Below are positions 1 to 64,000 of a stretch of 64,000 bases of DNA, piece by piece (within the stretch, counting starts at the first letter, position 1; the number at the start of each line of letters is the position of its first letter). Origin of the DNA: Xanthomonas indica (GTDB lineage: Bacteria > Pseudomonadota > Gammaproteobacteria > Xanthomonadales > Xanthomonadaceae); contig NZ_CP131914.1 in the NCBI RefSeq assembly GCF_040529045.1, forward strand, positions 4,572,501 to 4,636,500. Direction: 5' to 3'. The notes beneath the pieces were generated by a model. That model was given only the letters and a program-made list of their open reading frames with translations, was not told where the DNA came from and ran no database searches. A program made the translations under genes and the position numbers.

Positions 1-77
1 ACCGGACCGGGCGTCTGCGCGGAAACCAGGCCGACGGCGAACGTGGCCACGGCAGCGACGGCGAAGCGGAATTTCAT
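1..77 (-). CDS. Serine-type D-Ala-D-Ala carboxypeptidase, N-terminus only (partial)
   Basis: Only the first 25 codons lie in the window and the gene runs off the left edge. They read as a signal peptide: Met-Lys-Phe-Arg, a hydrophobic Ala/Val-rich core, then a VSA-Q cleavage-like site. No catalytic motif is visible. The call is inferred from synteny: in many gammaproteobacteria rlpA is followed by a DacA/DacC-type penicillin-binding protein that trims peptidoglycan stem peptides in the periplasm. The gene has the same strand as rlpA, about 150 bp downstream of it. Another exported protein is possible. Confidence 0.5.
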   Translation of the reverse strand, partial: MKFRFAVAAVATFAVGLVSAQTPGP

Positions 78-227
78 CTAAAACGACTCCTGGCGGGCCC
101 GAAGGCCGATGGAAAACGCGACATTGTAGGCCGAGCCGGCGCCCGGGCAGAGGCACACACGCTGCCGCCACGACCCGGCGTTAAGCCATCGGCATGGCCG
201 CACGCTCGCAGCCGCGGCCGCGACGCC

Positions 228-1703
228 TCAATCCTTGACGATCTGCGGCCGGCCGAAGCCCAGGCCGGCGATGCGCGCGGCCAGTTCCGCGGCGCGGCCA
301 TGGTCCTCGGCGGCCACCCGCAGCCGCCACAGGGTCCGGCCACCGGAGACGATATCGCTGACGCTGGCGCCGACGATGCCGGCCGAGGCCAGCTGCGACA
401 GCGCGCGGTTGGCGTTCTCGCGGCTGGCGAAGCTGGCCACCTGCAGCAGGATGCCGAGCGGCCCGCGCGCGCTGTCGGCCTCGGGACGCGTTGCGACAGT
501 GGCAACCGTCCTGGGCGGCGTTGCCGGCGTCGCCACCGCAACGCTCGGCGCGGCCACGACGGCCGCAGGCGCGGCAGTGGGCGTGGCGGTCGCGGTGCCG
601 CGGGAGCCGCGCACCGGGGTGTTCGCCGCGGCCACGCTGGGGGCGGGCGTGCCCGGCTTGCCGGTGGCCACGCGCACGCCGCGCGACTTCATCCAGGCGT
701 CGAAGCGGTCGGCATCGCCGACCCGGCCCGGCGCGTCCTGGACGCGATAGCGCCAACGCTCGCCTTCCGGCAGCGCCGCGGCCGTGGCCGTGGCCGCCGC
801 CGCGGTGGGCGCGGTGACCGCGGCCGTGCCGGCGCGCGCCGGCACGGTCGTGGCAGCGGCCACCGTGGCGCCGGCCGACTTCGCCGGCAGGGTCTTCACC
901 AAATCGTCCATCTGCGCCGCGCGCCGCACCGCGGCGGGATCGCGCGTGACGGTATCGCTGCGCGCGCTGGTCAGCAGCGTCGCCGGCGCGCGGCCGGTGC
1001 GGCGCCGCGCCAGCAGGTCGCCGTTGTCGGCCGGGGTCAGGCCGCGCACTTCCACGCGGCCGGTGCCCTTGCCGGTGATGCCAAGCTTGACCGCGGCCGC
1101 GTAGCTCAGGTCGATCAGCCGGTCGTCGTGGAACGGGCCGCGGTCGTTGACCCGCACCACCACCGATTCGCCGTTGTCCAGGTTGGTGACCAGGGCGAAG
1201 CTGGGCAGCGGCAGGGTCTTGTGCGCGGCGGTGAACGCGTACATGTCGTAGACCTCGCGGTTGGAGGTCAGCCGGCCATGGAACTTGCTGCCGTAGTACG
1301 AGGCGGTGCCGCGCTCGACGTAGCTGTGCGGATCGTCGATGACCACGTACTCGCGGCCCAGCACCATGTACGGGGAGCGGTTGCCGATCGCCGACCGCGG
1401 CTCGTCGGTGACCAGCGGCTCGGGGATGCAGGCAACGTTGGGCACGTAGTCCGGGGTGGTGTCGCGCACGCCGGGCGCGTACAGGCCGCCGGCGGTGTAG
1501 TTGCCGCGCTTGGACGGGTCTTCCTTGGCCGGCGCGTAGGGCGAGGTCGAGGGGCAGCCGGTGGCGACGTGCGCCGGGCCCTTGCCCTCGACCCGGATGC
1601 CTGGCCCGGCGCCGCCGGCGGTCTTCTTCGGGGCGCTGCTGCAGGCGGCCAGCGCCAGCACAGCGACGACGGGAGCGATCCGGAGCAGCGCGTTCGGGTT
1701 CAT
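228..1703 (-). CDS. rlpA: RlpA-type septal lytic transglycosylase with SPOR domain (lipoprotein)
   Basis: A 491-residue outer-membrane lipoprotein predicted to cleave denuded glycan strands at the septum. The lipobox LALAAC puts the lipidated Cys at residue 21. A double-psi beta-barrel domain lies at about residues 131-221, with the GTASYYG start, Glu150, His161 (AAHKTLPLP) and the VNDRGPF motif typical of active RlpA. A long low-complexity Ala/Thr/Pro linker follows. The C-terminal SPOR domain (about 415-490), which binds denuded peptidoglycan, starts near LLQVASF. The ATG overlaps the mltB stop (ATGA), so the two are probably translationally coupled. The long linker makes it larger than usual for the family. 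Confidence 0.93.
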   Translation of the reverse strand: MNPNALLRIAPVVAVLALAACSSAPKKTAGGAGPGIRVEGKGPAHVATGCPSTSPYAPAKEDPSKRGNYTAGGLYAPGVRDTTPDYVPNVACIPEPLVTDEPRSAIGNRSPYMVLGREYVVIDDPHSYVERGTASYYGSKFHGRLTSNREVYDMYAFTAAHKTLPLPSFALVTNLDNGESVVVRVNDRGPFHDDRLIDLSYAAAVKLGITGKGTGRVEVRGLTPADNGDLLARRRTGRAPATLLTSARSDTVTRDPAAVRRAAQMDDLVKTLPAKSAGATVAAATTVPARAGTAAVTAPTAAAATATAAALPEGERWRYRVQDAPGRVGDADRFDAWMKSRGVRVATGKPGTPAPSVAAANTPVRGSRGTATATPTAAPAAVVAAPSVAVATPATPPRTVATVATRPEADSARGPLGILLQVASFASRENANRALSQLASAGIVGASVSDIVSGGRTLWRLRVAAEDHGRAAELAARIAGLGFGRPQIVKD

Positions 1704-2833
1704 GCCGGTGGTAACTCCTTGCCGGCGATGGCCTGGGACAGTTGGTACACGGCCATCGCGTACATCTTGGAATTGTTGTAGCGGGTGATCGCGTAGTAGT
1801 TCTGGAAGCCCAGCCAGTACTGCTTGCCGGCGCTGCCGTCGAGCGCGATCGGGGTGGCGGTGGCGCCAGCCGGCACCGGCACGTTCGGCGTGTAGCCGCG
1901 CGCGGCCAGGTCGGCCAGGGTGTAGGTCGGCGTCCAGTCGGTCGGATTGAATTCCTCGGCACCGGAACGCAGCGTGGCCGGCACCGCGACCAGCCCGTCG
2001 CGCACCCAGCCGCCCTTCTTGACGAAGTAGTTGGCGATGGACGAGAACGCGTCGTCGTAGTCGGTGAACAGGTTGCGCTTGCCGTCGCCATCGCCGTCCA
2101 CCGCGAACTGGCGGTAGCTGGAGGGCATGAACTGGCCCAGGCCCATCGCGCCGGCATAGCTGCCGATCAGCGTGGTGATGTCCAGGTTCTCCTCGCGCGC
2201 CAGCGCGAACAGCTGGCCCAGCTCATCGCGGAAGAACAGCTCGCGGCGCACCTCGCGCTCGAGCTTGGCCGGATCGCCGCTGCGCGGATAGCGGAACGCC
2301 AGCGTGTACAGCGCGTCCAGCACGCGGTAGGAACCGGCGTTCTTGCCGTAGCTGGTCTCCACGCCGATGATCGCGACGATGGTCTCGGCCGGCACGCCGG
2401 TGCGCGCCTGCACCCGCTGCAGTTCGTCGCGGTGCGTGGCCAGGAACGCGCGGCCGCCGTCGATGCGCGCCTGGCTGATGAACATCGGCCGGTACTCGCT
2501 CCACGGCTTGACCCGCTCGGCCGGGCGCGACATCGCCGCGACGATCGCATCCTTGAACTGCGCCTGCGCCAGGGTCGCCTCGATCTGCGCCGGATCGATG
2601 CCGTACTTGGCCGCGGTGTCGCGGACGAAGTTGGCACGGGCGACCTCGAACGGCACCGGGGTCAGGTCCACCGGCGGCGCCTGCACCGCCTCGGGCGCGG
2701 CTTCGACCGGCGGTGCCGGGCGTGGCGCCGGCGGCGGCGCGCTGGCCTGCGGCGGCGAAGGCGGCGCCTTGGGCTGGGTCGCGCATGCGACCAGGCCAAG
2801 CGTGAGCAGGCAAATCAGCGAGCGTCGGATCAT
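1700..2833 (-). CDS. mltB: Membrane-bound lytic murein transglycosylase B (lipoprotein)
   Basis: A 377-residue lytic transglycosylase that cleaves the MurNAc-GlcNAc bond with formation of 1,6-anhydro-MurNAc. The signal peptide ends in the lipobox LVAC (Cys17), followed by a Pro/Ala-rich linker to about residue 60. The SLT domain shows the catalytic Glu159 in IIGVETSYGKNAG and the downstream SYAGAMGLGQFMPSSY motif, both diagnostic of MltB. It is upstream of and overlaps rlpA by 4 bp, the common mltB-rlpA arrangement of Pseudomonas and Xanthomonas. Here it is separated from rodA by about 7.9 kb of other genes. Confidence 0.95.
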   Translation of the reverse strand: MIRRSLICLLTLGLVACATQPKAPPSPPQASAPPPAPRPAPPVEAAPEAVQAPPVDLTPVPFEVARANFVRDTAAKYGIDPAQIEATLAQAQFKDAIVAAMSRPAERVKPWSEYRPMFISQARIDGGRAFLATHRDELQRVQARTGVPAETIVAIIGVETSYGKNAGSYRVLDALYTLAFRYPRSGDPAKLEREVRRELFFRDELGQLFALAREENLDITTLIGSYAGAMGLGQFMPSSYRQFAVDGDGDGKRNLFTDYDDAFSSIANYFVKKGGWVRDGLVAVPATLRSGAEEFNPTDWTPTYTLADLAARGYTPNVPVPAGATATPIALDGSAGKQYWLGFQNYYAITRYNNSKMYAMAVYQLSQAIAGKELPPA

Positions 2834-2977
2834 GCCGGCAGACTACCAGATTCAAGATGAATTTCTACCAATAACGCCATGAAACAAAAGAACTTTGCCC
2901 CAGGTCAAGTGCGCCTGCAGCATGACCTGACGGCATGCACCGGGTGCGCACCCCGGCCTCCGGCGTGGCGACGGCAC

Positions 2978-3006
2978 AAAAAAGCCGCCGGGTTGCCCCC
3001 GACGGC
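2978..3006 (-). terminator. Rho-independent terminator after the pnt/aldehyde dehydrogenase operon
   Basis: On the minus strand, 24 bp past the aldehyde dehydrogenase stop, a stem of nine pairs (GCCGTCGGG against CCCGGCGGC, one mismatch) with a short loop is followed directly by six T residues. This is a classic intrinsic terminator and separates the transhydrogenase operon from mltB. Confidence 0.88.
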
Positions 3007-3029
3007 CTGGCCCACGCGTAGCGACCCAC

Positions 3030-4421
3030 TCAGAACGGCGCGTCGATGTCGACCACGTCGATCAGCTTGTGATTGACGAATTCCTTGATGCCCAGCCCGA
3101 TCAGTTCGCGCCCGTAGCCGGAACGGCGCACGCCGCCGAACGGCAGGTCGGCCTTGACCATGGTCGGATGGTTGACGAACACCATGCCGGTGGAGATGCG
3201 CCTAGCCACCGCCACGCCGCGCGCCTCGTCGCCGGTGAACACCGAGCCGCCCAGGCCGAACGGCGAATCGTTGGCGATGCGTACCGCGTCGTCCTCGTCC
3301 CGGGCGCGGAACAGCATCGACACCGGGCCGAAGAACTCCTGGTGGTAGGCTGGGTTGTCCGGGGCGACGTCGGTGAGGAGGGTTGGCTGCACGAACGCGC
3401 CATGCACCGGCACCGGCGGCCCGACCTCGGTCGCGGTGGCGCCATGCCTGACCGCCTCGGCGATCTGCCGCTTCAGCTCGTCGGCGGCGCCTTGCGACGA
3501 CAGTGGCGCCAGGGTGGTGGCCGGATCCATCGGATCGCCGGCCTTCAGCGCCGCCACGCCGTCGGTGTAGCGGCGCAGGAATTCCGCGTACACCTCTTGC
3601 ACCACGATCATGCGCTTGGACGACACGCAGACCTGGCCGCCGTTCCAGTGGCGGCCGAACACCGCCCACTTCACCGTCTTCTCCAGCGGCGCATCGTCCA
3701 GCACCACGAAGGCGTCGGCACCGCCCAGTTCCATGGTCGACTTCTTCAGCGCCTTGGCCGCCTGGGCCGCGACGATGGCGCCGGCACCTTCCGACCCGGT
3801 GAGCGCCACGCCGTGCACGCGCGGATCGTTGAGGATGGTCTCCACCTGGCCGCGGGTGGCGTAGAGATTGGCGAAGGCCCCGGCCGGCAACCCGGCTTCG
3901 GCCATCAGCGCCTCGAACTTGGCCGCGCACTGCGGCACGTTGGAGGCGTGCTTGAGCAACACGGTGTTGCCGGCCGACAGTTGCGGGGCGATGATCCGCG
4001 CGATCTGGTAGTACGGGAAATTCCACGGTTCGATCGCCAGCAGCACGCCCAGCGGCTCGTGCACCACCATCGCCCTGCCCTCGGCCGGATCGGCCACCGG
4101 CAGATGCTCCGGCGCCAGCAAGCGCTCGGCGTTGACCGCGTAGTACTCGAAGATGTCCGCCGACAGCCGCACCTCGGCTTCGGCCTCGCCGATCAGCTTG
4201 CCCATTTCCAGGGTCAGCAGGCATGCGTACTCGCGGGTGTTGGCGCGCAGCAGCCGCGCCGCGACATGCATCACCCTGGCGCGTTCGGCGAACGGGGCCT
4301 GCTTCCATTGCTGGAACGCGGCGTCGGCGGCATCGATCGCGGCCAGCACCTGCGCATCGGTGGCCTCCGGGAAGGTGGCGAGCAATTCGCCGGTATAGGG
4401 ATTGCGGGTGGCATAGGTCAT
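3030..4421 (-). CDS. NAD(P)-dependent succinate-semialdehyde-type aldehyde dehydrogenase
   Basis: A 463-residue aldehyde dehydrogenase that oxidises an aldehyde to the acid with NAD(P)+. It closely resembles Escherichia coli Sad/YneI in length and motifs: EPWNFPYYQ in the cofactor domain, catalytic general-base Glu231 in MELGGADAF, nucleophile Cys265 in GGQVCVSSKR, and the terminal GYGRELIGLGIKEF signature. The ATG start follows an AAGGA-type element. It is the last gene after pntB (65-bp gap) and before a strong terminator, so it is probably co-transcribed with the transhydrogenase and may share its NAD(P)H economy. Substrate is inferred from family resemblance only. Confidence 0.85.
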   Translation of the reverse strand: MTYATRNPYTGELLATFPEATDAQVLAAIDAADAAFQQWKQAPFAERARVMHVAARLLRANTREYACLLTLEMGKLIGEAEAEVRLSADIFEYYAVNAERLLAPEHLPVADPAEGRAMVVHEPLGVLLAIEPWNFPYYQIARIIAPQLSAGNTVLLKHASNVPQCAAKFEALMAEAGLPAGAFANLYATRGQVETILNDPRVHGVALTGSEGAGAIVAAQAAKALKKSTMELGGADAFVVLDDAPLEKTVKWAVFGRHWNGGQVCVSSKRMIVVQEVYAEFLRRYTDGVAALKAGDPMDPATTLAPLSSQGAADELKRQIAEAVRHGATATEVGPPVPVHGAFVQPTLLTDVAPDNPAYHQEFFGPVSMLFRARDEDDAVRIANDSPFGLGGSVFTGDEARGVAVARRISTGMVFVNHPTMVKADLPFGGVRRSGYGRELIGLGIKEFVNHKLIDVVDIDAPF

Positions 4422-4486
4422 GGTGGTGTCCTCGTGGAAGGTCGGAAAGCGCCGGACGCCTCGTGCCGGCGCGGGAAGCGGTTGGG

Positions 4487-5893
4487 TCAGGCGGCCAGTT
4501 CCTTCACCGCCTGCACCATGCGGTTGAGCACCGCGGCGGCGTCGCCGTAGACCATGTCGCAGTTGTCGCCGTAGAACAGCAGGTTCTCCACGCCGGCGTA
4601 GCCCTTGCCCTGGCCGCGCTTGATCACGTAGACCTGATGCGCCTGGTCGGCGTTGAGGATCGGCATGCCGTAGATCGGCGAGGCCTTGTCGGTGCGCGCC
4701 GCCGGGTTGACCACGTCGTTGGCGCCGATCACCAGCGCCACGTCGGTGCTGGCGAAGCTGTCGTTGATGTCCTCCATGTCGTAGATCAGGTCGTACGGCA
4801 CGCCGGCTTCGGCCAGCAGCACGTTCATGTGCCCGGGCATGCGCCCGGCGACCGGATGGATGGCGAACTTCACGTCGACGCCGGCGGCCTGCAGCAGCTT
4901 CACCAGTTCGTACAGCCGCCCTTGCGCCTGCGCCACGGCCAGGCCGTAACCCGGCACGATGATCACGCTGGAGGCGTAGCGCATCGACGTCGCCGCATCG
5001 CCCGGCTCGACCGCGGTCATGCGGCCCTGCACGTCGCCCTGCACTACCGCGGCGCCGTCGCCGAAATTGCTGAACAACACGTTGCCCAGCGAGCGGTTCA
5101 TCGCCTTGGCCATCAGCACGGTCAGCAAGGTGCCGGCCGAGCCGACCACCATACCGGCGATCATCAGCGCCGGGTTCTGCAGGGCGAAGCCTTCCAGGCC
5201 CACCGCCAGGCCGGTGAAGGCGTTGTACAGCGAGATCACCACCGGCATGTCGGCGCCGCCGATCGGCAGCGTCATCAGCACGCCGAAGCCCAGCGCGGCA
5301 ACGAAGAACGCTGGCGCCGCCCAGGCGCCGCCCGTACCGGTGACCACCAGTGTGCCGAGCACCAGCGCGACCAGGAACACCGCAGCATTGAACGCGCTCT
5401 GCCCCTTGAACCGCCACGCGGTGTTGATGCGGCCATCGAGCTTGGCCCAGGCGATCACCGACCCGGACAGCGAGATCGCGCCGATCAGCGCGCCGAGCAC
5501 GGTCACCGCCAGGTGCAGGCCCCCCTGCTGCGGCTGCCGCGCGGTCAGCGCGACCCCGGCCACCGCCGCGGCTGCGCCGCCGCCCATGCCGTTGTACAGC
5601 GCCACCATCTGCGGCATCGCGGTCACCGCGACACGGCGGCCGCTGCGCCAGGCCCAGGCACCGCCCAGCAGCAACGCCAGCAGCGCCAGGGCCAGGTTGG
5701 TCAGCGCATGCGGACGCGCCGCGGGCTGCAGGTCGGCGAGATAGCCGAAGGCGGCGGCCACCGCCACCAGCATGCCGATCCCCGCCAGGACGATGCCGCG
5801 CAGCGCGGTCACCGGCGAGGACATGCGCTTGAGGCCGAGGATGAACAACAAGGCCGCGGCGAATCCGCTCAGTTCCACCAGGAGCGAGAGCAT
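4487..5893 (-). CDS. pntB: NAD(P) transhydrogenase subunit beta
   Basis: A 468-residue inner-membrane subunit of the proton-translocating transhydrogenase, which drives hydride transfer from NADH to NADP+ with the proton gradient. The N-terminal 270 residues hold many hydrophobic helices. The C-terminal dIII NADP(H)-binding domain shows the SSVIIVPGYGLAVAQAQ start, HPVAGRMPGHMNVLLAEA, and IGANDVVNPAAR motifs. The start is the ATG at 5893, where MLSLLVELSGF matches family N-termini; a longer in-frame extension upstream lies inside the pntAB gene and is rejected. It follows pntAB by 4 bp. Confidence 0.95.
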   Translation of the reverse strand: MLSLLVELSGFAAALLFILGLKRMSSPVTALRGIVLAGIGMLVAVAAAFGYLADLQPAARPHALTNLALALLALLLGGAWAWRSGRRVAVTAMPQMVALYNGMGGGAAAAVAGVALTARQPQQGGLHLAVTVLGALIGAISLSGSVIAWAKLDGRINTAWRFKGQSAFNAAVFLVALVLGTLVVTGTGGAWAAPAFFVAALGFGVLMTLPIGGADMPVVISLYNAFTGLAVGLEGFALQNPALMIAGMVVGSAGTLLTVLMAKAMNRSLGNVLFSNFGDGAAVVQGDVQGRMTAVEPGDAATSMRYASSVIIVPGYGLAVAQAQGRLYELVKLLQAAGVDVKFAIHPVAGRMPGHMNVLLAEAGVPYDLIYDMEDINDSFASTDVALVIGANDVVNPAARTDKASPIYGMPILNADQAHQVYVIKRGQGKGYAGVENLLFYGDNCDMVYGDAAAVLNRMVQAVKELAA

Positions 5894-5897
5894 GGCG

Positions 5898-6212
5898 CTA
5901 CTCCTTCGCGGCCGGCGCGGCGCTGGGCTTGAACATCGCCAGCATGCGGTCGGTGACCACGTAGCCGCCGGCGGCATTGCCGGCGCCCAGCAACACACCG
6001 ACGAAACCGACCGCCTGGCCGGCGACGGTATCGGCATTGAACAGCGCGTGCATCGCACCGACCACGACGATGCCGTGGACGAAGTTGGAACCGGACATCA
6101 GCGGCGTGTGCAGGATCGACGGCACCTTGCCGATCACTTCGTAGCCGGTGAACGCGGCCAGCATGAACACGTACAACGCGATCAGCCAGCTCATCGACAG
6201 ATCGAGGGACAT
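5898..6212 (-). CDS. pntAB: NAD(P) transhydrogenase subunit alpha, part 2 (membrane part)
   Basis: A 104-residue membrane protein with about three hydrophobic helices, corresponding to the C-terminal membrane domain that is fused to PntA in E. coli but separate in Pseudomonas, Xanthomonas and Rhodospirillum. Recognisable segments are FTGYEVIGKVPSILHTPLMS and the HGIVVVGAMHAL helix, which contribute to the proton path. It sits 3 bp after pntAA and 4 bp before pntB, consistent with one transcript and stoichiometric translation. Confidence 0.94.
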   Translation of the reverse strand: MSLDLSMSWLIALYVFMLAAFTGYEVIGKVPSILHTPLMSGSNFVHGIVVVGAMHALFNADTVAGQAVGFVGVLLGAGNAAGGYVVTDRMLAMFKPSAAPAAKE

Positions 6213-6215
6213 GAC

Positions 6216-7355
6216 TCAGGACTCCTTGGTGGGAACGGGCGCGGCGGCCGGCACCGGTGGGTGGCAGAGGCGGCCGTCATGGGTGAGCGCGGTGCCGGCG
6301 ACCACCGCATCGTCGAAGTCCGGCGCCAGTGCGCCGTCGCGCACCAGCAGGTCGAGCAGCCCCAGCAGGTTCTTGGCGTACAGCTCGCTGGCGTGCTGGG
6401 CCAACGCCGAAGGAACGTTGCGGGGGGCGACGAGGGTGACCGGTCCGACGTCCACGGTCTGCCCCGGCACGCTGCCTTCGCAGTTGCCGCCGCTGTCGGC
6501 GGCGAGATCCACGATCACCGCGCCGGGCTTCATGCCGGCGATCTGCTCGCGGTCGATCAGGATCGGCGCGGTGCGCCCGGGCACATTGGCGGTGGTGATG
6601 ATCAGATCGGCCTGCTGGATGTGCTGGGTCAGCACCGATGCGGCCTTGGCCCGCTCCTCGGCGCTGAGTTCGCGCGCATAGCCGCCCTCGCCGCGCGCGT
6701 CGATGCCGGTGTCGACGAAGCGCGCGCCGACCGACTGCGCCTGCTCGCGGGTCTCCGGACGCACGTCGTAGCCTTCGGTGATCGCGCCAAGCCGGTGCGC
6801 GGTGGCCAGCGCCTGCAGGCCGGCCACGCCCAGGCCCATCACCAGCACGCGCGCGGCGCGCAGCGAACCGACCGCGGTGGTCATCATCGGCAGGATGCGC
6901 GGCAGATGCACGGCGCCGAGCAGCGGCGCGTAATAGCCGGCCAACGCGGCCTGGCTGGACAGCACATCCAGCGCCTGCGCGCGGCTGATGCGCGGCACGG
7001 TCTCCATCGCGAAGGCGGTGATGCGGCGTTCGCACAGCAGCTCCAGCAGGCCGGGCAGCTTGGCCGGGTACAGCATCGCGATCAGCATGCTGCCCGGGCG
7101 CAGCGCCGCCACCGTGCGCAGCGATGGCGCCTGCACGGCCAGCAGCAGGTCCGCACCGGCCACCACCTCTTGCGCATCGTCGAGCACGGTGGCGCCGGCA
7201 TAGGCAGCATCCGGCAATCGCGAACCGCTGCCGGCACCGGCCTGCAGGCGCAGCTGTGCGCCCAGCCTGGCCAGCTTCGGCAGCACCGCGGGCACCATCG
7301 CCACGCGGCGCTCCTCGGCCTGTTCTTCCCTCAGGACTGCAACAGTGAACGCCAT
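6216..7355 (-). CDS. pntAA: NAD(P) transhydrogenase subunit alpha, part 1 (NAD-binding)
   Basis: A 379-residue soluble dI subunit that binds NAD(H). It starts with the family signature MAFTVAVLREEQAEERRVAMVP. The alanine-dehydrogenase-like Rossmann domain shows VLVMGLGVAGLQALATAHRLGA, and the QDR-like/ADLIITTANVPGR region is present. The ATG at 7355 is preferred over a start 57 bp further upstream because homologues begin at MAFTVAVLRE. It is the first gene of pntAA-pntAB-pntB-aldehyde dehydrogenase. A perfect FNR/ANR-type palindrome lies 57 bp upstream, suggesting oxygen- or redox-responsive expression. Confidence 0.93.
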   Translation of the reverse strand: MAFTVAVLREEQAEERRVAMVPAVLPKLARLGAQLRLQAGAGSGSRLPDAAYAGATVLDDAQEVVAGADLLLAVQAPSLRTVAALRPGSMLIAMLYPAKLPGLLELLCERRITAFAMETVPRISRAQALDVLSSQAALAGYYAPLLGAVHLPRILPMMTTAVGSLRAARVLVMGLGVAGLQALATAHRLGAITEGYDVRPETREQAQSVGARFVDTGIDARGEGGYARELSAEERAKAASVLTQHIQQADLIITTANVPGRTAPILIDREQIAGMKPGAVIVDLAADSGGNCEGSVPGQTVDVGPVTLVAPRNVPSALAQHASELYAKNLLGLLDLLVRDGALAPDFDDAVVAGTALTHDGRLCHPPVPAAAPVPTKES

Positions 7356-7411
7356 GATCGCGGCTCGCTTGGAGGACGCGTGCACTGTGCGCGCCGGCCG
7401 ACGCGCGGGCA

Positions 7412-7425
7412 TTGATCCGGATCAA
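7412..7425 (-). promoter_or_regulatory. FNR/ANR-type box upstream of pntAA
   Basis: TTGATCCGGATCAA is a perfect match to the FNR/ANR consensus TTGAT-N4-ATCAA. Its centre is about 63 bp from the pntAA ATG. A class II activated promoter (box centred at -41.5) would start transcription near 7377, with the weak hexamer CACAGT at -10. Binding is an inference; the sequence match is direct. Confidence 0.65.
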
Positions 7426-7630
7426 GCGCGCTGCCGCATCACGCGCATAAAGAACGCGCGCGCTGAGCGCAGCAGGGCGGCGGAACGCTGCGGTGTGACA
7501 GGACGCTGGCATCACGTGCGAACGATTGCAGTGCGTGGCGGCGCACGCCATCAAAGCCGCAAGACGCAGACACCAACCGCTCCCGCCACGCGGGCGCGCG
7601 CCGAGTGGCCGCCGGCGTTGCGCGTGCGGG

Positions 7631-9061
7631 CTACAGGGCCGGGAACACCGGCGCGCTGCTGCAGGCAGGGACCGACCCGGCGAGCGTGGTCGCATAGGTC
7701 GAGGCCGCGCTGCTGTCCTCGCTCAAGTGCAGGTCGGACTGGTCCACGCCGATGCGTGCGTTGCTGGCATGCAGGGCGGTGACGTCGGCGGCCACGTGCG
7801 CCAGCACCAGGTCCAGCGGCGTCGCGGCGCTGTAGCCCTGCACCGTGCTGCCCTTGCCCGCCGGCGTGTCCTGCGCGCGCAGGCCATCGACCACGATGCC
7901 GGTGAAGCTGGGCACGCTGCCGCTGCGGCTGCCGCCGCGGTCGTGGCCGTACAGCGGCGTGATCACCAGCGGCCTGGCCACGCCGAACAGGCAGGTGTTG
8001 CGGTAGAGCACGTCGCGCACCGGACCGCCCTTGGCCAGGCCGGTCTTGATGCGCAGGCCGTTGTTGTCGGTGGCGACGATGCCGTCGGCGTCGTGGCCGA
8101 CCACGCTGTTGCCGTCCACCAGCACGTTGCCGACGCCGTACATCACCTCGCTGCCGATGGAGATGCCGTGGGTGCCGTAGAAGCGCGAGTCGCGCACGGT
8201 GATGTCGGCCGAGCGCGCCGCGCTGGTCTTGATCGCGACGCCATCGTCGCCGGCCATCACGTCGTTGTCGGCCAGGGTCGCGTTGCGCACGCTGTCCAGA
8301 TCCAGGCCGTCGGTATTGGGGCTGTTGGCTGGCGCCCTGACCCGCACGCCCCACACGGTGACCCCGTCGCCGCCGTGCACGAACAGGTGGAAGTACGGCG
8401 CGTCGATCAGGTTGAGGTGGTAGAGCTGCAGATCGGCGACGTCCTGGGCGCGGATCAGGTCGGGGGCGTTCTGGGTCAGGCCGGCGGCCTTGGCGCTGCG
8501 CGCGAACTGCCACCAGCTGTCGCTGCCGCCGAGCATCGGCAGGTCGCCGCGGCCGTCGATGCTGCCCTGATGGCCGGCGGCATCGCGCACGCCCATCACG
8601 CCCAGGGCGCGCCCCTGCAGGGTGATCAGCGCGCGGCAGCTGCCGCTGCGCGTCGCCGCCTGGCCGCAGGCGCTGCGGCCGGGCACCTGGTAGTCGGCGG
8701 GCTGGCGCGAGGCGAACAGGGTCACGCCGCTGTCGATCGCCAGCGTGGTGTTGCTGCGCATCGTCAACGGCCCGCTGAGGAAGGCCGTGCCGCGGCCGGC
8801 GCGCAGCAGCACCATGCCGTGCGCGCCATCGGCGCAGCGGTCGAGCGCGGCCTGGATGCGCGCGGTGTCCGGCGGGTTGCGTTCCTGCGCGTCGGCGAAG
8901 CGGCGTTGCTGCGCCTGCAACGTAGCGTCGAGCGTGGTGCACAGCGACGGCAGCTGCGGTTCGACGACACGGCGGGAATCGCCGGTCGCCGCGCTACTGC
9001 CGAACGCAGCGGCGGCGAGCAGGCCGCCGAGCAGCAGCGCCGCGCGCATGGGTGAGGTCAT
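7631..9061 (-). CDS. Polygalacturonase, glycoside hydrolase family 28
   Basis: A 476-residue exported pectinase predicted to hydrolyse alpha-1,4-galacturonosyl bonds of plant pectate. A signal peptide covers about the first 25 residues. The parallel beta-helix holds all four GH28 signatures: NTDG (Asp251), GDDGVAIK (Asp272, Asp273), a THGISIGS form of the GHG motif (His298), and RIK (337-339). The usual Gly before the His is Thr here, a mild deviation. The ATG overlaps the stop of the VirJ-like gene (ATGA), so the two are coupled. A plant-associated lifestyle is implied. Confidence 0.9.
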   Translation of the reverse strand: MTSPMRAALLLGGLLAAAAFGSSAATGDSRRVVEPQLPSLCTTLDATLQAQQRRFADAQERNPPDTARIQAALDRCADGAHGMVLLRAGRGTAFLSGPLTMRSNTTLAIDSGVTLFASRQPADYQVPGRSACGQAATRSGSCRALITLQGRALGVMGVRDAAGHQGSIDGRGDLPMLGGSDSWWQFARSAKAAGLTQNAPDLIRAQDVADLQLYHLNLIDAPYFHLFVHGGDGVTVWGVRVRAPANSPNTDGLDLDSVRNATLADNDVMAGDDGVAIKTSAARSADITVRDSRFYGTHGISIGSEVMYGVGNVLVDGNSVVGHDADGIVATDNNGLRIKTGLAKGGPVRDVLYRNTCLFGVARPLVITPLYGHDRGGSRSGSVPSFTGIVVDGLRAQDTPAGKGSTVQGYSAATPLDLVLAHVAADVTALHASNARIGVDQSDLHLSEDSSAASTYATTLAGSVPACSSAPVFPAL

Positions 9062-10398
9062 TGCCGGAGTGCGCCCTGCGCTGGCTGCGGCGTGGCCGAG
9101 GGCGACGCCGCGGCCGGCGCGGGGTGCGGCGGCGTTCGCAATTCGGCGATGGGCTGCGCGCCGGCGGACAGCTGCTGCCAACGGTCGTCGACGATCGTCG
9201 CCAGCCCGGCCGGGTGTTGGTCGAAATGGTGACCGCCGTGCAACACCACCACCTCCGCGCCGCGCGCGCGCAGTTGCGGGCAGAGCGTATCGGTTTCCTT
9301 GTCGCCGTACACGCACAGCAATTGCGCCGGGGCGATGCGCGCCAGCTCCGGCAGCACCGGCAGCGCGTCGTCGGCGTCGCCGAGATTGAACCAGCCGCGC
9401 ACGCGGATCTGGAAATCGGCCTTGTGCTCCAGGCCCAGCAATGCGACCAGGCCGACCTGCTCGCGCTGCGCCGGCGGCAGCCGGTTGACCATGAACGGCA
9501 GCGTGGTGGCGCCGAAGGAATAGCCGACCAGCAGGATCTTCTGCGGCCGCCAGCGCTGCTGGTAATAGGCGATGACCCGGCTCAGGTCGGCGCTGGCCCG
9601 CGCCGGCGGCTTGGCCCGCCAGAAGTAGCGCAGGCTGTCCCAGCCGACCACGGCGATGCCGCGGCGCTGCAAGGCCTCGGCCATGCCCTTGTCGATGTCG
9701 CGCCAGCCGCCGTCGCCGGACAGCACGATGGCCAGCGGCGCGCCCGGGATGGTCGACGGCAGTTCGGTCAGCGGCAGGTCGTCCAGCGCGCCGCCGCGGC
9801 CGCGCGCATGCAGGTGCGCGGCGACCCGTGCCGCCAGCGCAGCCTCCACGCCGCCGTCGGCCGGCGCCGCCACGGTGTCGACGAAGCCCTGCGCCGGGGT
9901 GGCGGCGGCAGTGCCGGCGCAGACCTCTGTCGGCGCCGGCGCCACGCCGATGGCGCCGCCCAGGGTCGCGGTGGGCGCGGCCCCGACGATGCGCTCAGCC
10001 AGCGTGGCGGCAGTCCCGGTGCCGGCCAGCACCGGCAGGTAGTAGTTGTCGCCGTGCAACTGCCGCTGCAGCCGCCGGCTCAACTGCTCGGCATCGTGCC
10101 AGGCCTTGTCGCACCCGTGGCCGCCACGGCGCAGGTGCTTGAGATAGCGCTGGCCGTCGACCACCGCGACCAGCGCGCCGCTGGCGGCGATGCGCTGCGC
10201 AGCGTCCTGCCGCTGCGCCGGGCTGCCGCTGGCCAGCAGGATCACCAGGCCCTGCGGCGCGCCCTGCGGATGCACCAGGGTGGCGCGGCCGTAGCCGCGG
10301 GCGTGCAGCGCCCCCGGCGGAAAGTAATAGCGCAGCAGCGCGTAGCCGCTCAGGCCCAGCACCACGCTCGTCAACAGCAACACGCGCAGGAATTTCAT
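9058..10398 (-). CDS. virJ: AcvB/VirJ-family virulence protein (alpha/beta hydrolase fold)
   Basis: A 446-residue periplasmic or membrane-anchored protein. An N-terminal hydrophobic segment (residues 4-23) is followed by an N-terminal lobe and then the VirJ domain proper from about residue 205, with LSGDGGWRDIDK, GWDSLRYFW-KPP, the nucleophile elbow VGYSFGA (Ser294) and a late GGHHFDQ His. Agrobacterium AcvB/VirJ supports T-DNA transfer, and AcvB hydrolyses lysyl-phosphatidylglycerol; no mprF-like gene is adjacent here. The MKFLRVLL start is preferred over a start 45 bp upstream. It is upstream of and coupled to the polygalacturonase gene. Confidence 0.85.
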   Translation of the reverse strand: MKFLRVLLLTSVVLGLSGYALLRYYFPPGALHARGYGRATLVHPQGAPQGLVILLASGSPAQRQDAAQRIAASGALVAVVDGQRYLKHLRRGGHGCDKAWHDAEQLSRRLQRQLHGDNYYLPVLAGTGTAATLAERIVGAAPTATLGGAIGVAPAPTEVCAGTAAATPAQGFVDTVAAPADGGVEAALAARVAAHLHARGRGGALDDLPLTELPSTIPGAPLAIVLSGDGGWRDIDKGMAEALQRRGIAVVGWDSLRYFWRAKPPARASADLSRVIAYYQQRWRPQKILLVGYSFGATTLPFMVNRLPPAQREQVGLVALLGLEHKADFQIRVRGWFNLGDADDALPVLPELARIAPAQLLCVYGDKETDTLCPQLRARGAEVVVLHGGHHFDQHPAGLATIVDDRWQQLSAGAQPIAELRTPPHPAPAAASPSATPQPAQGALRQ

Positions 10399-10723
10399 CG
10401 ACACGCATCCATCTCGGCCAGCGCCGAGCATCGGGACAACCACGGGAACGGCGAGGGAGCGGCGGACGACGCGGACGGACGGGCCAGGGCCCGGATCGGC
10501 GGATGCGCTGCGTGGGGTGCCTCGGCGATGTGGGCTGGGATGGATGCGCGGGGTCGCACCTGCCTGCCCGGAAGTTCCTGCACGCGTGTGGGCCGGGGGG
10601 AGCGGCGCGCGTCACGTGGCATCGGCGCGCATTGTGCGCAAGCGCGACACGCGCCGCAATCATGCGGCAACCTGTCTCGCGGGCGCGGTTAAGCCAGCGC
10701 GCGCCGGCCGCCGTACCGCTGGC
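10399..10723. other. Intergenic region between rodA and virJ
   Basis: 325 bp without a convincing gene on either strand. It should hold the end of the rod operon transcript and the virJ-polygalacturonase promoter. A weak imperfect hairpin (CCAGCG...CGCTGG) lies just past the rodA stop but lacks a T-tract. No REP or heptamer repeat is seen here. Confidence 0.6.
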
Positions 10724-11830
10724 TCAGTATCCGTGCACCGGACGATGCGCCTTCACCGCCATCACCAGGCCCAGCCCGGCCAGCAGCGACACCGCCGAGG
10801 TGCCGCCGTAGCTCATCAGCGGCATCGGCACGCCGACCACCGGCAGCAGCCCGGAGATCATGCCGCCGTTGACCAGCACGTAGACGAAGAAGGCCAGGCC
10901 GGTGGCGCCGGCCAGCAGCCGCGAGAAGGTGTCGCGTGCCTGCGAGGCGATCCACAGGCAGCGCCCGATGACGATCAGGTACAGGGTCAGCACCGTGGCC
11001 ACGCCGATCCAGCCGAACTCCTCGCTGAGCACGGAGAAGGCGAAGTCGGTGGTCTGCTCGGGAATGAAGTTCAGGTGCGACTGCGAGCCCAGGCCCCAGC
11101 CCTTGCCGTGCAGGCCGCCGGAGCCGATCGCGATCTTGGACTGGATGATGTTCCAGCCGGCGCCGAGCGCATCGTTCTCCGGATTGAGGAACATCATGAT
11201 GCGGTCCTTCTGGTAGGGCCGCAGCAGCCACAGCCAGGCCACCGGCGCGGCGGCGGCGACGCCGCCGACGGCGATGCCCACCCACCACCACGGCAGGCCG
11301 GCCAGCAGCAGCACGAAGCCGCCGCTGGCGGCGATCAGCACGCCGGTGCCGAAGTCCGGCTGCAGCATGATCAAGGCGGTGGGAATGCCGATGATGACCG
11401 CGCTGACCAGCACCGTGGGGATGCGCGGCGGCAGCGGCATGCGGTGCAGGTACCAGGCGACCATCATCGGCATGCTGATCTTCAGCAACTCGGCCGGCTG
11501 CAGGTAGAACACCTTCAGGTCCAGCCACTGCCGCCCGTACTTGCCGGTGCCGAGCACGAACACCGCCAGCAGCGGCAGCATCGACAGCGCGTAGATCAGC
11601 GGGGTCCAGGCGCGCAGGCGCAGCGCCGACACCCGCGACAGGCTCCACATCGCCGCCGCGCCGATCGCGAAACGCGCGCCCTGCGCCATCACCAGGTGCA
11701 TGCCGCCGGCGCTCTTGAGCACCGCCAGCCCCATCGCCATCAGCGCGCCCAGCGCCAGGCACAGCGGCCAGTCCAGGGTCCGGGTGAAGCGGCCGCCGAT
11801 CTCGACCAGCCAGCGCAGGAAATCCTTCAT
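10724..11830 (-). CDS. rodA: Peptidoglycan glycosyltransferase RodA (SEDS family)
   Basis: A 368-residue polytopic inner-membrane protein that polymerises lipid II in the elongasome together with PBP2. SEDS motifs are clear: LQPAELLKISMP, LIMLQPDFGTG, the extracellular catalytic loop with IQSKIAIGSGG and the Asp-containing NFIPEQTTDFAFSVLSEEFGWIG, and the terminal MPLMSYGGTSAV. The ATG at 11830 overlaps the mrdA stop (ATGA). It is the last gene of the mreB-C-D-mrdA-rodA operon. Confidence 0.96.
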   Translation of the reverse strand: MKDFLRWLVEIGGRFTRTLDWPLCLALGALMAMGLAVLKSAGGMHLVMAQGARFAIGAAAMWSLSRVSALRLRAWTPLIYALSMLPLLAVFVLGTGKYGRQWLDLKVFYLQPAELLKISMPMMVAWYLHRMPLPPRIPTVLVSAVIIGIPTALIMLQPDFGTGVLIAASGGFVLLLAGLPWWWVGIAVGGVAAAAPVAWLWLLRPYQKDRIMMFLNPENDALGAGWNIIQSKIAIGSGGLHGKGWGLGSQSHLNFIPEQTTDFAFSVLSEEFGWIGVATVLTLYLIVIGRCLWIASQARDTFSRLLAGATGLAFFVYVLVNGGMISGLLPVVGVPMPLMSYGGTSAVSLLAGLGLVMAVKAHRPVHGY

Positions 11831-13887
11831 CGCTCGTCCGGAATCTCGTCGGGGATCGGTGGCGGCGCGGACGGCAGCGGCACCGCCGCGGCATCCACCT
11901 CGGCCTGGCCGATCAGCACAGGGCGTTCGCCGGCGGCCAGCGCCACCGCATCGGCGGCGGCGCGCGAGCCCGGATCCTCGGCGTAGTACAGGTGGCTGCC
12001 GAACGCGGTGGCGCCGCGCAGGCTGTCCAGCGGCTCGACCCCGGGCGGCAGCCGGCCGAGCAACCAGGCATCGAAGATCTTGCGCGCGATCGGCGCGGCG
12101 GTGCTGGCGCCGTAGCCGCCGCCCTCCACCGCGATCGCCAGGGCGATGGTCGGCCGCTCGGCCGGCGCGAAGCCCTCGAACAGCGAACGGTGGCGCAGGT
12201 GCATCGGCAGGCTGCGCGGATCGACCGCGGCGATGCCCTTGCGGCTGACCACCTGCGCGGTGCCGGTCTTGCCGGCCATCTGGTACGGCGCGCCGACGGT
12301 GATGGAATAGCCGCTGCCGCCCGGGCGCATGGTGTCCATCATGCCTTCGCGCACCGCCTGCAGATTGCTGGGGTTGTCGCTGATCGGCTTGCTCGTGCCC
12401 GGCTGCACCGGCGCCCACGGCTGGTCGAAGGCCTGGCGCGTGGCCATCACCAGGTGCGGCGTGCGCAACTGCCCATCGGCGATGCCGGCGACCCCGCGCA
12501 CCAGTTGCAGCGGCGTCACCTTCCAGTCGCCCTGGCCGATGGCGATGTTGACCGTGTCGCCGGGGTACCAGGCCTCCTTGCGGCTCTTGGCCTTGTACGC
12601 CGGCGACGGCACGATGCCGCCGGTCTCGCCGACCAGGTCGATGCCGGTGGGCACGCCGAAGCCGTAGCGGGTCATGTACTGGTCGACCTTGGTGATGCCC
12701 ATGTCGATGGCCAGCTTGTAGTAGTAGGTGTTCACCGATTGCGCGATGGACTTGCGCAGGTCGGTCCAGCCATGGCCGCCGCGGTGCGAGTCGCCCCAGC
12801 CGCGACTGACCCCGGGCAGGTAGAACATGCCGGTGGAGAGGATCTTGTCCTCCGGGCGGCGGGTGCCGCTGTCCAGGCCGGCCAGGCCCATGAACGGCTT
12901 GATGGTGGAGCCAGGCGCCACGCCACCCAGCACCAGGCGGTTGAACTGCGGCCGCGACGGGTCGCTGTTGAGCGCCTGGAAATCGGCGTGGGAGATGCCG
13001 TTGACGAACAGGTTGGGGTCGTAGGACGGCAGGCTGACCATGGCCAGGATCTCGCCGGTGCGCGGATCGATGGCGATGGCCGAGCCCTGGTAGTCGCCGA
13101 ACGCGGCGACCATGGCGCGCTGCAGGTCGGCGTCGATGGACAGGCGCAGGTCGGCGCCGGACTGCGCCGGTACCCGGCCGACGGTGCGGATCGCGCGGCC
13201 CTGCACGTTGGTCTCGACCTGCTCGTAGCCGACCTTGCCGCGCAGTTCCTCCTCGTAATAGCGCTCCAGCCCGGACTTGCCGATGTGGGTCAGCGCGGCG
13301 TTGCCCTCGCCCAGCGCCTCCAGGTCCTTCTCGTCGATGCGGCCGACATAGCCGATGACGTGCGCGAACAGGTCGCCGTAGGGGTAGTGCCGGGTCAGGT
13401 AGGGCTCCAGCTCCACGCCCGGGAAGCGCCAGCGGTCCACCGCGAAGCGCGCCCGCTCCTCCTCGCTGACGCGCAGCTTCAGGGTGATCGGGCGGAAGCT
13501 GCGGCTGGCCTTGCGCGCGGCCTGGAAGCGCTCGATGTCTTCCGGCGACAGCGCGATGACCTTGCCCAGCTCGGCCAGCAGCGCGTCCATGTCGGCGACC
13601 TTGTCCGGGGTCACGTCGAGCCGGAACGCGGGGACGTTCTCGGCCAGCAGGCGGCCGTTGCGGTCGTAGATCATGCCGCGCCCGGGCACCACCGGCCGCG
13701 GCTTGATGCGGTTGGCATCGGAGCGGGTGGCGTAGACGTCGTGGTCCAGCACCTGCAGCTTGAAGTACCAGCCGCCCAGGCCCAGCAACGCCACCAGCAC
13801 GCCAAGAAAGCCCAGCGCCGCGCGCCGCCGGAACTGCTCGGCCTCGGCGTGCGGGTTCTTCTGCGCGCGGCGCGGATGCAGGGCCAT
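11827..13887 (-). CDS. mrdA: Penicillin-binding protein 2, DD-transpeptidase
   Basis: A 686-residue monofunctional transpeptidase that cross-links new peptidoglycan for cell elongation. One N-terminal transmembrane helix (about 22-43) anchors it, and the pedestal domain starts near RPVVPGRGMIYDRNG. Active-site motifs are Ser327 in GSTIK, Ser384-Val-Asn386, and Lys540-Thr-Gly. The C-terminus is Pro-rich. It starts 2 bp after the mreD stop and overlaps rodA, so the pair is probably translated in step. Confidence 0.96.
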   Translation of the reverse strand: MALHPRRAQKNPHAEAEQFRRRAALGFLGVLVALLGLGGWYFKLQVLDHDVYATRSDANRIKPRPVVPGRGMIYDRNGRLLAENVPAFRLDVTPDKVADMDALLAELGKVIALSPEDIERFQAARKASRSFRPITLKLRVSEEERARFAVDRWRFPGVELEPYLTRHYPYGDLFAHVIGYVGRIDEKDLEALGEGNAALTHIGKSGLERYYEEELRGKVGYEQVETNVQGRAIRTVGRVPAQSGADLRLSIDADLQRAMVAAFGDYQGSAIAIDPRTGEILAMVSLPSYDPNLFVNGISHADFQALNSDPSRPQFNRLVLGGVAPGSTIKPFMGLAGLDSGTRRPEDKILSTGMFYLPGVSRGWGDSHRGGHGWTDLRKSIAQSVNTYYYKLAIDMGITKVDQYMTRYGFGVPTGIDLVGETGGIVPSPAYKAKSRKEAWYPGDTVNIAIGQGDWKVTPLQLVRGVAGIADGQLRTPHLVMATRQAFDQPWAPVQPGTSKPISDNPSNLQAVREGMMDTMRPGGSGYSITVGAPYQMAGKTGTAQVVSRKGIAAVDPRSLPMHLRHRSLFEGFAPAERPTIALAIAVEGGGYGASTAAPIARKIFDAWLLGRLPPGVEPLDSLRGATAFGSHLYYAEDPGSRAAADAVALAAGERPVLIGQAEVDAAAVPLPSAPPPIPDEIPDER

Positions 13888-13888
13888 G

Positions 13889-14374
13889 CTACTTGCTCCG
13901 CCGGCCCAGCCGCAGCGCGTCCAGCAGCACGAACAGCGGCGGCCACAGCGCCATGCCCAGCAGCGGCGCCCACCAGTAGTTCCACGGCAGCGTCGGCTCG
14001 CCGACCGCCAGGTGCACCGCCGCGGCGACGATGCGGTCGTTGACCAGCAGGCCGCCGATCGCCAGCGCCTGCTGCGACATCGGGAAGAAGCGGATGCGCG
14101 CGCGGAAGCGCTGCAGGATGAAGCTCAGGATCACCAGCCGCAGCGCCTGCTCGCCCAGCACCCCGCCGTACAGCAGATCGGCCAGCACCCCGACCGCGAA
14201 GGCGAAGCCCAGCCCGACCTTGTCCGGCGTCTCGATCACCCAGTACGCCACCACCAGCGCCAGCCAGTACGGCCGCAGCGGCTGCACCACCAGCGGCAAC
14301 GGCATCAACCCCAGCAACAGCGCCACGATCACGCTGACCGGGAGCACCCAGCCCTTGCTGCGCAGGCGGCTCAT
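13889..14374 (-). CDS. mreD: Rod shape-determining protein MreD
   Basis: A 161-residue polytopic inner-membrane protein with about five or six hydrophobic segments; it helps the MreBCD complex position the elongation machinery. Family-like segments include PYWLALVVAYWVIETPDKVGLGFAFAVGVLADLLYGGVLGEQAL. Its ATG overlaps the mreC stop (ATGA), and mreC carries a heptamer repeat tract just upstream of this junction (14399-14430), so copy-number changes there would disturb mreD translation. Confidence 0.93.
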   Translation of the reverse strand: MSRLRSKGWVLPVSVIVALLLGLMPLPLVVQPLRPYWLALVVAYWVIETPDKVGLGFAFAVGVLADLLYGGVLGEQALRLVILSFILQRFRARIRFFPMSQQALAIGGLLVNDRIVAAAVHLAVGEPTLPWNYWWAPLLGMALWPPLFVLLDALRLGRRSK

Positions 14375-15462
14375 TGTTGCGTCTCCTGCGGAGACGCCGG
14401 GATTGGGGATTGGGGATTGGGGATTGGGGAAGGCGCTGGCGGCTTGGGGGCTGCGGACGCGGCCGCGGGCCGTGCACGCGGCTGGTCGCCGGTGCCCTGC
14501 GAAGGCGTCGCCTGCTGAGAGGGGGACACCGGCTGCGTGGTCGCCGCCGGCATTCCATGTCCGTCGCCGACGCCAGTAGCGCCGCTTTTCACCAATCCCG
14601 ACTCCCGAATCCCCAATCCCGTTGCCGCGGCCGAAGGCCGCAGCAACAACACATCCCGCCCCCGGTCCAGCTTCGCCGCCGGCTTCAGTTCGCCGACCAG
14701 GAAGGCGTGGGTGTCGTCCGGGCGCAGGGCGGAGATGGTGCCGACCGGGAAGCCGGCCGGGAAGCGGCCGCCCAGGCCGGAGGTGACGATCTCGTCGCCC
14801 ACCTCGACCCCGGCGCTGAGCGGGATGTCGCGCAGCTCCAGGCTGCCGCCGCGGCCGTAGACGATCAGGCGCACGCCGTTGCGCGCCACCGTCACCGGCA
14901 CCGCGTGGTCGGGGTCGGTCAACAGCAGCACGGTGGAGTGCAGCGGGGTCACCGCGATCACCTGGCCCATCAGGCCGCCGGCGTCGATCACCGCCTGGCC
15001 GACGTGCACGCCGTCACGACTGCCGGCGTCGAGCACCAGCCGCTGCCGGGTCGGGTCCAGGTCGATGTCCAGGATCGGCGCCAGCTGCACGTCCAGGCCG
15101 CGGCGCTCGGCCACGCCCAGCAGTTCGCGCAGCTGCGCGTTGTCCAGCGCCGCGGTCTGCAGCCGGGTCAGGCGCGCCTTGGCGATCAGCAGCTCGTTGC
15201 GCAACGCGCGGTTTTCCTTGACCAACTGCGCGTGACTGGCCGCGTTCTCCTGCACCTGGGTGCCCAGCCGCCCGGGCAGGCCGGCCAGCGCCCAGATCGG
15301 CTGCACCAGCACCGTGGCCTGGCTGCGCAGGCGGGCCAGCCAGTCGGCCTGCGCGTCGAGCACGATCAGCACCAGCGCCAGCGCCAGGTAGACCAGCAGG
15401 CGCGGCGTGCTGGCGGATTCGCCGGGGCGGGCGGTGACGGGAGGACCGGCGTAAGGAGGCAC
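14371..15462 (-). CDS. mreC: Rod shape-determining protein MreC with repeat-derived C-terminal tail
   Basis: A 363-residue periplasmic scaffold of the elongasome. One transmembrane helix (LLVYLALALVLIVL), a coiled coil (about residues 60-110) and the beta-barrel domain (LDIDLDPTRQRLVLDAGSRDGV, GLMGQVI, GDEIVTSGLGGRFPAGFPVG) are all present. The start is the GTG at 15462, preceded by no overlapping gene; family N-termini begin MPPYAGPP. Residues about 281-355 (14399-14620) are encoded by an inverted pair of the dispersed GGGATTG-type repeats, giving an Ala/Pro-rich tail that ends PIPNPQSPIP. The tail is probably dispensable and a recent addition. Confidence 0.93.
   Translation of the reverse strand: MPPYAGPPVTARPGESASTPRLLVYLALALVLIVLDAQADWLARLRSQATVLVQPIWALAGLPGRLGTQVQENAASHAQLVKENRALRNELLIAKARLTRLQTAALDNAQLRELLGVAERRGLDVQLAPILDIDLDPTRQRLVLDAGSRDGVHVGQAVIDAGGLMGQVIAVTPLHSTVLLLTDPDHAVPVTVARNGVRLIVYGRGGSLELRDIPLSAGVEVGDEIVTSGLGGRFPAGFPVGTISALRPDDTHAFLVGELKPAAKLDRGRDVLLLRPSAAATGLGIRESGLVKSGATGVGDGHGMPAATTQPVSPSQQATPSQGTGDQPRARPAAASAAPKPPAPSPIPNPQSPIPASPQETQQ
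14399..14430 (+). repeat. Heptamer tract (GGGATTG) inside the 3' end of mreC
   Basis: About 4.5 head-to-tail copies of GGGATTG, read in the minus-strand mreC frame as a 7-residue pattern. It lies 25-59 bp before the mreC stop and mreD start. Because the unit is not a multiple of three, gain or loss of a unit would shift the frame. Confidence 0.9.
14592..14620 (-). repeat. Inverted partner of the mreC heptamer element
   Basis: CCAATCCC/CGAATCCCC-type repeats in the orientation opposite to 14399-14430, forming an imperfect long inverted repeat with it. In mreC it encodes the stretch GLGIRESGLVKSG. Confidence 0.8.
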
Positions 15463-15470
15463 GGTTAGAG

Positions 15471-15624
15471 CCGGGAATGGGGAATCGGGAGTGGAGAATC
15501 GGAACGCAATGGCGCGCTCCCGGCGCGATCGGGCCGGGGCGCAGGCAGGCGAGTGGAGACGGCGCCGGCAGGGCAGCGTCGGAGGGGCCATTCTATTCCC
15601 CATTCCCCACTGCCCATTCCCGGC
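15471..15624. repeat. Inverted pair of heptamer-type repeats between mreC and mreB
   Basis: The left arm (15471-15503, GGGAATGGGGAATCGGGAG) and the right arm (15587-15624, ATTCCCCATTCCCCACTGC) are imperfect reverse complements about 84 bp apart. The transcribed spacer between mreB and mreC would fold into a long hairpin. Confidence 0.75.
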
Positions 15625-15631
15625 CTCACAT

Positions 15632-16747
<1,116 letters not shown>

Positions 16748-16749
16748 CT

Positions 16750-16778
16750 AGCCTAGCAATCCGCCTGGGTGCGGGCAA
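16750..16778 (-). promoter_or_regulatory. Possible sigma-70 promoter of mreB
   Basis: TTGCCC and TAGGCT are separated by 17 bp on the minus strand, about 75-100 bp upstream of the mreB ATG. The match is weak (4/6 and 3/6), so this is a suggestion only. Confidence 0.3.
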
Positions 16779-16938
16779 GGAAAATTCTCGCTAAAACCGA
16801 GCGTTGCGCGGCATTGCCGGGACCGCCACGGATCGTGGTTCTGGCCCTGCCGGGCCGCAGCCGTTACCCTTTGCGCCGCGGCGACCCCGCCCCTCGCCCG
16901 CCTGAATGCGGGCTCATCCCTCCGCCAAGGCCTGCCCG

Positions 16939-17871
16939 ATGTCTGCACTGATCTGTGGTTCTCTCGCTTACGACACCATCATGGTGTTCCCGGACCAGTT
17001 CAAGAACCACATCCTGCCGGACAAGGTGCACATCCTGAACGTGTCGTTCCTGGTGCCGCGGATGCGCCGCGAATTCGGCGGCTGCGCCGGCAACATCGCC
17101 TACAACCTGCACCTGCTGGGCGGCCACCCGATCCCGATGGGCACCGTGGGCCAGGACTTCGGCCCGTACCGCGAGCATTTCCAGGCGCTGGGCATCGACC
17201 TGTCGCGGGTCAAGGTGATCGAGGAACTGTTCACCCCGCAGGCGTTCATCACCACCGACCACGACAACAACCAGATCACCGCCTTCCACCCAGGGGCGAT
17301 GATGCGCAGCTACGAGAACCACGTGAAGGACGTGCCGGGCGTGACCCTGGGCCTGGTCGGCCCGGACGGGCGCGAGGGCATGATCCAGAACGCCGAGGAG
17401 TTCAGCGCCGGCGGCGTGCCGTTCATCTTCGACCCCGGCCAGGCCATGCCGCTGTTCAACGGCCCGGAGCTGCGCCAGTTCATCGAGCAGGCCGACTACG
17501 TGGTGGTCAACGACTACGAGTCCAACCTGCTGCAGGAGCGCACCGGCTGGGACGAGAAGGACATCGTCTCGCGCGTGCAGGCCTACATCACCACCCAGGG
17601 CCCGAAGGGCGCGCTGGTGCACACCCCCGAGAAGACCTACGACATCCCGCCGGCGCACGAGCGCCGCGTGGTCGACCCCACCGGCTGCGGCGACGCCTTC
17701 CGCGCCGGCCTGATCTTCGGCATCCAGCGCGGCTGCGACTGGCTGACCATCGGCCGCATGGGCAACCTGATGGGCGCCCTGAAGGTCGAGCACCCCGGCA
17801 CCCAGAACCAGCGCTTCGACTTCGACGAGTTCAACGACCAGTTCAAGCAGCAATTCGGCTACGCGTTGTAA
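16939..17871 (+). CDS. PfkB-family carbohydrate/adenosine kinase
   Basis: A 310-residue ribokinase-fold enzyme, usually annotated in Xanthomonas as adenosine kinase. It begins ALICGSLAYDTIM, has the substrate-site GGCAGNIAYNLHLLGG motif, and the anion-hole/catalytic motif DPTGCGDAFRAGL with base Asp252. The common DTxGAGD is DPTGCGD here. The start at 16939 is chosen because homologues begin MSALICGSLA; an in-frame ATG 33 bp upstream exists. It is divergent from mreB and followed by an intrinsic terminator. The exact nucleoside or sugar substrate cannot be told. Confidence 0.85.
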   Translation: MSALICGSLAYDTIMVFPDQFKNHILPDKVHILNVSFLVPRMRREFGGCAGNIAYNLHLLGGHPIPMGTVGQDFGPYREHFQALGIDLSRVKVIEELFTPQAFITTDHDNNQITAFHPGAMMRSYENHVKDVPGVTLGLVGPDGREGMIQNAEEFSAGGVPFIFDPGQAMPLFNGPELRQFIEQADYVVVNDYESNLLQERTGWDEKDIVSRVQAYITTQGPKGALVHTPEKTYDIPPAHERRVVDPTGCGDAFRAGLIFGIQRGCDWLTIGRMGNLMGALKVEHPGTQNQRFDFDEFNDQFKQQFGYAL

Positions 17872-17900
17872 GGCTGGGATGATCAGCCATTCGGCTGCTG

Positions 17901-18077
17901 AAAAGCCGGGAGTCGGGATTGGGGAGTCGCAAAAGCAGGAAGCCGGCGCCTTGAAGCCACGAAGAACCGCGCGATCGCGCGGTTTTTTCATTTTGGCCGC
18001 AGCGCGAACGGTATCCACACCAGCCAAGCCGCTCTTGCCATTCCCCAATCCCGACTCCCAAATCCCCGCTTTTGCTG
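17901..18077. repeat. Inverted heptamer-type arms flanking the kinase terminator
   Basis: The left arm 17901-17939 (GGGAGTCGGGATTGGGGAG, then GCAAAAGC) is mirrored by the right arm 18039-18077 (CCCCAATCCCGACTCCC, then GCTTTTGC). The terminator at 17965-17988 lies in the central segment. The rest of the 280-bp gap before the sigma-54 activator gene shows no gene. Confidence 0.8.
17965..17988 (+). terminator. Rho-independent terminator after the PfkB kinase
   Basis: AACCGCGCG-AT-CGCGCGGTT, a near-perfect stem, runs into TTTTTT. It sits about 95 bp past the kinase stop. Confidence 0.9.
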
Positions 18078-18151
18078 CACTGCGGTTTGAGCCCGGCATC
18101 CGATTGTGCGTCACTGGCGGCCTGATCCGGGGTCGGATCGAGGGGCGCCAC

Positions 18152-20134
18152 GTGTCGGAGTTGACTGTAGCCAACCTCCCGCAGGCCGCGGCCTCGGCGC
18201 CATCGGCCGCCGAGGCCGAGTCCGCCTTGCTGGCGCGGATGCGCCGGTTCCGCCAGATCGATCCGTTGCCGCCTGCCCTGGCGCGCTCCTGGCGGCGCTG
18301 CCTCGACGACTACGGCCTGGACCCGGACACCCATCCCTCACCGATGGTCCACGACAACGGCCAGCTGCGCGAGCGCCAGCAGCGGCTGGAGGCGCTGCTG
18401 CGCATCGCCAAGGTGGAGATGGAGAATCTCTACGAGCAGATCGCCGGCGGCAGCTACGCGGTGGTGTTCGCCGATACCGAGGCCACCGTGCTGCACAGCG
18501 TGCAGGATCCGGCGCTGCTGCGGGCGTTCCGCGAGACCGGGCTGTTTTGCGGCGCCAGCTGGGCCGAACGCTACCAGGGCACCAACGGCATCGGCACCTG
18601 CGCGGTGGAGTGCAGCGCGCTGAGCGTGCACCGGGGCGAGCATTACCTGGAACGGCACCTGCCGCTATCGTGCAGCGGCGCGCCGATCCTGGATCCGCAA
18701 GGCCACCTGCTGGCGGTGCTGGATGCCTCCACGCCCGACGCGCGCGACACCAAGCTGGTGCAATGCCATACCGGCGCGCTGGTGCGCATGTCGGCGGCGC
18801 AGATCGCCCGCGCCTACTTCCTGGAGCAGTACCGGCATGCGTGGATCCTGCGCTTCCACAGCCGCCCGGAGTTCGCCGGGCTGCTGCACGAGGCGCTGAT
18901 CGCGGTCGGCGGCGATGGCCGCGTGCTCGCGGTCAACGAGGCGACGCTGGAACAGCTGGGCAAGCCGGATCGCACCGCACTGGTCGGGCGCGACATCGCC
19001 CAGGTGATGCAGCTGGATTTCGATACGCTGGAGCAGCGCGCGCGCAACGATGCCAGCACCCTGTGGTCGATCCGCTGCGCCTGCCACGGCCGCCGCTTCT
19101 TCGCCCTGGCGCAGCCGCCGCGCGCGCGCATCGCTGCCGGCCGAACGCGCGCCGCCGGCGAGGATGGCCAGGCTGCACGGGCCAACGACCATGTCGGCTC
19201 CGATCCGCGCGTGCTGCACAACCTGGACAATGCGCTGAAGCTGGCCAAGCACCGCGTGTCGATCCTGCTGTGCGGCGCCACCGGCACCGGCAAGGAAGAA
19301 TTCGCCAAGGCGGTGCACCGCAGCTCGCCCTGGGCCGACCGGCCGTTCGTGGCGGTGAACTGCGCGGCGATTCCCGAAGCGCTGATCGAGAGCGAACTGT
19401 TCGGCTACGCGCGCGGCGCCTTCACCGATGCCGCGCGCGAAGGACGCCACGGCAAGCTGCTGCAGGCCAGCGGTGGCACCTTGTTCCTGGACGAGATCGG
19501 CGACATGCCACTGCCCTTGCAGACGCGCCTGCTGCGCGTGCTGGAGGAACAGAGCGTGACGCCGCTGGGCAGCGACCGCGCGATGCCGCTGGAATTGCAC
19601 GTGATCAGCGCCAGCCACCGCGACCTGGCGCAGATGGTCGGCACCGGCGGCTTCCGCGAGGATTTGTACTACCGGCTCAACGGCGTGGTGCTACACCTGC
19701 CGCCGCTGCGCGAGCGTAGCGACAAGGCCGAACTGATCCGCACCCTGTTGCGCGAGGAGAGCGGCGAGCAACCGGTGCGCATCAGCGAGGACGCCCTGCA
19801 CAAGCTGCTCAGCTATGCCTGGCCCGGCAACCTGCGGCAGCTGCGCAACGTGCTGCGCACCGCCGCCGTGCTGTGCGCCGACGGTGTCATCCGCATCCCC
19901 AACCTGCCGCAGGAGATCGTCGACGCCGACAGCGGGCCGTGCCTGCTCGGCGACGATGCGCACGCCGCCGACGGCGTACCCGGCCGCGTCGCCCTGGACA
20001 GCGCCGAGCGCAGCGTGCTGCAACAGCAACTCGAGCGCCACCGCTGGAACGTCAGCCGCACCGCCGATGCGCTGGGCATCAGCCGCAATACCCTGTATCG
20101 CAAGCTGCGCAAGCATGGGTTGGCGACGGTGTGA
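18152..20134 (+). CDS. Sigma-54-dependent transcriptional activator, AcoR-like (GAF-AAA-Fis)
   Basis: A 660-residue enhancer-binding protein, likely regulator of the alcohol-oxidation operon it faces. An AcoR-type N-terminus (ARSWRRC) and GAF-like sensor (about 100-220) precede a PAS-like stretch (240-320). The AAA+ domain has Walker A GATGTGKE (375-382), Walker B LFLDEIGD (444-451), and GAFTDA (422-427) in place of the consensus sigma-54 loop GAFTGA. A Fis-type helix-turn-helix ends the protein (about 631-655). The GTG at 18152 is chosen because GAGGGG lies just upstream; a longer in-frame start would read through the repeat element. The activator's role in this operon is inferred from proximity and the -24/-12 promoter at 29777. 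Confidence 0.85.
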   Translation: MSELTVANLPQAAASAPSAAEAESALLARMRRFRQIDPLPPALARSWRRCLDDYGLDPDTHPSPMVHDNGQLRERQQRLEALLRIAKVEMENLYEQIAGGSYAVVFADTEATVLHSVQDPALLRAFRETGLFCGASWAERYQGTNGIGTCAVECSALSVHRGEHYLERHLPLSCSGAPILDPQGHLLAVLDASTPDARDTKLVQCHTGALVRMSAAQIARAYFLEQYRHAWILRFHSRPEFAGLLHEALIAVGGDGRVLAVNEATLEQLGKPDRTALVGRDIAQVMQLDFDTLEQRARNDASTLWSIRCACHGRRFFALAQPPRARIAAGRTRAAGEDGQAARANDHVGSDPRVLHNLDNALKLAKHRVSILLCGATGTGKEEFAKAVHRSSPWADRPFVAVNCAAIPEALIESELFGYARGAFTDAAREGRHGKLLQASGGTLFLDEIGDMPLPLQTRLLRVLEEQSVTPLGSDRAMPLELHVISASHRDLAQMVGTGGFREDLYYRLNGVVLHLPPLRERSDKAELIRTLLREESGEQPVRISEDALHKLLSYAWPGNLRQLRNVLRTAAVLCADGVIRIPNLPQEIVDADSGPCLLGDDAHAADGVPGRVALDSAERSVLQQQLERHRWNVSRTADALGISRNTLYRKLRKHGLATV

Positions 20135-20281
20135 GCCGCGGCGGTGTCGCGCCCTTGCGGGTCTTGCTGCTCGTCGCGAATGCAGGCTCGCCTGTCGCGA
20201 CTTGCCATTCGGTAGCGGCGTGAGTGCCGCCGGTATTCGCATCCCGACCGCTGAGGCGGCTGGAAGATGCCTGAGTTCGAT

Positions 20282-20307
20282 GTCGCGACGGAAGTCGCTC
20301 CCACAAC
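20282..20307. repeat. REP-like palindrome, type C
   Basis: GTCGCGACGGAAGTCGCTCC followed by CACAAC; the GCGACGGAAGTCGC core is an imperfect palindrome. It is related in layout to the type A and B elements of this window. Confidence 0.7.
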
Positions 20308-20392
20308 AGCCGGCGCGTCGGTGAGACCGCACAACCTGCGGCGGAAGCTTGAGTCCCGGCTGTGTCGAAGCCAGAAGCTTTTCGGCCTCGCG

Positions 20393-20415
20393 GTCGCGGC
20401 TGAAGCCGCTCCTAC
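20393..20415 (-). repeat. REP-like palindrome, type A
   Basis: Core GAGCGGCTTCAGCCGC on the minus strand, flanked by GTAG and GAC. Identical elements recur at 20508, 20565, 40460, 40505, 46467, 46612, 46655 and 55200. Confidence 0.85.
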
Positions 20416-20450
20416 GACAACGGCAGGCAAGCCGATTGGGCGTCACACCC

Positions 20451-20474
20451 TGTGGGAGGGACGCCAGTCCCGAC
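20451..20474 (+). repeat. REP-like palindrome, type B
   Basis: TGTGGGAGGGAC-GCC-GTCCCGAC-type element; a variant of the GGGACTTCAGTCCC core found in the 35.5-36.1 kb array and at 46374 and 46524. Confidence 0.75.
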
Positions 20475-20507
20475 TGCTGCCGAAGCCGAATGTTCCACGG
20501 CTGCTAG

Positions 20508-20586
20508 GTCGCGGCTGAAGCCGCTCCTACAGAAGCGCTGCGCCGGAGACGAAGCGCGACCCGATAGGAGCGGCTTCAGCCGCGAC
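20508..20586. repeat. Two inverted type A REP elements
   Basis: A minus-orientation copy at 20508-20530 and a plus-orientation copy at 20565-20586, 34 bp apart, both with the core GAGCGGCTTCAGCCGC. The pair can form a larger cruciform or transcript hairpin. Confidence 0.85.
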
Positions 20587-20680
20587 CGCCGCCGGAGCCG
20601 ACCAGCTCCCGGCCGGTGGACACGGCGGATGGTGGGAAGCCGATGAGCACCACGCAGCGCCCCGCCACACACCGCGCCCG

Positions 20681-23077
20681 CTAGAAACGCCAGCGCAGGC
20701 CGACCTGGTACTGCCGCGGCGCGCCAGGCGCGACGAAACGCGAGGGGCCGTCCTCCACCGCAGCGTCCTGCGGACGCGCCAGGGCACCGCCCGGGAACAG
20801 GTCCTCGGCGATCGCCGCATAGGTCTCGTAGCGGCGGTCGAACACGTTGTTGATCCGCAGGTACAGCGACAGCCCGTCGGCAAGTTCCCAGGTGCCGTGC
20901 AGGTCGAGCAAGGCGTAGCCGCCGGTGGACAGGTCGTGGCGCGCGGGCGCCTCGCCGTCCTCCGGATCCTCCACCAGGCCGTCCTCGTTGCCGCTGGCCA
21001 CGCGCCGCGACACCGCGCGCAGGTCCGCGCCCAGCACCAGCTGCGCCAGCGCCTGCCATTCCACGCCCAGCTTCAGCGTGTTGCGCGGCAGCCCGGCGAT
21101 GCGCGTGCCCGGGCGCAGCGCCACGCTGCGTTCGCCCGAGAGCAGTTCGCCGACGCTGCGGTAGGTGGCATCCAGGTAGCTGTAGCCGGCGAACCAGCGC
21201 AGCGCGCCGTGGCTGCCGCGGTAGCTGAGGTCGGCGCCCTGGTAGCGGGTGCGGCCGACGTTGTCGAAATAGCCTTGCTGGGTATTGGGCGCGCGCAGGA
21301 ACAGGATGTCGTCGCGGTTGTCGGCGCGGTACAACGAGGCGTTCAGCGCCTGCGCCGGCGACGGGTTCCAGCGCAGGCCGAGTTCGTAGGTGCGCGAGAC
21401 GATCTGCTCCAGCCGCGGATCGGCCTGCAGCCCGGTCGGCAACCGGCACGGCTGCTCCGGGTCGGCGCAGCCGAGTTCGATCGCGGTCGGCGCGCGGCTG
21501 TTCTGCGAGGCCGAGGCGAACGCGGTGACGCCGCCGCCCAGGCGCTGGGTGATGCCCAGCGACGGATTGGCCTTGGCGAACACGAAGCGCTCGCGCGGCA
21601 ACACGCCGTCGTCGCCGGTGGACAGGGTGTTGGCGACGGCGACGCGGTTCCAGCGCAGCGCGCCGCTGACATGGGTGGCCTCGCTCAACTCCCAGTTATC
21701 GGCGGCGAACAGGCCCAGGGTGCTGCTGTGGCCGTCGACCCCGGAGAAGAACGCCCGGCCCTCGTCCGGATCGGCGACCACCGAGCGGTCATCCTGCACG
21801 AACGCGTCCTGCGCGTACTGCCGGTAGCGCACGCGGTTGCGGTCGTAGGTGGCGCCGATGCTCAGCGCATGCGCGCCGGCCTGGCGGCTGAGATTCAGCG
21901 CCACGCCCTCGGCATGCTGGCGCATCTGCGTGGTGTTGAGCACGCCGCTGTGCAGCGCGTCGGCATCGGCGCGCGCGACCGTGCAACCCGCCTCCAGCGG
22001 CGTGCCATCGGCAGCGTAGCCGTCGGCGCAGTCGTCGACGAAGTCCTCGTAGTCGTCGTTGATGTCGCCATTGACGGTGTCGCGGCGCCCCTGCCGGTAG
22101 TACGCCAGCACATGGAGCGCGGTGCGTTCGTCGAAGCGGTGGTCGAACTGACCGGTCAGCAAGGTGTTGCGGTTGCGGGTCAGGTCCGGCGAGGTGTAGA
22201 CCGCGGCACGGTCGGCCTCGTACAGACCGGGCTCGGTACCCGCGTCGGTATAGCGAAAGCTCGGCAGCAGGCCGTTGCCGACCAGGCGGCTGCGCCCGTG
22301 CAGCAGCGACACGTCCCAATCGGTGCGCTCGCCCTGCCGCCCGAACTTGCCAAACACGGTGCCCAGACGGCCGGCGGAGGCGTCGCGCCAGCCGTTCTCG
22401 TCGAAGCCGGTGGCCGCGACGAAGGCATGCAGGCCGTCAGGGCCGGCGTAACCGTAGGACGCATCCAGGCGCTTGCGCGCGCCGCTGCCCACCGACAGGT
22501 CGGCGCGCAGGCCCGGCGCGGTCAGGCCGGACTGGGTGGTGAAGGCCAGCGCGCCGCCCAATGTGTTGGGACCGAACAACGGGTTGGAGCCCGGCATCAG
22601 CGCGACGCTGCGGATCGCCGCCTCCGGCATCATGTCCCAGCTGACGATGTCGGCGAACGGCTCGTTCATGCGCACGCCGTCCAGGTACACCGACACGCCC
22701 TGCGAGGCGCCGGGCAGCGCCGAGGCGCGGAAGCCGCGGAAGGTCAGATCGGTCTGGAACGGACTGCCCTGCACCTCGTTGGTGTCCACGCCGTTCATCT
22801 CGCGCAGCAGGAAGTCGGTGAGGTTGCCGGCCTGGCTGCGCGCGATGTCGTCGGCATTGGCGGTCTGCACGGTGTACGGCAGCAGGTCGGCATCGATCAG
22901 TGTGCCGGGAATCGGCGTGGCGGTGACCTCGACCCGGTCCAGCGCGGTGATCTGCGCATCGTCGGCGTTGACCGTGGTCTGCGCGCGCGCCGGTACGGCG
23001 AGCAGGCCGATGGCGGTGGCGACGGCCAGCGCAAGCAGGCTCGCCGGCGGGGTGCTGCATCCTGGAGTCAGAGTCAT
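20681..23077 (-). CDS. TonB-dependent outer-membrane receptor
   Basis: A 798-residue receptor predicted to import a large or scarce ligand across the outer membrane using TonB energy. It has a signal peptide (to about AVPARA-Q), a TonB-box-like DRVEVTATP, a plug domain (NLTDFLLREMNGVDTNEVQG; GVSVYLDGVRMNEPFADIVSWDMMP) and a 22-strand-type barrel ending in the typical terminal Phe (QVGLRWRF). It is the last gene of the operon, 16 bp after the ADH gene. Context suggests import of something the alcohol dehydrogenase needs, such as a lanthanide chelate or PQQ; ligand identity is inference. The start is ATG 23077, giving a proper signal peptide. Confidence 0.9.
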   Translation of the reverse strand: MTLTPGCSTPPASLLALAVATAIGLLAVPARAQTTVNADDAQITALDRVEVTATPIPGTLIDADLLPYTVQTANADDIARSQAGNLTDFLLREMNGVDTNEVQGSPFQTDLTFRGFRASALPGASQGVSVYLDGVRMNEPFADIVSWDMMPEAAIRSVALMPGSNPLFGPNTLGGALAFTTQSGLTAPGLRADLSVGSGARKRLDASYGYAGPDGLHAFVAATGFDENGWRDASAGRLGTVFGKFGRQGERTDWDVSLLHGRSRLVGNGLLPSFRYTDAGTEPGLYEADRAAVYTSPDLTRNRNTLLTGQFDHRFDERTALHVLAYYRQGRRDTVNGDINDDYEDFVDDCADGYAADGTPLEAGCTVARADADALHSGVLNTTQMRQHAEGVALNLSRQAGAHALSIGATYDRNRVRYRQYAQDAFVQDDRSVVADPDEGRAFFSGVDGHSSTLGLFAADNWELSEATHVSGALRWNRVAVANTLSTGDDGVLPRERFVFAKANPSLGITQRLGGGVTAFASASQNSRAPTAIELGCADPEQPCRLPTGLQADPRLEQIVSRTYELGLRWNPSPAQALNASLYRADNRDDILFLRAPNTQQGYFDNVGRTRYQGADLSYRGSHGALRWFAGYSYLDATYRSVGELLSGERSVALRPGTRIAGLPRNTLKLGVEWQALAQLVLGADLRAVSRRVASGNEDGLVEDPEDGEAPARHDLSTGGYALLDLHGTWELADGLSLYLRINNVFDRRYETYAAIAEDLFPGGALARPQDAAVEDGPSRFVAPGAPRQYQVGLRWRF

Positions 23078-23093
23078 GCCGGTTCCTTGAGGC

Positions 23094-24203
23094 TCAGTAG
23101 AGAACGATCGATTTGATGCCACGACCCGCGCGCAGCGTCTCGAAGCCGCGATTGATGTGGTCCAGCGGCAGGGTTTCGCTGATGAGTTCGTCGATGCGGA
23201 TCTCGCCGGCCAGGTAGCGCTCGGCATAGGCCGGCAATTCGCTGCGCCCCTTGACCCCGCCGAACGCGCTGCCGCGCCAGGCGCGCCCGGTGACCAGTTG
23301 CAGCGGCCGCGTGCTGATCTCCTGCGCGCTCGGCGCCACGCCGAGGATGATGCTTTCGCCCCAGCCCTTGTGGCAGCACTCCAACGCCGCGCGCATCGCA
23401 CGCACGTCGCCGACGCAGGCGAAGCTGTGGTCGGCACCGCCATCGGTGAGATCGACGATGACCTGCTGCACCGGCGCGCCGAAATCCTTCGGGTCCAGGC
23501 AGTCGGTGGCGCCCAGCGCGCGCGCCAGCGGGAACTTGTCGCGGTTGATGTCGACCACGATGATGCGTTCGGCGCGCGCCATCACCGCGCCCTGCACCAC
23601 CGACAGGCCGATCCCGCCCAGCCCGAACACCGCCACATTCTCGCCCGGCCGCACCCGCGCGGTGTTGAGCACCGCGCCGATGCCGGTGGTGACCGTGCAG
23701 CCGAGCAGGCAGGCCTTGTCCAGCGGCGCGGACGGATGGATCCTGGCCACCGCGATCTCCGGCAGCACCGTGTATTCGGCGAAGGTGCTGGTGCCCATGT
23801 AGTGCAGCAGCGGGCGCCCGTGCAGCGAGAAGCGGCTGCTGCCGTCGGGCATCAGCCCACGGTCCTGGCTGCTGCGGATCGCCTGGCACAGGTTGGTGCG
23901 GTTGGAACGGCAGTACTTGCACACGCCGCACTCGGGCATGTAAAGCGGGATCACGTGATCGCCGGGGCGCACGCTGGTCACGCCGATGCCGACCTCTTCG
24001 ACCACGCCGGCGCCTTCCTGGCCCAGGATCACCGGGAATGCCGCCTCGGCATCGGCGCCGGACAAGGCGATCTCGTCGCTGTGGCAGATGCCGCTGGCGA
24101 CCATCCGCACCAGCACCTCGCCGGCCTTGGGCGGCTGCAGATCCACCTCCTCGATGGCCAGCGGCTGGTTCGCCGCCCAGGCGACCGCGGCTCGCGTCTT
24201 CAT
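23094..24203 (-). CDS. S-(hydroxymethyl)glutathione dehydrogenase / class III alcohol dehydrogenase-like
   Basis: A 369-residue cytosolic zinc alcohol dehydrogenase, the same length as E. coli FrmA and closely similar along its whole length. It would oxidise the glutathione adduct of formaldehyde (or another alcohol) with NAD+. Structural-zinc Cys 92, 95, 98 and 106, catalytic-zinc Cys40 and Cys169, the FGLGGIGLSV Rossmann motif and GRAWRGSAFGGVKGR are present. The expected zinc ligand His in GHEGAG is Gln62 (codon CAG) here, which is odd. It lies between the beta-propeller gene (53-bp gap) and the TonB receptor, fitting removal of the aldehyde formed in the periplasm. Confidence 0.85.
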   Translation of the reverse strand: MKTRAAVAWAANQPLAIEEVDLQPPKAGEVLVRMVASGICHSDEIALSGADAEAAFPVILGQEGAGVVEEVGIGVTSVRPGDHVIPLYMPECGVCKYCRSNRTNLCQAIRSSQDRGLMPDGSSRFSLHGRPLLHYMGTSTFAEYTVLPEIAVARIHPSAPLDKACLLGCTVTTGIGAVLNTARVRPGENVAVFGLGGIGLSVVQGAVMARAERIIVVDINRDKFPLARALGATDCLDPKDFGAPVQQVIVDLTDGGADHSFACVGDVRAMRAALECCHKGWGESIILGVAPSAQEISTRPLQLVTGRAWRGSAFGGVKGRSELPAYAERYLAGEIRIDELISETLPLDHINRGFETLRAGRGIKSIVLY

Positions 24204-24256
24204 TCCGGCTCTCCCCGCCTCCCGTCGCGGCACCCACCGGCGCCGCTGGCCTCACG

Positions 24257-25276
24257 TCATTGCGCCACGACCACACCCCATGGCATCTCGCCCACCGCGA
24301 TCTGCTTGATCTCCTTCATCGCTGCCGTGTCGATGACGCTGACACTGTTGGACCGGCCGTTGGCCACGTACAGCGTCTTGCCGTCCGTGCTCAGCGCCGG
24401 GTTCCACGGCCGCTGCCCGACCGGAATCTCGGCCAAGGTGCGGCGCGCGGCCGGATCGATCACGCTGACCGTGCCGGCGCCGTTGGACGCGTACACGCGG
24501 CTGCCGTCGCGGGCGATGGCGATGCCGGCGGTGCGCTGCCCGGCCGGAATGCTGGCCACGCGCTTGCGCGCCGCCAGATCGATCACGTCGACCACGTTGG
24601 CCGACTCCTGCGCCACGTAGACCGTCTTGCCGTCGGGCGCGAACGCCATGCCGCGTGGATGCCCGCTGGTGGCGATGACGCCGGTGGACGTACCGGCCTG
24701 CACGTCGATCACGTCCAGGTCGTTGGAGCCTTCGTTGCTGGTCAGCAACAACGCACCGTCCGGGGTGTAGACGCAGTGTTCCGGCGCCTGCCCGCGGGTG
24801 GCGATGTGCGCGCCGATCGCGAAGCTGGCCGGGTCGATCAGCATCACCTGGTTCTGCCCTTCCACGCACACCGCGAGCTGGTGACCATCCGGCGCCACCG
24901 CGACGCCTTCGGCGTTCTCGCCGATGTCGACGCTGCGCAGCACGCGGTCCTGCACGGTATCCAGCTCCAGCAGGCGGTGGCCCTGCGCGTCGATGACGTA
25001 CAGATGCCCTGCCGGCCCCGGCACCACCTGCTGCAGGCGCTTGCCGAGCTGGCCCTGCGCCGACAGCGTGCGCACCACGCGGGCGCTGCCGGTGTCGATC
25101 ACCGAAATGGTGCCGCTGCGCTGGTTCGGGACGTAGGCCAGCGCCGCCGGGCTGGCCGCAGGCGCCGGTGCGGCCGCCGCGGCATCGGTGCCGGCCGCCG
25201 GCGCAGGCGTGCGCTGGCAGGCCGCGGCGAACAGCGACAGCGCGACGACGGCGGACAAGCGCAACCCGTTCCTCAT
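24257..25276 (-). CDS. YVTN/PQQ-catabolism-associated beta-propeller lipoprotein
   Basis: A 339-residue lipoprotein (lipobox FAAAC) with an Ala/Pro linker and then about seven YVTN-type repeats: AYVPNQRSGTISVID, LYVIDAQGHRLLELD, VYVAQESANVVDVID, VYASNGAGTVSVID, LYVANGRSNSVSVID. Beta-propeller proteins of this sort are regularly found beside PQQ-dependent alcohol dehydrogenase genes (TIGR03866-like family); their role is not established. The ATG overlaps the cytochrome stop (ATGA), so it is coupled to the cytochrome gene. Confidence 0.88.
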   Translation of the reverse strand: MRNGLRLSAVVALSLFAAACQRTPAPAAGTDAAAAAPAPAASPAALAYVPNQRSGTISVIDTGSARVVRTLSAQGQLGKRLQQVVPGPAGHLYVIDAQGHRLLELDTVQDRVLRSVDIGENAEGVAVAPDGHQLAVCVEGQNQVMLIDPASFAIGAHIATRGQAPEHCVYTPDGALLLTSNEGSNDLDVIDVQAGTSTGVIATSGHPRGMAFAPDGKTVYVAQESANVVDVIDLAARKRVASIPAGQRTAGIAIARDGSRVYASNGAGTVSVIDPAARRTLAEIPVGQRPWNPALSTDGKTLYVANGRSNSVSVIDTAAMKEIKQIAVGEMPWGVVVAQ

Positions 25277-25857
25277 TGCGTGGCGCCCGCGGTCTTGTTG
25301 ATGGAGTGGATGAAGGCCAGCAGCTTCTCGGTATCGCCCGGCTTGAGCACCGGCCCGAACGGCGGCATCTGCCCCACCACCTTCTCGTGGCCGATCCGGG
25401 TCTTGCCGTGCGCGGCCATCCCGGCGGTGCCTTCGGTGATCAGCGCGCGCAAGGTGTCGTCGTCGTTGCCGTACACCCAGATGTCGTTGGTCAGCGGCGG
25501 GCACATGCCGCCGCCACCGGTGCCGCCGTGGCAGGCGGTGCAGCCGGCGGAGTTGAAGATCGCCTTGCCCTCGGCGACCAGTTCCGGAGTGACCTTGACC
25601 GGCGGTCCCTTCGGAATCGGCGTCACCGCCGCAGCCGGTGCCGGTGCGGCGGCAGCGGGTGCGGCGGGCGCGGCCGCCGTCGGGGCGGAGGCAGGTGCAG
25701 ACGCGGGCGCCGCGGCAGGGGCGGCCGGTGCGGGGGTGGCCGCCGGGGCTGGTGGCGCCTCCTGCTTGCCGCAGGCGGCCAACAACAGGAGCGAAGCGAA
25801 CAGGAACACGGGGAACAGCAGGGAGGTGGTGCGACGACGGATGGAGGCAGGACGCAT
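25273..25857 (-). CDS. Cytochrome c lipoprotein, likely electron acceptor of the PQQ dehydrogenase
   Basis: A 194-residue single-haem cytochrome c. A signal peptide ends in the lipobox LLLAAC (Cys29), followed by an Ala/Pro-rich tether (to about residue 80). The haem site is Cys106-Thr-Ala-Cys109-His110, and the likely axial Met is Met164 in GQMPPFG. By position and type it corresponds to the XoxG/PedF cytochrome that takes electrons from quinoprotein dehydrogenases, although it is not a close copy of either. It lies 77 bp after the xoxJ-like gene and overlaps the propeller gene. Confidence 0.9.
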   Translation of the reverse strand: MRPASIRRRTTSLLFPVFLFASLLLLAACGKQEAPPAPAATPAPAAPAAAPASAPASAPTAAAPAAPAAAAPAPAAAVTPIPKGPPVKVTPELVAEGKAIFNSAGCTACHGGTGGGGMCPPLTNDIWVYGNDDDTLRALITEGTAGMAAHGKTRIGHEKVVGQMPPFGPVLKPGDTEKLLAFIHSINKTAGATQ

Positions 25858-25934
25858 GGGGACAACACCTTTGCGGAGTACTCGATGGGAAGAACAGGCC
25901 GCGCGAGCGGCGTGTGCGGGACGACAGGAAGCGG

Positions 25935-27683
25935 TCATTGCGTGCGGCGGTGCTGAGCCTCCGTCAGCAAGTGGGCGAGTTCGGCATTGCCGCGTTGCTG
26001 GGCCAGCGCTGCCGGGGTCTTGCCGTCGGCGTCGCGCGCATCGGCGCTGGCACCGGCGGCGAGCAGGCGCCGGGCGCTGTCCTCGCGCCCGGCCGCGGCG
26101 GCGAGCATCAACGGGGTGACGCCGGCGCGGTTCGCACGGTCGGCCTCGGCGCCGCGCTCGAGCAGCAGGTCGAGGATCGTCGGATCGTTGCGCGCCACCG
26201 CGAACATCACCGGCGTAAAGCCGGCCGGATTGGCGCGGCGCACGCTGGCGCCGGCGTCGAGCAACGCCTGCACCACGTCGGCATCGGCGTAGGAGATCGC
26301 CAGGTCCAGCGGCGTCCAGCCGTCGGTGGACACGGCCTCGACCTTGGCGCGATGCGCCAGCAACTGCGCGACGCTCCTGCCGTCGTTGGACCATGCCGCC
26401 TTCATCAGCGGCGTCCAGCCATTGCTGTCGCGGCGTTCGACCTGGGCACCGGCGGCCAGCAGTTCGCCGACCAGCAGCGGCGCCTGGTTGCGGATCGCCT
26501 GCTGCAGCGGCGGCTCGCCGAGCCGGTTGGGCTGGTCGGCGCTGGCGCCGTGACGCAGCAGCCAGGCCACGCGCACGCCATCGCCGGCGTCGAGTGCATG
26601 CGCCAGTTCCTCGTTGGGATCGGCGCCACCGGCGATGCGCAGCTGCAATTGCGCCAGCATGTCCGAGGAGGCCTGCGCGCTCGGCGTGTCGTCCTGATCG
26701 GCGGGCGCCGGATAGGGGCCGTGCGAGCGCAGGTCGCCGGCGACGATGCAATCGGCGCAGGCCACCAGCGGCACGTGGTAGTCGCGCAGGATCGCGCCGA
26801 TCTTGCCGGCGCTGCGCTGCATCGCCGCGTTCAGCGCATCGCGCAGTGCGGCGTTCTTGCGCGACACCGCCCATGCCATCGAGTACTCCAGCACCTCGTT
26901 GTCGATGACGTTCAACGGCACCACGCCGAGGCCGCCGCGCGCGGCGTAGTAGCCGGCCACCGGCCCCCAGGACTCGGCGGCATCGAGCTTGCCGGCGGCG
27001 ACCTGCTCGGCGAGCTTGCCGGGATGCTCCTGCGGCGCGCTGGCCGAGTCGTAGAACAGGTACTGCACCTCGCCCTGCACGCCATGGTCGAACAGCGCCT
27101 GCCGCGCCGGCGAACTCTGGAACACGCCGACCTTGAGTTTTTTCAACGCCGGATCGTCGAGCGAAGCCGGCCGCAGCTCCAGGCCCTTGCGGGTGACCAG
27201 CACATAGGTGGAGCGATACAGCGGGCGCGTGGGCAGGCCCATCTCGAAATCGCTGTTCATGTCCATCAGCACGTCGCAACGCCCGGCGTTGATCGTGCTG
27301 CGCGCCAGGCCGCGCTGGTAATAGCTGCGCCACTCGTACTCCAGGCGCCGGCCCATCTCCGCGGCCACCACCTGGGCGATCTTGTTCTGGAAGCCCTCGC
27401 CTGCGCGATCGGACAACGGCATGTTGCCGGGATCGGCGCAGACCCGCAGTACCGGCGCATCGGCCGGCAGCGTGGCGGCGGGCGCGGCGGAAGCCGGCGC
27501 CGCGGCAGCGGGCGGGGCCGCAGGAGCGCGAGCCGTCGCGGACGACGGCTCGCGCGTGCAGCCTGCGGCGACGAGTCCGAGGCTGCACCACAGCAACACG
27601 GCGCGCGCGCCCGCAGGCAGGCGCCACGCAGCGGGCGCCATGCGGCCCCCGCTCGCCTCCTGGACGCGGCGCCGCCGGCTCAT
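25935..27683 (-). CDS. XoxJ-like periplasmic binding protein fused to ankyrin repeats
   Basis: A 582-residue lipoprotein (Cys42 in LVAAGC). Residues about 78-305 are a quinoprotein-dehydrogenase-associated solute-binding domain: LRVCADPGNMPLSDRAGEGFQNKIA, GRCDVLMDMNSDFEMGLPTRPLYRSTYVLV, KLKVGVFQSSPARQAL, LDAAESWGPVAGYYA. A CADC motif (309-312) ends this part. Residues about 355-575 hold five or six ankyrin repeats (NGWTPLMKAAWSNDG, DGWTPLDLAISYADA, AGFTPVMFAVARND, AGVTPLMLAAAAGRE). XoxJ is needed for XoxF activity in methylotrophs, perhaps for maturation. The ATG overlaps the xoxF stop (ATGA); an internal ATG at 27641 is an alternative start. Confidence 0.86.
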   Translation of the reverse strand: MSRRRRVQEASGGRMAPAAWRLPAGARAVLLWCSLGLVAAGCTREPSSATARAPAAPPAAAAPASAAPAATLPADAPVLRVCADPGNMPLSDRAGEGFQNKIAQVVAAEMGRRLEYEWRSYYQRGLARSTINAGRCDVLMDMNSDFEMGLPTRPLYRSTYVLVTRKGLELRPASLDDPALKKLKVGVFQSSPARQALFDHGVQGEVQYLFYDSASAPQEHPGKLAEQVAAGKLDAAESWGPVAGYYAARGGLGVVPLNVIDNEVLEYSMAWAVSRKNAALRDALNAAMQRSAGKIGAILRDYHVPLVACADCIVAGDLRSHGPYPAPADQDDTPSAQASSDMLAQLQLRIAGGADPNEELAHALDAGDGVRVAWLLRHGASADQPNRLGEPPLQQAIRNQAPLLVGELLAAGAQVERRDSNGWTPLMKAAWSNDGRSVAQLLAHRAKVEAVSTDGWTPLDLAISYADADVVQALLDAGASVRRANPAGFTPVMFAVARNDPTILDLLLERGAEADRANRAGVTPLMLAAAAGREDSARRLLAAGASADARDADGKTPAALAQQRGNAELAHLLTEAQHRRTQ

Positions 27684-29692
27684 CGCACCGTCTTGGCGGC
27701 GACCGCCGCGCTGCCGCCGCCAGCGGCCGCGGTGGCGGTCGTGGTGGGGGTAACGGTCTTGCCGGCGCCGTCGATGCGGAAGGTGTGCACCATGCCGCCC
27801 AATGGGATCTTGTCGAAGCCGTTGCTGAAGGCCAGGCCGGCGGCCCCCAGCGCGCCGTACGGATCGCCCGGATCCAGGCCGGCGGCGACCGGCAGGCCGA
27901 TCCAGCCGCCGATGCCCGAGAACACCGCCACGTACTGGTGGCCGTTGGCCTTGTAGGCGATCGGGTTGCCGATGATGCCCGAGGGCAACTTGGTCTCCCA
28001 GAGCTTCTTGCCGGTGTCCTTGTCCACGGCGCGGAACCAGCCGTCCAGCGTGCCGTAGAACACCAGCCCGCCATCGGTGACCAGGGTGCCGCTCCACACC
28101 GGGAACTTCTCCTTGATCTCCCACTTGGACTTGCCCTCGACCACGTCGAATGCCTTGACGATGCCCAGCGCGCCGGGCTCGTTCGGCTTCATCAGCACGT
28201 TGGCGAACACGTACGGCAGGCCCATCATGGTGTTGCCGCGCTCCTGCGGGTCCAGCTCCATGTGCCAGTTGTTGGTGCCGCAGAAGAACACCGCCGCGTT
28301 GGCCGGATCCACCGAGCACGGCTGCTGGTCCTTGCCGCCCATCGCCGAGGGGAACGCCTCGACCTTGCGGCCGCGCTCCAGCGGCGAATGCGCCGCGACC
28401 TTGACCGGGCGCCCGGTCTTCATGTCGATGCGCTCGGCCCAGTTGGCCGGCACGAACTTGTTGGCGCGCAGCAGCGTGCCATCGCGGCGGTCGAGCACAT
28501 AGGCGAAGCCGTTGCGATCGAACTGCACCACCGAGGGCACCTGCTTGCCGTCGATGGTCAGGTCGACCAGGATCGGCTCGTTGATGCCGTCGTAGTCCCA
28601 CTGGTCGAACGGCGTCTTCTGGTAGCCCCACACCGCTTCGCCGGTGTCGATCTTGCGCGCGAACAGGGTCATCGACCACTTGTTGTCGTACTCGCCGGTG
28701 TCGCACTCCTTCTGCGTGGTCTTGCCGCAGCGGTACGACGGGCTCCACAGGCCGGGATTGCCGGTGCCGTAATAGACCAGCTTGAGTTTCGGGTCGTAGC
28801 TGTACCAGCCCCACGCCGCGCCGCCGCCGCGCTTCCAGCCTTCGTCGGGATAGGTCTTCTGGCCAAGGTCGCCGAGCTGGCCGTGCTGCGGATTGGCCTT
28901 GTTGAAGTCCGGGCCCAGGCAGATGTCCTTGTCGGTGCCGGTGGCTTCGCAGGACCAGGCCTGCTTGCCGTCGGCCAGCGCATACGCGGCGACGCGGCCG
29001 CGCACGCCGAACTCGTTGCCGCTGATGCCGGCCACGACCTTGCCGTCGGCGATGATCGGGGCCATGGTGATGGTCTCGCCCTTCTCCGGATAGGCGAGCT
29101 TCTGCTTCCACACTTCCTTGCCGGTCTTGGCATCGAGCGCGATCACGTCGCCGCTGAGGCTGCCGAACACCACCTTGCCGTCGGCGTAGGAGGCGCCGCG
29201 GTTGACTGTGTCGCAGCAGGCCACCGCCACCGCGCGCTCGTCCTGCTGCGGGGTGTACTTCCACAGCACCTTGCCGTTGTCTTCCTGCGACAGGTCGATC
29301 GCGAACACGTTGTTCGGGTAGGCGCTGACCATGTACATGGTGCTGCCCACCACCAGCGGCTGGCCTTCGTGGCCGCGGGTGGCGTCGGTCTTCATCTCCC
29401 ACGACATCTTCAGGTTCTTGACGTTGTCGCGGTTGATCTCGGCCAGCGGGCTGTGCCGGGTCAGGCCGAAATCGCGGCCGACGCCGCCCCAGTTGTCGGG
29501 GTTGGCGGCATTGCTGGCGAACTCGCTGTCGGTATCGGCGACCGCGGCCGGCGCGGCGGCCGGCGGTTGCTGCGCGGCGGCCGGCGCGGCCGGCGCCGCG
29601 GCCTCTTCCTGCTTCTTGCAACCCGCCAGCGCCAACGCAGTGGCCAGTGCGAGCAATGTACAAGCCCGGGTACGACGTGAATGACTGTGCAT
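27680..29692 (-). CDS. PQQ-dependent alcohol dehydrogenase with lanthanide-type active site (XoxF/PedH-like)
   Basis: A 670-residue periplasmic quinoprotein, probably lipid-anchored (LALAGC, Cys25), oxidising methanol, ethanol or other alcohols. Eight-bladed propeller motifs and TGKEVWKQKL-type W-motifs are present. Active-site residues are the vicinal disulfide Cys159-Cys160, metal ligand Glu227 (GNEFGVRG), Asn312 (GTGNPGLWSP), catalytic Asp366 and an additional Asp368 in WDYDG. The Asp two residues after the catalytic Asp is the marker of lanthanide-dependent enzymes; calcium enzymes have Ala or Ser there. The ATG at 29692 follows GAGGGGAG. It heads a six-gene operon behind a sigma-54-type promoter. 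Substrate is not determinable from sequence. Confidence 0.92.
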   Translation of the reverse strand: MHSHSRRTRACTLLALATALALAGCKKQEEAAAPAAPAAAQQPPAAAPAAVADTDSEFASNAANPDNWGGVGRDFGLTRHSPLAEINRDNVKNLKMSWEMKTDATRGHEGQPLVVGSTMYMVSAYPNNVFAIDLSQEDNGKVLWKYTPQQDERAVAVACCDTVNRGASYADGKVVFGSLSGDVIALDAKTGKEVWKQKLAYPEKGETITMAPIIADGKVVAGISGNEFGVRGRVAAYALADGKQAWSCEATGTDKDICLGPDFNKANPQHGQLGDLGQKTYPDEGWKRGGGAAWGWYSYDPKLKLVYYGTGNPGLWSPSYRCGKTTQKECDTGEYDNKWSMTLFARKIDTGEAVWGYQKTPFDQWDYDGINEPILVDLTIDGKQVPSVVQFDRNGFAYVLDRRDGTLLRANKFVPANWAERIDMKTGRPVKVAAHSPLERGRKVEAFPSAMGGKDQQPCSVDPANAAVFFCGTNNWHMELDPQERGNTMMGLPYVFANVLMKPNEPGALGIVKAFDVVEGKSKWEIKEKFPVWSGTLVTDGGLVFYGTLDGWFRAVDKDTGKKLWETKLPSGIIGNPIAYKANGHQYVAVFSGIGGWIGLPVAAGLDPGDPYGALGAAGLAFSNGFDKIPLGGMVHTFRIDGAGKTVTPTTTATAAAGGGSAAVAAKTVR

Positions 29693-29776
29693 CGTTCTAC
29701 TCCCCTCGTTGAAGAGCCGCGACAGCTGCACCTGGTGGTGCGTGTGCCACGGAACCTGAAGCGTGGGTGTCTACGA

Positions 29777-29791
29777 GCAACGTCCATGCCA
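29777..29791 (-). promoter_or_regulatory. Sigma-54 (-24/-12) promoter of the alcohol-oxidation operon
   Basis: TGGCATGGACGTTGC on the minus strand differs from TGGCACG-N4-TTGC at one base. The invariant GG and GC are separated by the required 10 bp. Predicted transcription start is near 29765, giving a leader of about 73 nt before the ATG at 29692. Confidence 0.75.
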
Positions 29792-29889
29792 TCGCGCCGC
29801 TGCGATGCAACATCCCTTGACGGGCGGATCACACCATCGGTGGTCGTCCCAGCACTGCACGCATCGCGATCGAAGACGTCTCGAGAACG

Positions 29890-29904
29890 TGACACTTTGT
29901 GCCA
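29890..29904. promoter_or_regulatory. Palindrome upstream of the sigma-54 promoter, possible activator site
   Basis: TGACAC-TTT-GTGCCA, with 5 of 6 arm positions complementary, about 100 bp upstream of the -24 element. Enhancer-binding proteins usually bind at such distances. Assignment to the activator at 18152 is inference. Confidence 0.4.
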
Positions 29905-30106
29905 TGCCGTTGCATCGCGATTGGCGCAGTGCCGGCATGCGCGCGGGGCATCGCCTATGCCATCGGCGCGCACGCGGCGCCGGCCCACGCGGATGCGCAC
30001 GGCGCAACGCGCGGCGGGAGCGCGCACGCGGCACGCCCGCCGTCGCTGCGTGGGACGGGAGAATCGGGTGGATGCGCGGCGGCGCGCAGCCGCCGCGGAG
30101 CAACGG

Positions 30107-30745
30107 TCAGTGCGGCTGCGGCCCGGCGTGGTCCTGCCACCACGCCAGCAGCGCGGCGCAATCGGCGAAGTGCAGGTCGGCCAGCGCCGGCCAGGGATTG
30201 TCCGGATGCAGCAGCACGGTGGTGGCGCCGGCATGGCGCCCGCACTGCAAGTCGTAGGCGTGGTCGCCGACCATCGCCAGCGCCTGCGGCGGCACGCCCC
30301 AGTGTTCGGCCAGCTGCAGCAGGCCGCCGGGATGCGGCTTGGGCGGGGCTTCGTCGCGGCCGAGGATGGTCACCTCCTCGAACAGGTCGTCGACCTCGAT
30401 CTCTTCCAGGGTCAACTGCGCCAGCTCGCGCGCATTGCGGGTGAGCACCGCCAGCCGGCAATCGGCGGCGTGCAGGGTGCGCAGCAGCGCCGGCGCGCCG
30501 TTGGCCGCGGTGGCCTCCTGGGCCAGCACGCGTTCGTGCTCCAGCAGCCAGGCGTGCTTGCTGGCGCGCTGCGCCTCCGGCAGCGCCGCCAGGTGCTGCA
30601 GGATGTCGGCCTGCGGCGGGATCTGCAGTTCGCGGCGGATCAGCGCGAAATCGTGCACGGCGCGGGTCAGGGTGCCGTCCATGTCGAACACCCAGTGGCG
30701 CACCTGGCGCAGGGCCTCGGCCGATGGCGGTATCGCAGCGTGCAT
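30107..30745 (-). CDS. HAD-superfamily hydrolase (phosphoglycolate-phosphatase-like)
   Basis: A 212-residue HAD phosphatase with nucleophile Asp21 and acid Asp23 in FDMDGTLTR, motif II LTRN, the Lys of PPKPHPGGL, and motif IV MVGDHAYDLQCGRHAGA. A helical cap lies between motifs I and II. It belongs to subfamily IA and could act on a small sugar phosphate or nucleotide. It is 5 bp from the preceding lipoprotein gene on the same strand and so probably in an operon with it and the alpha/beta hydrolase. Confidence 0.82.
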   Translation of the reverse strand: MHAAIPPSAEALRQVRHWVFDMDGTLTRAVHDFALIRRELQIPPQADILQHLAALPEAQRASKHAWLLEHERVLAQEATAANGAPALLRTLHAADCRLAVLTRNARELAQLTLEEIEVDDLFEEVTILGRDEAPPKPHPGGLLQLAEHWGVPPQALAMVGDHAYDLQCGRHAGATTVLLHPDNPWPALADLHFADCAALLAWWQDHAGPQPH

Positions 30746-30750
30746 CGCGC

Positions 30751-31470
30751 TCAATCCCAACCCGGCATCTGCGCGCCGTCCAGGCCGCCGGTCTCGAACA
30801 CCGCGGTGCGGGTGCCGCCGGCCTTCACCGGGAAGGTGATCTGCAGCACCGTGGTCTTGCGCGCCAGCTTCCACAGCGCCTTGTCGTCGCTGATGAACAT
30901 GGCGATGGCCTCGTCGGTCTTGGGCCGCCAGGCCGCGGCCGCGCGTGGCGGCGCGTCGTCGGCCTTCAGTTCCACCTTGCAGCCGCCGGCGCAGCGGAAA
31001 TCGCCGGACTGCAGCACCAGGTAGGCGCTGCGCTTCCATTCCGGATGGTCGCGGAACACCAGTTGCACCGGCTTCGGGCCGCTGCCGTCCACGTCGACCT
31101 TGTCGCGGCTGTACAGCATCGCCGAACGCTGCAGGCCCTTGCCCGCCGGCACCTGCGAGTACTGCCAGGCCGCCTGCATGCGCCGCAGTTCGCGCGCCGC
31201 CTCGCCCTTGGCCTTGACCTCGGCGTAACCGGGCTGGATGCGTTCGGCCGCGTCCGACCCGGGATACTGCTGCAGCAGCGCCGCGCCGTGGATCCGCGCC
31301 AAATCCCAGTTGCCCGACTTCACCGCGGCGTCGTACTGCTTGGCCAGGTCGTCGGCGGCCTGCGCCTTGGCCTGCGCTTCGGCGGCGGCCTGCGCCTTGC
31401 GCTCGGCCTCGTGATCGCCGCAAGCGGCCAGGGCGACGGCGCACAGCGCGCCAAGCAGGATGCGTTTCAT
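30751..31470 (-). CDS. Lipoprotein of unknown function
   Basis: A 239-residue lipoprotein with lipobox LAAC (Cys17 in the signal MKRILLGALCAVALAAC). The N-terminal third is Ala/Gln-rich and helical (KAQAAAEAQAKAQAADDLAKQYDAAVKSGNWDLA), suggestive of a coiled coil. The rest is a beta-rich domain with two Cys in FRCAGGCKVELKAD that may form a disulfide. I recognise no named family. Its ATG overlaps the stop of the alpha/beta hydrolase gene, so translation is coupled. Confidence 0.8.
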   Translation of the reverse strand: MKRILLGALCAVALAACGDHEAERKAQAAAEAQAKAQAADDLAKQYDAAVKSGNWDLARIHGAALLQQYPGSDAAERIQPGYAEVKAKGEAARELRRMQAAWQYSQVPAGKGLQRSAMLYSRDKVDVDGSGPKPVQLVFRDHPEWKRSAYLVLQSGDFRCAGGCKVELKADDAPPRAAAAWRPKTDEAIAMFISDDKALWKLARKTTVLQITFPVKAGGTRTAVFETGGLDGAQMPGWD

Positions 31471-32405
31471 CGTGGGGTTCCTCGTTGGATCAGGGTGTCG
31501 ATGGCCTGCGCGACCTCGGCGGGCTTCTCGACGATGGACATGTGGCCGCTGCCGTCCAGCAGCACCTGGATCGCCTGCGGCAGGCGTTGCGCGTACAGCG
31601 CCAGCGCGCTGGCGTCGATCACCGCGTCCTGCACGCAATTGAGCAGCAGCGCCGGCTGGCGGATGTGCGCAGCCTCCTCGAACGGCAGGAACGCCTCCTC
31701 GCCGCGGCCGATGCGCGCCAGCACCTGCTGTTCGAACGCGGCCTCGCGGCGGCGCCAGGCCACCACCGCCGGCACCGCCCAGCGCGGGATGCGCGGCTTG
31801 GCGCGGTCGAGCAGGAACACGGTGTCGATGTAGCGCTGCAACGATGCGGCATCGTGCACCGCGAACGGATTGTGCCCATCCAGCACCGCCTGGCCGAAGG
31901 CGTTGTCGGCGAAGCGTACGCCGGCGGCGTTGAACAGGCCGACCCGGTCGAATACCGCCGGATGGCGCGCCGCGGCCAGCGCGGCGATGCCGCCGCCCAT
32001 CGAATGCCCGAGCAGCACGCAGTCGCTGCCCGCACGGCGCGCGCATTGTGCGGCGAAGGCGGCCACGCGCTCGGCCTGCGCGACGAAGCCGTAGTCCTGC
32101 CCGGCGATGCGCTGACTCTCGGCCCAGCCAGGCAGGTCCGGGATCACCAGGTGATAGCGCGTGCCCAGCGCGCGCGCCAGCGGCAGCCAGTTCTCCTTGC
32201 TGCCGGTGAAGCCGTGCACCAGCAGCAGGGTCGGCGCGGCGGGATCGGCCGCGGCGCGCACCAGATAGGTCCAGGTATGCCCGGCGACCTGCGCCTGGCG
32301 GCGCTGCAGTCCGCTGCCGCGCCGCTGGCGCAGGCACTCCAAACGCACCAGCAGGAACGGATCGCGCAGCACCAGCAGCACCCCGGCCAGCAGCAGCCAG
32401 GCCAT
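31467..32405 (-). CDS. Alpha/beta-fold hydrolase, membrane-anchored
   Basis: A 312-residue protein with an N-terminal hydrophobic helix (AWLLLAGVLLVL) followed by an alpha/beta hydrolase domain. The oxyanion region is HGFTGSKENW, the nucleophile elbow is GHSMGGG, the probable acid is Asp in NCVQDAVID, and the catalytic His lies in GSGHMSIVEKP. It is likely an esterase or lipase-type enzyme of unknown substrate; lipase-like Pseudomonas proteins of this form are common. The ATG at 32405 is used; a GTG at 32420 is an alternative. It overlaps the downstream lipoprotein gene. Confidence 0.82.
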   Translation of the reverse strand: MAWLLLAGVLLVLRDPFLLVRLECLRQRRGSGLQRRQAQVAGHTWTYLVRAAADPAAPTLLLVHGFTGSKENWLPLARALGTRYHLVIPDLPGWAESQRIAGQDYGFVAQAERVAAFAAQCARRAGSDCVLLGHSMGGGIAALAAARHPAVFDRVGLFNAAGVRFADNAFGQAVLDGHNPFAVHDAASLQRYIDTVFLLDRAKPRIPRWAVPAVVAWRRREAAFEQQVLARIGRGEEAFLPFEEAAHIRQPALLLNCVQDAVIDASALALYAQRLPQAIQVLLDGSGHMSIVEKPAEVAQAIDTLIQRGTPR

Positions 32406-32453
32406 GGTCAGCACCAGCACGGCGACACCGGGAGGCGGATCCAGGTCATGCGC

Positions 32454-32804
32454 TCACACCACCACGTCGGCTTCGCCGAGATGGAGGGCCAGCCACACGG
32501 TCGGCTGCTCGGGATCGGTGAAGGTAACCCAATGCGGCGTGTCGGCCGGGATGAACAGATGGTCGCCCGGCGCCAGCGTCACCTCGCGCTCGCATAGCGC
32601 CACCCGCGCGCTACCGCGCAGCAGCACTACCCATTCGTCGTGTGCCTGCTGGTAGGGCGCGTCCGGCGGCGTGGTCTGCCCGTGCGAGACGATGCGCTCC
32701 ACACGGCAACCGGAGCGCCGGAGCAACTCGGTGAAGACTTCGCCGCCACGCGCATCGGGCAACGCGGCCAGCAGGGAACCGGACAGGACGCGGGCGTCGC
32801 TCAT
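32454..32804 (-). CDS. Cupin-domain protein
   Basis: A 116-residue single-domain cupin. Motif 1 is HDEWVVLLRGSARVAL and motif 2 is PGDHLFIPADTPHWV, with His and Glu residues that could bind a metal. Proteins of this size are often isomerases, dioxygenase-like or sensor proteins; function is unknown. It lies upstream of the alpha/beta hydrolase on the same strand (48-bp gap). Confidence 0.82.
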   Translation of the reverse strand: MSDARVLSGSLLAALPDARGGEVFTELLRRSGCRVERIVSHGQTTPPDAPYQQAHDEWVVLLRGSARVALCEREVTLAPGDHLFIPADTPHWVTFTDPEQPTVWLALHLGEADVVV

Positions 32805-33223
32805 CTCACCGCCTCGACGAACGCAGGTGGGTCCGCTTGCATCGGCGCCGGCCGTCGCCTGCCGGGGCGATGGCGCTTGCAGCGGAGACCGGGGCGGCGG
32901 TGGCGGACGATGTCATGCACGCATGGACCGGGAACCATCGGGACTGCCGAGGATATCGCGAATGCGTGGCAGCGGGTCACTGCTCAGCAGCGGCGGCGCG
33001 TGTGGAATTCGTTAACGTCGTGGTGGACATGCGCGCGCCTCCCGAAGGAAGCGCATGCGACGCGGCGCACGGTGACATGGCGCAGCACGCGCGCCCAATC
33101 CGTCGCCACGATCGCCTCGGCCCCAGCACGGCGCGATCATCGCAACCTGCCAGCCGCACAAACGCACACGGCGCCGGGATCGCTCCCGGCGCCGTGTGCG
33201 CGGTCTGCCGCGGGCGCCGCGCG
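32805..33223. other. Intergenic region before the cupin gene
   Basis: 419 bp with no supported gene. It holds the upstream region of the cupin gene and, at its left end, the perfect hairpin at 33163-33200 beyond the M1 peptidase stop. Confidence 0.6.
33163..33200 (-). terminator. Probable terminator of the M1 peptidase gene
   Basis: A perfect 17-bp inverted repeat (CGCACACGGCGCCGGGA and its complement) with a 4-base loop starts 24 bp past the stop. The T-tract on the minus strand is short (TTTGT), so termination may be weak or the hairpin may mainly stabilise the transcript end. Confidence 0.65.
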
Positions 33224-35164
33224 TCAGTGCGCGGCGTTGCCCGCCTTGGCCTTGTCCAGCATCTCCTGCACCGACACCGTGGTGATCGGGTGGTAGCCGG
33301 GCTTGGCCTTGGCGAACACGTCCTCGGCGAAGGCCAGCCCGTCCGGGGTCTTCACCAGTTCGGCGTAGATCGGCAGGATCAGCTTGCGGCGGCCGACGCG
33401 GGCGATGAACTCGCCGGCGGCCGGGCGCGCGTCCACATAGCCGCTGCGGATCGCCAGCGGATACCAGCGCATGGCGATCTCGCCGTTGGCGGTGCCGGTG
33501 AAGTGATAGGCGTCGTCGAGCTGCTTGAGCTGCGCCGGGGTCAGCTTCTCGCCCAGGCCGCTGAGGAAGCGCGTCCACTCCTGGGTGCTCCACGCATCGG
33601 TCACCTGCTTGCCGGGCAGCGTGCCGCTGCCGGTCCAGGCGATGCGCGCGGTGTCGACCATGGCGAAGTTGCGCGAGCGCGCCTTCTGCGCGAACGCCGG
33701 GATGCCCGGTTCGTCCAGCCACGCATGCAGTTCCTGCGCGGTCACCGCATTCGGCTTCTTGGCCAGCAGGTGGGTCTTCAGGTACGCGACGAACTGGTCG
33801 GTGTTGGCGCTCTGGAAGGCGTGGTCGTCGAACCAGCCGCGCAGGAACGGATCGAAGGTGTCGCGGCCGAAGCGCTGCTCCAGGAACTGCAGGAACCACG
33901 CGCCCTTGACGTAGGCGACCTGGCTCAAGGCCTCGTCCGGATCGCGCTCGGTCAGCGCCGGCAGCGCCAGCGCCTGGTCGGCCGGGCTCATGCCCTTCAG
34001 CTCGGCCAGCAGGTCGGTCTGGTCGATCTCGCGCTCCATCTCCGCCGCTTCCGGGCCATACAGCGCCTCGGTGATGCGCGCCTGCACGTAGGTGGTGAAG
34101 CCTTCGTTGAGCCAGATGTCCTTCCAACTGGCGTTGGTCACCAGGTTGCCGGACCAGCTATGCGCCAGCTCGTGCGCGATCAGCGACACCAGCGACTTGT
34201 CGCCGACGATCACCGTCGGCGTGGCGAAGGTCAGGCGCGGATTCTCCATGCCGCCGAACGGGAACGACGGCGGCAGCACCAGCATGTCGTAGCGGCCCCA
34301 ACGGTACGGACCGTACAGCGTCTCGGCGGCCACGATCATCTTCTCGGTGTCCTCGAACTCCTTGGCCGCCTTGTCGACCATCGCCGGCTCGGCCCACACG
34401 CCCGAGCGCGCCGAGATCGGCTTGAACACCAGGTCGCCGGCGGCGATCGCCAATAGGTAGGACGGGATCGGCTGCGGCATCTTGAAGCGGTAGTCGCCGT
34501 TGCGCACCGCCTTGGGATCGTTGTCGGCGCTCATCAGCACCATCACGTCCGGACGCGAGACCACGTGCGCGCTGTAGGTGAAACGCACGCTCGGCGTGTC
34601 CTGCAGCGGCACCCACGAACGCGCGTGGATGGCCTGCGACTGGCTGAACATGAAGGGCAGCTGCTTGCCCTCGGTCATCGACGGCTCCAGCCACTGCAGG
34701 CCCGAGGCGGTCGGCGCGGTGTGGTAGGCGATGCTGATCTTCTGCGGCTGGGTCGGCGCCTCGATGGTCAGCTTGCTGCCGTAGATCTTGTCGGCCGGCG
34801 CGAGCGCGTACTGCAGCGGCGTCATCTGGCCCTTGCCGTCGTCGGCCTGCACCTTCTCGATGGTCAGGTCGCGGGTGTCCAGCACCAGTTGCTTGGCGCT
34901 CTTGTCCTTCCAGTCCAGCGTGTAGGTGGCGGTGCCGCCGATCTGCTTGCTGTCGAAATCCAGCTTCAGATCCAGCGCCAGGTCCTTGATCACGACCTTG
35001 GACGGCTCGGCGTAGGACGTCTCGTCGTGGCTGCGGTCGGCCGGCTTGGCCGCGGCGGGCGCCGGCTTGGCGGCAGATGCGGCTGCATCGGGCGCAGGCG
35101 CTTCACGGGAACACCCGGACGCGACCATCGCGGCCAGGGACAACAACAGGAACGGGGAACGCAT
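33224..35164 (-). CDS. M1-family aminopeptidase, leukotriene A4 hydrolase-like (lipoprotein)
   Basis: A 646-residue zinc aminopeptidase with a lipoprotein signal (VASGC, Cys18) and an Ala/Lys/Pro linker. The N-terminal beta domain is followed by the exopeptidase signature GGMENPRL (304-310), zinc motif His331-Glu-Leu-Ala-His335 with third ligand Glu354 (WLNEGF), and a C-terminal helical LTA4-hydrolase-like domain. It should remove N-terminal residues from peptides in the periplasm. ATG 35164 is chosen because it yields the lipobox; upstream in-frame codons lie in a heptamer repeat. Confidence 0.9.
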   Translation of the reverse strand: MRSPFLLLSLAAMVASGCSREAPAPDAAASAAKPAPAAAKPADRSHDETSYAEPSKVVIKDLALDLKLDFDSKQIGGTATYTLDWKDKSAKQLVLDTRDLTIEKVQADDGKGQMTPLQYALAPADKIYGSKLTIEAPTQPQKISIAYHTAPTASGLQWLEPSMTEGKQLPFMFSQSQAIHARSWVPLQDTPSVRFTYSAHVVSRPDVMVLMSADNDPKAVRNGDYRFKMPQPIPSYLLAIAAGDLVFKPISARSGVWAEPAMVDKAAKEFEDTEKMIVAAETLYGPYRWGRYDMLVLPPSFPFGGMENPRLTFATPTVIVGDKSLVSLIAHELAHSWSGNLVTNASWKDIWLNEGFTTYVQARITEALYGPEAAEMEREIDQTDLLAELKGMSPADQALALPALTERDPDEALSQVAYVKGAWFLQFLEQRFGRDTFDPFLRGWFDDHAFQSANTDQFVAYLKTHLLAKKPNAVTAQELHAWLDEPGIPAFAQKARSRNFAMVDTARIAWTGSGTLPGKQVTDAWSTQEWTRFLSGLGEKLTPAQLKQLDDAYHFTGTANGEIAMRWYPLAIRSGYVDARPAAGEFIARVGRRKLILPIYAELVKTPDGLAFAEDVFAKAKPGYHPITTVSVQEMLDKAKAGNAAH

Positions 35165-35379
35165 GGCAGTAACCGGTTCGAGGAAAACCCGCAGTTTACC
35201 GGAAGGCCGGGAGTGGGGATTCGGGAGTGGGGATTCGCAACGGCAGTACGGCGCGTGCCGACGAATCCCGAATCTCCGATCCAAGCGGGGATTGGGAATG
35301 GGAGATTGGGGATTGGCAGCAGCGAACAGCCGGCGCGCTTACGCATCCCGAATCTTCAGTCCCCAATCCCGCCTCCACT
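35165..35379. repeat. Cluster of heptamer-type repeats upstream of the M1 peptidase gene
   Basis: Several copies of GGGATTCGGGAGTGGGGATTCG-like and CCCGAATCTCC-like heptamers in both orientations between 35205 and 35372. These sit in the presumed promoter region of the peptidase. No gene is supported. Confidence 0.7.
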
Positions 35380-35493
35380 CAGATCTTGTCGCCGAGTGGA
35401 TCGCCACGATGCCGCCGGCAAGGTTCTTGTAGTGGCTGCGGGCGAAGCCGGCTGCTTCCATCCTTGCCTTCGCGCCCTGCGGCGGATGCTTGC
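35380..35493 (-). pseudogene. Truncated copy of the 3' end of ubiE
   Basis: This segment matches the last about 110 bp of ubiE at 36190-36310, including codons for [19 protein letters not shown] single-base deletion in the final codons shifts the frame (an intact version would end SGDKI-stop). No upstream part of the gene is present. The fragment and the true ubiE 3' end bracket the tandem array, pointing to a duplication event. Confidence 0.82.
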
Positions 35494-36189
35494 GCCGGCG
35501 CCGCCGGACCGCGCGTCGGGACTGAAGTCCCTCCCACAAGGACGGCACAGCACCGCGATCGGTCAGCAACCGATCGCCCGCTCTTGCGATTCCCGAATCC
35601 CCAATCCCGGCTTTCTGTGGCGGAGACTTGCGCCGGCGCCGCCGGACCGCGCGCCGGGACTGAAGTCCCTCCCACAAGGACGGCACATGCCCCGCGATCG
35701 GTCAGCAACCGATCGCCCGCTCTTGCGATTCCCGAATCCCGATTCCCCAATCCCGGCTTTCTGTGGCGGAGGCTTGCGCCGGCACCACCGGACCGCGCGT
35801 CGGGACTGAAGTCCCTCCCACAAGGACGGCATAGGCCCCGCGATCGGTCAGCAACCGATCGCCCGCTCTTGCGATTCCCGAATCCCGATTCCCCAATCCC
35901 GGCTTTCTGTGGCGGAGGCTTGCGCCAGCGCCGCCGGACCGCGCGTCGGGACTGAAGTCCCTCCCACAAGGACGGCACAGCACCGCGATCGGTCAGCAAC
36001 CGATCGCCCGCTCTTGCGATTCCCGAATCCCCAATCCCGGCTTTCTGTGGCGGAGACTTGCGCCGGCGCCGCCGGACCGCGCGCCGGGACTGAAGTCCCT
36101 CCCACAAGGACGGCATAGGCCCCGCGATCGGTCAGCAACCGATCGCCCGCTCTTGCGATTCTCGAATCCCGATTCCCCAATCCCGGCTT
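35490..36189. repeat. Tandem array of five 138/146-bp units
   Basis: The marker ACTGAAGTCC begins at 35521, 35659, 35805, 35951 and 36089, giving spacings 138, 146, 146 and 138 bp. The 8-bp difference is one extra heptamer-type unit (CCCGATTC). Each unit holds a type B REP core, the perfect hairpin GCGATCGGT-CAGCA-ACCGATCGC, heptamer repeats and a GC-rich segment like the ubiE 3' end. Open frames through the array are repeat artefacts. Confidence 0.92.
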
Positions 36190-36951
36190 TTAGACCTTAT
36201 AGCCCGAGTGGATCGCCACGATGCCGCCGGTGAGGTTCTTGTAGTGGCTGCGGGCGAAGCCGGCCTCTTCCATCATGCCCTTCAGCGCGTCCTGCGGCGG
36301 ATGCTTGCGGATGCTCTCGGCCAGGTACTGGTAGCTGTCGGCGTCCTTGGCGAACAGCTTGCCCAGGCGCGGCAGCACCTTGAACGAATGGAAGTCGTAC
36401 AGCGGCTTGAACCAGTCGGCGGTGACTTCGGAGAACTCCAGCACCCGCGCCTGGCCGCCGACCTTGAGCACGCGGTACATCTCGCGCAGCGCCGCGTCCT
36501 TGTCGGTGACGTTGCGCAGGCCGAAGGCGATGGTCACCAGGTCGAAGCTCTGGTCCGGGAACGGCAGCGCCTCGGCATTGCACTGCACGTAGTCCAGGCC
36601 CGCGACCAGGCCGCGGTTGGTGAGGCGGTCGCGGCCCACCGAGAGCATGCCGGCGTTGATGTCGCCCAGCACGATCTCGCCGTCGGCGCCGACCCGGTCC
36701 TTCAGCAGCGCGGCGATGTCGCCGGTGCCGCCGGCCAGGTCGAGCACGCGGTCGCCCGGCTTGACCTGCGCGGTGGCGACGAAATAGCGCTTCCAGACCC
36801 GATGGATGCCCATGCTCATCAGGTCGTTCATCAGGTCGTAGTTGCCGGCGACCGAGGTGAAGACCTCGCCGACCAGCTTCTGCTTGTCCTTGGCGGCGAC
36901 GTCGCGGAAGCCGAAATGGGTGGTACCGGTCTTGTAGGGAGATTCGCTCAT
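36190..36951 (-). CDS. ubiE: Ubiquinone/menaquinone biosynthesis C-methyltransferase
   Basis: A 253-residue SAM-dependent methyltransferase that methylates the ring carbon of demethylmenaquinol and of 2-polyprenyl-6-methoxy-1,4-benzoquinol. UbiE signatures are all present: [45 protein letters not shown], the SAM motif [12 protein letters not shown], and [24 protein letters not shown]. It ends [10 protein letters not shown]. Its 3' end abuts the repeat array, and a broken duplicate of this end lies at 35380-35493. Confidence 0.96.
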
Positions 36952-37065
36952 GCCGGGATTATCGCACTGCCGGCCGCTGCGTGCCGGTGAAGCGCCGCAC
37001 GGGATGACAGCCGCCGGCCGCCTGGGCCAGACTGCCGGCAGACTCCCGTTCCCCCAGGCCATTCC

Positions 37066-37521
37066 ATGCTGACCACGCCCGACTACCGCGCCCTGCTCGA
37101 CACCGCCATCGCCGAAGCCCGCCAGGGCCTGGCCGAGGGCGGCATCCCGATCGGCGCCGCCCTGTACCACCGCGACGGCCGCCTGCTCGGCTGCGGCCAC
37201 AACCGCCGCGTGCAGGAGGGCGACCCGTCCGTACACGGCGAGACCGACGCCTTCCGCAAGGCCGGACGCCAGCGCCGCTACAAGGACACCATCATGGTCA
37301 CCACCCTGGCGCCGTGCTGGTACTGCAGCGGCTTGGTGCGGCAGTTCAACATCGGCACGGTGGTGGTCGGCGAATCGGTGACCTTCCAAGGCGGCATCGA
37401 CTGGCTGCGCGAGAGCGGCGTGGAGGTCATCGACCTGCACAGCCAGGAGTGCATCGACCTGCTCGGCGGCTTCATCGCCGCCCACCCGGACGTGTGGAAC
37501 GAGGATATCGGCGAGGACTGA
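37066..37521 (+). CDS. Cytosine deaminase, yeast FCY1-type
   Basis: A 151-residue zinc deaminase converting cytosine to uracil (or a related base). Zinc ligands are His57 (VHGE, proton shuttle Glu59), Cys84 and Cys87 (APCWYCSG). The whole chain follows Saccharomyces Fcy1: [22 protein letters not shown], and the terminal DVWNEDIGE in place of DWFEDIGE. It is unlike the larger E. coli CodA amidohydrolase and has the tail missing from TadA. It is divergent from ubiE. No codB-like transporter is adjacent. Confidence 0.85.
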
Positions 37522-37728
37522 GCGGCGTGCCGCGGGCGTCGGCGCGGCGAGCAGCAGGCACACCGCCGCGCCCACAGGCGAACCGCGGCCGCGCTTCGAC
37601 GTTGCCCGGTGGGCGCGCGGCCCGCACCGCCCCGTACTTGCCGGCACCGCGTCGGCAAGCCTGCACGGCGCTGGCCTGAGCGCCCACCTGCCACCCGCGG
37701 CGCCGGGAGGGCGCGCGCACCGAGTGTT

Positions 37729-37743
37729 ATATTGTTTCAATAT
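37729..37743. promoter_or_regulatory. AT-rich perfect palindrome at the promoter of the membrane acyltransferase-like gene
   Basis: ATATTG-TTT-CAATAT, a 15-bp perfect palindrome 19 bp before the ATG at 37762. It overlaps a -10-like TATATT (37728-37733). In such a GC-rich context it could be an operator for a repressor; no regulator gene is adjacent. Confidence 0.45.
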
Positions 37744-37761
37744 CGACACCGATCGCACTGC

Positions 37762-38949
37762 ATGCCGTCCGCCGCCCTCGCCTCGCCTGCCTCCCTCGCC
37801 GTCCCCGCAACGCCCGCCGCGCGGCTGGCCTCGATCGATCTGCTGCGCGGCACGGTGATGCTGCTGATGCTGCTGGACCACGTGCGCGAGACCTTCTACC
37901 TGCATCACCCGGTCGGCGATCCGATGGAGGTGGAGGGCACGGCGCCGGCGCTGTTCGTCGCGCGCACCCTGGCGCACCTGTGCGCGCCGGTCTTCGTGTT
38001 CCTCACCGGCCTGTCGGCCTGGCTGTACGCGGCGCGGCAGGCCGACGGCCGCGCGGCGGCCGCCAGCTTCCTGCTCAAGCGCGGCCTGTTCCTGATCGTG
38101 CTGGAGCTGACCCTGGTCAACCTGGCCTGGAGCGGCGCCTTTCCGCCGCAGGCGCTGTACCTGCAGGTGATCTGGGCGATCGGCCTGAGCATGCTCGCGC
38201 TGGCCGCGCTGCTGTGGCTGCCGCGACCGGCGCTGGCGCTGCTGGGCGCGGCGCTGGTCGCCGGTCACCACCTGCTGGACGAGGTGCAGATCCAGGGCGA
38301 CGGCCCGCTGGCCGCCGTCTGGGCCGTGCTGCACGACCGGCGCTGGCTGGAGCTGGGCGACCTGCGCCTGCGTACCTCGTATCCGGTGCTGCCGTGGATC
38401 GGGGTGATCGCGCTCGGCTACGCCGCCGGCCCCTGGTACGGCGCCGCCACCGACCCGGCGCAACGCCAGCAGCGCCTGCTGGCCTGCGGACTCGGCGCAC
38501 TGGCCGGGTTCCACCTGCTGCGCTGGCACAACGGCTACGGCGATGCGCCCTGGCAGGTGCAGGACGACCTCGCGCATACCGCGATGAGCTTCTTCAACGT
38601 CACCAAGTACCCCCCGTCGCTGCAGTTCCTGCTGCTGACCCTGGGCGTGGGCCTGCTGTTGCTGCGCCTGTACGAACACCCCACCGTGGCCCGCGCCCTG
38701 GCGCCGCTGGCGGCGATCGGCGCAGCGCCGATGTTCTTCTACCTGCTGCACCTGTACGTGCTGAAGCTCGCCTACCTGGCCGCGGTGGCGCTGTGGGGCA
38801 CCAACCAGGGCGATCTGTTCGGCGTGGACAGCGTGGCCGCGCTGTGGGCGATCGCCGCCTTGCTGGGCCTGGCCCTGTACTGGCCCACCGCCGCGTTCGC
38901 GCGGCTGAAGGCGCGCCGCCGCGACCTGGCCTGGCTGCGCTACTTCTAG
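37762..38949 (+). CDS. DUF1624/heparan-alpha-glucosaminide N-acetyltransferase-like membrane protein
   Basis: A 395-residue polytopic membrane protein with about ten hydrophobic helices. It opens with the family signature [31 protein letters not shown], with the conserved Asp and His, and includes [22 protein letters not shown] and [22 protein letters not shown]. Related proteins transfer acetyl groups across membranes, but the bacterial family is uncharacterised. The start at 37762 is the first ATG after the promoter palindrome; longer in-frame reading would run through it. Confidence 0.82.
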
Positions 38950-39030
38950 CGACGGGCCGGGATGGTTCATCTGCGTGCAATGCCGGCGTGCTCGACTGCG
39001 GCTTCCTTCGTCCGCGCCTGGAGACCTGCG

Positions 39031-40395
39031 ATGTCCACCCGCCTGCCGCCGCTGCTGCTGATCGGTCTGACCCTTGCCGCATGCGCCGGATGCGCGACGG
39101 CGGCGAGCAAGCGCGACGCCTGGGTGGTGCAGCAGATCCACGACTACAACCATCCCTACGCCGCACAGCAGACCGAGCTGGACACCAAGATGGCGACCAT
39201 GGCCACCAGCGCCTACGCCTTCTACCGCGGCACCGACCACATCTTCTACCAGGACATGAAGACCCTGCCGGGCTCGCTGTGGACCTCGCCGCAGACCGGC
39301 TACACCTGGCTCGGCGGCGACACCCACCTCGGCAACTTCGATGCGGCGCGCGACAGCAGCGGCAAGGCGGTGTTCAAGGTCGCCGACTTCGACGAGGGTC
39401 ACCTCGGCCAGTACGTGTGGGACCTGCGCCGGCTGGCCGCGAGCATGGTCCTGGCCGGCCGCGACAACGGTCTGTCCGACAGCGACATCGGCGACGCCAT
39501 CGACACCATGGTCGGCGCCTACCTGGACAAGATCGCCGATTTCCGCGGCAGCGACGCCGAAGCGAGCTTCCAGCTGAGCAAGCGCAACACCAGCGGTGCG
39601 GTGGCCAAGATCATCGACAGCGCCGACGGCAAGAGTCGCAGCAGCCTGCTGTCCAAGTACACCGTGGTCAACAGCGGCAAGCGTCAGTTCCAGGACCTGG
39701 ACAACCTGGTCGCGGTGGACGCCAACACCGCCTCGGCGGTGGCCGCGGCGATGAACGGCTACCTCGGCTCGATCGCCGCGTCCAAGCGCCATCCGTCCAG
39801 CTACTACACCATCAAGGACGTGCACCAGAAGCTGGGCTCGGGCACCGGCAGCCTCGGCCGCCTGCGCCTGTATGTGCTGATCGAAGGCCCGAGCGCATCG
39901 ACCAGCGACGACGTGATCCTGGAATGGAAGCAGGAAGCGGCCAGCGTGGTGGCGGTAGCGGCGCCGTCGCAGATGCCGGCCTCCAGCTACGACAACAACG
40001 AGGGCGCGCGGGTCGCGCGCACCGCCAAGGCGCAGACCATCGACGCCGACGTGCTGGTCGGCTACGCCAGCGTCAACGGCACCCCGTTCTACGTGCACGA
40101 GAAGTCGCCGTTCCAGCAGGACCTGGACCCGACCGCGCTGGACAGCGCCGGCAAGCTCGCCACCGCCGCGACCTACCTGGGCCAGGCCCTGGCCTCGGCG
40201 CACGCACTGGCCGACCAGGACTACGACCCGAACGTGGTGCCCTACAGCATCGACAAGCAGATCGATCAGGCGGTCACCAGCAAGAGCGGCCTGACATCGG
40301 AACTGCGCCAGTTCGCGTTCGACTACGCGGCGCAGGTGCAACTGGACTGGCAGTCGTTCGTGGCCGCGTACAAGGCGGGTACGCCGCTGTATTGA
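39031..40395 (+). CDS. DUF2252 lipoprotein/exported protein
   Basis: A 454-residue protein with a signal peptide [21 protein letters not shown] whose two Cys could each be a lipidation site. The DUF2252 domain has a kinase-like fold; visible motifs are [56 protein letters not shown], and the terminal [23 protein letters not shown]. Exported members of this family are of unknown function. GGAGA lies upstream of ATG 39031. It follows the acyltransferase-like gene on the same strand (81-bp gap). Confidence 0.84.
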
Positions 40396-40457
40396 GTTCG
40401 CGCCGGGTGCGTGCGGGCGACGCACGCGCTGTGCGGTTTTTGCGGCGGAGCCGCCTG

Positions 40458-40530
40458 TTGTAGGAGCGGCTTCAGCCGCGACGGGGCGTTACCGGGAAGG
40501 CCCAGTCGCGGCTGAAGCCGCTCCTACGAC
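40458..40530. repeat. REPIN-like inverted pair of type A REP elements
   Basis: A plus-orientation element (40460-40482) and a minus-orientation one (40505-40527) flank a 22-bp loop containing GCGTTACCGGGAA. The same loop sequence occurs between the pair at 46612-46677. It lies between the convergent DUF2252 and hslU genes. Confidence 0.88.
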
Positions 40531-40615
40531 GCGCTTGACGTCGGCATGGCTATCGGGATCGGTGCACAGCGGCAGGCGCGGGCAACGCACCTGCCGCTGT
40601 GGATCGCGCCGGACC

Positions 40616-41980
40616 TTACAGGATGTACCGGCTCAGGTCCGGATCCTGCACCAGTTCGCCCAGGTGCGCATCGACGTAGGCCGCGTCGACGGTCACGCTC
40701 TGCCCGTCGCGGTCCGGGGCTTCGTAGCTCAGCGTGTCGAGCAGGCGCTCGAGCACGGTGTGCAGGCGCCGCGCACCGATGTTCTCCTGGCGCTCGTTGA
40801 CCAGGAACGCGATCTCCGCCAGGCGCGCGATGGCGTCGTCGGTGAAGCGCAGGCTTACGCCCTCGGTCAGCAACAGTGCTTCGTACTGCTTGGTCAGCGC
40901 CGCCTTCGGCTCGGTGAGGATGCGGATGAAGTCGTCCTTCGACAGCGCCGACAGTTCCACCCGGATCGGGAAGCGGCCCTGCAGTTCCGGGATCAGGTCG
41001 CTGGGCTTGGCCAGGTGGAACGCGCCGGAGGCGATGAACAGGATGTGGTCGGTCTTGACCGTGCCGTACTTGGTGCTGACGTTGGAGCCTTCCACCAGCG
41101 GCAGCAGATCGCGCTGCACGCCCTCGCGGGAGACGTCGCCGCCGGTGGCGCCAGCCTCGCTGCGCTTGGCCACCTTGTCGATCTCGTCGATGAACACGAT
41201 GCCGTGCTGCTCGCAGGCCTCGATCGCCGCGGCGCGCACGTCGTCCTCGTTGACCAGCTTGCCAGCCTCTTCCTCGATCAGCAGCGGCCGCGCCGCCTTG
41301 ATGGTCAGCTTGCGCGACTGCGACTTGCCGCCGCCCAGGTTGGAGAACATCTGCCGCAGCTGCTGGCCCATTTCCTCCATGCCCGGCGGGGTCATGATGT
41401 CCATGCTGACGTTGACCGCCACGTCCAGCTCGATCTCGCGCTCGTCCAGCTCGCCGGCGCGCAGCATGCGCCGGAACTTGCTGCGGGTGTCGCTTTCCTG
41501 CGCCGACGGCTCGTTGCGCGCGGCCTCCGGATCGAAGCCGATGCCGGCGCTGCGCCGCGGCAGCAGCGCATCGAGGATGCGGTCCTCGGCACGCTCCTCG
41601 GCCTGGGTGCGCACGCGGGTCTTGGCCTGCTCGCGGTACAGCTTGACCGCGGTGTCGGCCAGGTCGCGCACGATCTGCTCCACGTCCTTGCCGACATAGC
41701 CGACCTCGGTGAAGCGGGTCGCCTCGACCTTGACGAAGGGCGCATTGGCCAGCGTCGCCAGGCGCCGCGCGATCTCGGTCTTGCCGACGCCGGTGGGGCC
41801 GATCATCAGGATGTTCTTCGGCATCACTTCGTTGCGCAGCGCGTCGGGCAACTGCATGCGCCGCCAGCGGTTGCGCAGCGCGATCGCCACCGCGCGCTTG
41901 GCCTCGTGCTGGCCGACGATGTGGCGGTCCAGCTCCTGCACGATCTCGCGCGGGGTCATGGTGCTATGGGTATCGGTCAT
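40616..41980 (-). CDS. hslU: ATP-dependent protease ATPase subunit HslU
   Basis: A 454-residue AAA+ unfoldase that feeds substrates to the HslV protease chamber in the cytoplasm. Features: [34 protein letters not shown], Walker A GPTGVGKT, pore loop near [14 protein letters not shown]-domain insertion (about 110-240), Walker [13 protein letters not shown], sensor regions GRFPIRVEL and [10 protein letters not shown], and the C-terminal SRYIL tail that docks into HslV. It follows hslV by 113 bp containing an inverted heptamer element. Confidence 0.97.
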
Positions 41981-41998
41981 GGTCGGGAAATCGAAGAG

Positions 41999-42096
41999 GG
42001 AATCGGGAATGGAGAATCGGGAATCGGAAAGCAGGCGTCATCGGTGACGGAGACGAGAACCGCAGTTGCGATTCCCCAATCCCCAATCCCGAATCA
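41999..42096. repeat. Inverted heptamer-type repeats between hslV and hslU
   Basis: The left arm (41999-42028, GGAATCGGGAATGGAGAATC) and the right arm (42069-42096, GATTCCCCAATCCCCAATCCC) are imperfect reverse complements. They would form a hairpin in the hslVU transcript and could alter HslU expression relative to HslV. Confidence 0.8.
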
Positions 42097-42645
42097 CAGC
42101 TCTTCGACCACCACGTTGCGATTGGTATAGATGCAGATGTCGCCGGCGATGTTCAGCGCTTCGACGGCGATGGTGCGCGCGTCCAGCGTGGTGTGGCCGA
42201 GCAACGCACGCGCCGCCGACAGGGCGTACGAGCCACCGGAGCCGATGGCGATGATGCCGTCCTCCGGTTCGATCACATCGCCGGTGCCGCTGATGATCAG
42301 CGAGGTCTCCTTGTCGGCTACCGCCAGCAGCGCCTCGAGCTTGCCGAGGCGGCGTTCGGTGCGCCAATCCTTGGCCAGTTCCACTGCGGCGCGAGTCAGC
42401 TGGCCGTGCTTCTCCAGCTTGGCCTCGAACAGTTCGAACAGGGTGAACGCATCGGCGGCGGCGCCGGCGAACCCGGCCAGCACCTGGCCCTCGCGGCCGA
42501 GCCGGCGCACCTTGCGCGCATTGCCCTTCATCACGGTGTGGCCCAGGGTCACCTGGCCGTCGCCGGCCACGGCGACGCGGCCATCGCGGCGCACCGACAG
42601 GATCGTGGTGGCGTGGAAAACATTGGGGTTCTGACTGGGATCCAT
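42094..42645 (-). CDS. hslV: ATP-dependent protease peptidase subunit HslV
   Basis: A 183-residue threonine protease of the proteasome beta type. The mature N-terminal Thr (residue 13) appears in [12 protein letters not shown] after a 12-residue propeptide. Other family motifs are [39 protein letters not shown], and [14 protein letters not shown]. The complex with HslU degrades misfolded and regulatory proteins in the cytoplasm. Confidence 0.97.
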
Positions 42646-42693
42646 GCGGCCTCCGGAGCGATGACTCAGGTGTGGGGGCTGGCGACGCGCGGT

Positions 42694-42924
42694 TCAAGCG
42701 TCGTCGGTCGCAGACCGGTCGTCGCCGGGCCGGGCGTGCGCCGGCCGCGCCGGATCGGCGCCGATGCCCCAAGCGAGCTGCCAATCCCAGCCCTCGGTCT
42801 CGATCGGGTGCAGGGCGCGTCCGGCGCCGTTGCCGCAGGCCGGATCGTGCGCGGCGCAATCGCGCTCGCAACCCCAGCACAGCTGTTCGGGGTGGCGCGG
42901 CGCCAGCGGAAAGGGGGTGGCCAT
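42694..42924 (-). CDS. DUF3079 small zinc-ribbon-like protein
   Basis: A 76-residue protein with Cys-rich motif QLCWGCERDCAAHDPACGNG and HPIETEGWDW, matching the DUF3079 family. Four Cys could bind zinc or an iron-sulfur cluster; the function is unknown. ATG 42924 is chosen to match family N-termini (ATPFPLAPRHPEQ); a longer reading to 43011 would run through the FNR-like box. An FNR/ANR-type box lies 56 bp upstream, the same position as in front of pntAA. Confidence 0.8.
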   Translation of the reverse strand: MATPFPLAPRHPEQLCWGCERDCAAHDPACGNGAGRALHPIETEGWDWQLAWGIGADPARPAHARPGDDRSATDDA

Positions 42925-42979
42925 CGGTGAGCCCTCGCGACGTGGGAGGACAGTGTCGTCCTGCCTTTGCCGACTCGCC

Positions 42980-42993
42980 TTGATCCAGAACAA
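42980..42993 (-). promoter_or_regulatory. FNR/ANR-type box upstream of the DUF3079 gene
   Basis: TTGTTCTGGATCAA on the minus strand (TTGATCCAGAACAA on plus) differs from TTGAT-N4-ATCAA at one position. It is placed as in front of pntAA (56 versus 57 bp to the ATG), with a GACACT -10-like hexamer at the class II spacing. Confidence 0.55.
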
Positions 42994-43033
42994 GCGCGGG
43001 TGCGCTAGCAACCGCGCGTCCGGGATGCGACGC

Positions 43034-44035
43034 TCAGGACTTGCGCTTGGCCCGCGGGTGCGCCGCGTCGTAGACCTTGGCTAGGTGCTGGAAATCCAGG
43101 TGGGTGTAGATCTGCGTGGTGGCGATGTCGGCATGGCCGAGCAGTTCCTGCACGCCGCGCAGGTCGCCGGAGGATTCCAGGATGTGGCTGGCGAAGCTGT
43201 GCCGCAGCATGTGCGGGTGCACGTGCTTGAACAGGCCCTGGCGCCCGGCCAGTTGCTTGATCCGGATCTGCACCGCGCGTGCGCCGATCGGCGCTCCGCC
43301 GCGCCCCGGAAACACCGGCGCGGCGGCCTCGCCCCGGCTTTCCTCGCGCCATTCCAGCAAGGCTTTTCGCGCATGCGAACCGACCGGCACCAGCCGCTGC
43401 TTGTTGCCCTTGCCCAGCACGCTGACCATGCCGACGACGAAATCCAGATCGCGCCAGCGCAGCGCACACAGCTCGCTCAGGCGCAGGCCCGAGGAATAGA
43501 ACAGCTCCAGCAGCGCGCGGTCGCGCAGGCCCAGCGGCGCATCGGTCGGCACTTCGACCAGGCGCACCGCCTCGTCCGCGTCGAGCACCTGCGGCAGCTT
43601 GCGCGGCGCCTTCGGCGCGCGCAATGCCGCGGCCGGGCTGCTGGCGATGTGGCCGTGCTTGAGCAGCCACGCGTAGAAACTGCGGCACGCCGACAGACGC
43701 CGTTGCAGGCTCTTGGGCGACAACCCGCGGCGGTGCTCGGCGGCGATGAACTGGCGCAACTGCGCGGCGTCGAGCGCGGCCGGCTCGCCAAGCAGGTTGT
43801 CCGCGGCCCACGCCGACAGCGCGGCCAGGTCGCGCCGGTATGCGTCCAGGGTATGCGCGGACATGCGCCGCTCGACCTGCAGATAGGCGAGGAAGCGGGA
43901 CTCGGGCGTCGGCGCGGGGGATTCGGAAGACGCCGCGGCGCCCGCCGTCGACGCCGCGCTCGCGTGCGCGGCAGCGCCGGTTGCGGCGCTGTCCCGGGCC
44001 CCGGGTCCCGTGCCCCGAGTCCCGGCCGTGCTCAT
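43034..44035 (-). CDS. xerC: Tyrosine recombinase XerC
   Basis: A 333-residue site-specific recombinase that resolves chromosome dimers at dif with XerD. Catalytic residues: Arg185 (SSGLRLSEL), Lys209 (GKGNKQR), His275 and Arg278 (HMLRHSFAS), His301 (LLGHADI) and nucleophile Tyr310 (TTQIYTH). An N-terminal Ala/Ser-rich stretch of about 45 residues precedes the core-binding domain ([23 protein letters not shown]); XerC is usually about 300 residues. The ATG at 44035 overlaps the DUF484 stop (ATGA). Final gene of lptM-dapF-DUF484-xerC. Confidence 0.95.
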
Positions 44036-44697
44036 CGCTGCAACGCCACCGCCAGCGCCTCGCCCATCATGCGCAGGAACAAGGTGCCCATGCCGGGATA
44101 GAACCGGTTCGGGTCGCGGCTGCCGACCGCGATCAGGCCCAGGCCGGGCAGCGGCAGCAGCGCGGTGGATTGCACTTCGTCCACGCGCTCGCCGTACAGC
44201 AGGGCCTGCTTTTCCGGTTGCAGGCGGCCACAGATCGGCTCGCCGTCCTTCAGGCAATCGCGGAACGGCGCCAGCCGTGAATCGTCCGCCGCCAACACCT
44301 GCAGCCACGGCGCCTGCTCCAGGCCCGGCAAGGGCTGCAGCAACACGATGCTGACCAGGTCGCCCTGGAAATCTTCCTGCAGCGAGGCCGCCATCGCGCG
44401 CACGCTGTCGGCGGCGCTGCGCTGGCGCATCAGCGCCAGGGTCAACTGGTGGGTACGGACCGCCAGCCGTTCGTTGACCTGCGCGTTGGCGGCCAGGTCG
44501 GCCAGCCGCCGCGACAGTTCGCGGTTCTTGTCGCGCAGCACTTCCAACTGGTAGCTGGCCAGCGACGCGGTGGGGCCGTCGTCGCGCGGCACCACCAGGG
44601 TCAGCGCCAGATCGGGAAACTGCTTGAGGAAGCCGGGATGGCGCCGCAGCCACGTGGCCACCTCGTGCGCACCGAGCTTGTCCTGGCTGTCGCTCAT
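44032..44697 (-). CDS. DUF484 family protein (YigA-like, GAF-type)
   Basis: A 221-residue cytoplasmic protein with an N-terminal [26 protein letters not shown] segment, a coiled coil (about 50-80) and a GAF-like domain ending [33 protein letters not shown]484 proteins sit between dapF and xerC in many gammaproteobacteria; the role is unknown. Start and stop both overlap the neighbouring genes by 4 bp (ATGA), so translation is tightly coupled. Confidence 0.9.
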
Positions 44698-45557
44698 CGG
44701 ATCCACTCTCCATCGAAGACGAACGTCGCCGGCCCGGACATCACCACCGGCGCGGTGTCGTCCGGCCACTGCACGCGCAGCTCGCCGCCGGGCAGGCTGA
44801 CGCGCACGTCGCGCTCCACCCGGCCGCGCTGCATCATCACCGCGGCCGCCGCGCAGGCGCCGCTGCCGCAGGCCAGGGTCTCGCCGACGCCGCGCTCGTA
44901 CACGCGCAGGCGCAGGTGGCCGCGGTCGATCACCTGCACGAAGCCGACGTTCACCGAATCCGGGAACGAGGCGTGCTGCTGCAGCAATGGGCCCAGGCGG
45001 TCCACCGGCGCCGCATCGACCAGGCCCACTTCCAGCACCGCGTGCGGGTTGCCCATCGACACCGCGCCGAAGCGCACGCTGCCGCCCTGCAGCGGCAACA
45101 CGTACTCGTCGCGCGCGCGCGGGAAGCCGACCAGCGGCACGTCCTCCGGCACGAAGCGCGGCACGCCCATCGCCACCGCGAACGCGCCGTCGGCGCCGCG
45201 GGTGATGTGGTGGCTGCCGGCAGGGCTTTCGATGACGAAATCGTCCGCGGCCGGCGCGCTGCCGTCGCGCACCAGCCAGGCGGCGATACAGCGCGCGCCG
45301 TTGCCGCACTGCCCGGCGGCACTGCCGTCGGTGTTCCAGATGCGGTAGCTGGCCACCGCGTCGGCGGCGTGCGGGGGTTCGATGGTCAGGATCTGGTCGC
45401 AGCCGACGCCGAAGTGGCGGTCGGCCAGACGCATCGCCAGTGCGGCGTCCGGCGGCGGGGTGCCGTCGCGCAGGTCGAGCACCACGAAATCGTTGCCCGC
45501 GCCCTGCATCTTGCTGAAACGCACGCGCGCGTCGCGGCGGGCCTCACTCATTCCCAT
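44694..45557 (-). CDS. dapF: Diaminopimelate epimerase
   Basis: A 287-residue PLP-independent epimerase converting LL- to meso-diaminopimelate for lysine and peptidoglycan synthesis. The two catalytic Cys are Cys84 ([11 protein letters not shown]) and Cys230 ([11 protein letters not shown]). The N-terminus [13 protein letters not shown] and [12 protein letters not shown] are family signatures. The ATG at 45557 overlaps the lptM stop; ATG at 45551 is an alternative. It overlaps DUF484 downstream. Confidence 0.96.
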
Positions 45558-45795
45558 TGGTGGGCATGGTGGTGTCGTTGGCCGGCGGGCGCTGGCCGTC
45601 CACCGGCTGCGCCTGCCCGGCGGGATCGGTGGTCGCCGGCGGCGTCGCGTCGGGCGCGGGCGTGGCGGGCGCGGCTTCCACCGGCACCGGCTTCTGCGGC
45701 ATCACCAGCGGCCCCTTGTTGCCGCAGCCGACCAGGGCCAGCAGCGCAGCGGCGGGGAGGACGAGACGGATCGAAGAAAAGGACGATGTGCTCAT
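45544..45795 (-). CDS. lptM: LptM (YifL-type) small lipoprotein
   Basis: An 83-residue lipoprotein with lipobox LALVGC (Cys24) directly followed by [10 protein letters not shown], the LptM signature, which mimics LPS in the LptD-LptE translocon and aids its disulfide maturation. A Pro/Ala/Thr-rich tail follows, longer than in E. coli. First gene of the lptM-dapF-DUF484-xerC operon, overlapping dapF. Confidence 0.86.
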
Positions 45796-45856
45796 GCGCC
45801 GAGTATAGCCACACCGGCATGAACCGGCCGTGCCGCGGTCGCAGGCCGCGCCGCGC

Positions 45857-46237
45857 TCATTCGCGCGGCGGTTCCGGCCGCCACCAGAGCCACAGCGCCA
45901 CCACGCTCATGCAGCCGATCGCCAGCGCCTGCACCCACAGCCGGTGCACGAACAGCAGCAGCACCAGCGCGCACGCGGCCATGGTCAGCGTCGCCATCCA
46001 CTTGCCGCGGCGGCTGACCGCGCCATGCCGTTCCCAGTCGCGGATGCTGCGGCCGAAGCGCGGATCGCGCAGCAGGCGCCGGCGCAGCCGCGGCGAACCG
46101 CGCGCAGCGGCATAGGCGGCGATCAGCACGAACACCGTGGTCGGCAGCCCCGGCACGAAGATGCCGACGATACCGGTCGCCAGGCTGGCATAGGCCAGCA
46201 GCCACCAGGCCCAGCGGAAACGGGAGTGCGCGCGCAT
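45857..46237 (-). CDS. DUF454 (YbaN-like) inner-membrane protein
   Basis: A 126-residue membrane protein with three hydrophobic segments. The N-terminus WAWWLLAYASLATGIVGIFVPGLPTTVFVLIAAYAAARGSPRL and the DPRFGRSIRDWERHGAVSRRGKWMAT loop match DUF454. Its function is unknown. The ATG at 46237 is chosen; an upstream in-frame extension contains no conserved residues. Confidence 0.86.
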   Translation of the reverse strand: MRAHSRFRWAWWLLAYASLATGIVGIFVPGLPTTVFVLIAAYAAARGSPRLRRRLLRDPRFGRSIRDWERHGAVSRRGKWMATLTMAACALVLLLFVHRLWVQALAIGCMSVVALWLWWRPEPPRE

Positions 46238-46890
46238 CGCGCCATGATAAGCCCGCGCCGGCGCGGGCAGGCGTCGACCGCCTGCCGAGGCGATCGCGGT
46301 GCCGTGCGGCAGCGGCCGTGGGAGCCGCTTGAGCCGCAACGAGCGCAGCCATTGGCGTATCCGACTCATTGCAGTCGGGACTGAAGTCCCTCCCACAGGG
46401 AGTGACCAAGCCACCAGCGCTGCTGCCTGCTCTGGCGGTGATCAAGCATTCCGCCCACCGTCCACCGTAGGAGCGGCTTCAGCCGCGACACACGAAGCCA
46501 CTGGTGCATCTGGTCTCACTGCAGTCGGGACTGAAGTCCCTCCCACAGGGAGTGACCAGACCATCAGCACCACGGCCGGCCCTCGCGCGAGACACAAGCG
46601 ATCCGCCCTTCGTAGGAGCGGCTTCAGCCGCGACCTGCGTTACCGGGAATGCCTGTCGCGGCTGAAGCCGCTCCTACGAGGCGACGGCGCTTCTCGCCAG
46701 ACCGCACAAGAGGAAGGCGATTGGGCACCCGATACCGCTCTTCCGAGTGCGCCGGGCCGCTCCTTGGAGCTCCGTCATGGCGACGAACGACGCCAGCGTC
46801 CCCTTCAGACCTCAGCGCAGGCTGACCCGGCACCGCGCCCAAAGGATCGGCACATCGGCTGCCCCGCAGGCCAGCCGACGCGCGCCACGC
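46238..46890. repeat. REP-rich spacer with a tandem duplication
   Basis: 653 bp without a supported gene. Type B elements at 46374-46397 and 46524-46547 and type A elements at 46467-46489 and 46612-46634 form two copies of a 150-bp block. A further type A element (46655-46677) inverted to the last one makes a REPIN-like pair with the loop GCGTTACCGGGAA. Confidence 0.85.
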
Positions 46891-49020
46891 TCACTTGGCC
46901 GGCTGCTCCACGCCCAGCTGGTCCAGCATGAAGGCATAGGACTCGGCCATTTCGCGGTAGCGACGGAAGCGGCCGGACTTGCCGCCGTGGCCGGCTTCCA
47001 TGTTGACGCGGAACACGATCGGCTGGCTGCCGGTGTCGTTCTCGCGCAACTTGGCCACCCACTTGGCCGGCTCCCAGTACTGCACCTGCGAATCCCACAG
47101 GCCGGTGCCGACGTACATCGCCGGATAGGCCTGGCGGGTGACGTTGTCGTAGGGCGAATAGCTGAGCATGTAGTCGTAGTACGCCTTCTGCTCGGGATTG
47201 CCCCACTCGTCGTACTCGTTGGTGGTCAGCGGGATGCTCGGGTCGAGCATGGTGGTGACCACGTCCACGAACGGTACCTGCGCCACCAGCACGCGGTAAT
47301 CCTTGGGCGCCATGTTGGCCACCGCGCCCATCAACAGGCCGCCGGCGCTGCCGCCGGCCGCAGCGACGCGGTCCGGGGCGGCGTAGCCCTGCTGCACCAG
47401 CCCACGGGTGACGTCGATGAAATCGGTGAAGGTGTTCTTCTTGTGCAGCAGCTTGCCCTGGTCGTACCAGTCGCGGCCCATCTCCTGGCCGCCGCGGATA
47501 TGCGCGATGGCGTAGACCACGCCGCGGTCGAGCAGGCTCACCACCGGCAGGTTGAACGCCGGATCGGTGGACATGCCGTAGCTACCGTAGGCGTACTGGT
47601 ACAGCGCGGCGCTGCCGTCCTTCTTGAAGCCCTTCTTGTAGACCAGCGACACCGGCACCTTGACCCCGTCGCGCGCGGTCACCCAGACCCGCTCGGTCTG
47701 GTACTTGCTGGCGTCGTAGCCGATCACCGGCTGCTGCTTGAGCAGCTTGCGCTCGCCGGTGCGGGTGTTGAGTTCGTAGGTGGTGGCCGGGGTGGTCAGC
47801 GAGGTGTAGCTGTAGCGCAGCCACGGCGTGTCCGGCTCGGCGTTGATCGACAGGCCCATCGAATACGCCGGCTCGTCGGCCTTGACGTACTCCTCCTTGC
47901 CGTCGGCGAAGTGCAGACGGATCCGCTCCAGGCCGTCGGAGCGCTCGGCGATGGCGGTGAAGCCGTCGAACAGCTCGAAGCCGTCGATGAACACCTTCTC
48001 GTCGTAGGGCAACCAGCTCTGCCACTGGCTGCGCGCCGTGGCGCCGTCGGGCGCGGTCATCAGCGCGTAGTTCTTGGCCTTCCAGTTGGTGCGGATCACC
48101 CAGCGGCCGTCGAAGTGGTCGGCGTGGTACTCGACGTCGCGCTCGCGCGGCGCCAGCACGGTGAAGCGCTGCGGATCGGCGGCCGGCGCGTAGCGCTGCT
48201 CGGAGGACACGGTGCTCTCCACGCCGATGACGATGTACTTGTCGTCGCGGGTGCGGCCCACGCCCATGTAGAAGCTGTCGTCCTTTTCCTCGTACACCAG
48301 CACGTCCTGCGCCGCCGGCGTGCCCAGCACGTGCTTCTTGACCCGCACCGTCAGCAGCGTCTCCGGGTCGTTCTCGACGTAGAACAGGGTCTTGTTGTCG
48401 TCGGCCCAGACCACGTCCGGCGACACGCCGGGAATGCGATCGGCGTAGACCTCGCCGGTGTCCAGGTTCTTGAAGCGCACCACGTACTGGCGGCGGCCGA
48501 CGTCGTCCTCGGTCCAGGCCAGAATGCGGTTGTCCTGGCTGACCGCCGCGTCGCCGACGCTGAAGTAGCCCTTGCCGGCGGCCATGGTGTTGACGTCGAG
48601 CAGGATCTCTTCCGGCGCCTCCATGCTGCCCTTGCGGCGCGCCTGGATCGGGTAGTCCTTGCCGCTCTCGTAGCGGGTGTAATACCAGTAGCCGCGCTCG
48701 CGATACGGCACGCTGCTGTCGTCCTGCTTGATGCGACCGACGATCTCTTCGTACAGCCGGTCTTCCAGCGGCTTGAGCGGCTTCAGCACCTGGTCCGCGT
48801 AGGCGTTCTCGGCATTGAGATAGGCCAGCATCTGCGGGTTCTTGCGCGTGTCGTCGCGCAGCCAGTAGTAGGCGTCCTGGCGAACGGCACCGAACGGCGC
48901 CTTGACCGCGTGCGGCTGCTTGGCCGGATGCGGCGGAGTGGCCGCGGCGGCGGAGGCGGAGGAAGCGAAGGAGGCGGTCATGAGCAGGACAAGGCTCGCT
49001 AGCAAGGGGCGGTGAGGCAT
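46891..49020 (-). CDS. Oligopeptidase B, S9 family, exported
   Basis: A 709-residue serine peptidase cleaving small peptides after Arg/Lys. Most of the first 450 residues form the seven-bladed propeller that screens substrate size. The catalytic triad is Ser558 (AGGSAGGLLMG), Asp643 (GLWDSQV) and His678 (NMEAGHGGKSG). FGAVRQDAYYWLRDD is a family start. A signal peptide (to about residue 25) marks an exported form, unlike the cytoplasmic E. coli PtrB. It is divergent from the aminotransferase gene; a 28-bp palindrome lies between them. Confidence 0.93.
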   Translation of the reverse strand: MPHRPLLASLVLLMTASFASSASAAAATPPHPAKQPHAVKAPFGAVRQDAYYWLRDDTRKNPQMLAYLNAENAYADQVLKPLKPLEDRLYEEIVGRIKQDDSSVPYRERGYWYYTRYESGKDYPIQARRKGSMEAPEEILLDVNTMAAGKGYFSVGDAAVSQDNRILAWTEDDVGRRQYVVRFKNLDTGEVYADRIPGVSPDVVWADDNKTLFYVENDPETLLTVRVKKHVLGTPAAQDVLVYEEKDDSFYMGVGRTRDDKYIVIGVESTVSSEQRYAPAADPQRFTVLAPRERDVEYHADHFDGRWVIRTNWKAKNYALMTAPDGATARSQWQSWLPYDEKVFIDGFELFDGFTAIAERSDGLERIRLHFADGKEEYVKADEPAYSMGLSINAEPDTPWLRYSYTSLTTPATTYELNTRTGERKLLKQQPVIGYDASKYQTERVWVTARDGVKVPVSLVYKKGFKKDGSAALYQYAYGSYGMSTDPAFNLPVVSLLDRGVVYAIAHIRGGQEMGRDWYDQGKLLHKKNTFTDFIDVTRGLVQQGYAAPDRVAAAGGSAGGLLMGAVANMAPKDYRVLVAQVPFVDVVTTMLDPSIPLTTNEYDEWGNPEQKAYYDYMLSYSPYDNVTRQAYPAMYVGTGLWDSQVQYWEPAKWVAKLRENDTGSQPIVFRVNMEAGHGGKSGRFRRYREMAESYAFMLDQLGVEQPAK

Positions 49021-49426
49021 CTAATGGGGCTCCGGCGGCGGTAACGCAACGGGACGCGCCGCCCCGGCCGGGCGGCGGCAGCGGGCGGGCGCCGCGCAGT
49101 GCCGGCCGAGTCTCCCTGCAACGCCGCGCCGTGGCAAGCGTATCGAGGCCGCGCGTTCGGGACGGCGTGGAATTCCGTGGCTCGGCGACCCGCGGCGCCG
49201 CGATGGCGCTGCGGCATGCCGCCCCATGCGCCATGGCGCATGGGGCGTGCCACGACCGCTTGTTCGCGGGGAGCGCGACGCCTGACACGCCGACCGGCGC
49301 ATGCACCGCGCTGCACGAGTGTTCCGCCTGGGTGCAGCACACGCGGCGCCTGGCACGGCACCGCGCTTCGCAGTCCTCTCGACACCGCTAACACGCGCGA
49401 CAGCACCCTCCTCTATCATCGGCGAC
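49021..49426. other. Divergent intergenic region, ptrB-like / aminotransferase
   Basis: 406 bp without a supported gene. Both promoters should lie here. The only strong structure is the perfect palindrome at 49220-49247. Confidence 0.6.
49220..49247. promoter_or_regulatory. 28-bp perfect palindrome between divergent genes
   Basis: The half-site CGCCCCATGCGCCA is followed without loop by its exact reverse complement. It is 200 bp from the peptidase ATG and 180 bp from the aminotransferase ATG. Operator or cruciform are both possible. Confidence 0.5.
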
Positions 49427-50638
49427 ATGGCTTCCCTTCCCGGCGACACCCTCAGTGCCTCGTCCGCCGCGCCCGGCTACAGCCAGCGCAGCCGCGAGAT
49501 CGAACCCTTCCACGTGATGGCCCTGCTGGCCCGCGCCAACGAACTGGAGCAGGCCGGCCACGACGTGATCCACCTGGAGATCGGCGAACCGGACTTCACC
49601 ACCGCCGCACCGATCGTCGCCGCCGGCCAGGCCGCGCTGGGCGCCGGCCATACCCGCTACACCGCCGCGCGCGGCCTCCCGGCCCTGCGCCAGGCGCTGG
49701 CGGACTTCTACCGGCAGCGCCACGACGTCGATCTGGACCCGGCACGCATCCTGATCACGCCCGGCGGCTCCGGCGCGCTGCTGCTGGCCAGCGCGCTGCT
49801 GGTCGATCCCGGCCGCACCTGGCTGATGGCCGACCCCGGTTACCCGTGCAACCGCCATTTCCTGCGCCTGGTCGAAGGCGCCGCGCAACTGGTGCCGGTC
49901 GGCCCGGACAGCCGCTACCAGCTGACCCCGGAGCTGCTGCAGCGGCACTGGAACGCGGACAGCGTCGGCGCGCTGGTGGCCTCGCCGGCCAATCCCACCG
50001 GCACCGTGCTGTCGCGCGCCGAACTGGCCGCGCTGTCGCAGACGCTGCGCGCCCGCGGCGGGCACCTGGTGGTGGACGAGATCTACCATGGCCTGAGCTA
50101 CGGCATCGACGCGCCCAGCGTGCTGGAGGTCGACGACGACGCCTATGTGCTCAACAGCTTCTCCAAGTATTTCGGCATGACCGGCTGGCGCCTGGGCTGG
50201 CTGGTGGCGCCGCGCGCGGCGGTGCCGTCGCTGGAGAAGCTGGCGCAGAACCTGTACATCAGCGCGCCCAGCATCGCCCAGCACGCCGCGCTGGCCTGCT
50301 TCCTGCCGGAAACGCTGCAGATCCTGGAAGCGCGCCGCGCCGAGTTCGCGCAGCGCCGCGACTACCTGCTGCCGGCGCTGCGCGCGCTTGGCTTCCGCAT
50401 CGACGTCGAACCGGAGGGCGCGTTCTACCTGTATGCCGACGTCTCCGATTTCACCGACGATGCGCAGGCGTTCTGCGCGCACTTCCTGGAAACCGAGCAC
50501 GTCGCGTTCACCCCGGGCGTGGATTTCGGTCGTCACCGCGCCCGCCAGCACGTGCGCATCGCCTACACCCAGAGCCTGCCGCGGCTGGAACAGGCGGTGG
50601 AGCGGATTGCGCGTGGACTGACGCGCTGGGCGCGCTGA
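49427..50638 (+). CDS. Class I/II pyridoxal-phosphate aminotransferase
   Basis: A 403-residue PLP-dependent aminotransferase, fold type I. Features: HLEIGEPDFTTAAP, TRYTAARGLPALRQAL, ASPANPTGTVLS (substrate Asn), and the PLP Lys in NSFSKYFGMTGWRLGW. It resembles the aspartate/aromatic-type group; amino donor and keto acid cannot be told. ATG 49427 is 10 bp after CTCCTCTATCATC-type AT-rich stretch; no strong Shine-Dalgarno is seen. A GNAT gene follows on the same strand (37-bp gap). Confidence 0.88.
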   Translation: MASLPGDTLSASSAAPGYSQRSREIEPFHVMALLARANELEQAGHDVIHLEIGEPDFTTAAPIVAAGQAALGAGHTRYTAARGLPALRQALADFYRQRHDVDLDPARILITPGGSGALLLASALLVDPGRTWLMADPGYPCNRHFLRLVEGAAQLVPVGPDSRYQLTPELLQRHWNADSVGALVASPANPTGTVLSRAELAALSQTLRARGGHLVVDEIYHGLSYGIDAPSVLEVDDDAYVLNSFSKYFGMTGWRLGWLVAPRAAVPSLEKLAQNLYISAPSIAQHAALACFLPETLQILEARRAEFAQRRDYLLPALRALGFRIDVEPEGAFYLYADVSDFTDDAQAFCAHFLETEHVAFTPGVDFGRHRARQHVRIAYTQSLPRLEQAVERIARGLTRWAR

Positions 50639-50675
50639 GGCGGCCAGCGGCACGGGACAGCGACTGGAGCCTGGC

Positions 50676-51158
50676 ATGCTCATCTACCGCGAAGCCATGG
50701 AATCGGATCTGCGTGCGATCTGCGCACTCGGCGAAGAAGTCAATGCGCTGCACCACGAGGCGTTTCCCCACATCTTCGCCGGCGCCGGCGATGCGGACCG
50801 CGATGCGGTGCACTGGAATAGCAGCATTGGCCGGGACGATGCCACCACCTTCGTCGCCGAAACACAGGGCGTTGTCGTCGGCTTCGTCACGGTCGGCATG
50901 GTGACGGAATCGCACTCGCTGCTGCAGCCGATGCGCTTCGGCCGGGTGGGCAGCATCGGCATCACCCGCCGCCATCGGGGCCAGGGCATCGGCCCGGCGC
51001 TGATGCAGCGTGCGCACGACTGGGTGGCACTGCGTGGCGGTGTCGAAATGCGCCTGAACGTCTGGGCCTTCAACACGCACGCGCTGCACGTGTACGAAGA
51101 ACTGGGCTATGAGGTGCGTTCGCTGACCTTGGTCAAGCCTTTGGCCGGCGGCGCCTGA
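50676..51158 (+). CDS. GNAT-family N-acetyltransferase
   Basis: A 160-residue acyl-CoA transferase. Motif A RRHRGQGIGPALMQRAH binds CoA; YEELGYEVRSL at the C-terminus matches motif B. An internal ETQGVVVGFVTVG strand pair is typical. The acceptor is unknown. It follows the aminotransferase gene and may be co-transcribed with it. Confidence 0.87.
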   Translation: MLIYREAMESDLRAICALGEEVNALHHEAFPHIFAGAGDADRDAVHWNSSIGRDDATTFVAETQGVVVGFVTVGMVTESHSLLQPMRFGRVGSIGITRRHRGQGIGPALMQRAHDWVALRGGVEMRLNVWAFNTHALHVYEELGYEVRSLTLVKPLAGGA

Positions 51159-51316
51159 GCACCCGCTGCGGCGGCGACCTGAAATCGAGCAGAGAGCAGG
51201 CACGGCATCGACGCGATCGTGACGCGACGCGGTGCGCGCGGGCTCGCGCGTTCACTGGCCCGCACGCGCCAGGCCGGAGATGGTCCGCGCCCCGACCGGA
51301 ACGCGGACCGCACCAC

Positions 51317-53422
51317 TCACTTGGACAGCTGCTCCCACAGGAAGCTGTACGCCAGCGCCTGCATGTGCGCCGCCTGCGCGTTGTTGGCCGCGCCGCCATG
51401 GCCGCCTTCGATGTTCTCGTAGTAGGTCACGTTCTTGCCGGCGTCGATCATCTTCGCCGCCATCTTCCGCGCATGCCCCGGATGCACGCGATCGTCGCGC
51501 GTGGAGGTCAGGAAGATCACCGGCGGATAGGTCTTCTTCGGGTCGAACAGGTGGTACGGCGAGAAGGTCTGGATGAACTTCCAGTCGTCGGTGTCCGGGT
51601 TGCCGTACTCGGCCATCCACGAGGCGCCGGCCAGCAGGTGGCTATAGCGCTTCATGTCCAGCAGCGGCACCTGCACCACCACCGCGCCGAACAACTGCGG
51701 GTACTGCATCAGCATGTTGCCGGCCATCAGCCCGCCGTTGCTGCCGCCCTGCACGCCCAGGTGCTTGGCCGAGGTGATCTTGCGCGCGACCAGATCCTGC
51801 GCCACCGCCGCCATGTCCTCGTAGGCCTTGTGCCGGTTCTGCTTCAGCGCCGCCTGGTGCCAGCGCGGGCCGTACTCGCCGCCGCCGCGGATGTTCGCCA
51901 GCGCGTACACGCCGCCCTGGTCGAGCCAGGCGCGGCCCAGGCTGCCGGAGTAGAACGGGGTCATCGAGATCTCGAAACCGCCGTAGGCGTACAGCAGGGT
52001 CGGCGCGCTGCCGTCGGCCTTGAGCTGCTTGGGCCGGACCAGGAAGTACGGGACCTTGGTGCCGTCCTTGGACACGGCGAAGTGCTGCTCGATCTCGTCC
52101 TTGGACGCGTCGAAGAAGCTCGGCATCGCCTTCAGCGTCTCGATGCTCTGCGGCCCGCGCTGCACGTCGGCCAGCATCAGCGTGGTCGGGGTCAGGAAGT
52201 CGGTGGAGGTCAGCCACACCTGGTCGTTCTCATCGGCGTCGACCGCATCGACGCTGGTGCTACCGAAGGCCAGGTCGCCGACCGGGAACGCCGTGCGCGC
52301 CCACTCGCCCTCGCCCGGGGTCAGCACCCACAACCGGCTCTTGACGTCGTCGAGCACGTTCAGCACCAGCCGCGACTTGGTCCAGGCGAAGGACGCCAGC
52401 GACGCGGTCTCGGTCGGCGTGAACAGCACCTGGAAGTTGCGCTTGCCGGCCATGAAGTCGTCGAACTTGGTCACCAGCAGCGCACCGGCCGGGTAGGTCG
52501 TGCCGCCCACCGTCCACGGATCGCGCAGCTCCAGGGTCAGCCACTGGCGGTGCACGCCCTTGTTGGCGGAGTTGGGCACGTCGATCTTGGTCAGCCGGCC
52601 GTCGGCGCCGCGCAGGTACATCTCGTCGTTGTAGAAGGCCAGCGTGCGGCTGACGAAATCGCGCTCGTAGCCGGGCGTGTCGTCGTGCATCGCCGCGATG
52701 TACATGTCGTCCGGCTTGCCCTCGTAGACCAGCGTGGCGCTGCTCATCGGGGTGCCGCGCTTCCACTGCTTGACGACGCGCGGGTAGCCGGAGCTGGTCA
52801 GCGAGCCGGGGCCGAAGTCGGTGTACAGGTAGACGGTGTCGGCATCGATCCAGCTCAGCCCGCCCTTGGCCTCGGGACGGAAGAAGCCGTCCTTGATCCA
52901 CTGCTTGCTGCTCAGGTCGAACTCGCGGGTGACGTCGGCATCGGCGCCGCCGCGCGACAGCGCGATCAGGCAGCGACGGTACTCCGGGCGCAGGCAGTTG
53001 GCGCCGTGCCACACCCAGTTCTCGCCCTCGGCCTTGTTCAGCGCATCCAGGTCCAGCACCGTCTCCCACTTCGGCTCGGGCTTGCGGTACTCGTCCAGGG
53101 TGGTGCGGCGCCACAGGCCGCGCTCGTGCGCGCGGTCCTTCCACAGGTTGTAGTAGTACGGGCCGATCTTCTGCACGGCCGGGATCTTGGCGTCGGAATC
53201 CAGCACCTCGCGGATGCCGGCCTCGCGGGCCTTGAAGGCGGGGGTGTCGGCCAGGCGCGCCTCGGTCTTGGCGTTCTGCGCCTTGACCCAGTCCAGCGCC
53301 TTGGCACCGGTGACGTCTTCGAGCCAGGCATAGGGGTCTTGGGGCATCGCGGTTTCCTTGGCCGCGGCGGTGCCGGCGGCGAGCAGGCCGGCGATCAGGC
53401 AGGCGTGTGCGAGTGAGGACAT
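51317..53422 (-). CDS. Prolyl oligopeptidase, S9A family, exported
   Basis: A 701-residue serine peptidase cleaving after Pro in short peptides. The signal peptide spans about 1-21 (LIAGLLAAGTAAA-K). A beta-propeller (about 85-430) precedes the hydrolase domain with Ser561 (GVQGGSNGGLMAG), an Asp in FLTSTRDDRVHPGHARKM, and a His in ENIEGGHGG. The start at 53422 gives the signal peptide; an in-frame start 30 bp upstream is rejected. It is convergent with the GNAT gene. Together with the S9 peptidase at 46891 it suggests active periplasmic peptide turnover. Confidence 0.92.
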   Translation of the reverse strand: MSSLAHACLIAGLLAAGTAAAKETAMPQDPYAWLEDVTGAKALDWVKAQNAKTEARLADTPAFKAREAGIREVLDSDAKIPAVQKIGPYYYNLWKDRAHERGLWRRTTLDEYRKPEPKWETVLDLDALNKAEGENWVWHGANCLRPEYRRCLIALSRGGADADVTREFDLSSKQWIKDGFFRPEAKGGLSWIDADTVYLYTDFGPGSLTSSGYPRVVKQWKRGTPMSSATLVYEGKPDDMYIAAMHDDTPGYERDFVSRTLAFYNDEMYLRGADGRLTKIDVPNSANKGVHRQWLTLELRDPWTVGGTTYPAGALLVTKFDDFMAGKRNFQVLFTPTETASLASFAWTKSRLVLNVLDDVKSRLWVLTPGEGEWARTAFPVGDLAFGSTSVDAVDADENDQVWLTSTDFLTPTTLMLADVQRGPQSIETLKAMPSFFDASKDEIEQHFAVSKDGTKVPYFLVRPKQLKADGSAPTLLYAYGGFEISMTPFYSGSLGRAWLDQGGVYALANIRGGGEYGPRWHQAALKQNRHKAYEDMAAVAQDLVARKITSAKHLGVQGGSNGGLMAGNMLMQYPQLFGAVVVQVPLLDMKRYSHLLAGASWMAEYGNPDTDDWKFIQTFSPYHLFDPKKTYPPVIFLTSTRDDRVHPGHARKMAAKMIDAGKNVTYYENIEGGHGGAANNAQAAHMQALAYSFLWEQLSK

Positions 53423-53489
53423 GGTTCGGATCCGGGAAGGACAGCGCCGCACCGTAGCATGCGGCCTCGCCGCCCTCCCCTGCCGAAGG

Positions 53490-53789
53490 TCAGGCTGGGC
53501 GCGCGGTCCGCAGCGCCGGCCGGCGCCGCCGCGCCTGCGCCCGCGGCCGGGCCCGCCACTGCCCCCACAGCCGGCGCAGCGGCGGCAGCGGGAAGCGATG
53601 CAGGGCCCACCAGGCGCTCAGCGGCATGCCCAGCAGCCACAGCGGCCGCCAGCCCAGCCATTCGCTGTGGCCGCGCGCGGCCGGCCACACCAGGACCAGG
53701 GCCAGCCCGGCCAGGATCGCCTGGCGCAGCAGGCGACGCAGGCCCGGGTGCGGGACGTGGGAGCGCGGGGACGACGAGACGATCGGCAT
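53490..53789 (-). CDS. Small hydrophobic/basic membrane protein
   Basis: A possible 99-residue protein with one or two hydrophobic segments (LAGLALVLVWPAA, RPLWLLGMPLSAWWAL) and a strongly basic C-terminus (GQWRARPRAQARRRRP). No family is recognised. The GGAACTGCC before ATG 53789 gives a weak ribosome site. It could be spurious in this GC-rich context. Confidence 0.5.
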   Translation of the reverse strand: MPIVSSSPRSHVPHPGLRRLLRQAILAGLALVLVWPAARGHSEWLGWRPLWLLGMPLSAWWALHRFPLPPLRRLWGQWRARPRAQARRRRPALRTARPA

Positions 53790-53914
53790 GGCGGCAGTTC
53801 CTGGAGGTCGAGGCGCGCAGGGTGCCGCCGCGACATCTCAGGGGCTGCGACGCATCATTGACATGGCGCACGCGCATACTTCACCGGCGTTCGCCCTTCG
53901 CCCCGGAACCTCCT

Positions 53915-54502
53915 ATGCGCCTGCTTTCCCTGTTCGCTTCCGTGCTGCTGCTGGGCATGGCCGTCCCCTTGCCGACGGCCCGCGCCAAGGCGCCGGATCC
54001 GGAACAGGAGCCGGCGCAGCCGCCGATCGACCTGCAGCGCTTCATGGGCCGCTGGTACGTGATCGCCCACATCCCGTATTTCGCCGAGCGCGGCCACGTC
54101 GCCAGCAGCGACGAGTACACCCTCAAGGACGACGGCAAGATCGCGGTGCGCTACGAGTATCGCAACGGCTTCGACGAGCCGGTCAAGGAGCTCAACTCCC
54201 GCGCCACGGTCAAGGAAGGCACCGGCAACCGCCGCTGGACCACCTGGTTCTTCAGGATGGTGCCCACCAAGTACCGCATCCTGGAAGTGGCCCCGGACTA
54301 TTCCTGGGCGCTGATCGACTACCCCGGCCGCGACCTGGCCTGGGTATTCGCACGCTCGCCGAACATGAGCCACAAGCAATACCGCGAGCTGGTCGACAAG
54401 CTGGACCACCAGTACGGCGTCAACATCGACAAGCTCAAGCGCGTGGCGCAGCACCGCGACCAGGTCGGCAAGCTCGGCTTCGAAGTGCCGAACAAGCCCT
54501 AG
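53915..54502 (+). CDS. Lipocalin family protein (Blc-like)
   Basis: A 195-residue exported lipocalin. The signal peptide LLSLFASVLLLGMAVPLPTARA ends near residue 24, and no lipobox Cys is seen, unlike E. coli Blc. The lipocalin start motif is FMGRWYVIAHIPYFAERG, with KYRILEVAPDYSWALIDYPGRDLAWVFARSP as the second conserved region. It probably binds lipids or lysophospholipids in the periplasm. GGAACC precedes ATG 53915. Confidence 0.9.
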   Translation: MRLLSLFASVLLLGMAVPLPTARAKAPDPEQEPAQPPIDLQRFMGRWYVIAHIPYFAERGHVASSDEYTLKDDGKIAVRYEYRNGFDEPVKELNSRATVKEGTGNRRWTTWFFRMVPTKYRILEVAPDYSWALIDYPGRDLAWVFARSPNMSHKQYRELVDKLDHQYGVNIDKLKRVAQHRDQVGKLGFEVPNKP

Positions 54503-54740
54503 GCAGCGCCCTGGGCCAGGCCGGTCGCGACGAACGACCCGGCCCGCGCCGCGCAGGCGCACCCGGTGCCGTCCATACACCGTTCGGGCCACAGCGCCGC
54601 GCGCCTGCCAACGCTCGCCGCCGCCACGCCATCGCGCGCCGGCGTGGCTGGGAGCGACGCCACGATCACCCGCCGCTCAGCGAAGTGCCCAGCGCGGCCC
54701 GTATGATCGGGGGCGCCCTCCTCCACAACAGGTGCATCGC

Positions 54741-55157
54741 GTGTCCAGCGTCCTTTCCGAACCTCTCGACGAAGCGCCGCGCGGCTGTGCGGACGCCGCC
54801 CCGTTGCGCGGCCAGGTATTCGCGCAGAACTGCCCGTCCCGCGCCGTACTCAGCCATGTCACCAGCCGTTGGGGCGTGCTCGTGCTGGTCGCCCTGCGCA
54901 AGGGCACCCACCGCTTCGGCGACCTGCGCCGCAGCCTGGAAGGGGTCAGCGAAAAGATGCTGTCGCAGACCCTGCAGGCGCTGGAGGCGGACGGCCTGGT
55001 GCAGCGCACCGCCTACCCGGTGGTGCCGCCGCACGTGGAATACGACCTGACCCCGCTCGGCGAGGAAGCCGCGGCGCACGTGCACGCGCTGGTGGACTGG
55101 ATCGAACGCAACATCGGCGTGATCCTGGGTGGCGGCGCGCCGCTGGACGCGGCCTAG
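54741..55157 (+). CDS. HxlR-family transcriptional regulator
   Basis: A 138-residue winged-helix regulator. NCPSRAVLSHVTSRWGVLVLVALRKGTHRFGDLRRSLEGVSEKMLSQTLQALEADGLVQRTAYPVVPPHVEYDLTPLGE is a full HxlR domain with the conserved Cys near the start, often redox- or aldehyde-sensing. The GTG at 54741 is chosen because AGG lies 8 bp upstream; GTG 54732 is an alternative. No divergent target gene is adjacent, so its regulon is unknown. Confidence 0.88.
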   Translation: MSSVLSEPLDEAPRGCADAAPLRGQVFAQNCPSRAVLSHVTSRWGVLVLVALRKGTHRFGDLRRSLEGVSEKMLSQTLQALEADGLVQRTAYPVVPPHVEYDLTPLGEEAAAHVHALVDWIERNIGVILGGGAPLDAA

Positions 55158-55199
55158 GCGTCCACCTCCAGGGTGCAGCGGCAGCGTCTGAATGCTACG

Positions 55200-55222
55200 G
55201 TCGCGGCTGAAGCCGCTCCTAC
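55200..55222 (-). repeat. Type A REP-like palindrome
   Basis: A single GAGCGGCTTCAGCCGC-core element between the convergent HxlR and WYL regulator genes. Confidence 0.8.
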
Positions 55223-55249
55223 CGAAATCGCGCCGCGCGCATCAGCGTC

Positions 55250-56221
55250 TCAATCGTCGCTGTAGTTGCTCAGCGCCAGCGACAGCAGCGCCTTGGCCTG
55301 TTCGCGCAGCGAACGCGGCTCCACGATCTCGGCATCCGAACCGTAGTGCAGCACGTCCATCAGCAGTTCGCGCGAGACGCTGTAGGGCACCTTCAGTTCG
55401 TAGCGGCCGTCGGCCAGGAACCGGCCCTGCTGCTTGGAATGCCAGTGCTCGTCGGCGACCCAGCGCGCCGCCTTGGGGCTGAACACGATGGTGGCCCAGC
55501 CCTTGGGCGCACCGGAGAAGATGCCGTAGCTGGCCGCCAGCTGCGAATCCAGCTCGGCGTCGGCCACGTCCTGCGCCGGCTGGTCGAGCAGGCGCGCATG
55601 GTTGATGCGGTCCACGGCGAAGCTGCGCACCGCGTCGCGGCCATGGTCCCAGGCGTCCAGGTACCAGTTGTCGCGGTAGTGGGTGATGCGCTGCGGCGAC
55701 ACCGTGCGCTTGGTCGATTCGTCGGTGGAGCGGGCGCGGTAGTCGAAGGACAGGCGCTTGCGCTCCAGCACCGCCGAGGCGACGGTCCGGAAACTGGCTT
55801 CGTCGAGCTTGCGGCCGCGATGCGGAATCACCCGCACCCGTTCCACCGGCCAATGGGTCGCCCCGGCCTGGGCCGCGAGCAGGCTCTCGATGCGCTGCTG
55901 CAGCGGCGCCAGCACCGAGGACAGCACCCCGCCGCCGGTACGCGCCAGCAGCTGCTGCGAGGCCAGCAGCGCATGCAGTTCCTCCGAACTCAGCCACAGC
56001 CCCGGCAGCTCGAAACGGTCGCTCTCGCCGGATTCGTAGCGGAAGCCGGCCTCGCCGTCGCCCTCCACCGGCGCCATCAGCGCATCGCGCAGGAAGGCCA
56101 GATCGCGGTAGACGGTGGCGCGGGAGCAGCCCAGTTCGTCCTGCAGCCGCGCCACCGTCACCGGGTAGCGCGCGGACTTGAGCAGGCGGTGCAGTGCGTT
56201 GATGCGTTCGTAGCGGTCCAT
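55250..56221 (-). CDS. YafY-type HTH + WYL-domain transcriptional regulator
   Basis: A 323-residue regulator. The N-terminal DeoR-like HTH is MDRYERINALHRLLKSARYPVTVARLQDELGCSRATVYRDLAFLRDAL. A WYL domain follows (SFDYRARSTDESTKRTVSPQRITHYRDNWYLDAWDH) and a WCX-type tail (IVFSPKAARWV; EPRSLREQAKALLSLALSNY). Such proteins bind small ligands or nucleic acid and often repress; the target is unknown. Confidence 0.9.
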   Translation of the reverse strand: MDRYERINALHRLLKSARYPVTVARLQDELGCSRATVYRDLAFLRDALMAPVEGDGEAGFRYESGESDRFELPGLWLSSEELHALLASQQLLARTGGGVLSSVLAPLQQRIESLLAAQAGATHWPVERVRVIPHRGRKLDEASFRTVASAVLERKRLSFDYRARSTDESTKRTVSPQRITHYRDNWYLDAWDHGRDAVRSFAVDRINHARLLDQPAQDVADAELDSQLAASYGIFSGAPKGWATIVFSPKAARWVADEHWHSKQQGRFLADGRYELKVPYSVSRELLMDVLHYGSDAEIVEPRSLREQAKALLSLALSNYSDD

Positions 56222-56403
56222 GGCCTCGATTATGTCTGAGTCGCGGGCGGAAAACGCCTGCCCGGCGCGGCGGCCGGCAGCGCGCCCGAACCGTCGATGA
56301 AGCCGGCGCCCGGGGCCGGCCAGGGTGTCATGTGGATCCGGTATGATGAAATCGTTTCCATTTCGTTAGCCGAAGGCTGCGTCCTCACCCCCGGAGAGAA
56401 GCC

Positions 56404-57198
56404 ATGTCCCGCCGCGCCACCCTCGTATCCGCCATCGCCTCGTTGCTGCTGAGCACGTCCCCGGCCTGGGCCGCCGACGTCGCCACCTCGTCGGCAGCCA
56501 CGGACCCGGCCAGTTCGCCGTGGAGCGGATCGGGCGAACTCGGCTTCGCCTCCTCGCACGGCAACAGCACCAACGAAAGCCTCAATGGCCGGCTCAAGGG
56601 CCAGTACGTGGACGGCGACTGGATCCACAGCCTGGACCTGCTCGCCCTGCACGCCAGCGCCGAGTACACCGACACCAATCCGGACGGCACCACCACGCGC
56701 AAGCGCCAGACCACCTCCAACCGCTACACCGGCAGCGCCGGCAGCGCGCTGCAGCTCGGCGAACACCGCCAGCTCACCGCCTCGCTGCGCTACGAGCGCG
56801 ACGACTTCGCCACCTACGACCGCCTGGCCACGATCGGCATCGGCTACGGCACCCGGATCATGGACGGCGACCGCCGCAGCATCGACGTGCAGATCGGTCC
56901 CGGCGTGCGCCGCGCCCACGACGTGGTCGAGGACCGCACCGAGACCGGCCTGATCGGCCGCGGCCTGGTCGACTTCAAGTACGGCCTGACCAGCAACACC
57001 GAACTGGGCAACACCCTGCTGGTCGAATCCGGCGCGTACAACACCTTCGCGCAGAACGACCTGGGCATCTCGGTGAGCATGAACGAGCGGCTGGCGCTGA
57101 AGGCCGGCTGGCAGGCGCGCTACAACAGCGACGTCAGCGACGACAAGAAGAAGACCGATACCTTGACCACCATGAACCTGGTCTACAAGTTCAAGTGA
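56404..57198 (+). CDS. DUF481 (YdiY-like) putative outer-membrane beta-barrel protein
   Basis: A 264-residue exported protein with a signal peptide (to about AWA-ADV) and a DUF481 barrel: GSGELGFASSHGNSTNESLNGRLKGQY, NRYTGSAGSALQLGEHRQLTASLRYERDDFATYDRLATIGIGYG, terminal TMNLVYKFK with the C-terminal-aromatic pattern near the end. Function is not established; members are salt- or acid-induced. GGAGAGAAGCC precedes ATG 56404. A -10-like TATGAT (56342) lies about 60 bp upstream. Confidence 0.87.
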   Translation: MSRRATLVSAIASLLLSTSPAWAADVATSSAATDPASSPWSGSGELGFASSHGNSTNESLNGRLKGQYVDGDWIHSLDLLALHASAEYTDTNPDGTTTRKRQTTSNRYTGSAGSALQLGEHRQLTASLRYERDDFATYDRLATIGIGYGTRIMDGDRRSIDVQIGPGVRRAHDVVEDRTETGLIGRGLVDFKYGLTSNTELGNTLLVESGAYNTFAQNDLGISVSMNERLALKAGWQARYNSDVSDDKKKTDTLTTMNLVYKFK

Positions 57199-57586
57199 GC
57201 GGGGATTGGGGAGTCGGGAGTGGGGATTGGTAGAGGCAGGGATTCCGGGTTCGGCGACATGGCGGTGCCGGTCGCCGCGCGGTTTCGCCGCCGTTACCGC
57301 ACAACACCGCTTCGCGCACTGACGCTTTGCGTCGGGCACGGCATCATCGGTGCCGGTCGAGTGCCAATCCCCCCAAGACACGGCTCCATGCCGAAGGCGT
57401 GACGGTCCCGTTGTGCGATCTGCCAGCCCTCCCCTGCAGGAAGGCCCACTGTGAGCACCCCTGGCCGAAGGGTGGAGTTCCCCGGCCGTGTCTTTTGCAG
57501 GATGTCCAATCGGGACGCAGCGCTGCCCCCGCGCCCTTTAAGATGCCCAGTAGCGCTGTATGGCTGTGGCCGAAACGGAGGCTGTG
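57199..57586. other. Intergenic region after the DUF481 gene
   Basis: 388 bp. It begins with heptamer-type repeats (57201-57232, GGGATTGGGGAGTCGGGAG). The rest shows no gene I can support on either strand and no clear terminator. Confidence 0.6.
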
Positions 57587-58000
57587 ATGACCGTATCCGA
57601 TCCAAAGACGGTGGTACGCCGCTTCAACAAGGATGTGATCGAAGGCGGTGATCGCGCCGCATTCGAGGCGCTGATGGCGCCGGGGTTCGTCAATCGATCC
57701 GCCCCGCCCGGCGCTCCTGCAGGAAGCGAGAGCATGTGGAGCACCTTCCATGACATTCTCCGGCCCGCATTGGCCGGATTGACGGTGACGATTCACGACC
57801 AGGTCGCCGAGGGCGACAAGGTGACCACCCGCAAGACCGTGTCAGGCAGGCACACAGGGACGCTGTTCGGGGTGGAGCCGACCGGGAAGATGGTCAGCAT
57901 CGACGTGATCGACATCGTGCGGGTCGAGGACGGCCGCTATGTCGAGCACTGGGGAATCAACACCCTGCAGACCGTGCTCGCTGGCTTGCAGCGCGCGTAG
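57587..58000 (+). CDS. SnoaL-like ester-cyclase/polyketide-cyclase family protein
   Basis: A 137-residue SnoaL-fold protein. Motifs: TVVRRFNKDVIEGGDRAAFEALMAPGFVNRSAPPG, VTIHDQVAEGDKVTTRKTVSGRHTGTLFGVEPTGKMVSIDVIDIVRVEDGRYVEHWGI. Members bind small hydrophobic ligands and rarely have known functions. ATG 57587 is chosen because GGAGG lies 6 bp upstream; an in-frame ATG at 57560 lacks this. It is convergent with hemC. Confidence 0.87.
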   Translation: MTVSDPKTVVRRFNKDVIEGGDRAAFEALMAPGFVNRSAPPGAPAGSESMWSTFHDILRPALAGLTVTIHDQVAEGDKVTTRKTVSGRHTGTLFGVEPTGKMVSIDVIDIVRVEDGRYVEHWGINTLQTVLAGLQRA

Positions 58001-58020
58001 GAGCGGGGTGGCGGACGCCC

Positions 58021-58944
58021 TCAGACCGGCAGATCGACATCCAGCAATTCGCGCGCGCCGGCGCCCAGCAGGGCCTCGGCCACGGCCTGGCCCAGGGCGT
58101 CCGGGTCCTGGGCGCTGCGCTGCAGCTCCGCGCGCACCAGGCGCCCGTCGGCGACGCCGCCGACCAGGCCCTGCAGCAGCAGGTCGTCGCCGCGCCATTG
58201 CGCGAAGGCGGCCACCGGCACGTGGCAGCTGCCGTGCAGGGCGCGGTTCATCGCCCGCTCCGCCTCCACGCAGCGGCGGGTCGGCGCGTCGTCGAGCGCG
58301 GCGAACAGCGCCAGCGCCGCGCTGGCGTCCTCGCGGCATTCCACCGCGATCGCGCCCTGCGCCGGGGCCGGCAGCCAGTCCGGCGCCTGCAGGCGCTGGG
58401 TGATGCGCGCCTCCAGGCCCAGCCGCTGCAGGCCGGCGCAGGCCAGCACGATGCCGTCGTAGCCGCCGTTGTCGAGCTTGGCCAGGCGCGTGTTGACGTT
58501 GCCGCGCAGGTCCAGCAGTTCCAGGTCCGGGCGCCGCGCGCGCAGTTGCGCCTGCCGCCGCAGCGAGGAGGTGCCGACGCGCGCGCCGAGCGGCAGCGCG
58601 TCCAGCGAGGCGTAGAGGTTGGAGATCAGCGCATCGGCCGGATCGGCGCGCGGCAGGATCGCCGGCAGCACGAACGGCCGGTCCAGCTCCATCGGCACGT
58701 CCTTGAGCGAATGCACCGCGCAATCGGCCTCGCCGCGCAGCATCGCCAGCTCCAGTTCCTTCAGGAACAGGCCCTTGCCGCCGATCGCCGCCAGCGAGCG
58801 GTCCAGGACTTCGTCGCCGCGGGTGCTCATCGGCACCAGCACCACGTCCAGGTGCGGGTGCGCGCGGCGCAGGCAGGCGGCGACATGCTCGCTCTGCCAC
58901 AGGGCGAGCGGACTCTTGCGGGTAGCGATGCGCAGGATCTTCAT
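58021..58944 (-). CDS. hemC: Porphobilinogen deaminase (hydroxymethylbilane synthase)
   Basis: A 307-residue cytoplasmic enzyme that polymerises four porphobilinogens to hydroxymethylbilane for haem synthesis. Key features: [43 protein letters not shown], catalytic Asp82 (SLKDVP), [13 protein letters not shown], and the dipyrromethane cofactor Cys240 ([11 protein letters not shown]). It lies downstream of the AlgR-type gene (68-bp gap), as in Pseudomonas algR-hemC. Confidence 0.96.
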
Positions 58945-59012
58945 GCGCGCATTATCGCGGAAAGCCGCTGCCTGCCGCTGCCTGCCGCTGCCGCCGCGCG
59001 ATCCGGCCGGCG

Positions 59013-59744
59013 TCAGCGCTGGTGGATCTCCTTGCGCAGTTGCGCCACGCAGCGCCGGCTGACCTCCAGCGGCTGCTTGCCATGGCGCAGCACCGCGTGC
59101 ACCTGGCCCTCGCCGAGCCGGCGCAGCTCCACCAGTTCGTGGCGCGCGACCAGGCAGTTGCGGTGGATGCGCACGAAGCGCTCGGCAAACTCTTCCTCCA
59201 GCGCGCGCAGCGATTCCTCGATCAGGTCCTCGCCGCGGGCGTGGTGCACGACCACGTACTTTTCCTCGGCCTGCAGGTAGTGGATGTCGTCGACCGGGAT
59301 CAGCCGCAGGCTGCCGCGCAGGCGCGCGCACAGGTGGGTGCGCCGCTGCGGCGCCGGCGCGGCGGCATCGCCGTTGACGCGGCCGGCCATGAAGGTGCGG
59401 GCGCGCTGCAGGGCCGCGGCCAGGCGCTCGGCGCGCACCGGTTTCATCAGGTAGTCGATCGCCGCCGCCTCGAAGGCGGACAGCGCGTGCGCGTCGTAGG
59501 CGGTGCAGAACACCACCGCCGGGCGCGGCTCGAACGTGGCCAGGTGGCGCGCGGCCTCCAGCCCGTCGAGGCCGGGCATGGCGATGTCCAGCAGCACCAG
59601 GTCCGGCTGCGCGGCGGCGCAGGCGTGCAGCGCGTCCATGCCGTTGTCGGCTTCGGCCACCACTTCCACGCCGGCATGCGCGGCCAGCAGCGTGCGCAGG
59701 CGTTCGCGCGCCAGGGGTTCGTCGTCGGCGATCAGCACCTTCAC
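59013..59744 (-). CDS. AlgR-type LytTR response regulator
   Basis: A 243-residue response regulator. The receiver has phosphoacceptor Asp53 ([13 protein letters not shown]), Asp-Asp-Glu 7-9 and a Lys in LMKPVR. The LytTR DNA-binding domain follows ([48 protein letters not shown]). In Pseudomonas AlgR controls alginate and twitching; here the partner sensor algZ is not adjacent. The GTG start at 59744 is chosen for the GGGAG upstream. It precedes hemC. Confidence 0.9.
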
Positions 59745-59847
59745 CCAGGTCTCCCTCGCTCGGCTGGCGTGCGCTGCGGCCGATACTAGCCCCGGTTCCG
59801 GGCGCCCGCCACGGGTACCGCACCAGGCCGCCGGGCGGCCACCAGAC

Positions 59848-60513
59848 TCAGGTGCCGGCGAGGCAGGCATCCATCCAGTCGCCCAGGTCGGCGATTTCCT
59901 CGGCGCAGACCTGGTGCGCCATCGGGTAGCGCCGCCACTGCACCGGCATGCCCAGCGCCTGCAGGGTCTGCGCGGTGCGCTCGGCGTACGTCTGCGGGAT
60001 CACCGGGTCGCCCTGGCCATGGGCCATGAACAGCGGTTGCCGCAGGGCGGCCGGCGCGTGCCAGCGGGCGACGCTCTCCAGTTCGGGCAGATAGGTGGAC
60101 AGGCCGATCAGGCCGGCCAGCGGCCGTTCGCGGCGCAGGCCGGTGGCCAGGGTGATCGCGCCGCCCTGGGAAAAGCCGGCCAGCAGCAGGCGCTCGGCCG
60201 GCACGCCGCGCGCGTCCTCGCGCGCGATCAGTTCCTCGACCTGGGCCACCGATTCGGCGACGCCGGCGCTGTCGGCGCGATTGGAGAAATCCATGCTGAC
60301 GATGTCGTACCAGGCGCGCATGCGCACGCCGTTGTTGATCGTCACCGCCCGCACCGGCGCGTGCGGGAACACGAAACGCATGGCGGGCCAGTGCGGCCGC
60401 AGCAGTTCCGGCACCAGCGGCGCGAAATCGTTGCCGTCGGCGCCCAGGCCATGCAGCCACAGGACGGTCCAGGCCGGCGCAGCGCCGGTCTCGTGTTCCA
60501 CTGTTTCCAGCAT
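59848..60513 (-). CDS. Carboxylesterase, phospholipase/acyl-protein-thioesterase family
   Basis: A 221-residue alpha/beta hydrolase. Signature motifs: VLWLHGLGADGNDF, FVFPHAPVRAVTINNGVRMRAWYDI, nucleophile Ser115 (LLLAGFSQGGAIT), Asp in GQGDPVIP, and His in YPMAHQVCAEE. This group cleaves short-chain esters. It lies between the AlgR-type and opgH genes, both on the same strand. Confidence 0.92.
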   Translation of the reverse strand: MLETVEHETGAAPAWTVLWLHGLGADGNDFAPLVPELLRPHWPAMRFVFPHAPVRAVTINNGVRMRAWYDIVSMDFSNRADSAGVAESVAQVEELIAREDARGVPAERLLLAGFSQGGAITLATGLRRERPLAGLIGLSTYLPELESVARWHAPAALRQPLFMAHGQGDPVIPQTYAERTAQTLQALGMPVQWRRYPMAHQVCAEEIADLGDWMDACLAGT

Positions 60514-60552
60514 GTCGGTTCCCGATGGAGGAGGCCGGCTAGTATGCCCGCG

Positions 60553-62502
60553 TCAGCCCTGGGCCTGCGCCTCGGCCTCGGCACGGCGCGCAGCGGCCTC
60601 GCGGCGCAGTTCCGCGGCGCGCAGCAGCACCGCCGGCGGCTGCGATTCCTCGGGAATGGCGAGGATGCGCAACTTGCGCAGCCACAGGCCGGCGGCCCGC
60701 GAGGAACTGATCGCCACCACCGGCACCGCCAGCGCCATGCCGATCACCACCGGCGCCATCCACGCCGCCAGCGACGGCGACACGGCATAGGCCATGCCGC
60801 CCATCAGCAGGCCGAACGCGCTGAGTCCGCCGTAGCTGCGCAACAGCGCCGACCACGAAATACGGCCGTCGTCGCGCTGCTGCGCATCCCAGCCCGAGTC
60901 CTTGCCGGCCAGCACTTCGGCGACGCCGCGCGACTGCACGTACATCACCACCGGCGCCATCAGCGCGGCCAGCAGCGTTTCCAGCAGCATGCTCGCGAAG
61001 GCGCGCACCCCGCCGCCGCAGCCGCGGCGTTCGCCGGGCTTGAGCAGCATCGCGAAGTAGCCCATCACCTTGGGCGCCAGCAGCACGAACATGGTCACCG
61101 CGAACACCCAGGCCACCCGCGTGGAATCCTGCTGGTGCCAGTAGCGCGCCGGCGAGAACGGCGAGATCACCGAAGCGACCAGGTCGAACCCGCCGTTCTG
61201 CAGCGGAATGGCGATGCCGATCAGCATCAGCATGCCCCACATCGGCGCGGTGAAGTAATGGCCGATGCCGATCAGCATGTGCATGCGGCTGACCCAGTGC
61301 AGGCCGCGTGCGCGCACCACCTTGGAGTGCTGCAGGTTGCCCTGGCACCAGCGGCGGTCGCGCACCAGCAGGTCGGTCAGCGTCGGCGGGCCTTCCTCGT
61401 AGCTGCCCTGCAGGTACGGCACCATGTGCATGGCCCAGCCACCGCGGCGCATCAGCGCCGCCTCGACGAAGTCGTGGCTGAGCACGTGGCCGCAGAACGG
61501 CTTGCGCCCGGGCAGCGACGGCAGGCCGGCCTGCGCGGCGAAGGCCTCGGTGCGGATCATCGCGTTGTGGCCCCAGTAGTTGCTTTCCGAACCGTGCCAC
61601 CAGGCCACGCCGAAGGCGATCACCGGGCCGTAGACGCGGCCGCCGAACTGCTGCATGCGCGCGAACAAGGTGTTGCCGTTGACCACTTCCGGCAGGGTCT
61701 GGATCAGGCCCACGTCGGGGTTGGCCTCCATGCCGGCGGCCAGGCGCACGATGCTGTCGCCGGTCATCAGGCTGTCGGCGTCCAGGATCAGCATCTGCGG
61801 GTAGGCGCCACCGAAGCGGCGCACCCAGTCGGCGATGTTGCCGGCCTTGCGACCGGCGTTGCTGGCGCGGCGCCGGTAGAACAGCCGGCCGTGGCCGCCG
61901 ACGCGCTCCACCAACTCGGCGTACACCTTTTCTTCTTCCGCGCCGACCGCCGGGCGCGTGGTGTCGCTGAGGATGAAGAAATCGAAGCGCTCGATCTGGC
62001 CGGTGGCCTCCACCGACTCGTAGATCGCCTGCAGGCCGGCCATCAGCCGGTGCGGATCCTCGTTGTAGGTGGGCATCAGCAGCGCAGTGCGGTTGCGCAC
62101 GACCGGCAGCGGCGCGTCGGGGTCGATGCCGAGCTTGCGGCCCTTGCCGAACACCAGGGTGAAGAAGCCGGCCAGGGCGCTGACGAAGGACAGCGCGATC
62201 CAGGCGAACAACGGAATGAACAGCACCATCAGGCAGGCTTCGAGCACGCTCACGCCGCCGATCAGCAGCACCTTGCAGATCAGCCAGCTGGCGTAGGCGG
62301 TCATCGCCGCGGTGGTGCCGAACACGTAGAAGCGCCGCCAGCCGATCCCGACCGGGGTGCTGGGCAGGCGCTTGTTGCGCAGCTTGCCTTCCTGCAGCGA
62401 CTGCAGCGGCATGGCCAGCGGCGCTTCGGGCGGCAGGACCGCCTGGCCGGCATCCAAGGGCGGATCGACGGGCACGGCCGGTGTGGGGGCGACCGCGCTC
62501 AT
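60553..62502 (-). CDS. opgH: Glucans biosynthesis glucosyltransferase H
   Basis: A 649-residue inner-membrane glycosyltransferase (GT2) making the beta-1,2-glucan backbone of osmoregulated periplasmic glucans from UDP-glucose. Features: about six to eight membrane helices, [46 protein letters not shown]-type region, [18 protein letters not shown], and [12 protein letters not shown] (the QxxRW-type motif). The start at 62502 fits family length and overlaps the stop of a 39-codon ORF (ATGA); ATG 62538 is an alternative. opgG is not in the window. Confidence 0.93.
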
Positions 62503-62618
62503 GCGATCCGCCGATCGCATCCGGCGCCGCAGCGCCATCGGGAAGTGCCGCGGGCGGCCGGCGCGGCGAATGCCGCTGCGGTCACGCGCGCCTTGTCATG
62601 TACGCCAGTTGCTACCAC
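62499..62618 (-). CDS. Possible 39-residue leader ORF coupled to opgH
   Basis: A GTG start 5 bp after a good AGGAG (62624-62628) opens a 39-codon frame ending at the TGA that overlaps the opgH ATG. The peptide is Ala/Arg-rich with three Cys and resembles no family I know. A hairpin (GACGGGC-GCCCGTC, 62632-62651) lies just upstream. The strength of the ribosome site and the coupling junction favour translation; opgH itself has only a weak one. Confidence 0.45.
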
Positions 62619-62808
62619 GTGCTCTCCTGTCGACGGGCAAAGACGCCCGTCAATGTAAACCTTAAATAGTAAGCTTTCGCGAAGGCGGCCATCGGCGCCG
62701 TGGCGGCGCTGCGCGCCCGTCCGTTCAGCCACGCCTTCACTCGCGCTCACCCTGGTTTCACCGCGCGCGCCGACCATGAAGCCCTGTCCGGCAATGGAGG
62801 ATCGGCGC
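62503..62808. other. Divergent region between opgH and the isochorismatase-family gene
   Basis: About 300 bp containing the leader ORF, a hairpin at 62632-62651 and an AT-rich stretch at about 62652-62680 (including TTAAATAGTAAGC) that may be the opgH promoter, with TACTAT as a -10-like hexamer on the minus strand. Confidence 0.5.
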
Positions 62809-63438
62809 ATGCGGCACCCGGCCCGGCGACGCACTGACACCCCTGACGACCAGCAGCGGCCATCGACGGCCGCGCCGGCACCGACGCAGCCCGGCCAACC
62901 GGCGTTGCTGATCGTGGACATGATCAGCCGTTTCGATTTCCCCGGCGGCGCGCGCCTGGCGGCCGCCGCGCTGCCGGTGGCCGAGCGCATCGCCCAGGTG
63001 CGTGCGCGCTTCCATCGCCGTGGCTGGCCGGTGCTGTTCGCCAACGACAACTTCGCCGACTGGCGCACCGATTTCGAAGGCCTGTGGACGCTGTGCGCCG
63101 ACCCGAAACAGCGCGGCGCGCGCATCGCCGCCTGCCTGGCGCCGCGCCCGCAGGACTACTACGTGCTCAAGCCCAAGCACTCCGCCTTCCTCGGCTCGGC
63201 CCTGGCGCTGCTGCTGGCGCGGCTGCAGACCACCCACCTGCTGGTCACCGGCATCGCCACCGACGCCTGCGTGCTGGCCACCGCGATCGACGCGCGCATG
63301 CGCGACTTCCAGGTGCAGGTGCCGCCGTCGTGCTGCGCGGCGCTGGACGCCGGGCGCCAGCAACGGGCGCTGCGGCTGCTGCGCGAGGCGTTCGCGGTGC
63401 ACATCAGCGAGCGGCTGCCGGCGCGCGCGGGCCGATGA
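62809..63438 (+). CDS. Isochorismatase-family cysteine hydrolase
   Basis: A 209-residue hydrolase. The Asp-Lys-Cys triad is Asp37 (LLIVDMIS), Lys121 or Lys123 (VLKPKHSAF) and Cys154 (IATDACVL). Family members hydrolyse isochorismate, nicotinamide, ureidoacrylate or N-carbamoyl compounds; the substrate is open. ATG 62809 is chosen for the GGAGG 8 bp upstream; earlier in-frame ATGs at 62776 and 62794 lack one. The N-terminus (about 30 residues) is disordered-looking. Confidence 0.87.
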   Translation: MRHPARRRTDTPDDQQRPSTAAPAPTQPGQPALLIVDMISRFDFPGGARLAAAALPVAERIAQVRARFHRRGWPVLFANDNFADWRTDFEGLWTLCADPKQRGARIAACLAPRPQDYYVLKPKHSAFLGSALALLLARLQTTHLLVTGIATDACVLATAIDARMRDFQVQVPPSCCAALDAGRQQRALRLLREAFAVHISERLPARAGR

Positions 63439-63444
63439 GCGGGG

Positions 63445-64000
63445 CTACTCCGCCGCCAGCACCAGGTCATCGCCCTCGTCGCCGAGCGGCCGCGGCACGA
63501 ACGGAAACGCCAGGGTGATGGTGGTGCCGCACCCCAGTTCCGATTCGACGTCGACGAAGCCGCCCGCCTGGCGCACCAGGCCATAGACCTGGGCCAGGCC
63601 CAGCCCGGTGCCCTTGCCCTCGGGCTTGGTGGTGAAGTACGCCTCGAACAGGCGCGATTTCACCTCGTCGGACATGCCCTCGCCCTGGTCGCTGACCGCC
63701 AGGGTCACGTAGCGGCCGGGCTGGCGCATCGCCGCCGCGCGCGAGGGCGGCACCTCCAGGGCACTGCAGCGGATCGTCACCGCATCGCCAGGGCGGCTGG
63801 CGTCGCGCGCATTCAACGCCAGGTTCATCACCGCCTGCTCGACCGCGCTGCGGTCGGCATAGGTCGTCGCCACCTCGGCGCAGGGCAGCAGCTGCAGGCG
63901 CATCTCGCCGCCCAGCGCCTGCGCCAGCAGCGGCTGCATCTGCGCCACCAACGCGTTCAGGTCCAGCCAGGCCGGCTTGACCGGATGCGCGCGGGCGAAG
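63445..64000 (-). CDS. Sensor histidine kinase, C-terminal part (runs off the window)
   Basis: The last 185 or so codons of a histidine kinase; the start lies beyond the right edge. The HATPase domain shows N-box NLALNARDA, G1 DQGEGM, F-box FEAYFTTKPEGKGTGLGL and G2 GTTITLAFPF. The layout (TKPEGKGTGLGL, then AQVYG) is of hybrid or PAS-type kinases with NtrB-like HATPases. Sensor domain and partner regulator are not visible. Confidence 0.88.
   Translation of the reverse strand, partial: FARAHPVKPAWLDLNALVAQMQPLLAQALGGEMRLQLLPCAEVATTYADRSAVEQAVMNLALNARDASRPGDAVTIRCSALEVPPSRAAAMRQPGRYVTLAVSDQGEGMSDEVKSRLFEAYFTTKPEGKGTGLGLAQVYGLVRQAGGFVDVESELGCGTTITLAFPFVPRPLGDEGDDLVLAAE

Follow-up and report, generated by a model that had tools for sequence, protein, structure and literature searches.

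The closest solved relative of the enzyme considered here is XoxF1 of Methylacidimicrobium thermophilum AP8 (PDB 7o6z), which shares with it the clade, the four lanthanide ligands and a pair of vicinal cysteines. Four verrucomicrobial loci related to AP8 (L038, L039, L040 and L055) also run from xoxF1 to genes for a XoxJ-ankyrin protein and a cytochrome, as here, but differ in having no lipobox by our rule, a propeller gene on the opposite strand and no FrmA-type gene within the stretches examined, and on the AP8-related side an Asp precedes the ligand Glu where Xanthomonas has Asn. In Methylocella silvestris, an alphaproteobacterial methanotroph and in this unlike Xanthomonas, the xoxF1 locus (Msil_3146-3149 and neighbours) shares xoxF1, XoxJ and a cytochrome and adjoins homologues of LutBAH (YVTN propeller, binding protein and TonB receptor); in the published description of that locus no FrmA, sigma-54 activator, lipidation or ankyrin was met, and the main text does not contain the terms sigma, GAF and ankyrin (PMC9291206). 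The ped cluster of Pseudomonas putida (PedH, PedA1A2BC) likewise has a periplasmic lanthanide-type PQQ-dependent alcohol dehydrogenase (PQQ-ADH) and a PQQ-associated propeller, PedA2, but its enzyme is distant (solved quinoprotein ethanol dehydrogenases reach 308-315 bits), its regulators are others, and strain KT2440 is reported to be without a LutH homologue (PMC12997753). The xoxF3 clusters described in Acidobacteria and Gemmatimonadetes combine xoxF with cytochromes, a YncE propeller and TonB, but belong to clade 3 and carry cox/ctaG genes and NRAMP (PMC10875860). LutH and LanA are TonB receptors on which lanthanide uptake or switch reportedly depends (PMC12482762), and the receptor of the present operon is likened to them by gene linkage.

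The gene combination treated here had been predicted to be undescribed in its group. This holds for Xanthomonas, for which no description of the operon was found among open-licence PMC papers, but not more widely: since xoxF1 has been noted in Xanthomonadaceae (PMC9258066) and xoxF1 beside LutBAH homologues has been described in Methylocella (PMC9291206), the kind of system is already known. New here are lipobox signals on four Xanthomonas proteins, the XoxJ-ankyrin fusion, a conserved candidate sigma-54 promoter together with a sigma-54 activator gene past the end of the operon, an Asn in place of a “diagnostic” Asp, and a XoxF1-linked TonB receptor; neither a lipid-anchored XoxF with helpers nor an ankyrin part on XoxJ was met in the open-licence PMC papers searched. 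Judged from its sequence, the operon most likely encodes a rare-earth-metal enzyme that oxidizes methanol or small alcohols like it, and we consider it reasonably probable that the whole forms a sigma-54-controlled XoxF1 alcohol oxidation system with lipoprotein periplasmic parts.

Gene content and conservation of the operon

Six genes occupy positions 20681-29692 of the window (the entire 64,000-nucleotide stretch of Xanthomonas indica DNA that was analysed), all on the minus strand, with the following features in and around them:

27680..29692, minus strand: xoxF1, PQQ methanol dehydrogenase, 670 aa (TIGR03075, PDB 7o6z match, ligand map, tree; lipobox Cys25, LAGC-KK)
25935..27683, minus strand: xoxJ-ankyrin fusion, 582 aa (TIGR03871, Ank_2, alignment, CxxC count, structure model, Foldseek)
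25273..25857, minus strand: cytochrome c, 194 aa (Pfam Cytochrome_CBB3 and Cytochrom_C; lipobox Cys29; CxxCH in homologues)
24257..25276, minus strand: YVTN beta-propeller, 339 aa (TIGR02276; lipobox-like AAAC with Cys20)
23094..24203, minus strand: class III alcohol/S-(hydroxymethyl)glutathione dehydrogenase (FrmA type), 369 aa (TIGR02818)
20681..23077, minus strand: TonB-dependent receptor of a XoxF1-linked family, 798 aa (Pfam plug and barrel, linkage, co-occurrence)
29776..29791, minus strand: sigma-54 (-24/-12) promoter-like box TGGCATG-N4-TTGCT, 99 bases upstream of the xoxF start codon
29947..29961, minus strand: dyad GGCAT-N5-ATGCC, a possible activator site, noticed after the fact in the box scan and a lead only
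17879..20134, plus strand: sigma-54 activator gene (Sigma54_activat and HTH_8), convergent with the operon and beyond its end

The xoxF and xoxJ genes overlap by 4 bases (ATGA), as do the cytochrome and propeller genes (also 4 bases, ATGA), and the remaining gaps are 77, 53 and 16 bases. Positions, strand and both overlapping pairs agree with the original prediction, as do the families it named (PQQ dehydrogenase, XoxJ-like protein, cytochrome c, YVTN propeller, FrmA-like dehydrogenase and TonB receptor), which TIGR and Pfam models bear out, and the aldehyde disposal it foresaw, for which a glutathione-dependent formaldehyde enzyme lies in the same gene run. The host is plant-associated, as supposed, the genus being Xanthomonas, and these plant bacteria degrade pectin and so may meet methanol, a possible source that the original prediction had also named.

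The dehydrogenase scores 599 bits against TIGR03075 (PQQ alcohol dehydrogenase; cut-off 480), the propeller 179 against TIGR02276 (YVTN repeats; cut-off 28) and the FrmA-type enzyme 612.5 against TIGR02818 (cut-off 544). The cytochrome, at 27.2 bits, fails the XoxG/cytochrome cL model TIGR03872 (cut-off 147.8) and is therefore named here a cytochrome c in XoxG position, not XoxG; the propeller, at 173.7 bits, stays below the cut-off (287.3) of TIGR03866, the model for the propeller associated with PQQ-dependent catabolism. A second class III alcohol dehydrogenase, 63% identical to the FrmA-type enzyme over 252 aa in the fetched stretch, lies elsewhere in the genome beside fghA.

Gene order and strand are kept for all six genes in 24 of 28 Xanthomonas loci, which is more than chance; among the other four, L010 and L029 end at a contig end, L023 is without xoxJ and L063 is a remnant. 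The notion that FrmA and the receptor are joined to xoxF1 in Xanthomonas alone was rejected, an FrmA-type gene being present in four other loci.

Upstream of xoxF1, the core of the sigma-54 box is kept in the window and in 28 of 28 Xanthomonas loci, and none of 300 dinucleotide shuffles gave a box as good. A dyad related to the one listed above, GG(C/T)(G/A)CA-N3-(T/G)GTGCC, occurs in 24 of the 28 loci, in most of them some 100 bases further upstream than the box, and is absent from the window. Consensus and a nearby activator gene together mark the box as a predicted sigma-54-dependent promoter, with the neighbouring activator as the probable regulator of the operon. Homologues of this activator, for which no model of its kind was over cut-off among the models listed, are present in 20 of the 28 Xanthomonas loci, as neighbours of xoxF1 in Rudaea (56% over 637 aa) and in a gamma MAG (40% over 644 aa), and beside a lanthanide-type PQQ-ADH in two Burkholderia plasmids (38-40% over 659-756 aa). 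Sigma-54 activators at three verrucomicrobial loci, where the match spans just 274-323 aa, were not counted as kin.

Clade and ligands of the dehydrogenase

The enzyme had been predicted to be “XoxF/PedH-like”, of which the XoxF part stands and the PedH part does not. Its best PDB match is the neodymium XoxF1 7o6z, at 905 bits, against 308 and 315 bits for the solved quinoprotein ethanol dehydrogenases 6zcw and 6zcv, the former of which we take to be PedH. A tree of 56 rows (20 of the 27 Xanthomonas rows having been left out for thinning) places it in a 35-row clade with 7o6z, with support of 100/100, whereas 4mae, 6dam, 6oc5 and 4tqo fall outside. The phylogeny that the original prediction had proposed as a check thus puts the dehydrogenase among the XoxF1 methanol dehydrogenases and separates it from XoxF2, other XoxF and MxaF, and scores and tree together rule out a PedH-like enzyme.

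The published ligand set of XoxF is Glu, Asn, Asp and Asp, at positions 172, 256, 299 and 301 of SolV (PMC11845868). All four of these lanthanide-type ligands are found here, as E227, N312, D366 and D368, together with vicinal cysteines C159-C160; the WDYDG motif from which the original prediction had argued is present and holds D366 and D368, which align with SolV D299 and D301. The four are kept in 55 of 55 XoxF1 rows (the XoxF alignment has 76 rows and leaves out L061 and L063, in which XoxF is short or broken). An Asp preceding the ligand Glu has been published as “diagnostic” for XoxF1 (PMC8546591), a marker that this dehydrogenase, with N226, does not carry. Asn stands there in 32 of 32 Lysobacteraceae rows, and the other 23 XoxF1 rows have Asp (20), Asn (2) or Ser (1); the clade placement holds where the marker fails, so the enzyme is still filed as XoxF1 by descent, and the published marker would miss a whole family. 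Opposite the Asn stands Ala in 31 of the 32 Lysobacteraceae rows, but this is no special mark, because Ala is also found there in 12 of the 23 other XoxF1 rows; 7o6z has Cys, presumably the published Cys240, and 4mae has Thr.

Lipoboxes and the XoxJ-ankyrin fusion

Lipoboxes were called with a broad consensus, [LVIMAFT][ASTGVIL][GASN]C, subject to conditions on hydrophobicity and charge, and with controls. Across the Xanthomonas loci and a near-identical MAG the rule is positive in 28 of 29 XoxF, 27 of 27 XoxJ, 24 of 25 cytochrome and 25 of 25 propeller sequences, against 0 of 23, 0 of 18, 1 of 16 and 0 of 18, respectively, outside the family (1 of 75 control proteins). The -3 residue is Leu in XoxF and the cytochrome and Ala, which the rule allows and which is less typical, in XoxJ and the propeller; in the cytochrome a linker some 60 residues long and rich in Ala and Pro lies between lipobox and haem domain. 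By these signals the dehydrogenase, XoxJ, cytochrome and propeller look lipid-anchored to a membrane. A search of open-licence PMC papers for XoxF as a lipoprotein with lanthanide gave no relevant title.

The XoxJ protein passes the curated cut-off of TIGR03871 (252.6 against 212.15 bits), and its structure model (pLDDT 79.3, pTM 0.50) is matched by Foldseek to XoxJ 6onp (TM by target 0.90) and to ankyrin folds, so that score and modelled fold both mark it as a XoxJ. Along the chain follow a lipobox-like AAGC with Cys42, the XoxJ core (79-307), C309-x-x-C312 and ankyrin repeats (about 356-581). XoxJ and ankyrin are read in a single frame at 44 of the 48 XoxJ-bearing loci, or 44 of 46 counting XoxF1-type loci, and two XoxJ loci without ankyrin are XoxF5-side. 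Among plasmid XoxJ, none of 149 records with a XoxJ match covers 80% of the fusion. Its matches to ankyrin-effector models stay well under the cut-offs and are due to the repeats alone. Open-licence PMC papers yielded no XoxJ with ankyrin, and a paper checked for XoxF with ankyrin was unrelated. An ankyrin-fused XoxJ would give the XoxF1 clade a structural hallmark, to which lipid anchors would add a second for the Xanthomonas branch. As a tentative idea, in which our confidence is limited, lanthanide methanol oxidation in Xanthomonas may take place in a membrane-tethered assembly, with XoxF, XoxJ, cytochrome and propeller lipid-anchored, perhaps at the outer membrane beside the metal receptor, and held together by the periplasmic ankyrin of XoxJ, and with the XoxJ CxxC possibly setting the vicinal disulfide in XoxF. 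If so, XoxF1 systems from Verrucomicrobia to Xanthomonas would share across the clade a component that has had no name until now, XoxJ-ankyrin.

Receptor, metal and substrate

The TonB receptor is present in 12 of 13 XoxF1 genomes and in 0 of 136 other genomes of the family, and 6 of 7 further XoxF1 genomes have one match below 1e-15, in five of these within 8 kb of xoxF1. Thirteen plasmid relatives were examined: five adjoin a PQQ-ADH, lanthanide-type in all five, one (in M. nodulans, 27% identical) adjoins LanM, and seven have neither nearby. Lysobacter has XoxF1 without this receptor (a match of just 25% there spans 415 aa and lies on the opposite strand), and Pseudoxanthomonas a 35% relative outside the xoxF1 locus. 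A PDB sequence search gave no match at E 1e-4, and the structure model is weak (mean pLDDT 61.8). Linkage and co-occurrence make it a probable lanthanide(-chelate) receptor.

Import of PQQ, an iron siderophore or a copper chelate instead would accord with the best general model, TonB-siderophor (116 of 223 bits), with a PqqU score of 69 of 1200 bits, with two relatives near pqq genes and with one in Ideonella near copper and methanobactin-type genes; we hold it unlikely, given the co-occurrence with XoxF1, the neighbouring lanthanide-type enzymes and LanM, and the presence of pqqB also in 3 of 4 genus genomes without XoxF1 (a pqqB count, the receptor co-occurrence coming from other genomes). 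Lanthanide dependence is itself likely rather than certain: one purified XoxF1, from Ca. Methylomirabilis oxyfera, reportedly held Ca in spite of having the second Asp, and the XoxF1 of Methylocella silvestris is reported to be repressed by lanthanum (PMC9291206); the predicted equation of second Asp with rare earth is right about the residue, but not decisive in this clade. These reports and the Asn beside the ligand Glu throughout Lysobacteraceae would suit a XoxF1 that uses calcium or either metal, with some other cargo for the receptor, but the ligands kept in every XoxF1 row, the Nd in the closest solved relative (PMC8546591) and the lanthanide-type and LanM neighbours of receptor relatives make this distinctly unlikely. 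Neither an ABC importer nor lanmodulin is among the six operon proteins, which, like the cytochrome's low score against the XoxG model, counts against the best explanation; pqqB and FghA, both present in the genome, count for it.

That the four lipobox proteins are ordinary soluble periplasmic ones, their Cys not lipidated, appears very unlikely: a lipobox Cys recurs on four proteins of one operon, is kept across the genus and is followed by Ala/Pro-rich linkers, and the rule rarely fires among controls, against which stand its negative outcome in all 23 XoxF rows outside the family, an ordinary-looking signal peptide in Coralloluteibacterium XoxF and the lack of relevant titles in the search described above. 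The physiological substrate might also be some other small alcohol or aldehyde from plants, since the genome gave no match to RuBisCO and none over cut-off to hexulose-phosphate synthase (28 of 200 bits), and class III alcohol dehydrogenases also take longer alcohols. We think this rather unlikely, as membership of the XoxF1 clade and an operon enzyme of S-(hydroxymethyl)glutathione dehydrogenase type both speak for methanol and formaldehyde, and Xanthomonadaceae are reported among the predominant 13C-methanol-labelled families (PMC9258066). Growth on methanol via Calvin or RuMP was rejected on the RuBisCO and synthase results, and energy gain or detoxification fits them better. The formate dehydrogenase alpha model TIGR01591 is over cut-off in 0 of 20 genus genomes, this strain's included; a relative scoring about 500 bits occurs in 11 of the 20 but not in the window strain, and the lack of a formate dehydrogenase alpha over cut-off in this strain was counted against the best explanation.

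In the preferred reading, a rare-earth-dependent XoxF1 system for methanol or a similar small alcohol, the neighbouring sigma-54 activator would switch the operon on, the TonB receptor would import rare-earth ions as a chelate, and the XoxJ-ankyrin lipoprotein would help to load PQQ and metal into XoxF1, with the propeller as a LutB/PedA2-like helper in metal or PQQ handling. Membrane-tied XoxF1 would oxidize the alcohol to formaldehyde or formate, handing electrons by way of the lipid-anchored cytochrome c to an oxidase, while the FrmA-type enzyme, with FghA encoded elsewhere, would convert formaldehyde reaching the cytoplasm to formate; such a system would more likely yield energy or remove a toxic alcohol than support growth on methanol. 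Of this, the sequence itself shows the gene content, the clade and its ligands, the lipobox consensus, the fusion, the promoter box and the co-occurrence, while metal and substrate, lipidation as such, the route of the electrons, the match between regulator and promoter and what the receptor carries are inferred. Such a system would mean that a large plant-bacterial genus has rare-earth-dependent alcohol oxidation together with a metal importer of its own, and would offer a receptor family in which lanthanide uptake can be tested, its relatives lying beside lanthanide-type PQQ enzymes also in, for example, Burkholderia. The XoxJ-ankyrin fusion, the lipoboxes on four proteins and the upstream sigma-54 box are features that the original prediction had passed over.

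Operon layout and the XoxF1 dehydrogenase

The original prediction of six minus-strand genes with two ATGA-overlapped pairs was borne out by gene positions and family matches. Apart from these overlaps, the genes are separated by gaps of 77, 53 and 16 bases, and the window itself occupies 4.57-4.64 Mb of a one-contig genome of 4.81 Mb.

Features of the operon and its flanks
29776-29791: -24/-12 box, 99 bases ahead of xoxF
29692-20681, minus strand: PQQ dehydrogenase, XoxJ-like protein, cytochrome c, YVTN propeller, class III alcohol dehydrogenase and TonB receptor, in this order (profile matches)
17879-20134, plus strand: sigma-54 activator gene, past the far end of the operon

Among solved structures, the neodymium enzyme 7o6z, a XoxF1 from Methylacidimicrobium thermophilum, matches the dehydrogenase best at 905 bits, followed by the XoxF2 structure 4mae (634 bits). 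A PedH-like enzyme, the other reading initially offered, is disfavoured by the lower scores of the quinoprotein ethanol dehydrogenases 6zcv and 6zcw (315 and 308 bits) and by the phylogeny that had been proposed as a check: in a 56-row maximum-likelihood tree the protein falls within a 100/100 clade of 35 rows including 7o6z, with XoxF2, two other XoxF structures and MxaF outside. The set of four metal ligands is complete (E227, N312, D366 and D368), as it is in all 55 XoxF1 rows of a 76-row alignment, and this predicted ligand set argues for a lanthanide. The initial argument that the second Asp marks a rare-earth enzyme is thus a good one, but a single residue is not decisive in the XoxF1 clade, since, according to PMC9291206, purified XoxF1 of Ca. 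Methylomirabilis oxyfera seemed to contain calcium despite the extra Asp, and lanthanum represses XoxF1 of Methylocella silvestris. The Asp preceding the ligand Glu, termed diagnostic for XoxF1 in PMC8546591, fails as a marker here, being Asn in 32/32 Lysobacteraceae rows (Asp in 20, Asn in two and Ser in one of the other 23 XoxF1 rows); the Ala facing that Asn is no special mark. Methyloceanibacter methanicus (genome G020, locus L042) carries four genes of the XoxF1 clade, including a pair separated by about 1 kb, and two of these copies have Asn or Ser at this position.

Among the genus genomes examined, xoxF1 occurs in 16/20 and pqqB in 19/20, and among 149 evenly drawn family genomes xoxF1 at 75% identity or more was found in 13, with a 45-49% relative in four more. 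The six-gene order is preserved in 24 of 28 Xanthomonas loci, and Lysobacter, Pseudoxanthomonas and Coralloluteibacterium share a xoxF-xoxJ-ankyrin-cytochrome-propeller core. The FrmA-type class III dehydrogenase gene is also found at four loci outside Xanthomonas (MAG, metagenome-assembled genome, organisms are named as in their records): near xoxF1 in Coralloluteibacterium (67%) and Rudaea (71%); in a Paraburkholderia MAG with the Xanthomonas order as far as this gene (69%), where the contig ends; and in a gamma MAG where cytochrome, activator, FrmA-type gene (58%), propeller and a partial receptor follow xoxJ-ankyrin on one strand. As assembled, the operon is damaged or incomplete in the Xanthomonas loci L023, L029, L031, L034 and L063 (absence of xoxJ, a changed start, truncated frames, or no more than a remnant), and the trait may therefore be repeatedly lost in the genus.

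Predicted lipid anchors and the XoxJ-ankyrin fusion

Signal peptides ending in a lipobox, called by one fixed consensus rule rather than SignalP, precede XoxF (Cys25, LAGC), XoxJ (Cys42, AAGC), the cytochrome (Cys29, LAAC) and the propeller (Cys20, AAAC) of the window, two of them (XoxJ and propeller) with Ala at -3 and all followed by Ala/Pro-rich linkers. Across Xanthomonas loci and a near-identical Lysobacterales MAG the lipobox was found in 28/29 XoxF, 27/27 XoxJ, 24/25 cytochrome and 25/25 propeller rows, the two misses being X. cissicola L029 (altered start) and L023 (xoxJ missing, cytochrome start changed). The corresponding counts are 0/3, 2/3, 2/3 and 2/3 in three other Lysobacteraceae, where the Lysobacter and Pseudoxanthomonas XoxF signals end in APAAC, outside the rule, and 0/23, 0/18, 1/16 and 0/18 outside the family. 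Lipoproteins of Escherichia coli whose residue after the Cys is other than Asp are sorted preferentially to the outer membrane. Asp never directly follows the Cys in the Xanthomonas rows, which by this rule, which may not hold in Xanthomonas, favours an outer-membrane location for the predicted lipoproteins.

The xoxJ gene of the window (25935-27683) runs in frame through a CxxC motif into ankyrin repeats. The two parts form one reading frame in 44 of 48 loci having XoxJ, spanning Xanthomonas, Hyphomicrobium-type Alphaproteobacteria, Nevskia and Rudaea MAGs, and Verrucomicrobia; they lie in different frames in Methyloceanibacter superfactus and Methyloligella halotolerans, and ankyrin is missing only from two Bosea-type loci, placed with 6oc5 outside XoxF1. 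The intervening CxxC occurs in 44/46 XoxF1 loci and in 0/2 of the Bosea-type (XoxF5-side) loci. Of the 149 plasmid records matching XoxJ, none covered at least 80% of the fusion, and a search of open-licence papers found none on XoxJ joined with ankyrin. A structure model from 20 sequences (mean pLDDT 79) comprises a XoxJ domain (6onp, TM 0.90 by target) and an ankyrin solenoid, whose mutual arrangement is unsure because pTM is 0.50.

The TonB receptor and probable sigma-54 control

With the best six to eight candidates per genome scored, the receptor (E 1e-40) was found in 12 of the 149 family genomes, all among the 13 with XoxF1, a co-occurrence with a chance of 8e-17 by simple counting, although the genomes are related to one another. 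Six of seven further XoxF1 genomes gave one match each below 1e-15 and Lysobacter none; the receptor lies under 8 kb from xoxF1 in LP2A, Rudaea, a Methylacidiphilaceae MAG, Coralloluteibacterium and the gamma MAG (partial, contig end), and outside the xoxF1 locus in Pseudoxanthomonas. In 13 regions examined from 25 plasmid records having a receptor relative, five have a PQQ-ADH no more than 10 kb away, in each case carrying W-D-(F/Y)-D-G and Cys-Cys. On Methylobacterium nodulans plasmid pMNOD02 (L115, 9797-17160) the relative accompanies a response regulator, a YncE protein and lanmodulin (NF053806, 175.5 bits; curated cut-off 135). Seven regions have neither PQQ-ADH nor lanmodulin nearby, two of these having a propeller relative. 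The XoxF1 co-occurrence and these plasmid neighbours favour lanthanide, rather than PQQ or iron, as the cargo.

Twelve non-spacer positions of the -24/-12 box are fixed save two (C/T; T/G/C) in the window and 28/28 Xanthomonas loci, with a variable spacer. Its score was equalled by 0/300 shuffles in the window and by 0-2 in six other Xanthomonas loci tested and in Nevskia, Rudaea, Paraburkholderia and gamma MAG loci. The box was not found in Lysobacter, Pseudoxanthomonas and Coralloluteibacterium, nor in the six Alphaproteobacteria, two Verrucomicrobia and Methylococcaceae MAG tested (22-298 of 300 shuffles as good over all these loci). A dyad lying farther upstream is no more than a lead. The activator has a homologue in 20/28 Xanthomonas loci, some of the rest stopping short of its position, and relatives (38-40%) beside lanthanide-type PQQ-ADH on two Burkholderia plasmids. 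Such a neighbour is not a first, because a legend on gene clusters for methanol dehydrogenases already names a GAF-modulated sigma-54 regulator (PMC11845868, cluster unspecified). The Burkholderia plasmids (L105 and L109) thus offer a parallel outside XoxF1, with a TonB receptor and a sigma-54 activator grouped around a lanthanide-type PQQ-ADH; L105 additionally has pqqABCDE, as well as a binding protein whose cytochrome-like matches are weak.

Known parts and likely physiology

That the combination with importer and propeller was undescribed, as first proposed, stands in part. In earlier papers, xoxF1 and 13C-methanol label are already noted in Xanthomonadaceae (PMC9258066), a propeller, a binding protein and a TonB receptor adjoin Methylocella xoxF1 (PMC9291206), xoxF3 clusters contain propeller and TonB (PMC10875860), and the PedA2 propeller (PMC12997753) and the LutH and LanA receptors (PMC12482762) are described. 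The kind of system is thus known; new are the predicted lipid anchors, the fusion to ankyrin, the loop with Asn and the close association of the receptor with XoxF1.

The genome encodes FghA (425 bits), and adjacent to it lies another class III dehydrogenase that shares 63% identity with the operon's enzyme over the 252 aa compared, so the operon's enzyme may be a dedicated copy. Alcohol oxidation here more probably serves to gain energy or to detoxify than to support growth on methanol, because the genome of this strain gave no RuBisCO match, an HPS score of 28 of 200 bits, below cut-off, and no formate dehydrogenase alpha over cut-off. A polygalacturonase-like protein (7631-9316, minus strand; NF051860, 88 of 600 bits) about 11 kb from the operon is a possible pectin enzyme and lends weak support to pectin as a methanol source. 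Two prolyl-oligopeptidase (S9) genes lie a few kilobases apart at 46891-49020 and 51317-53452, both on the minus strand.
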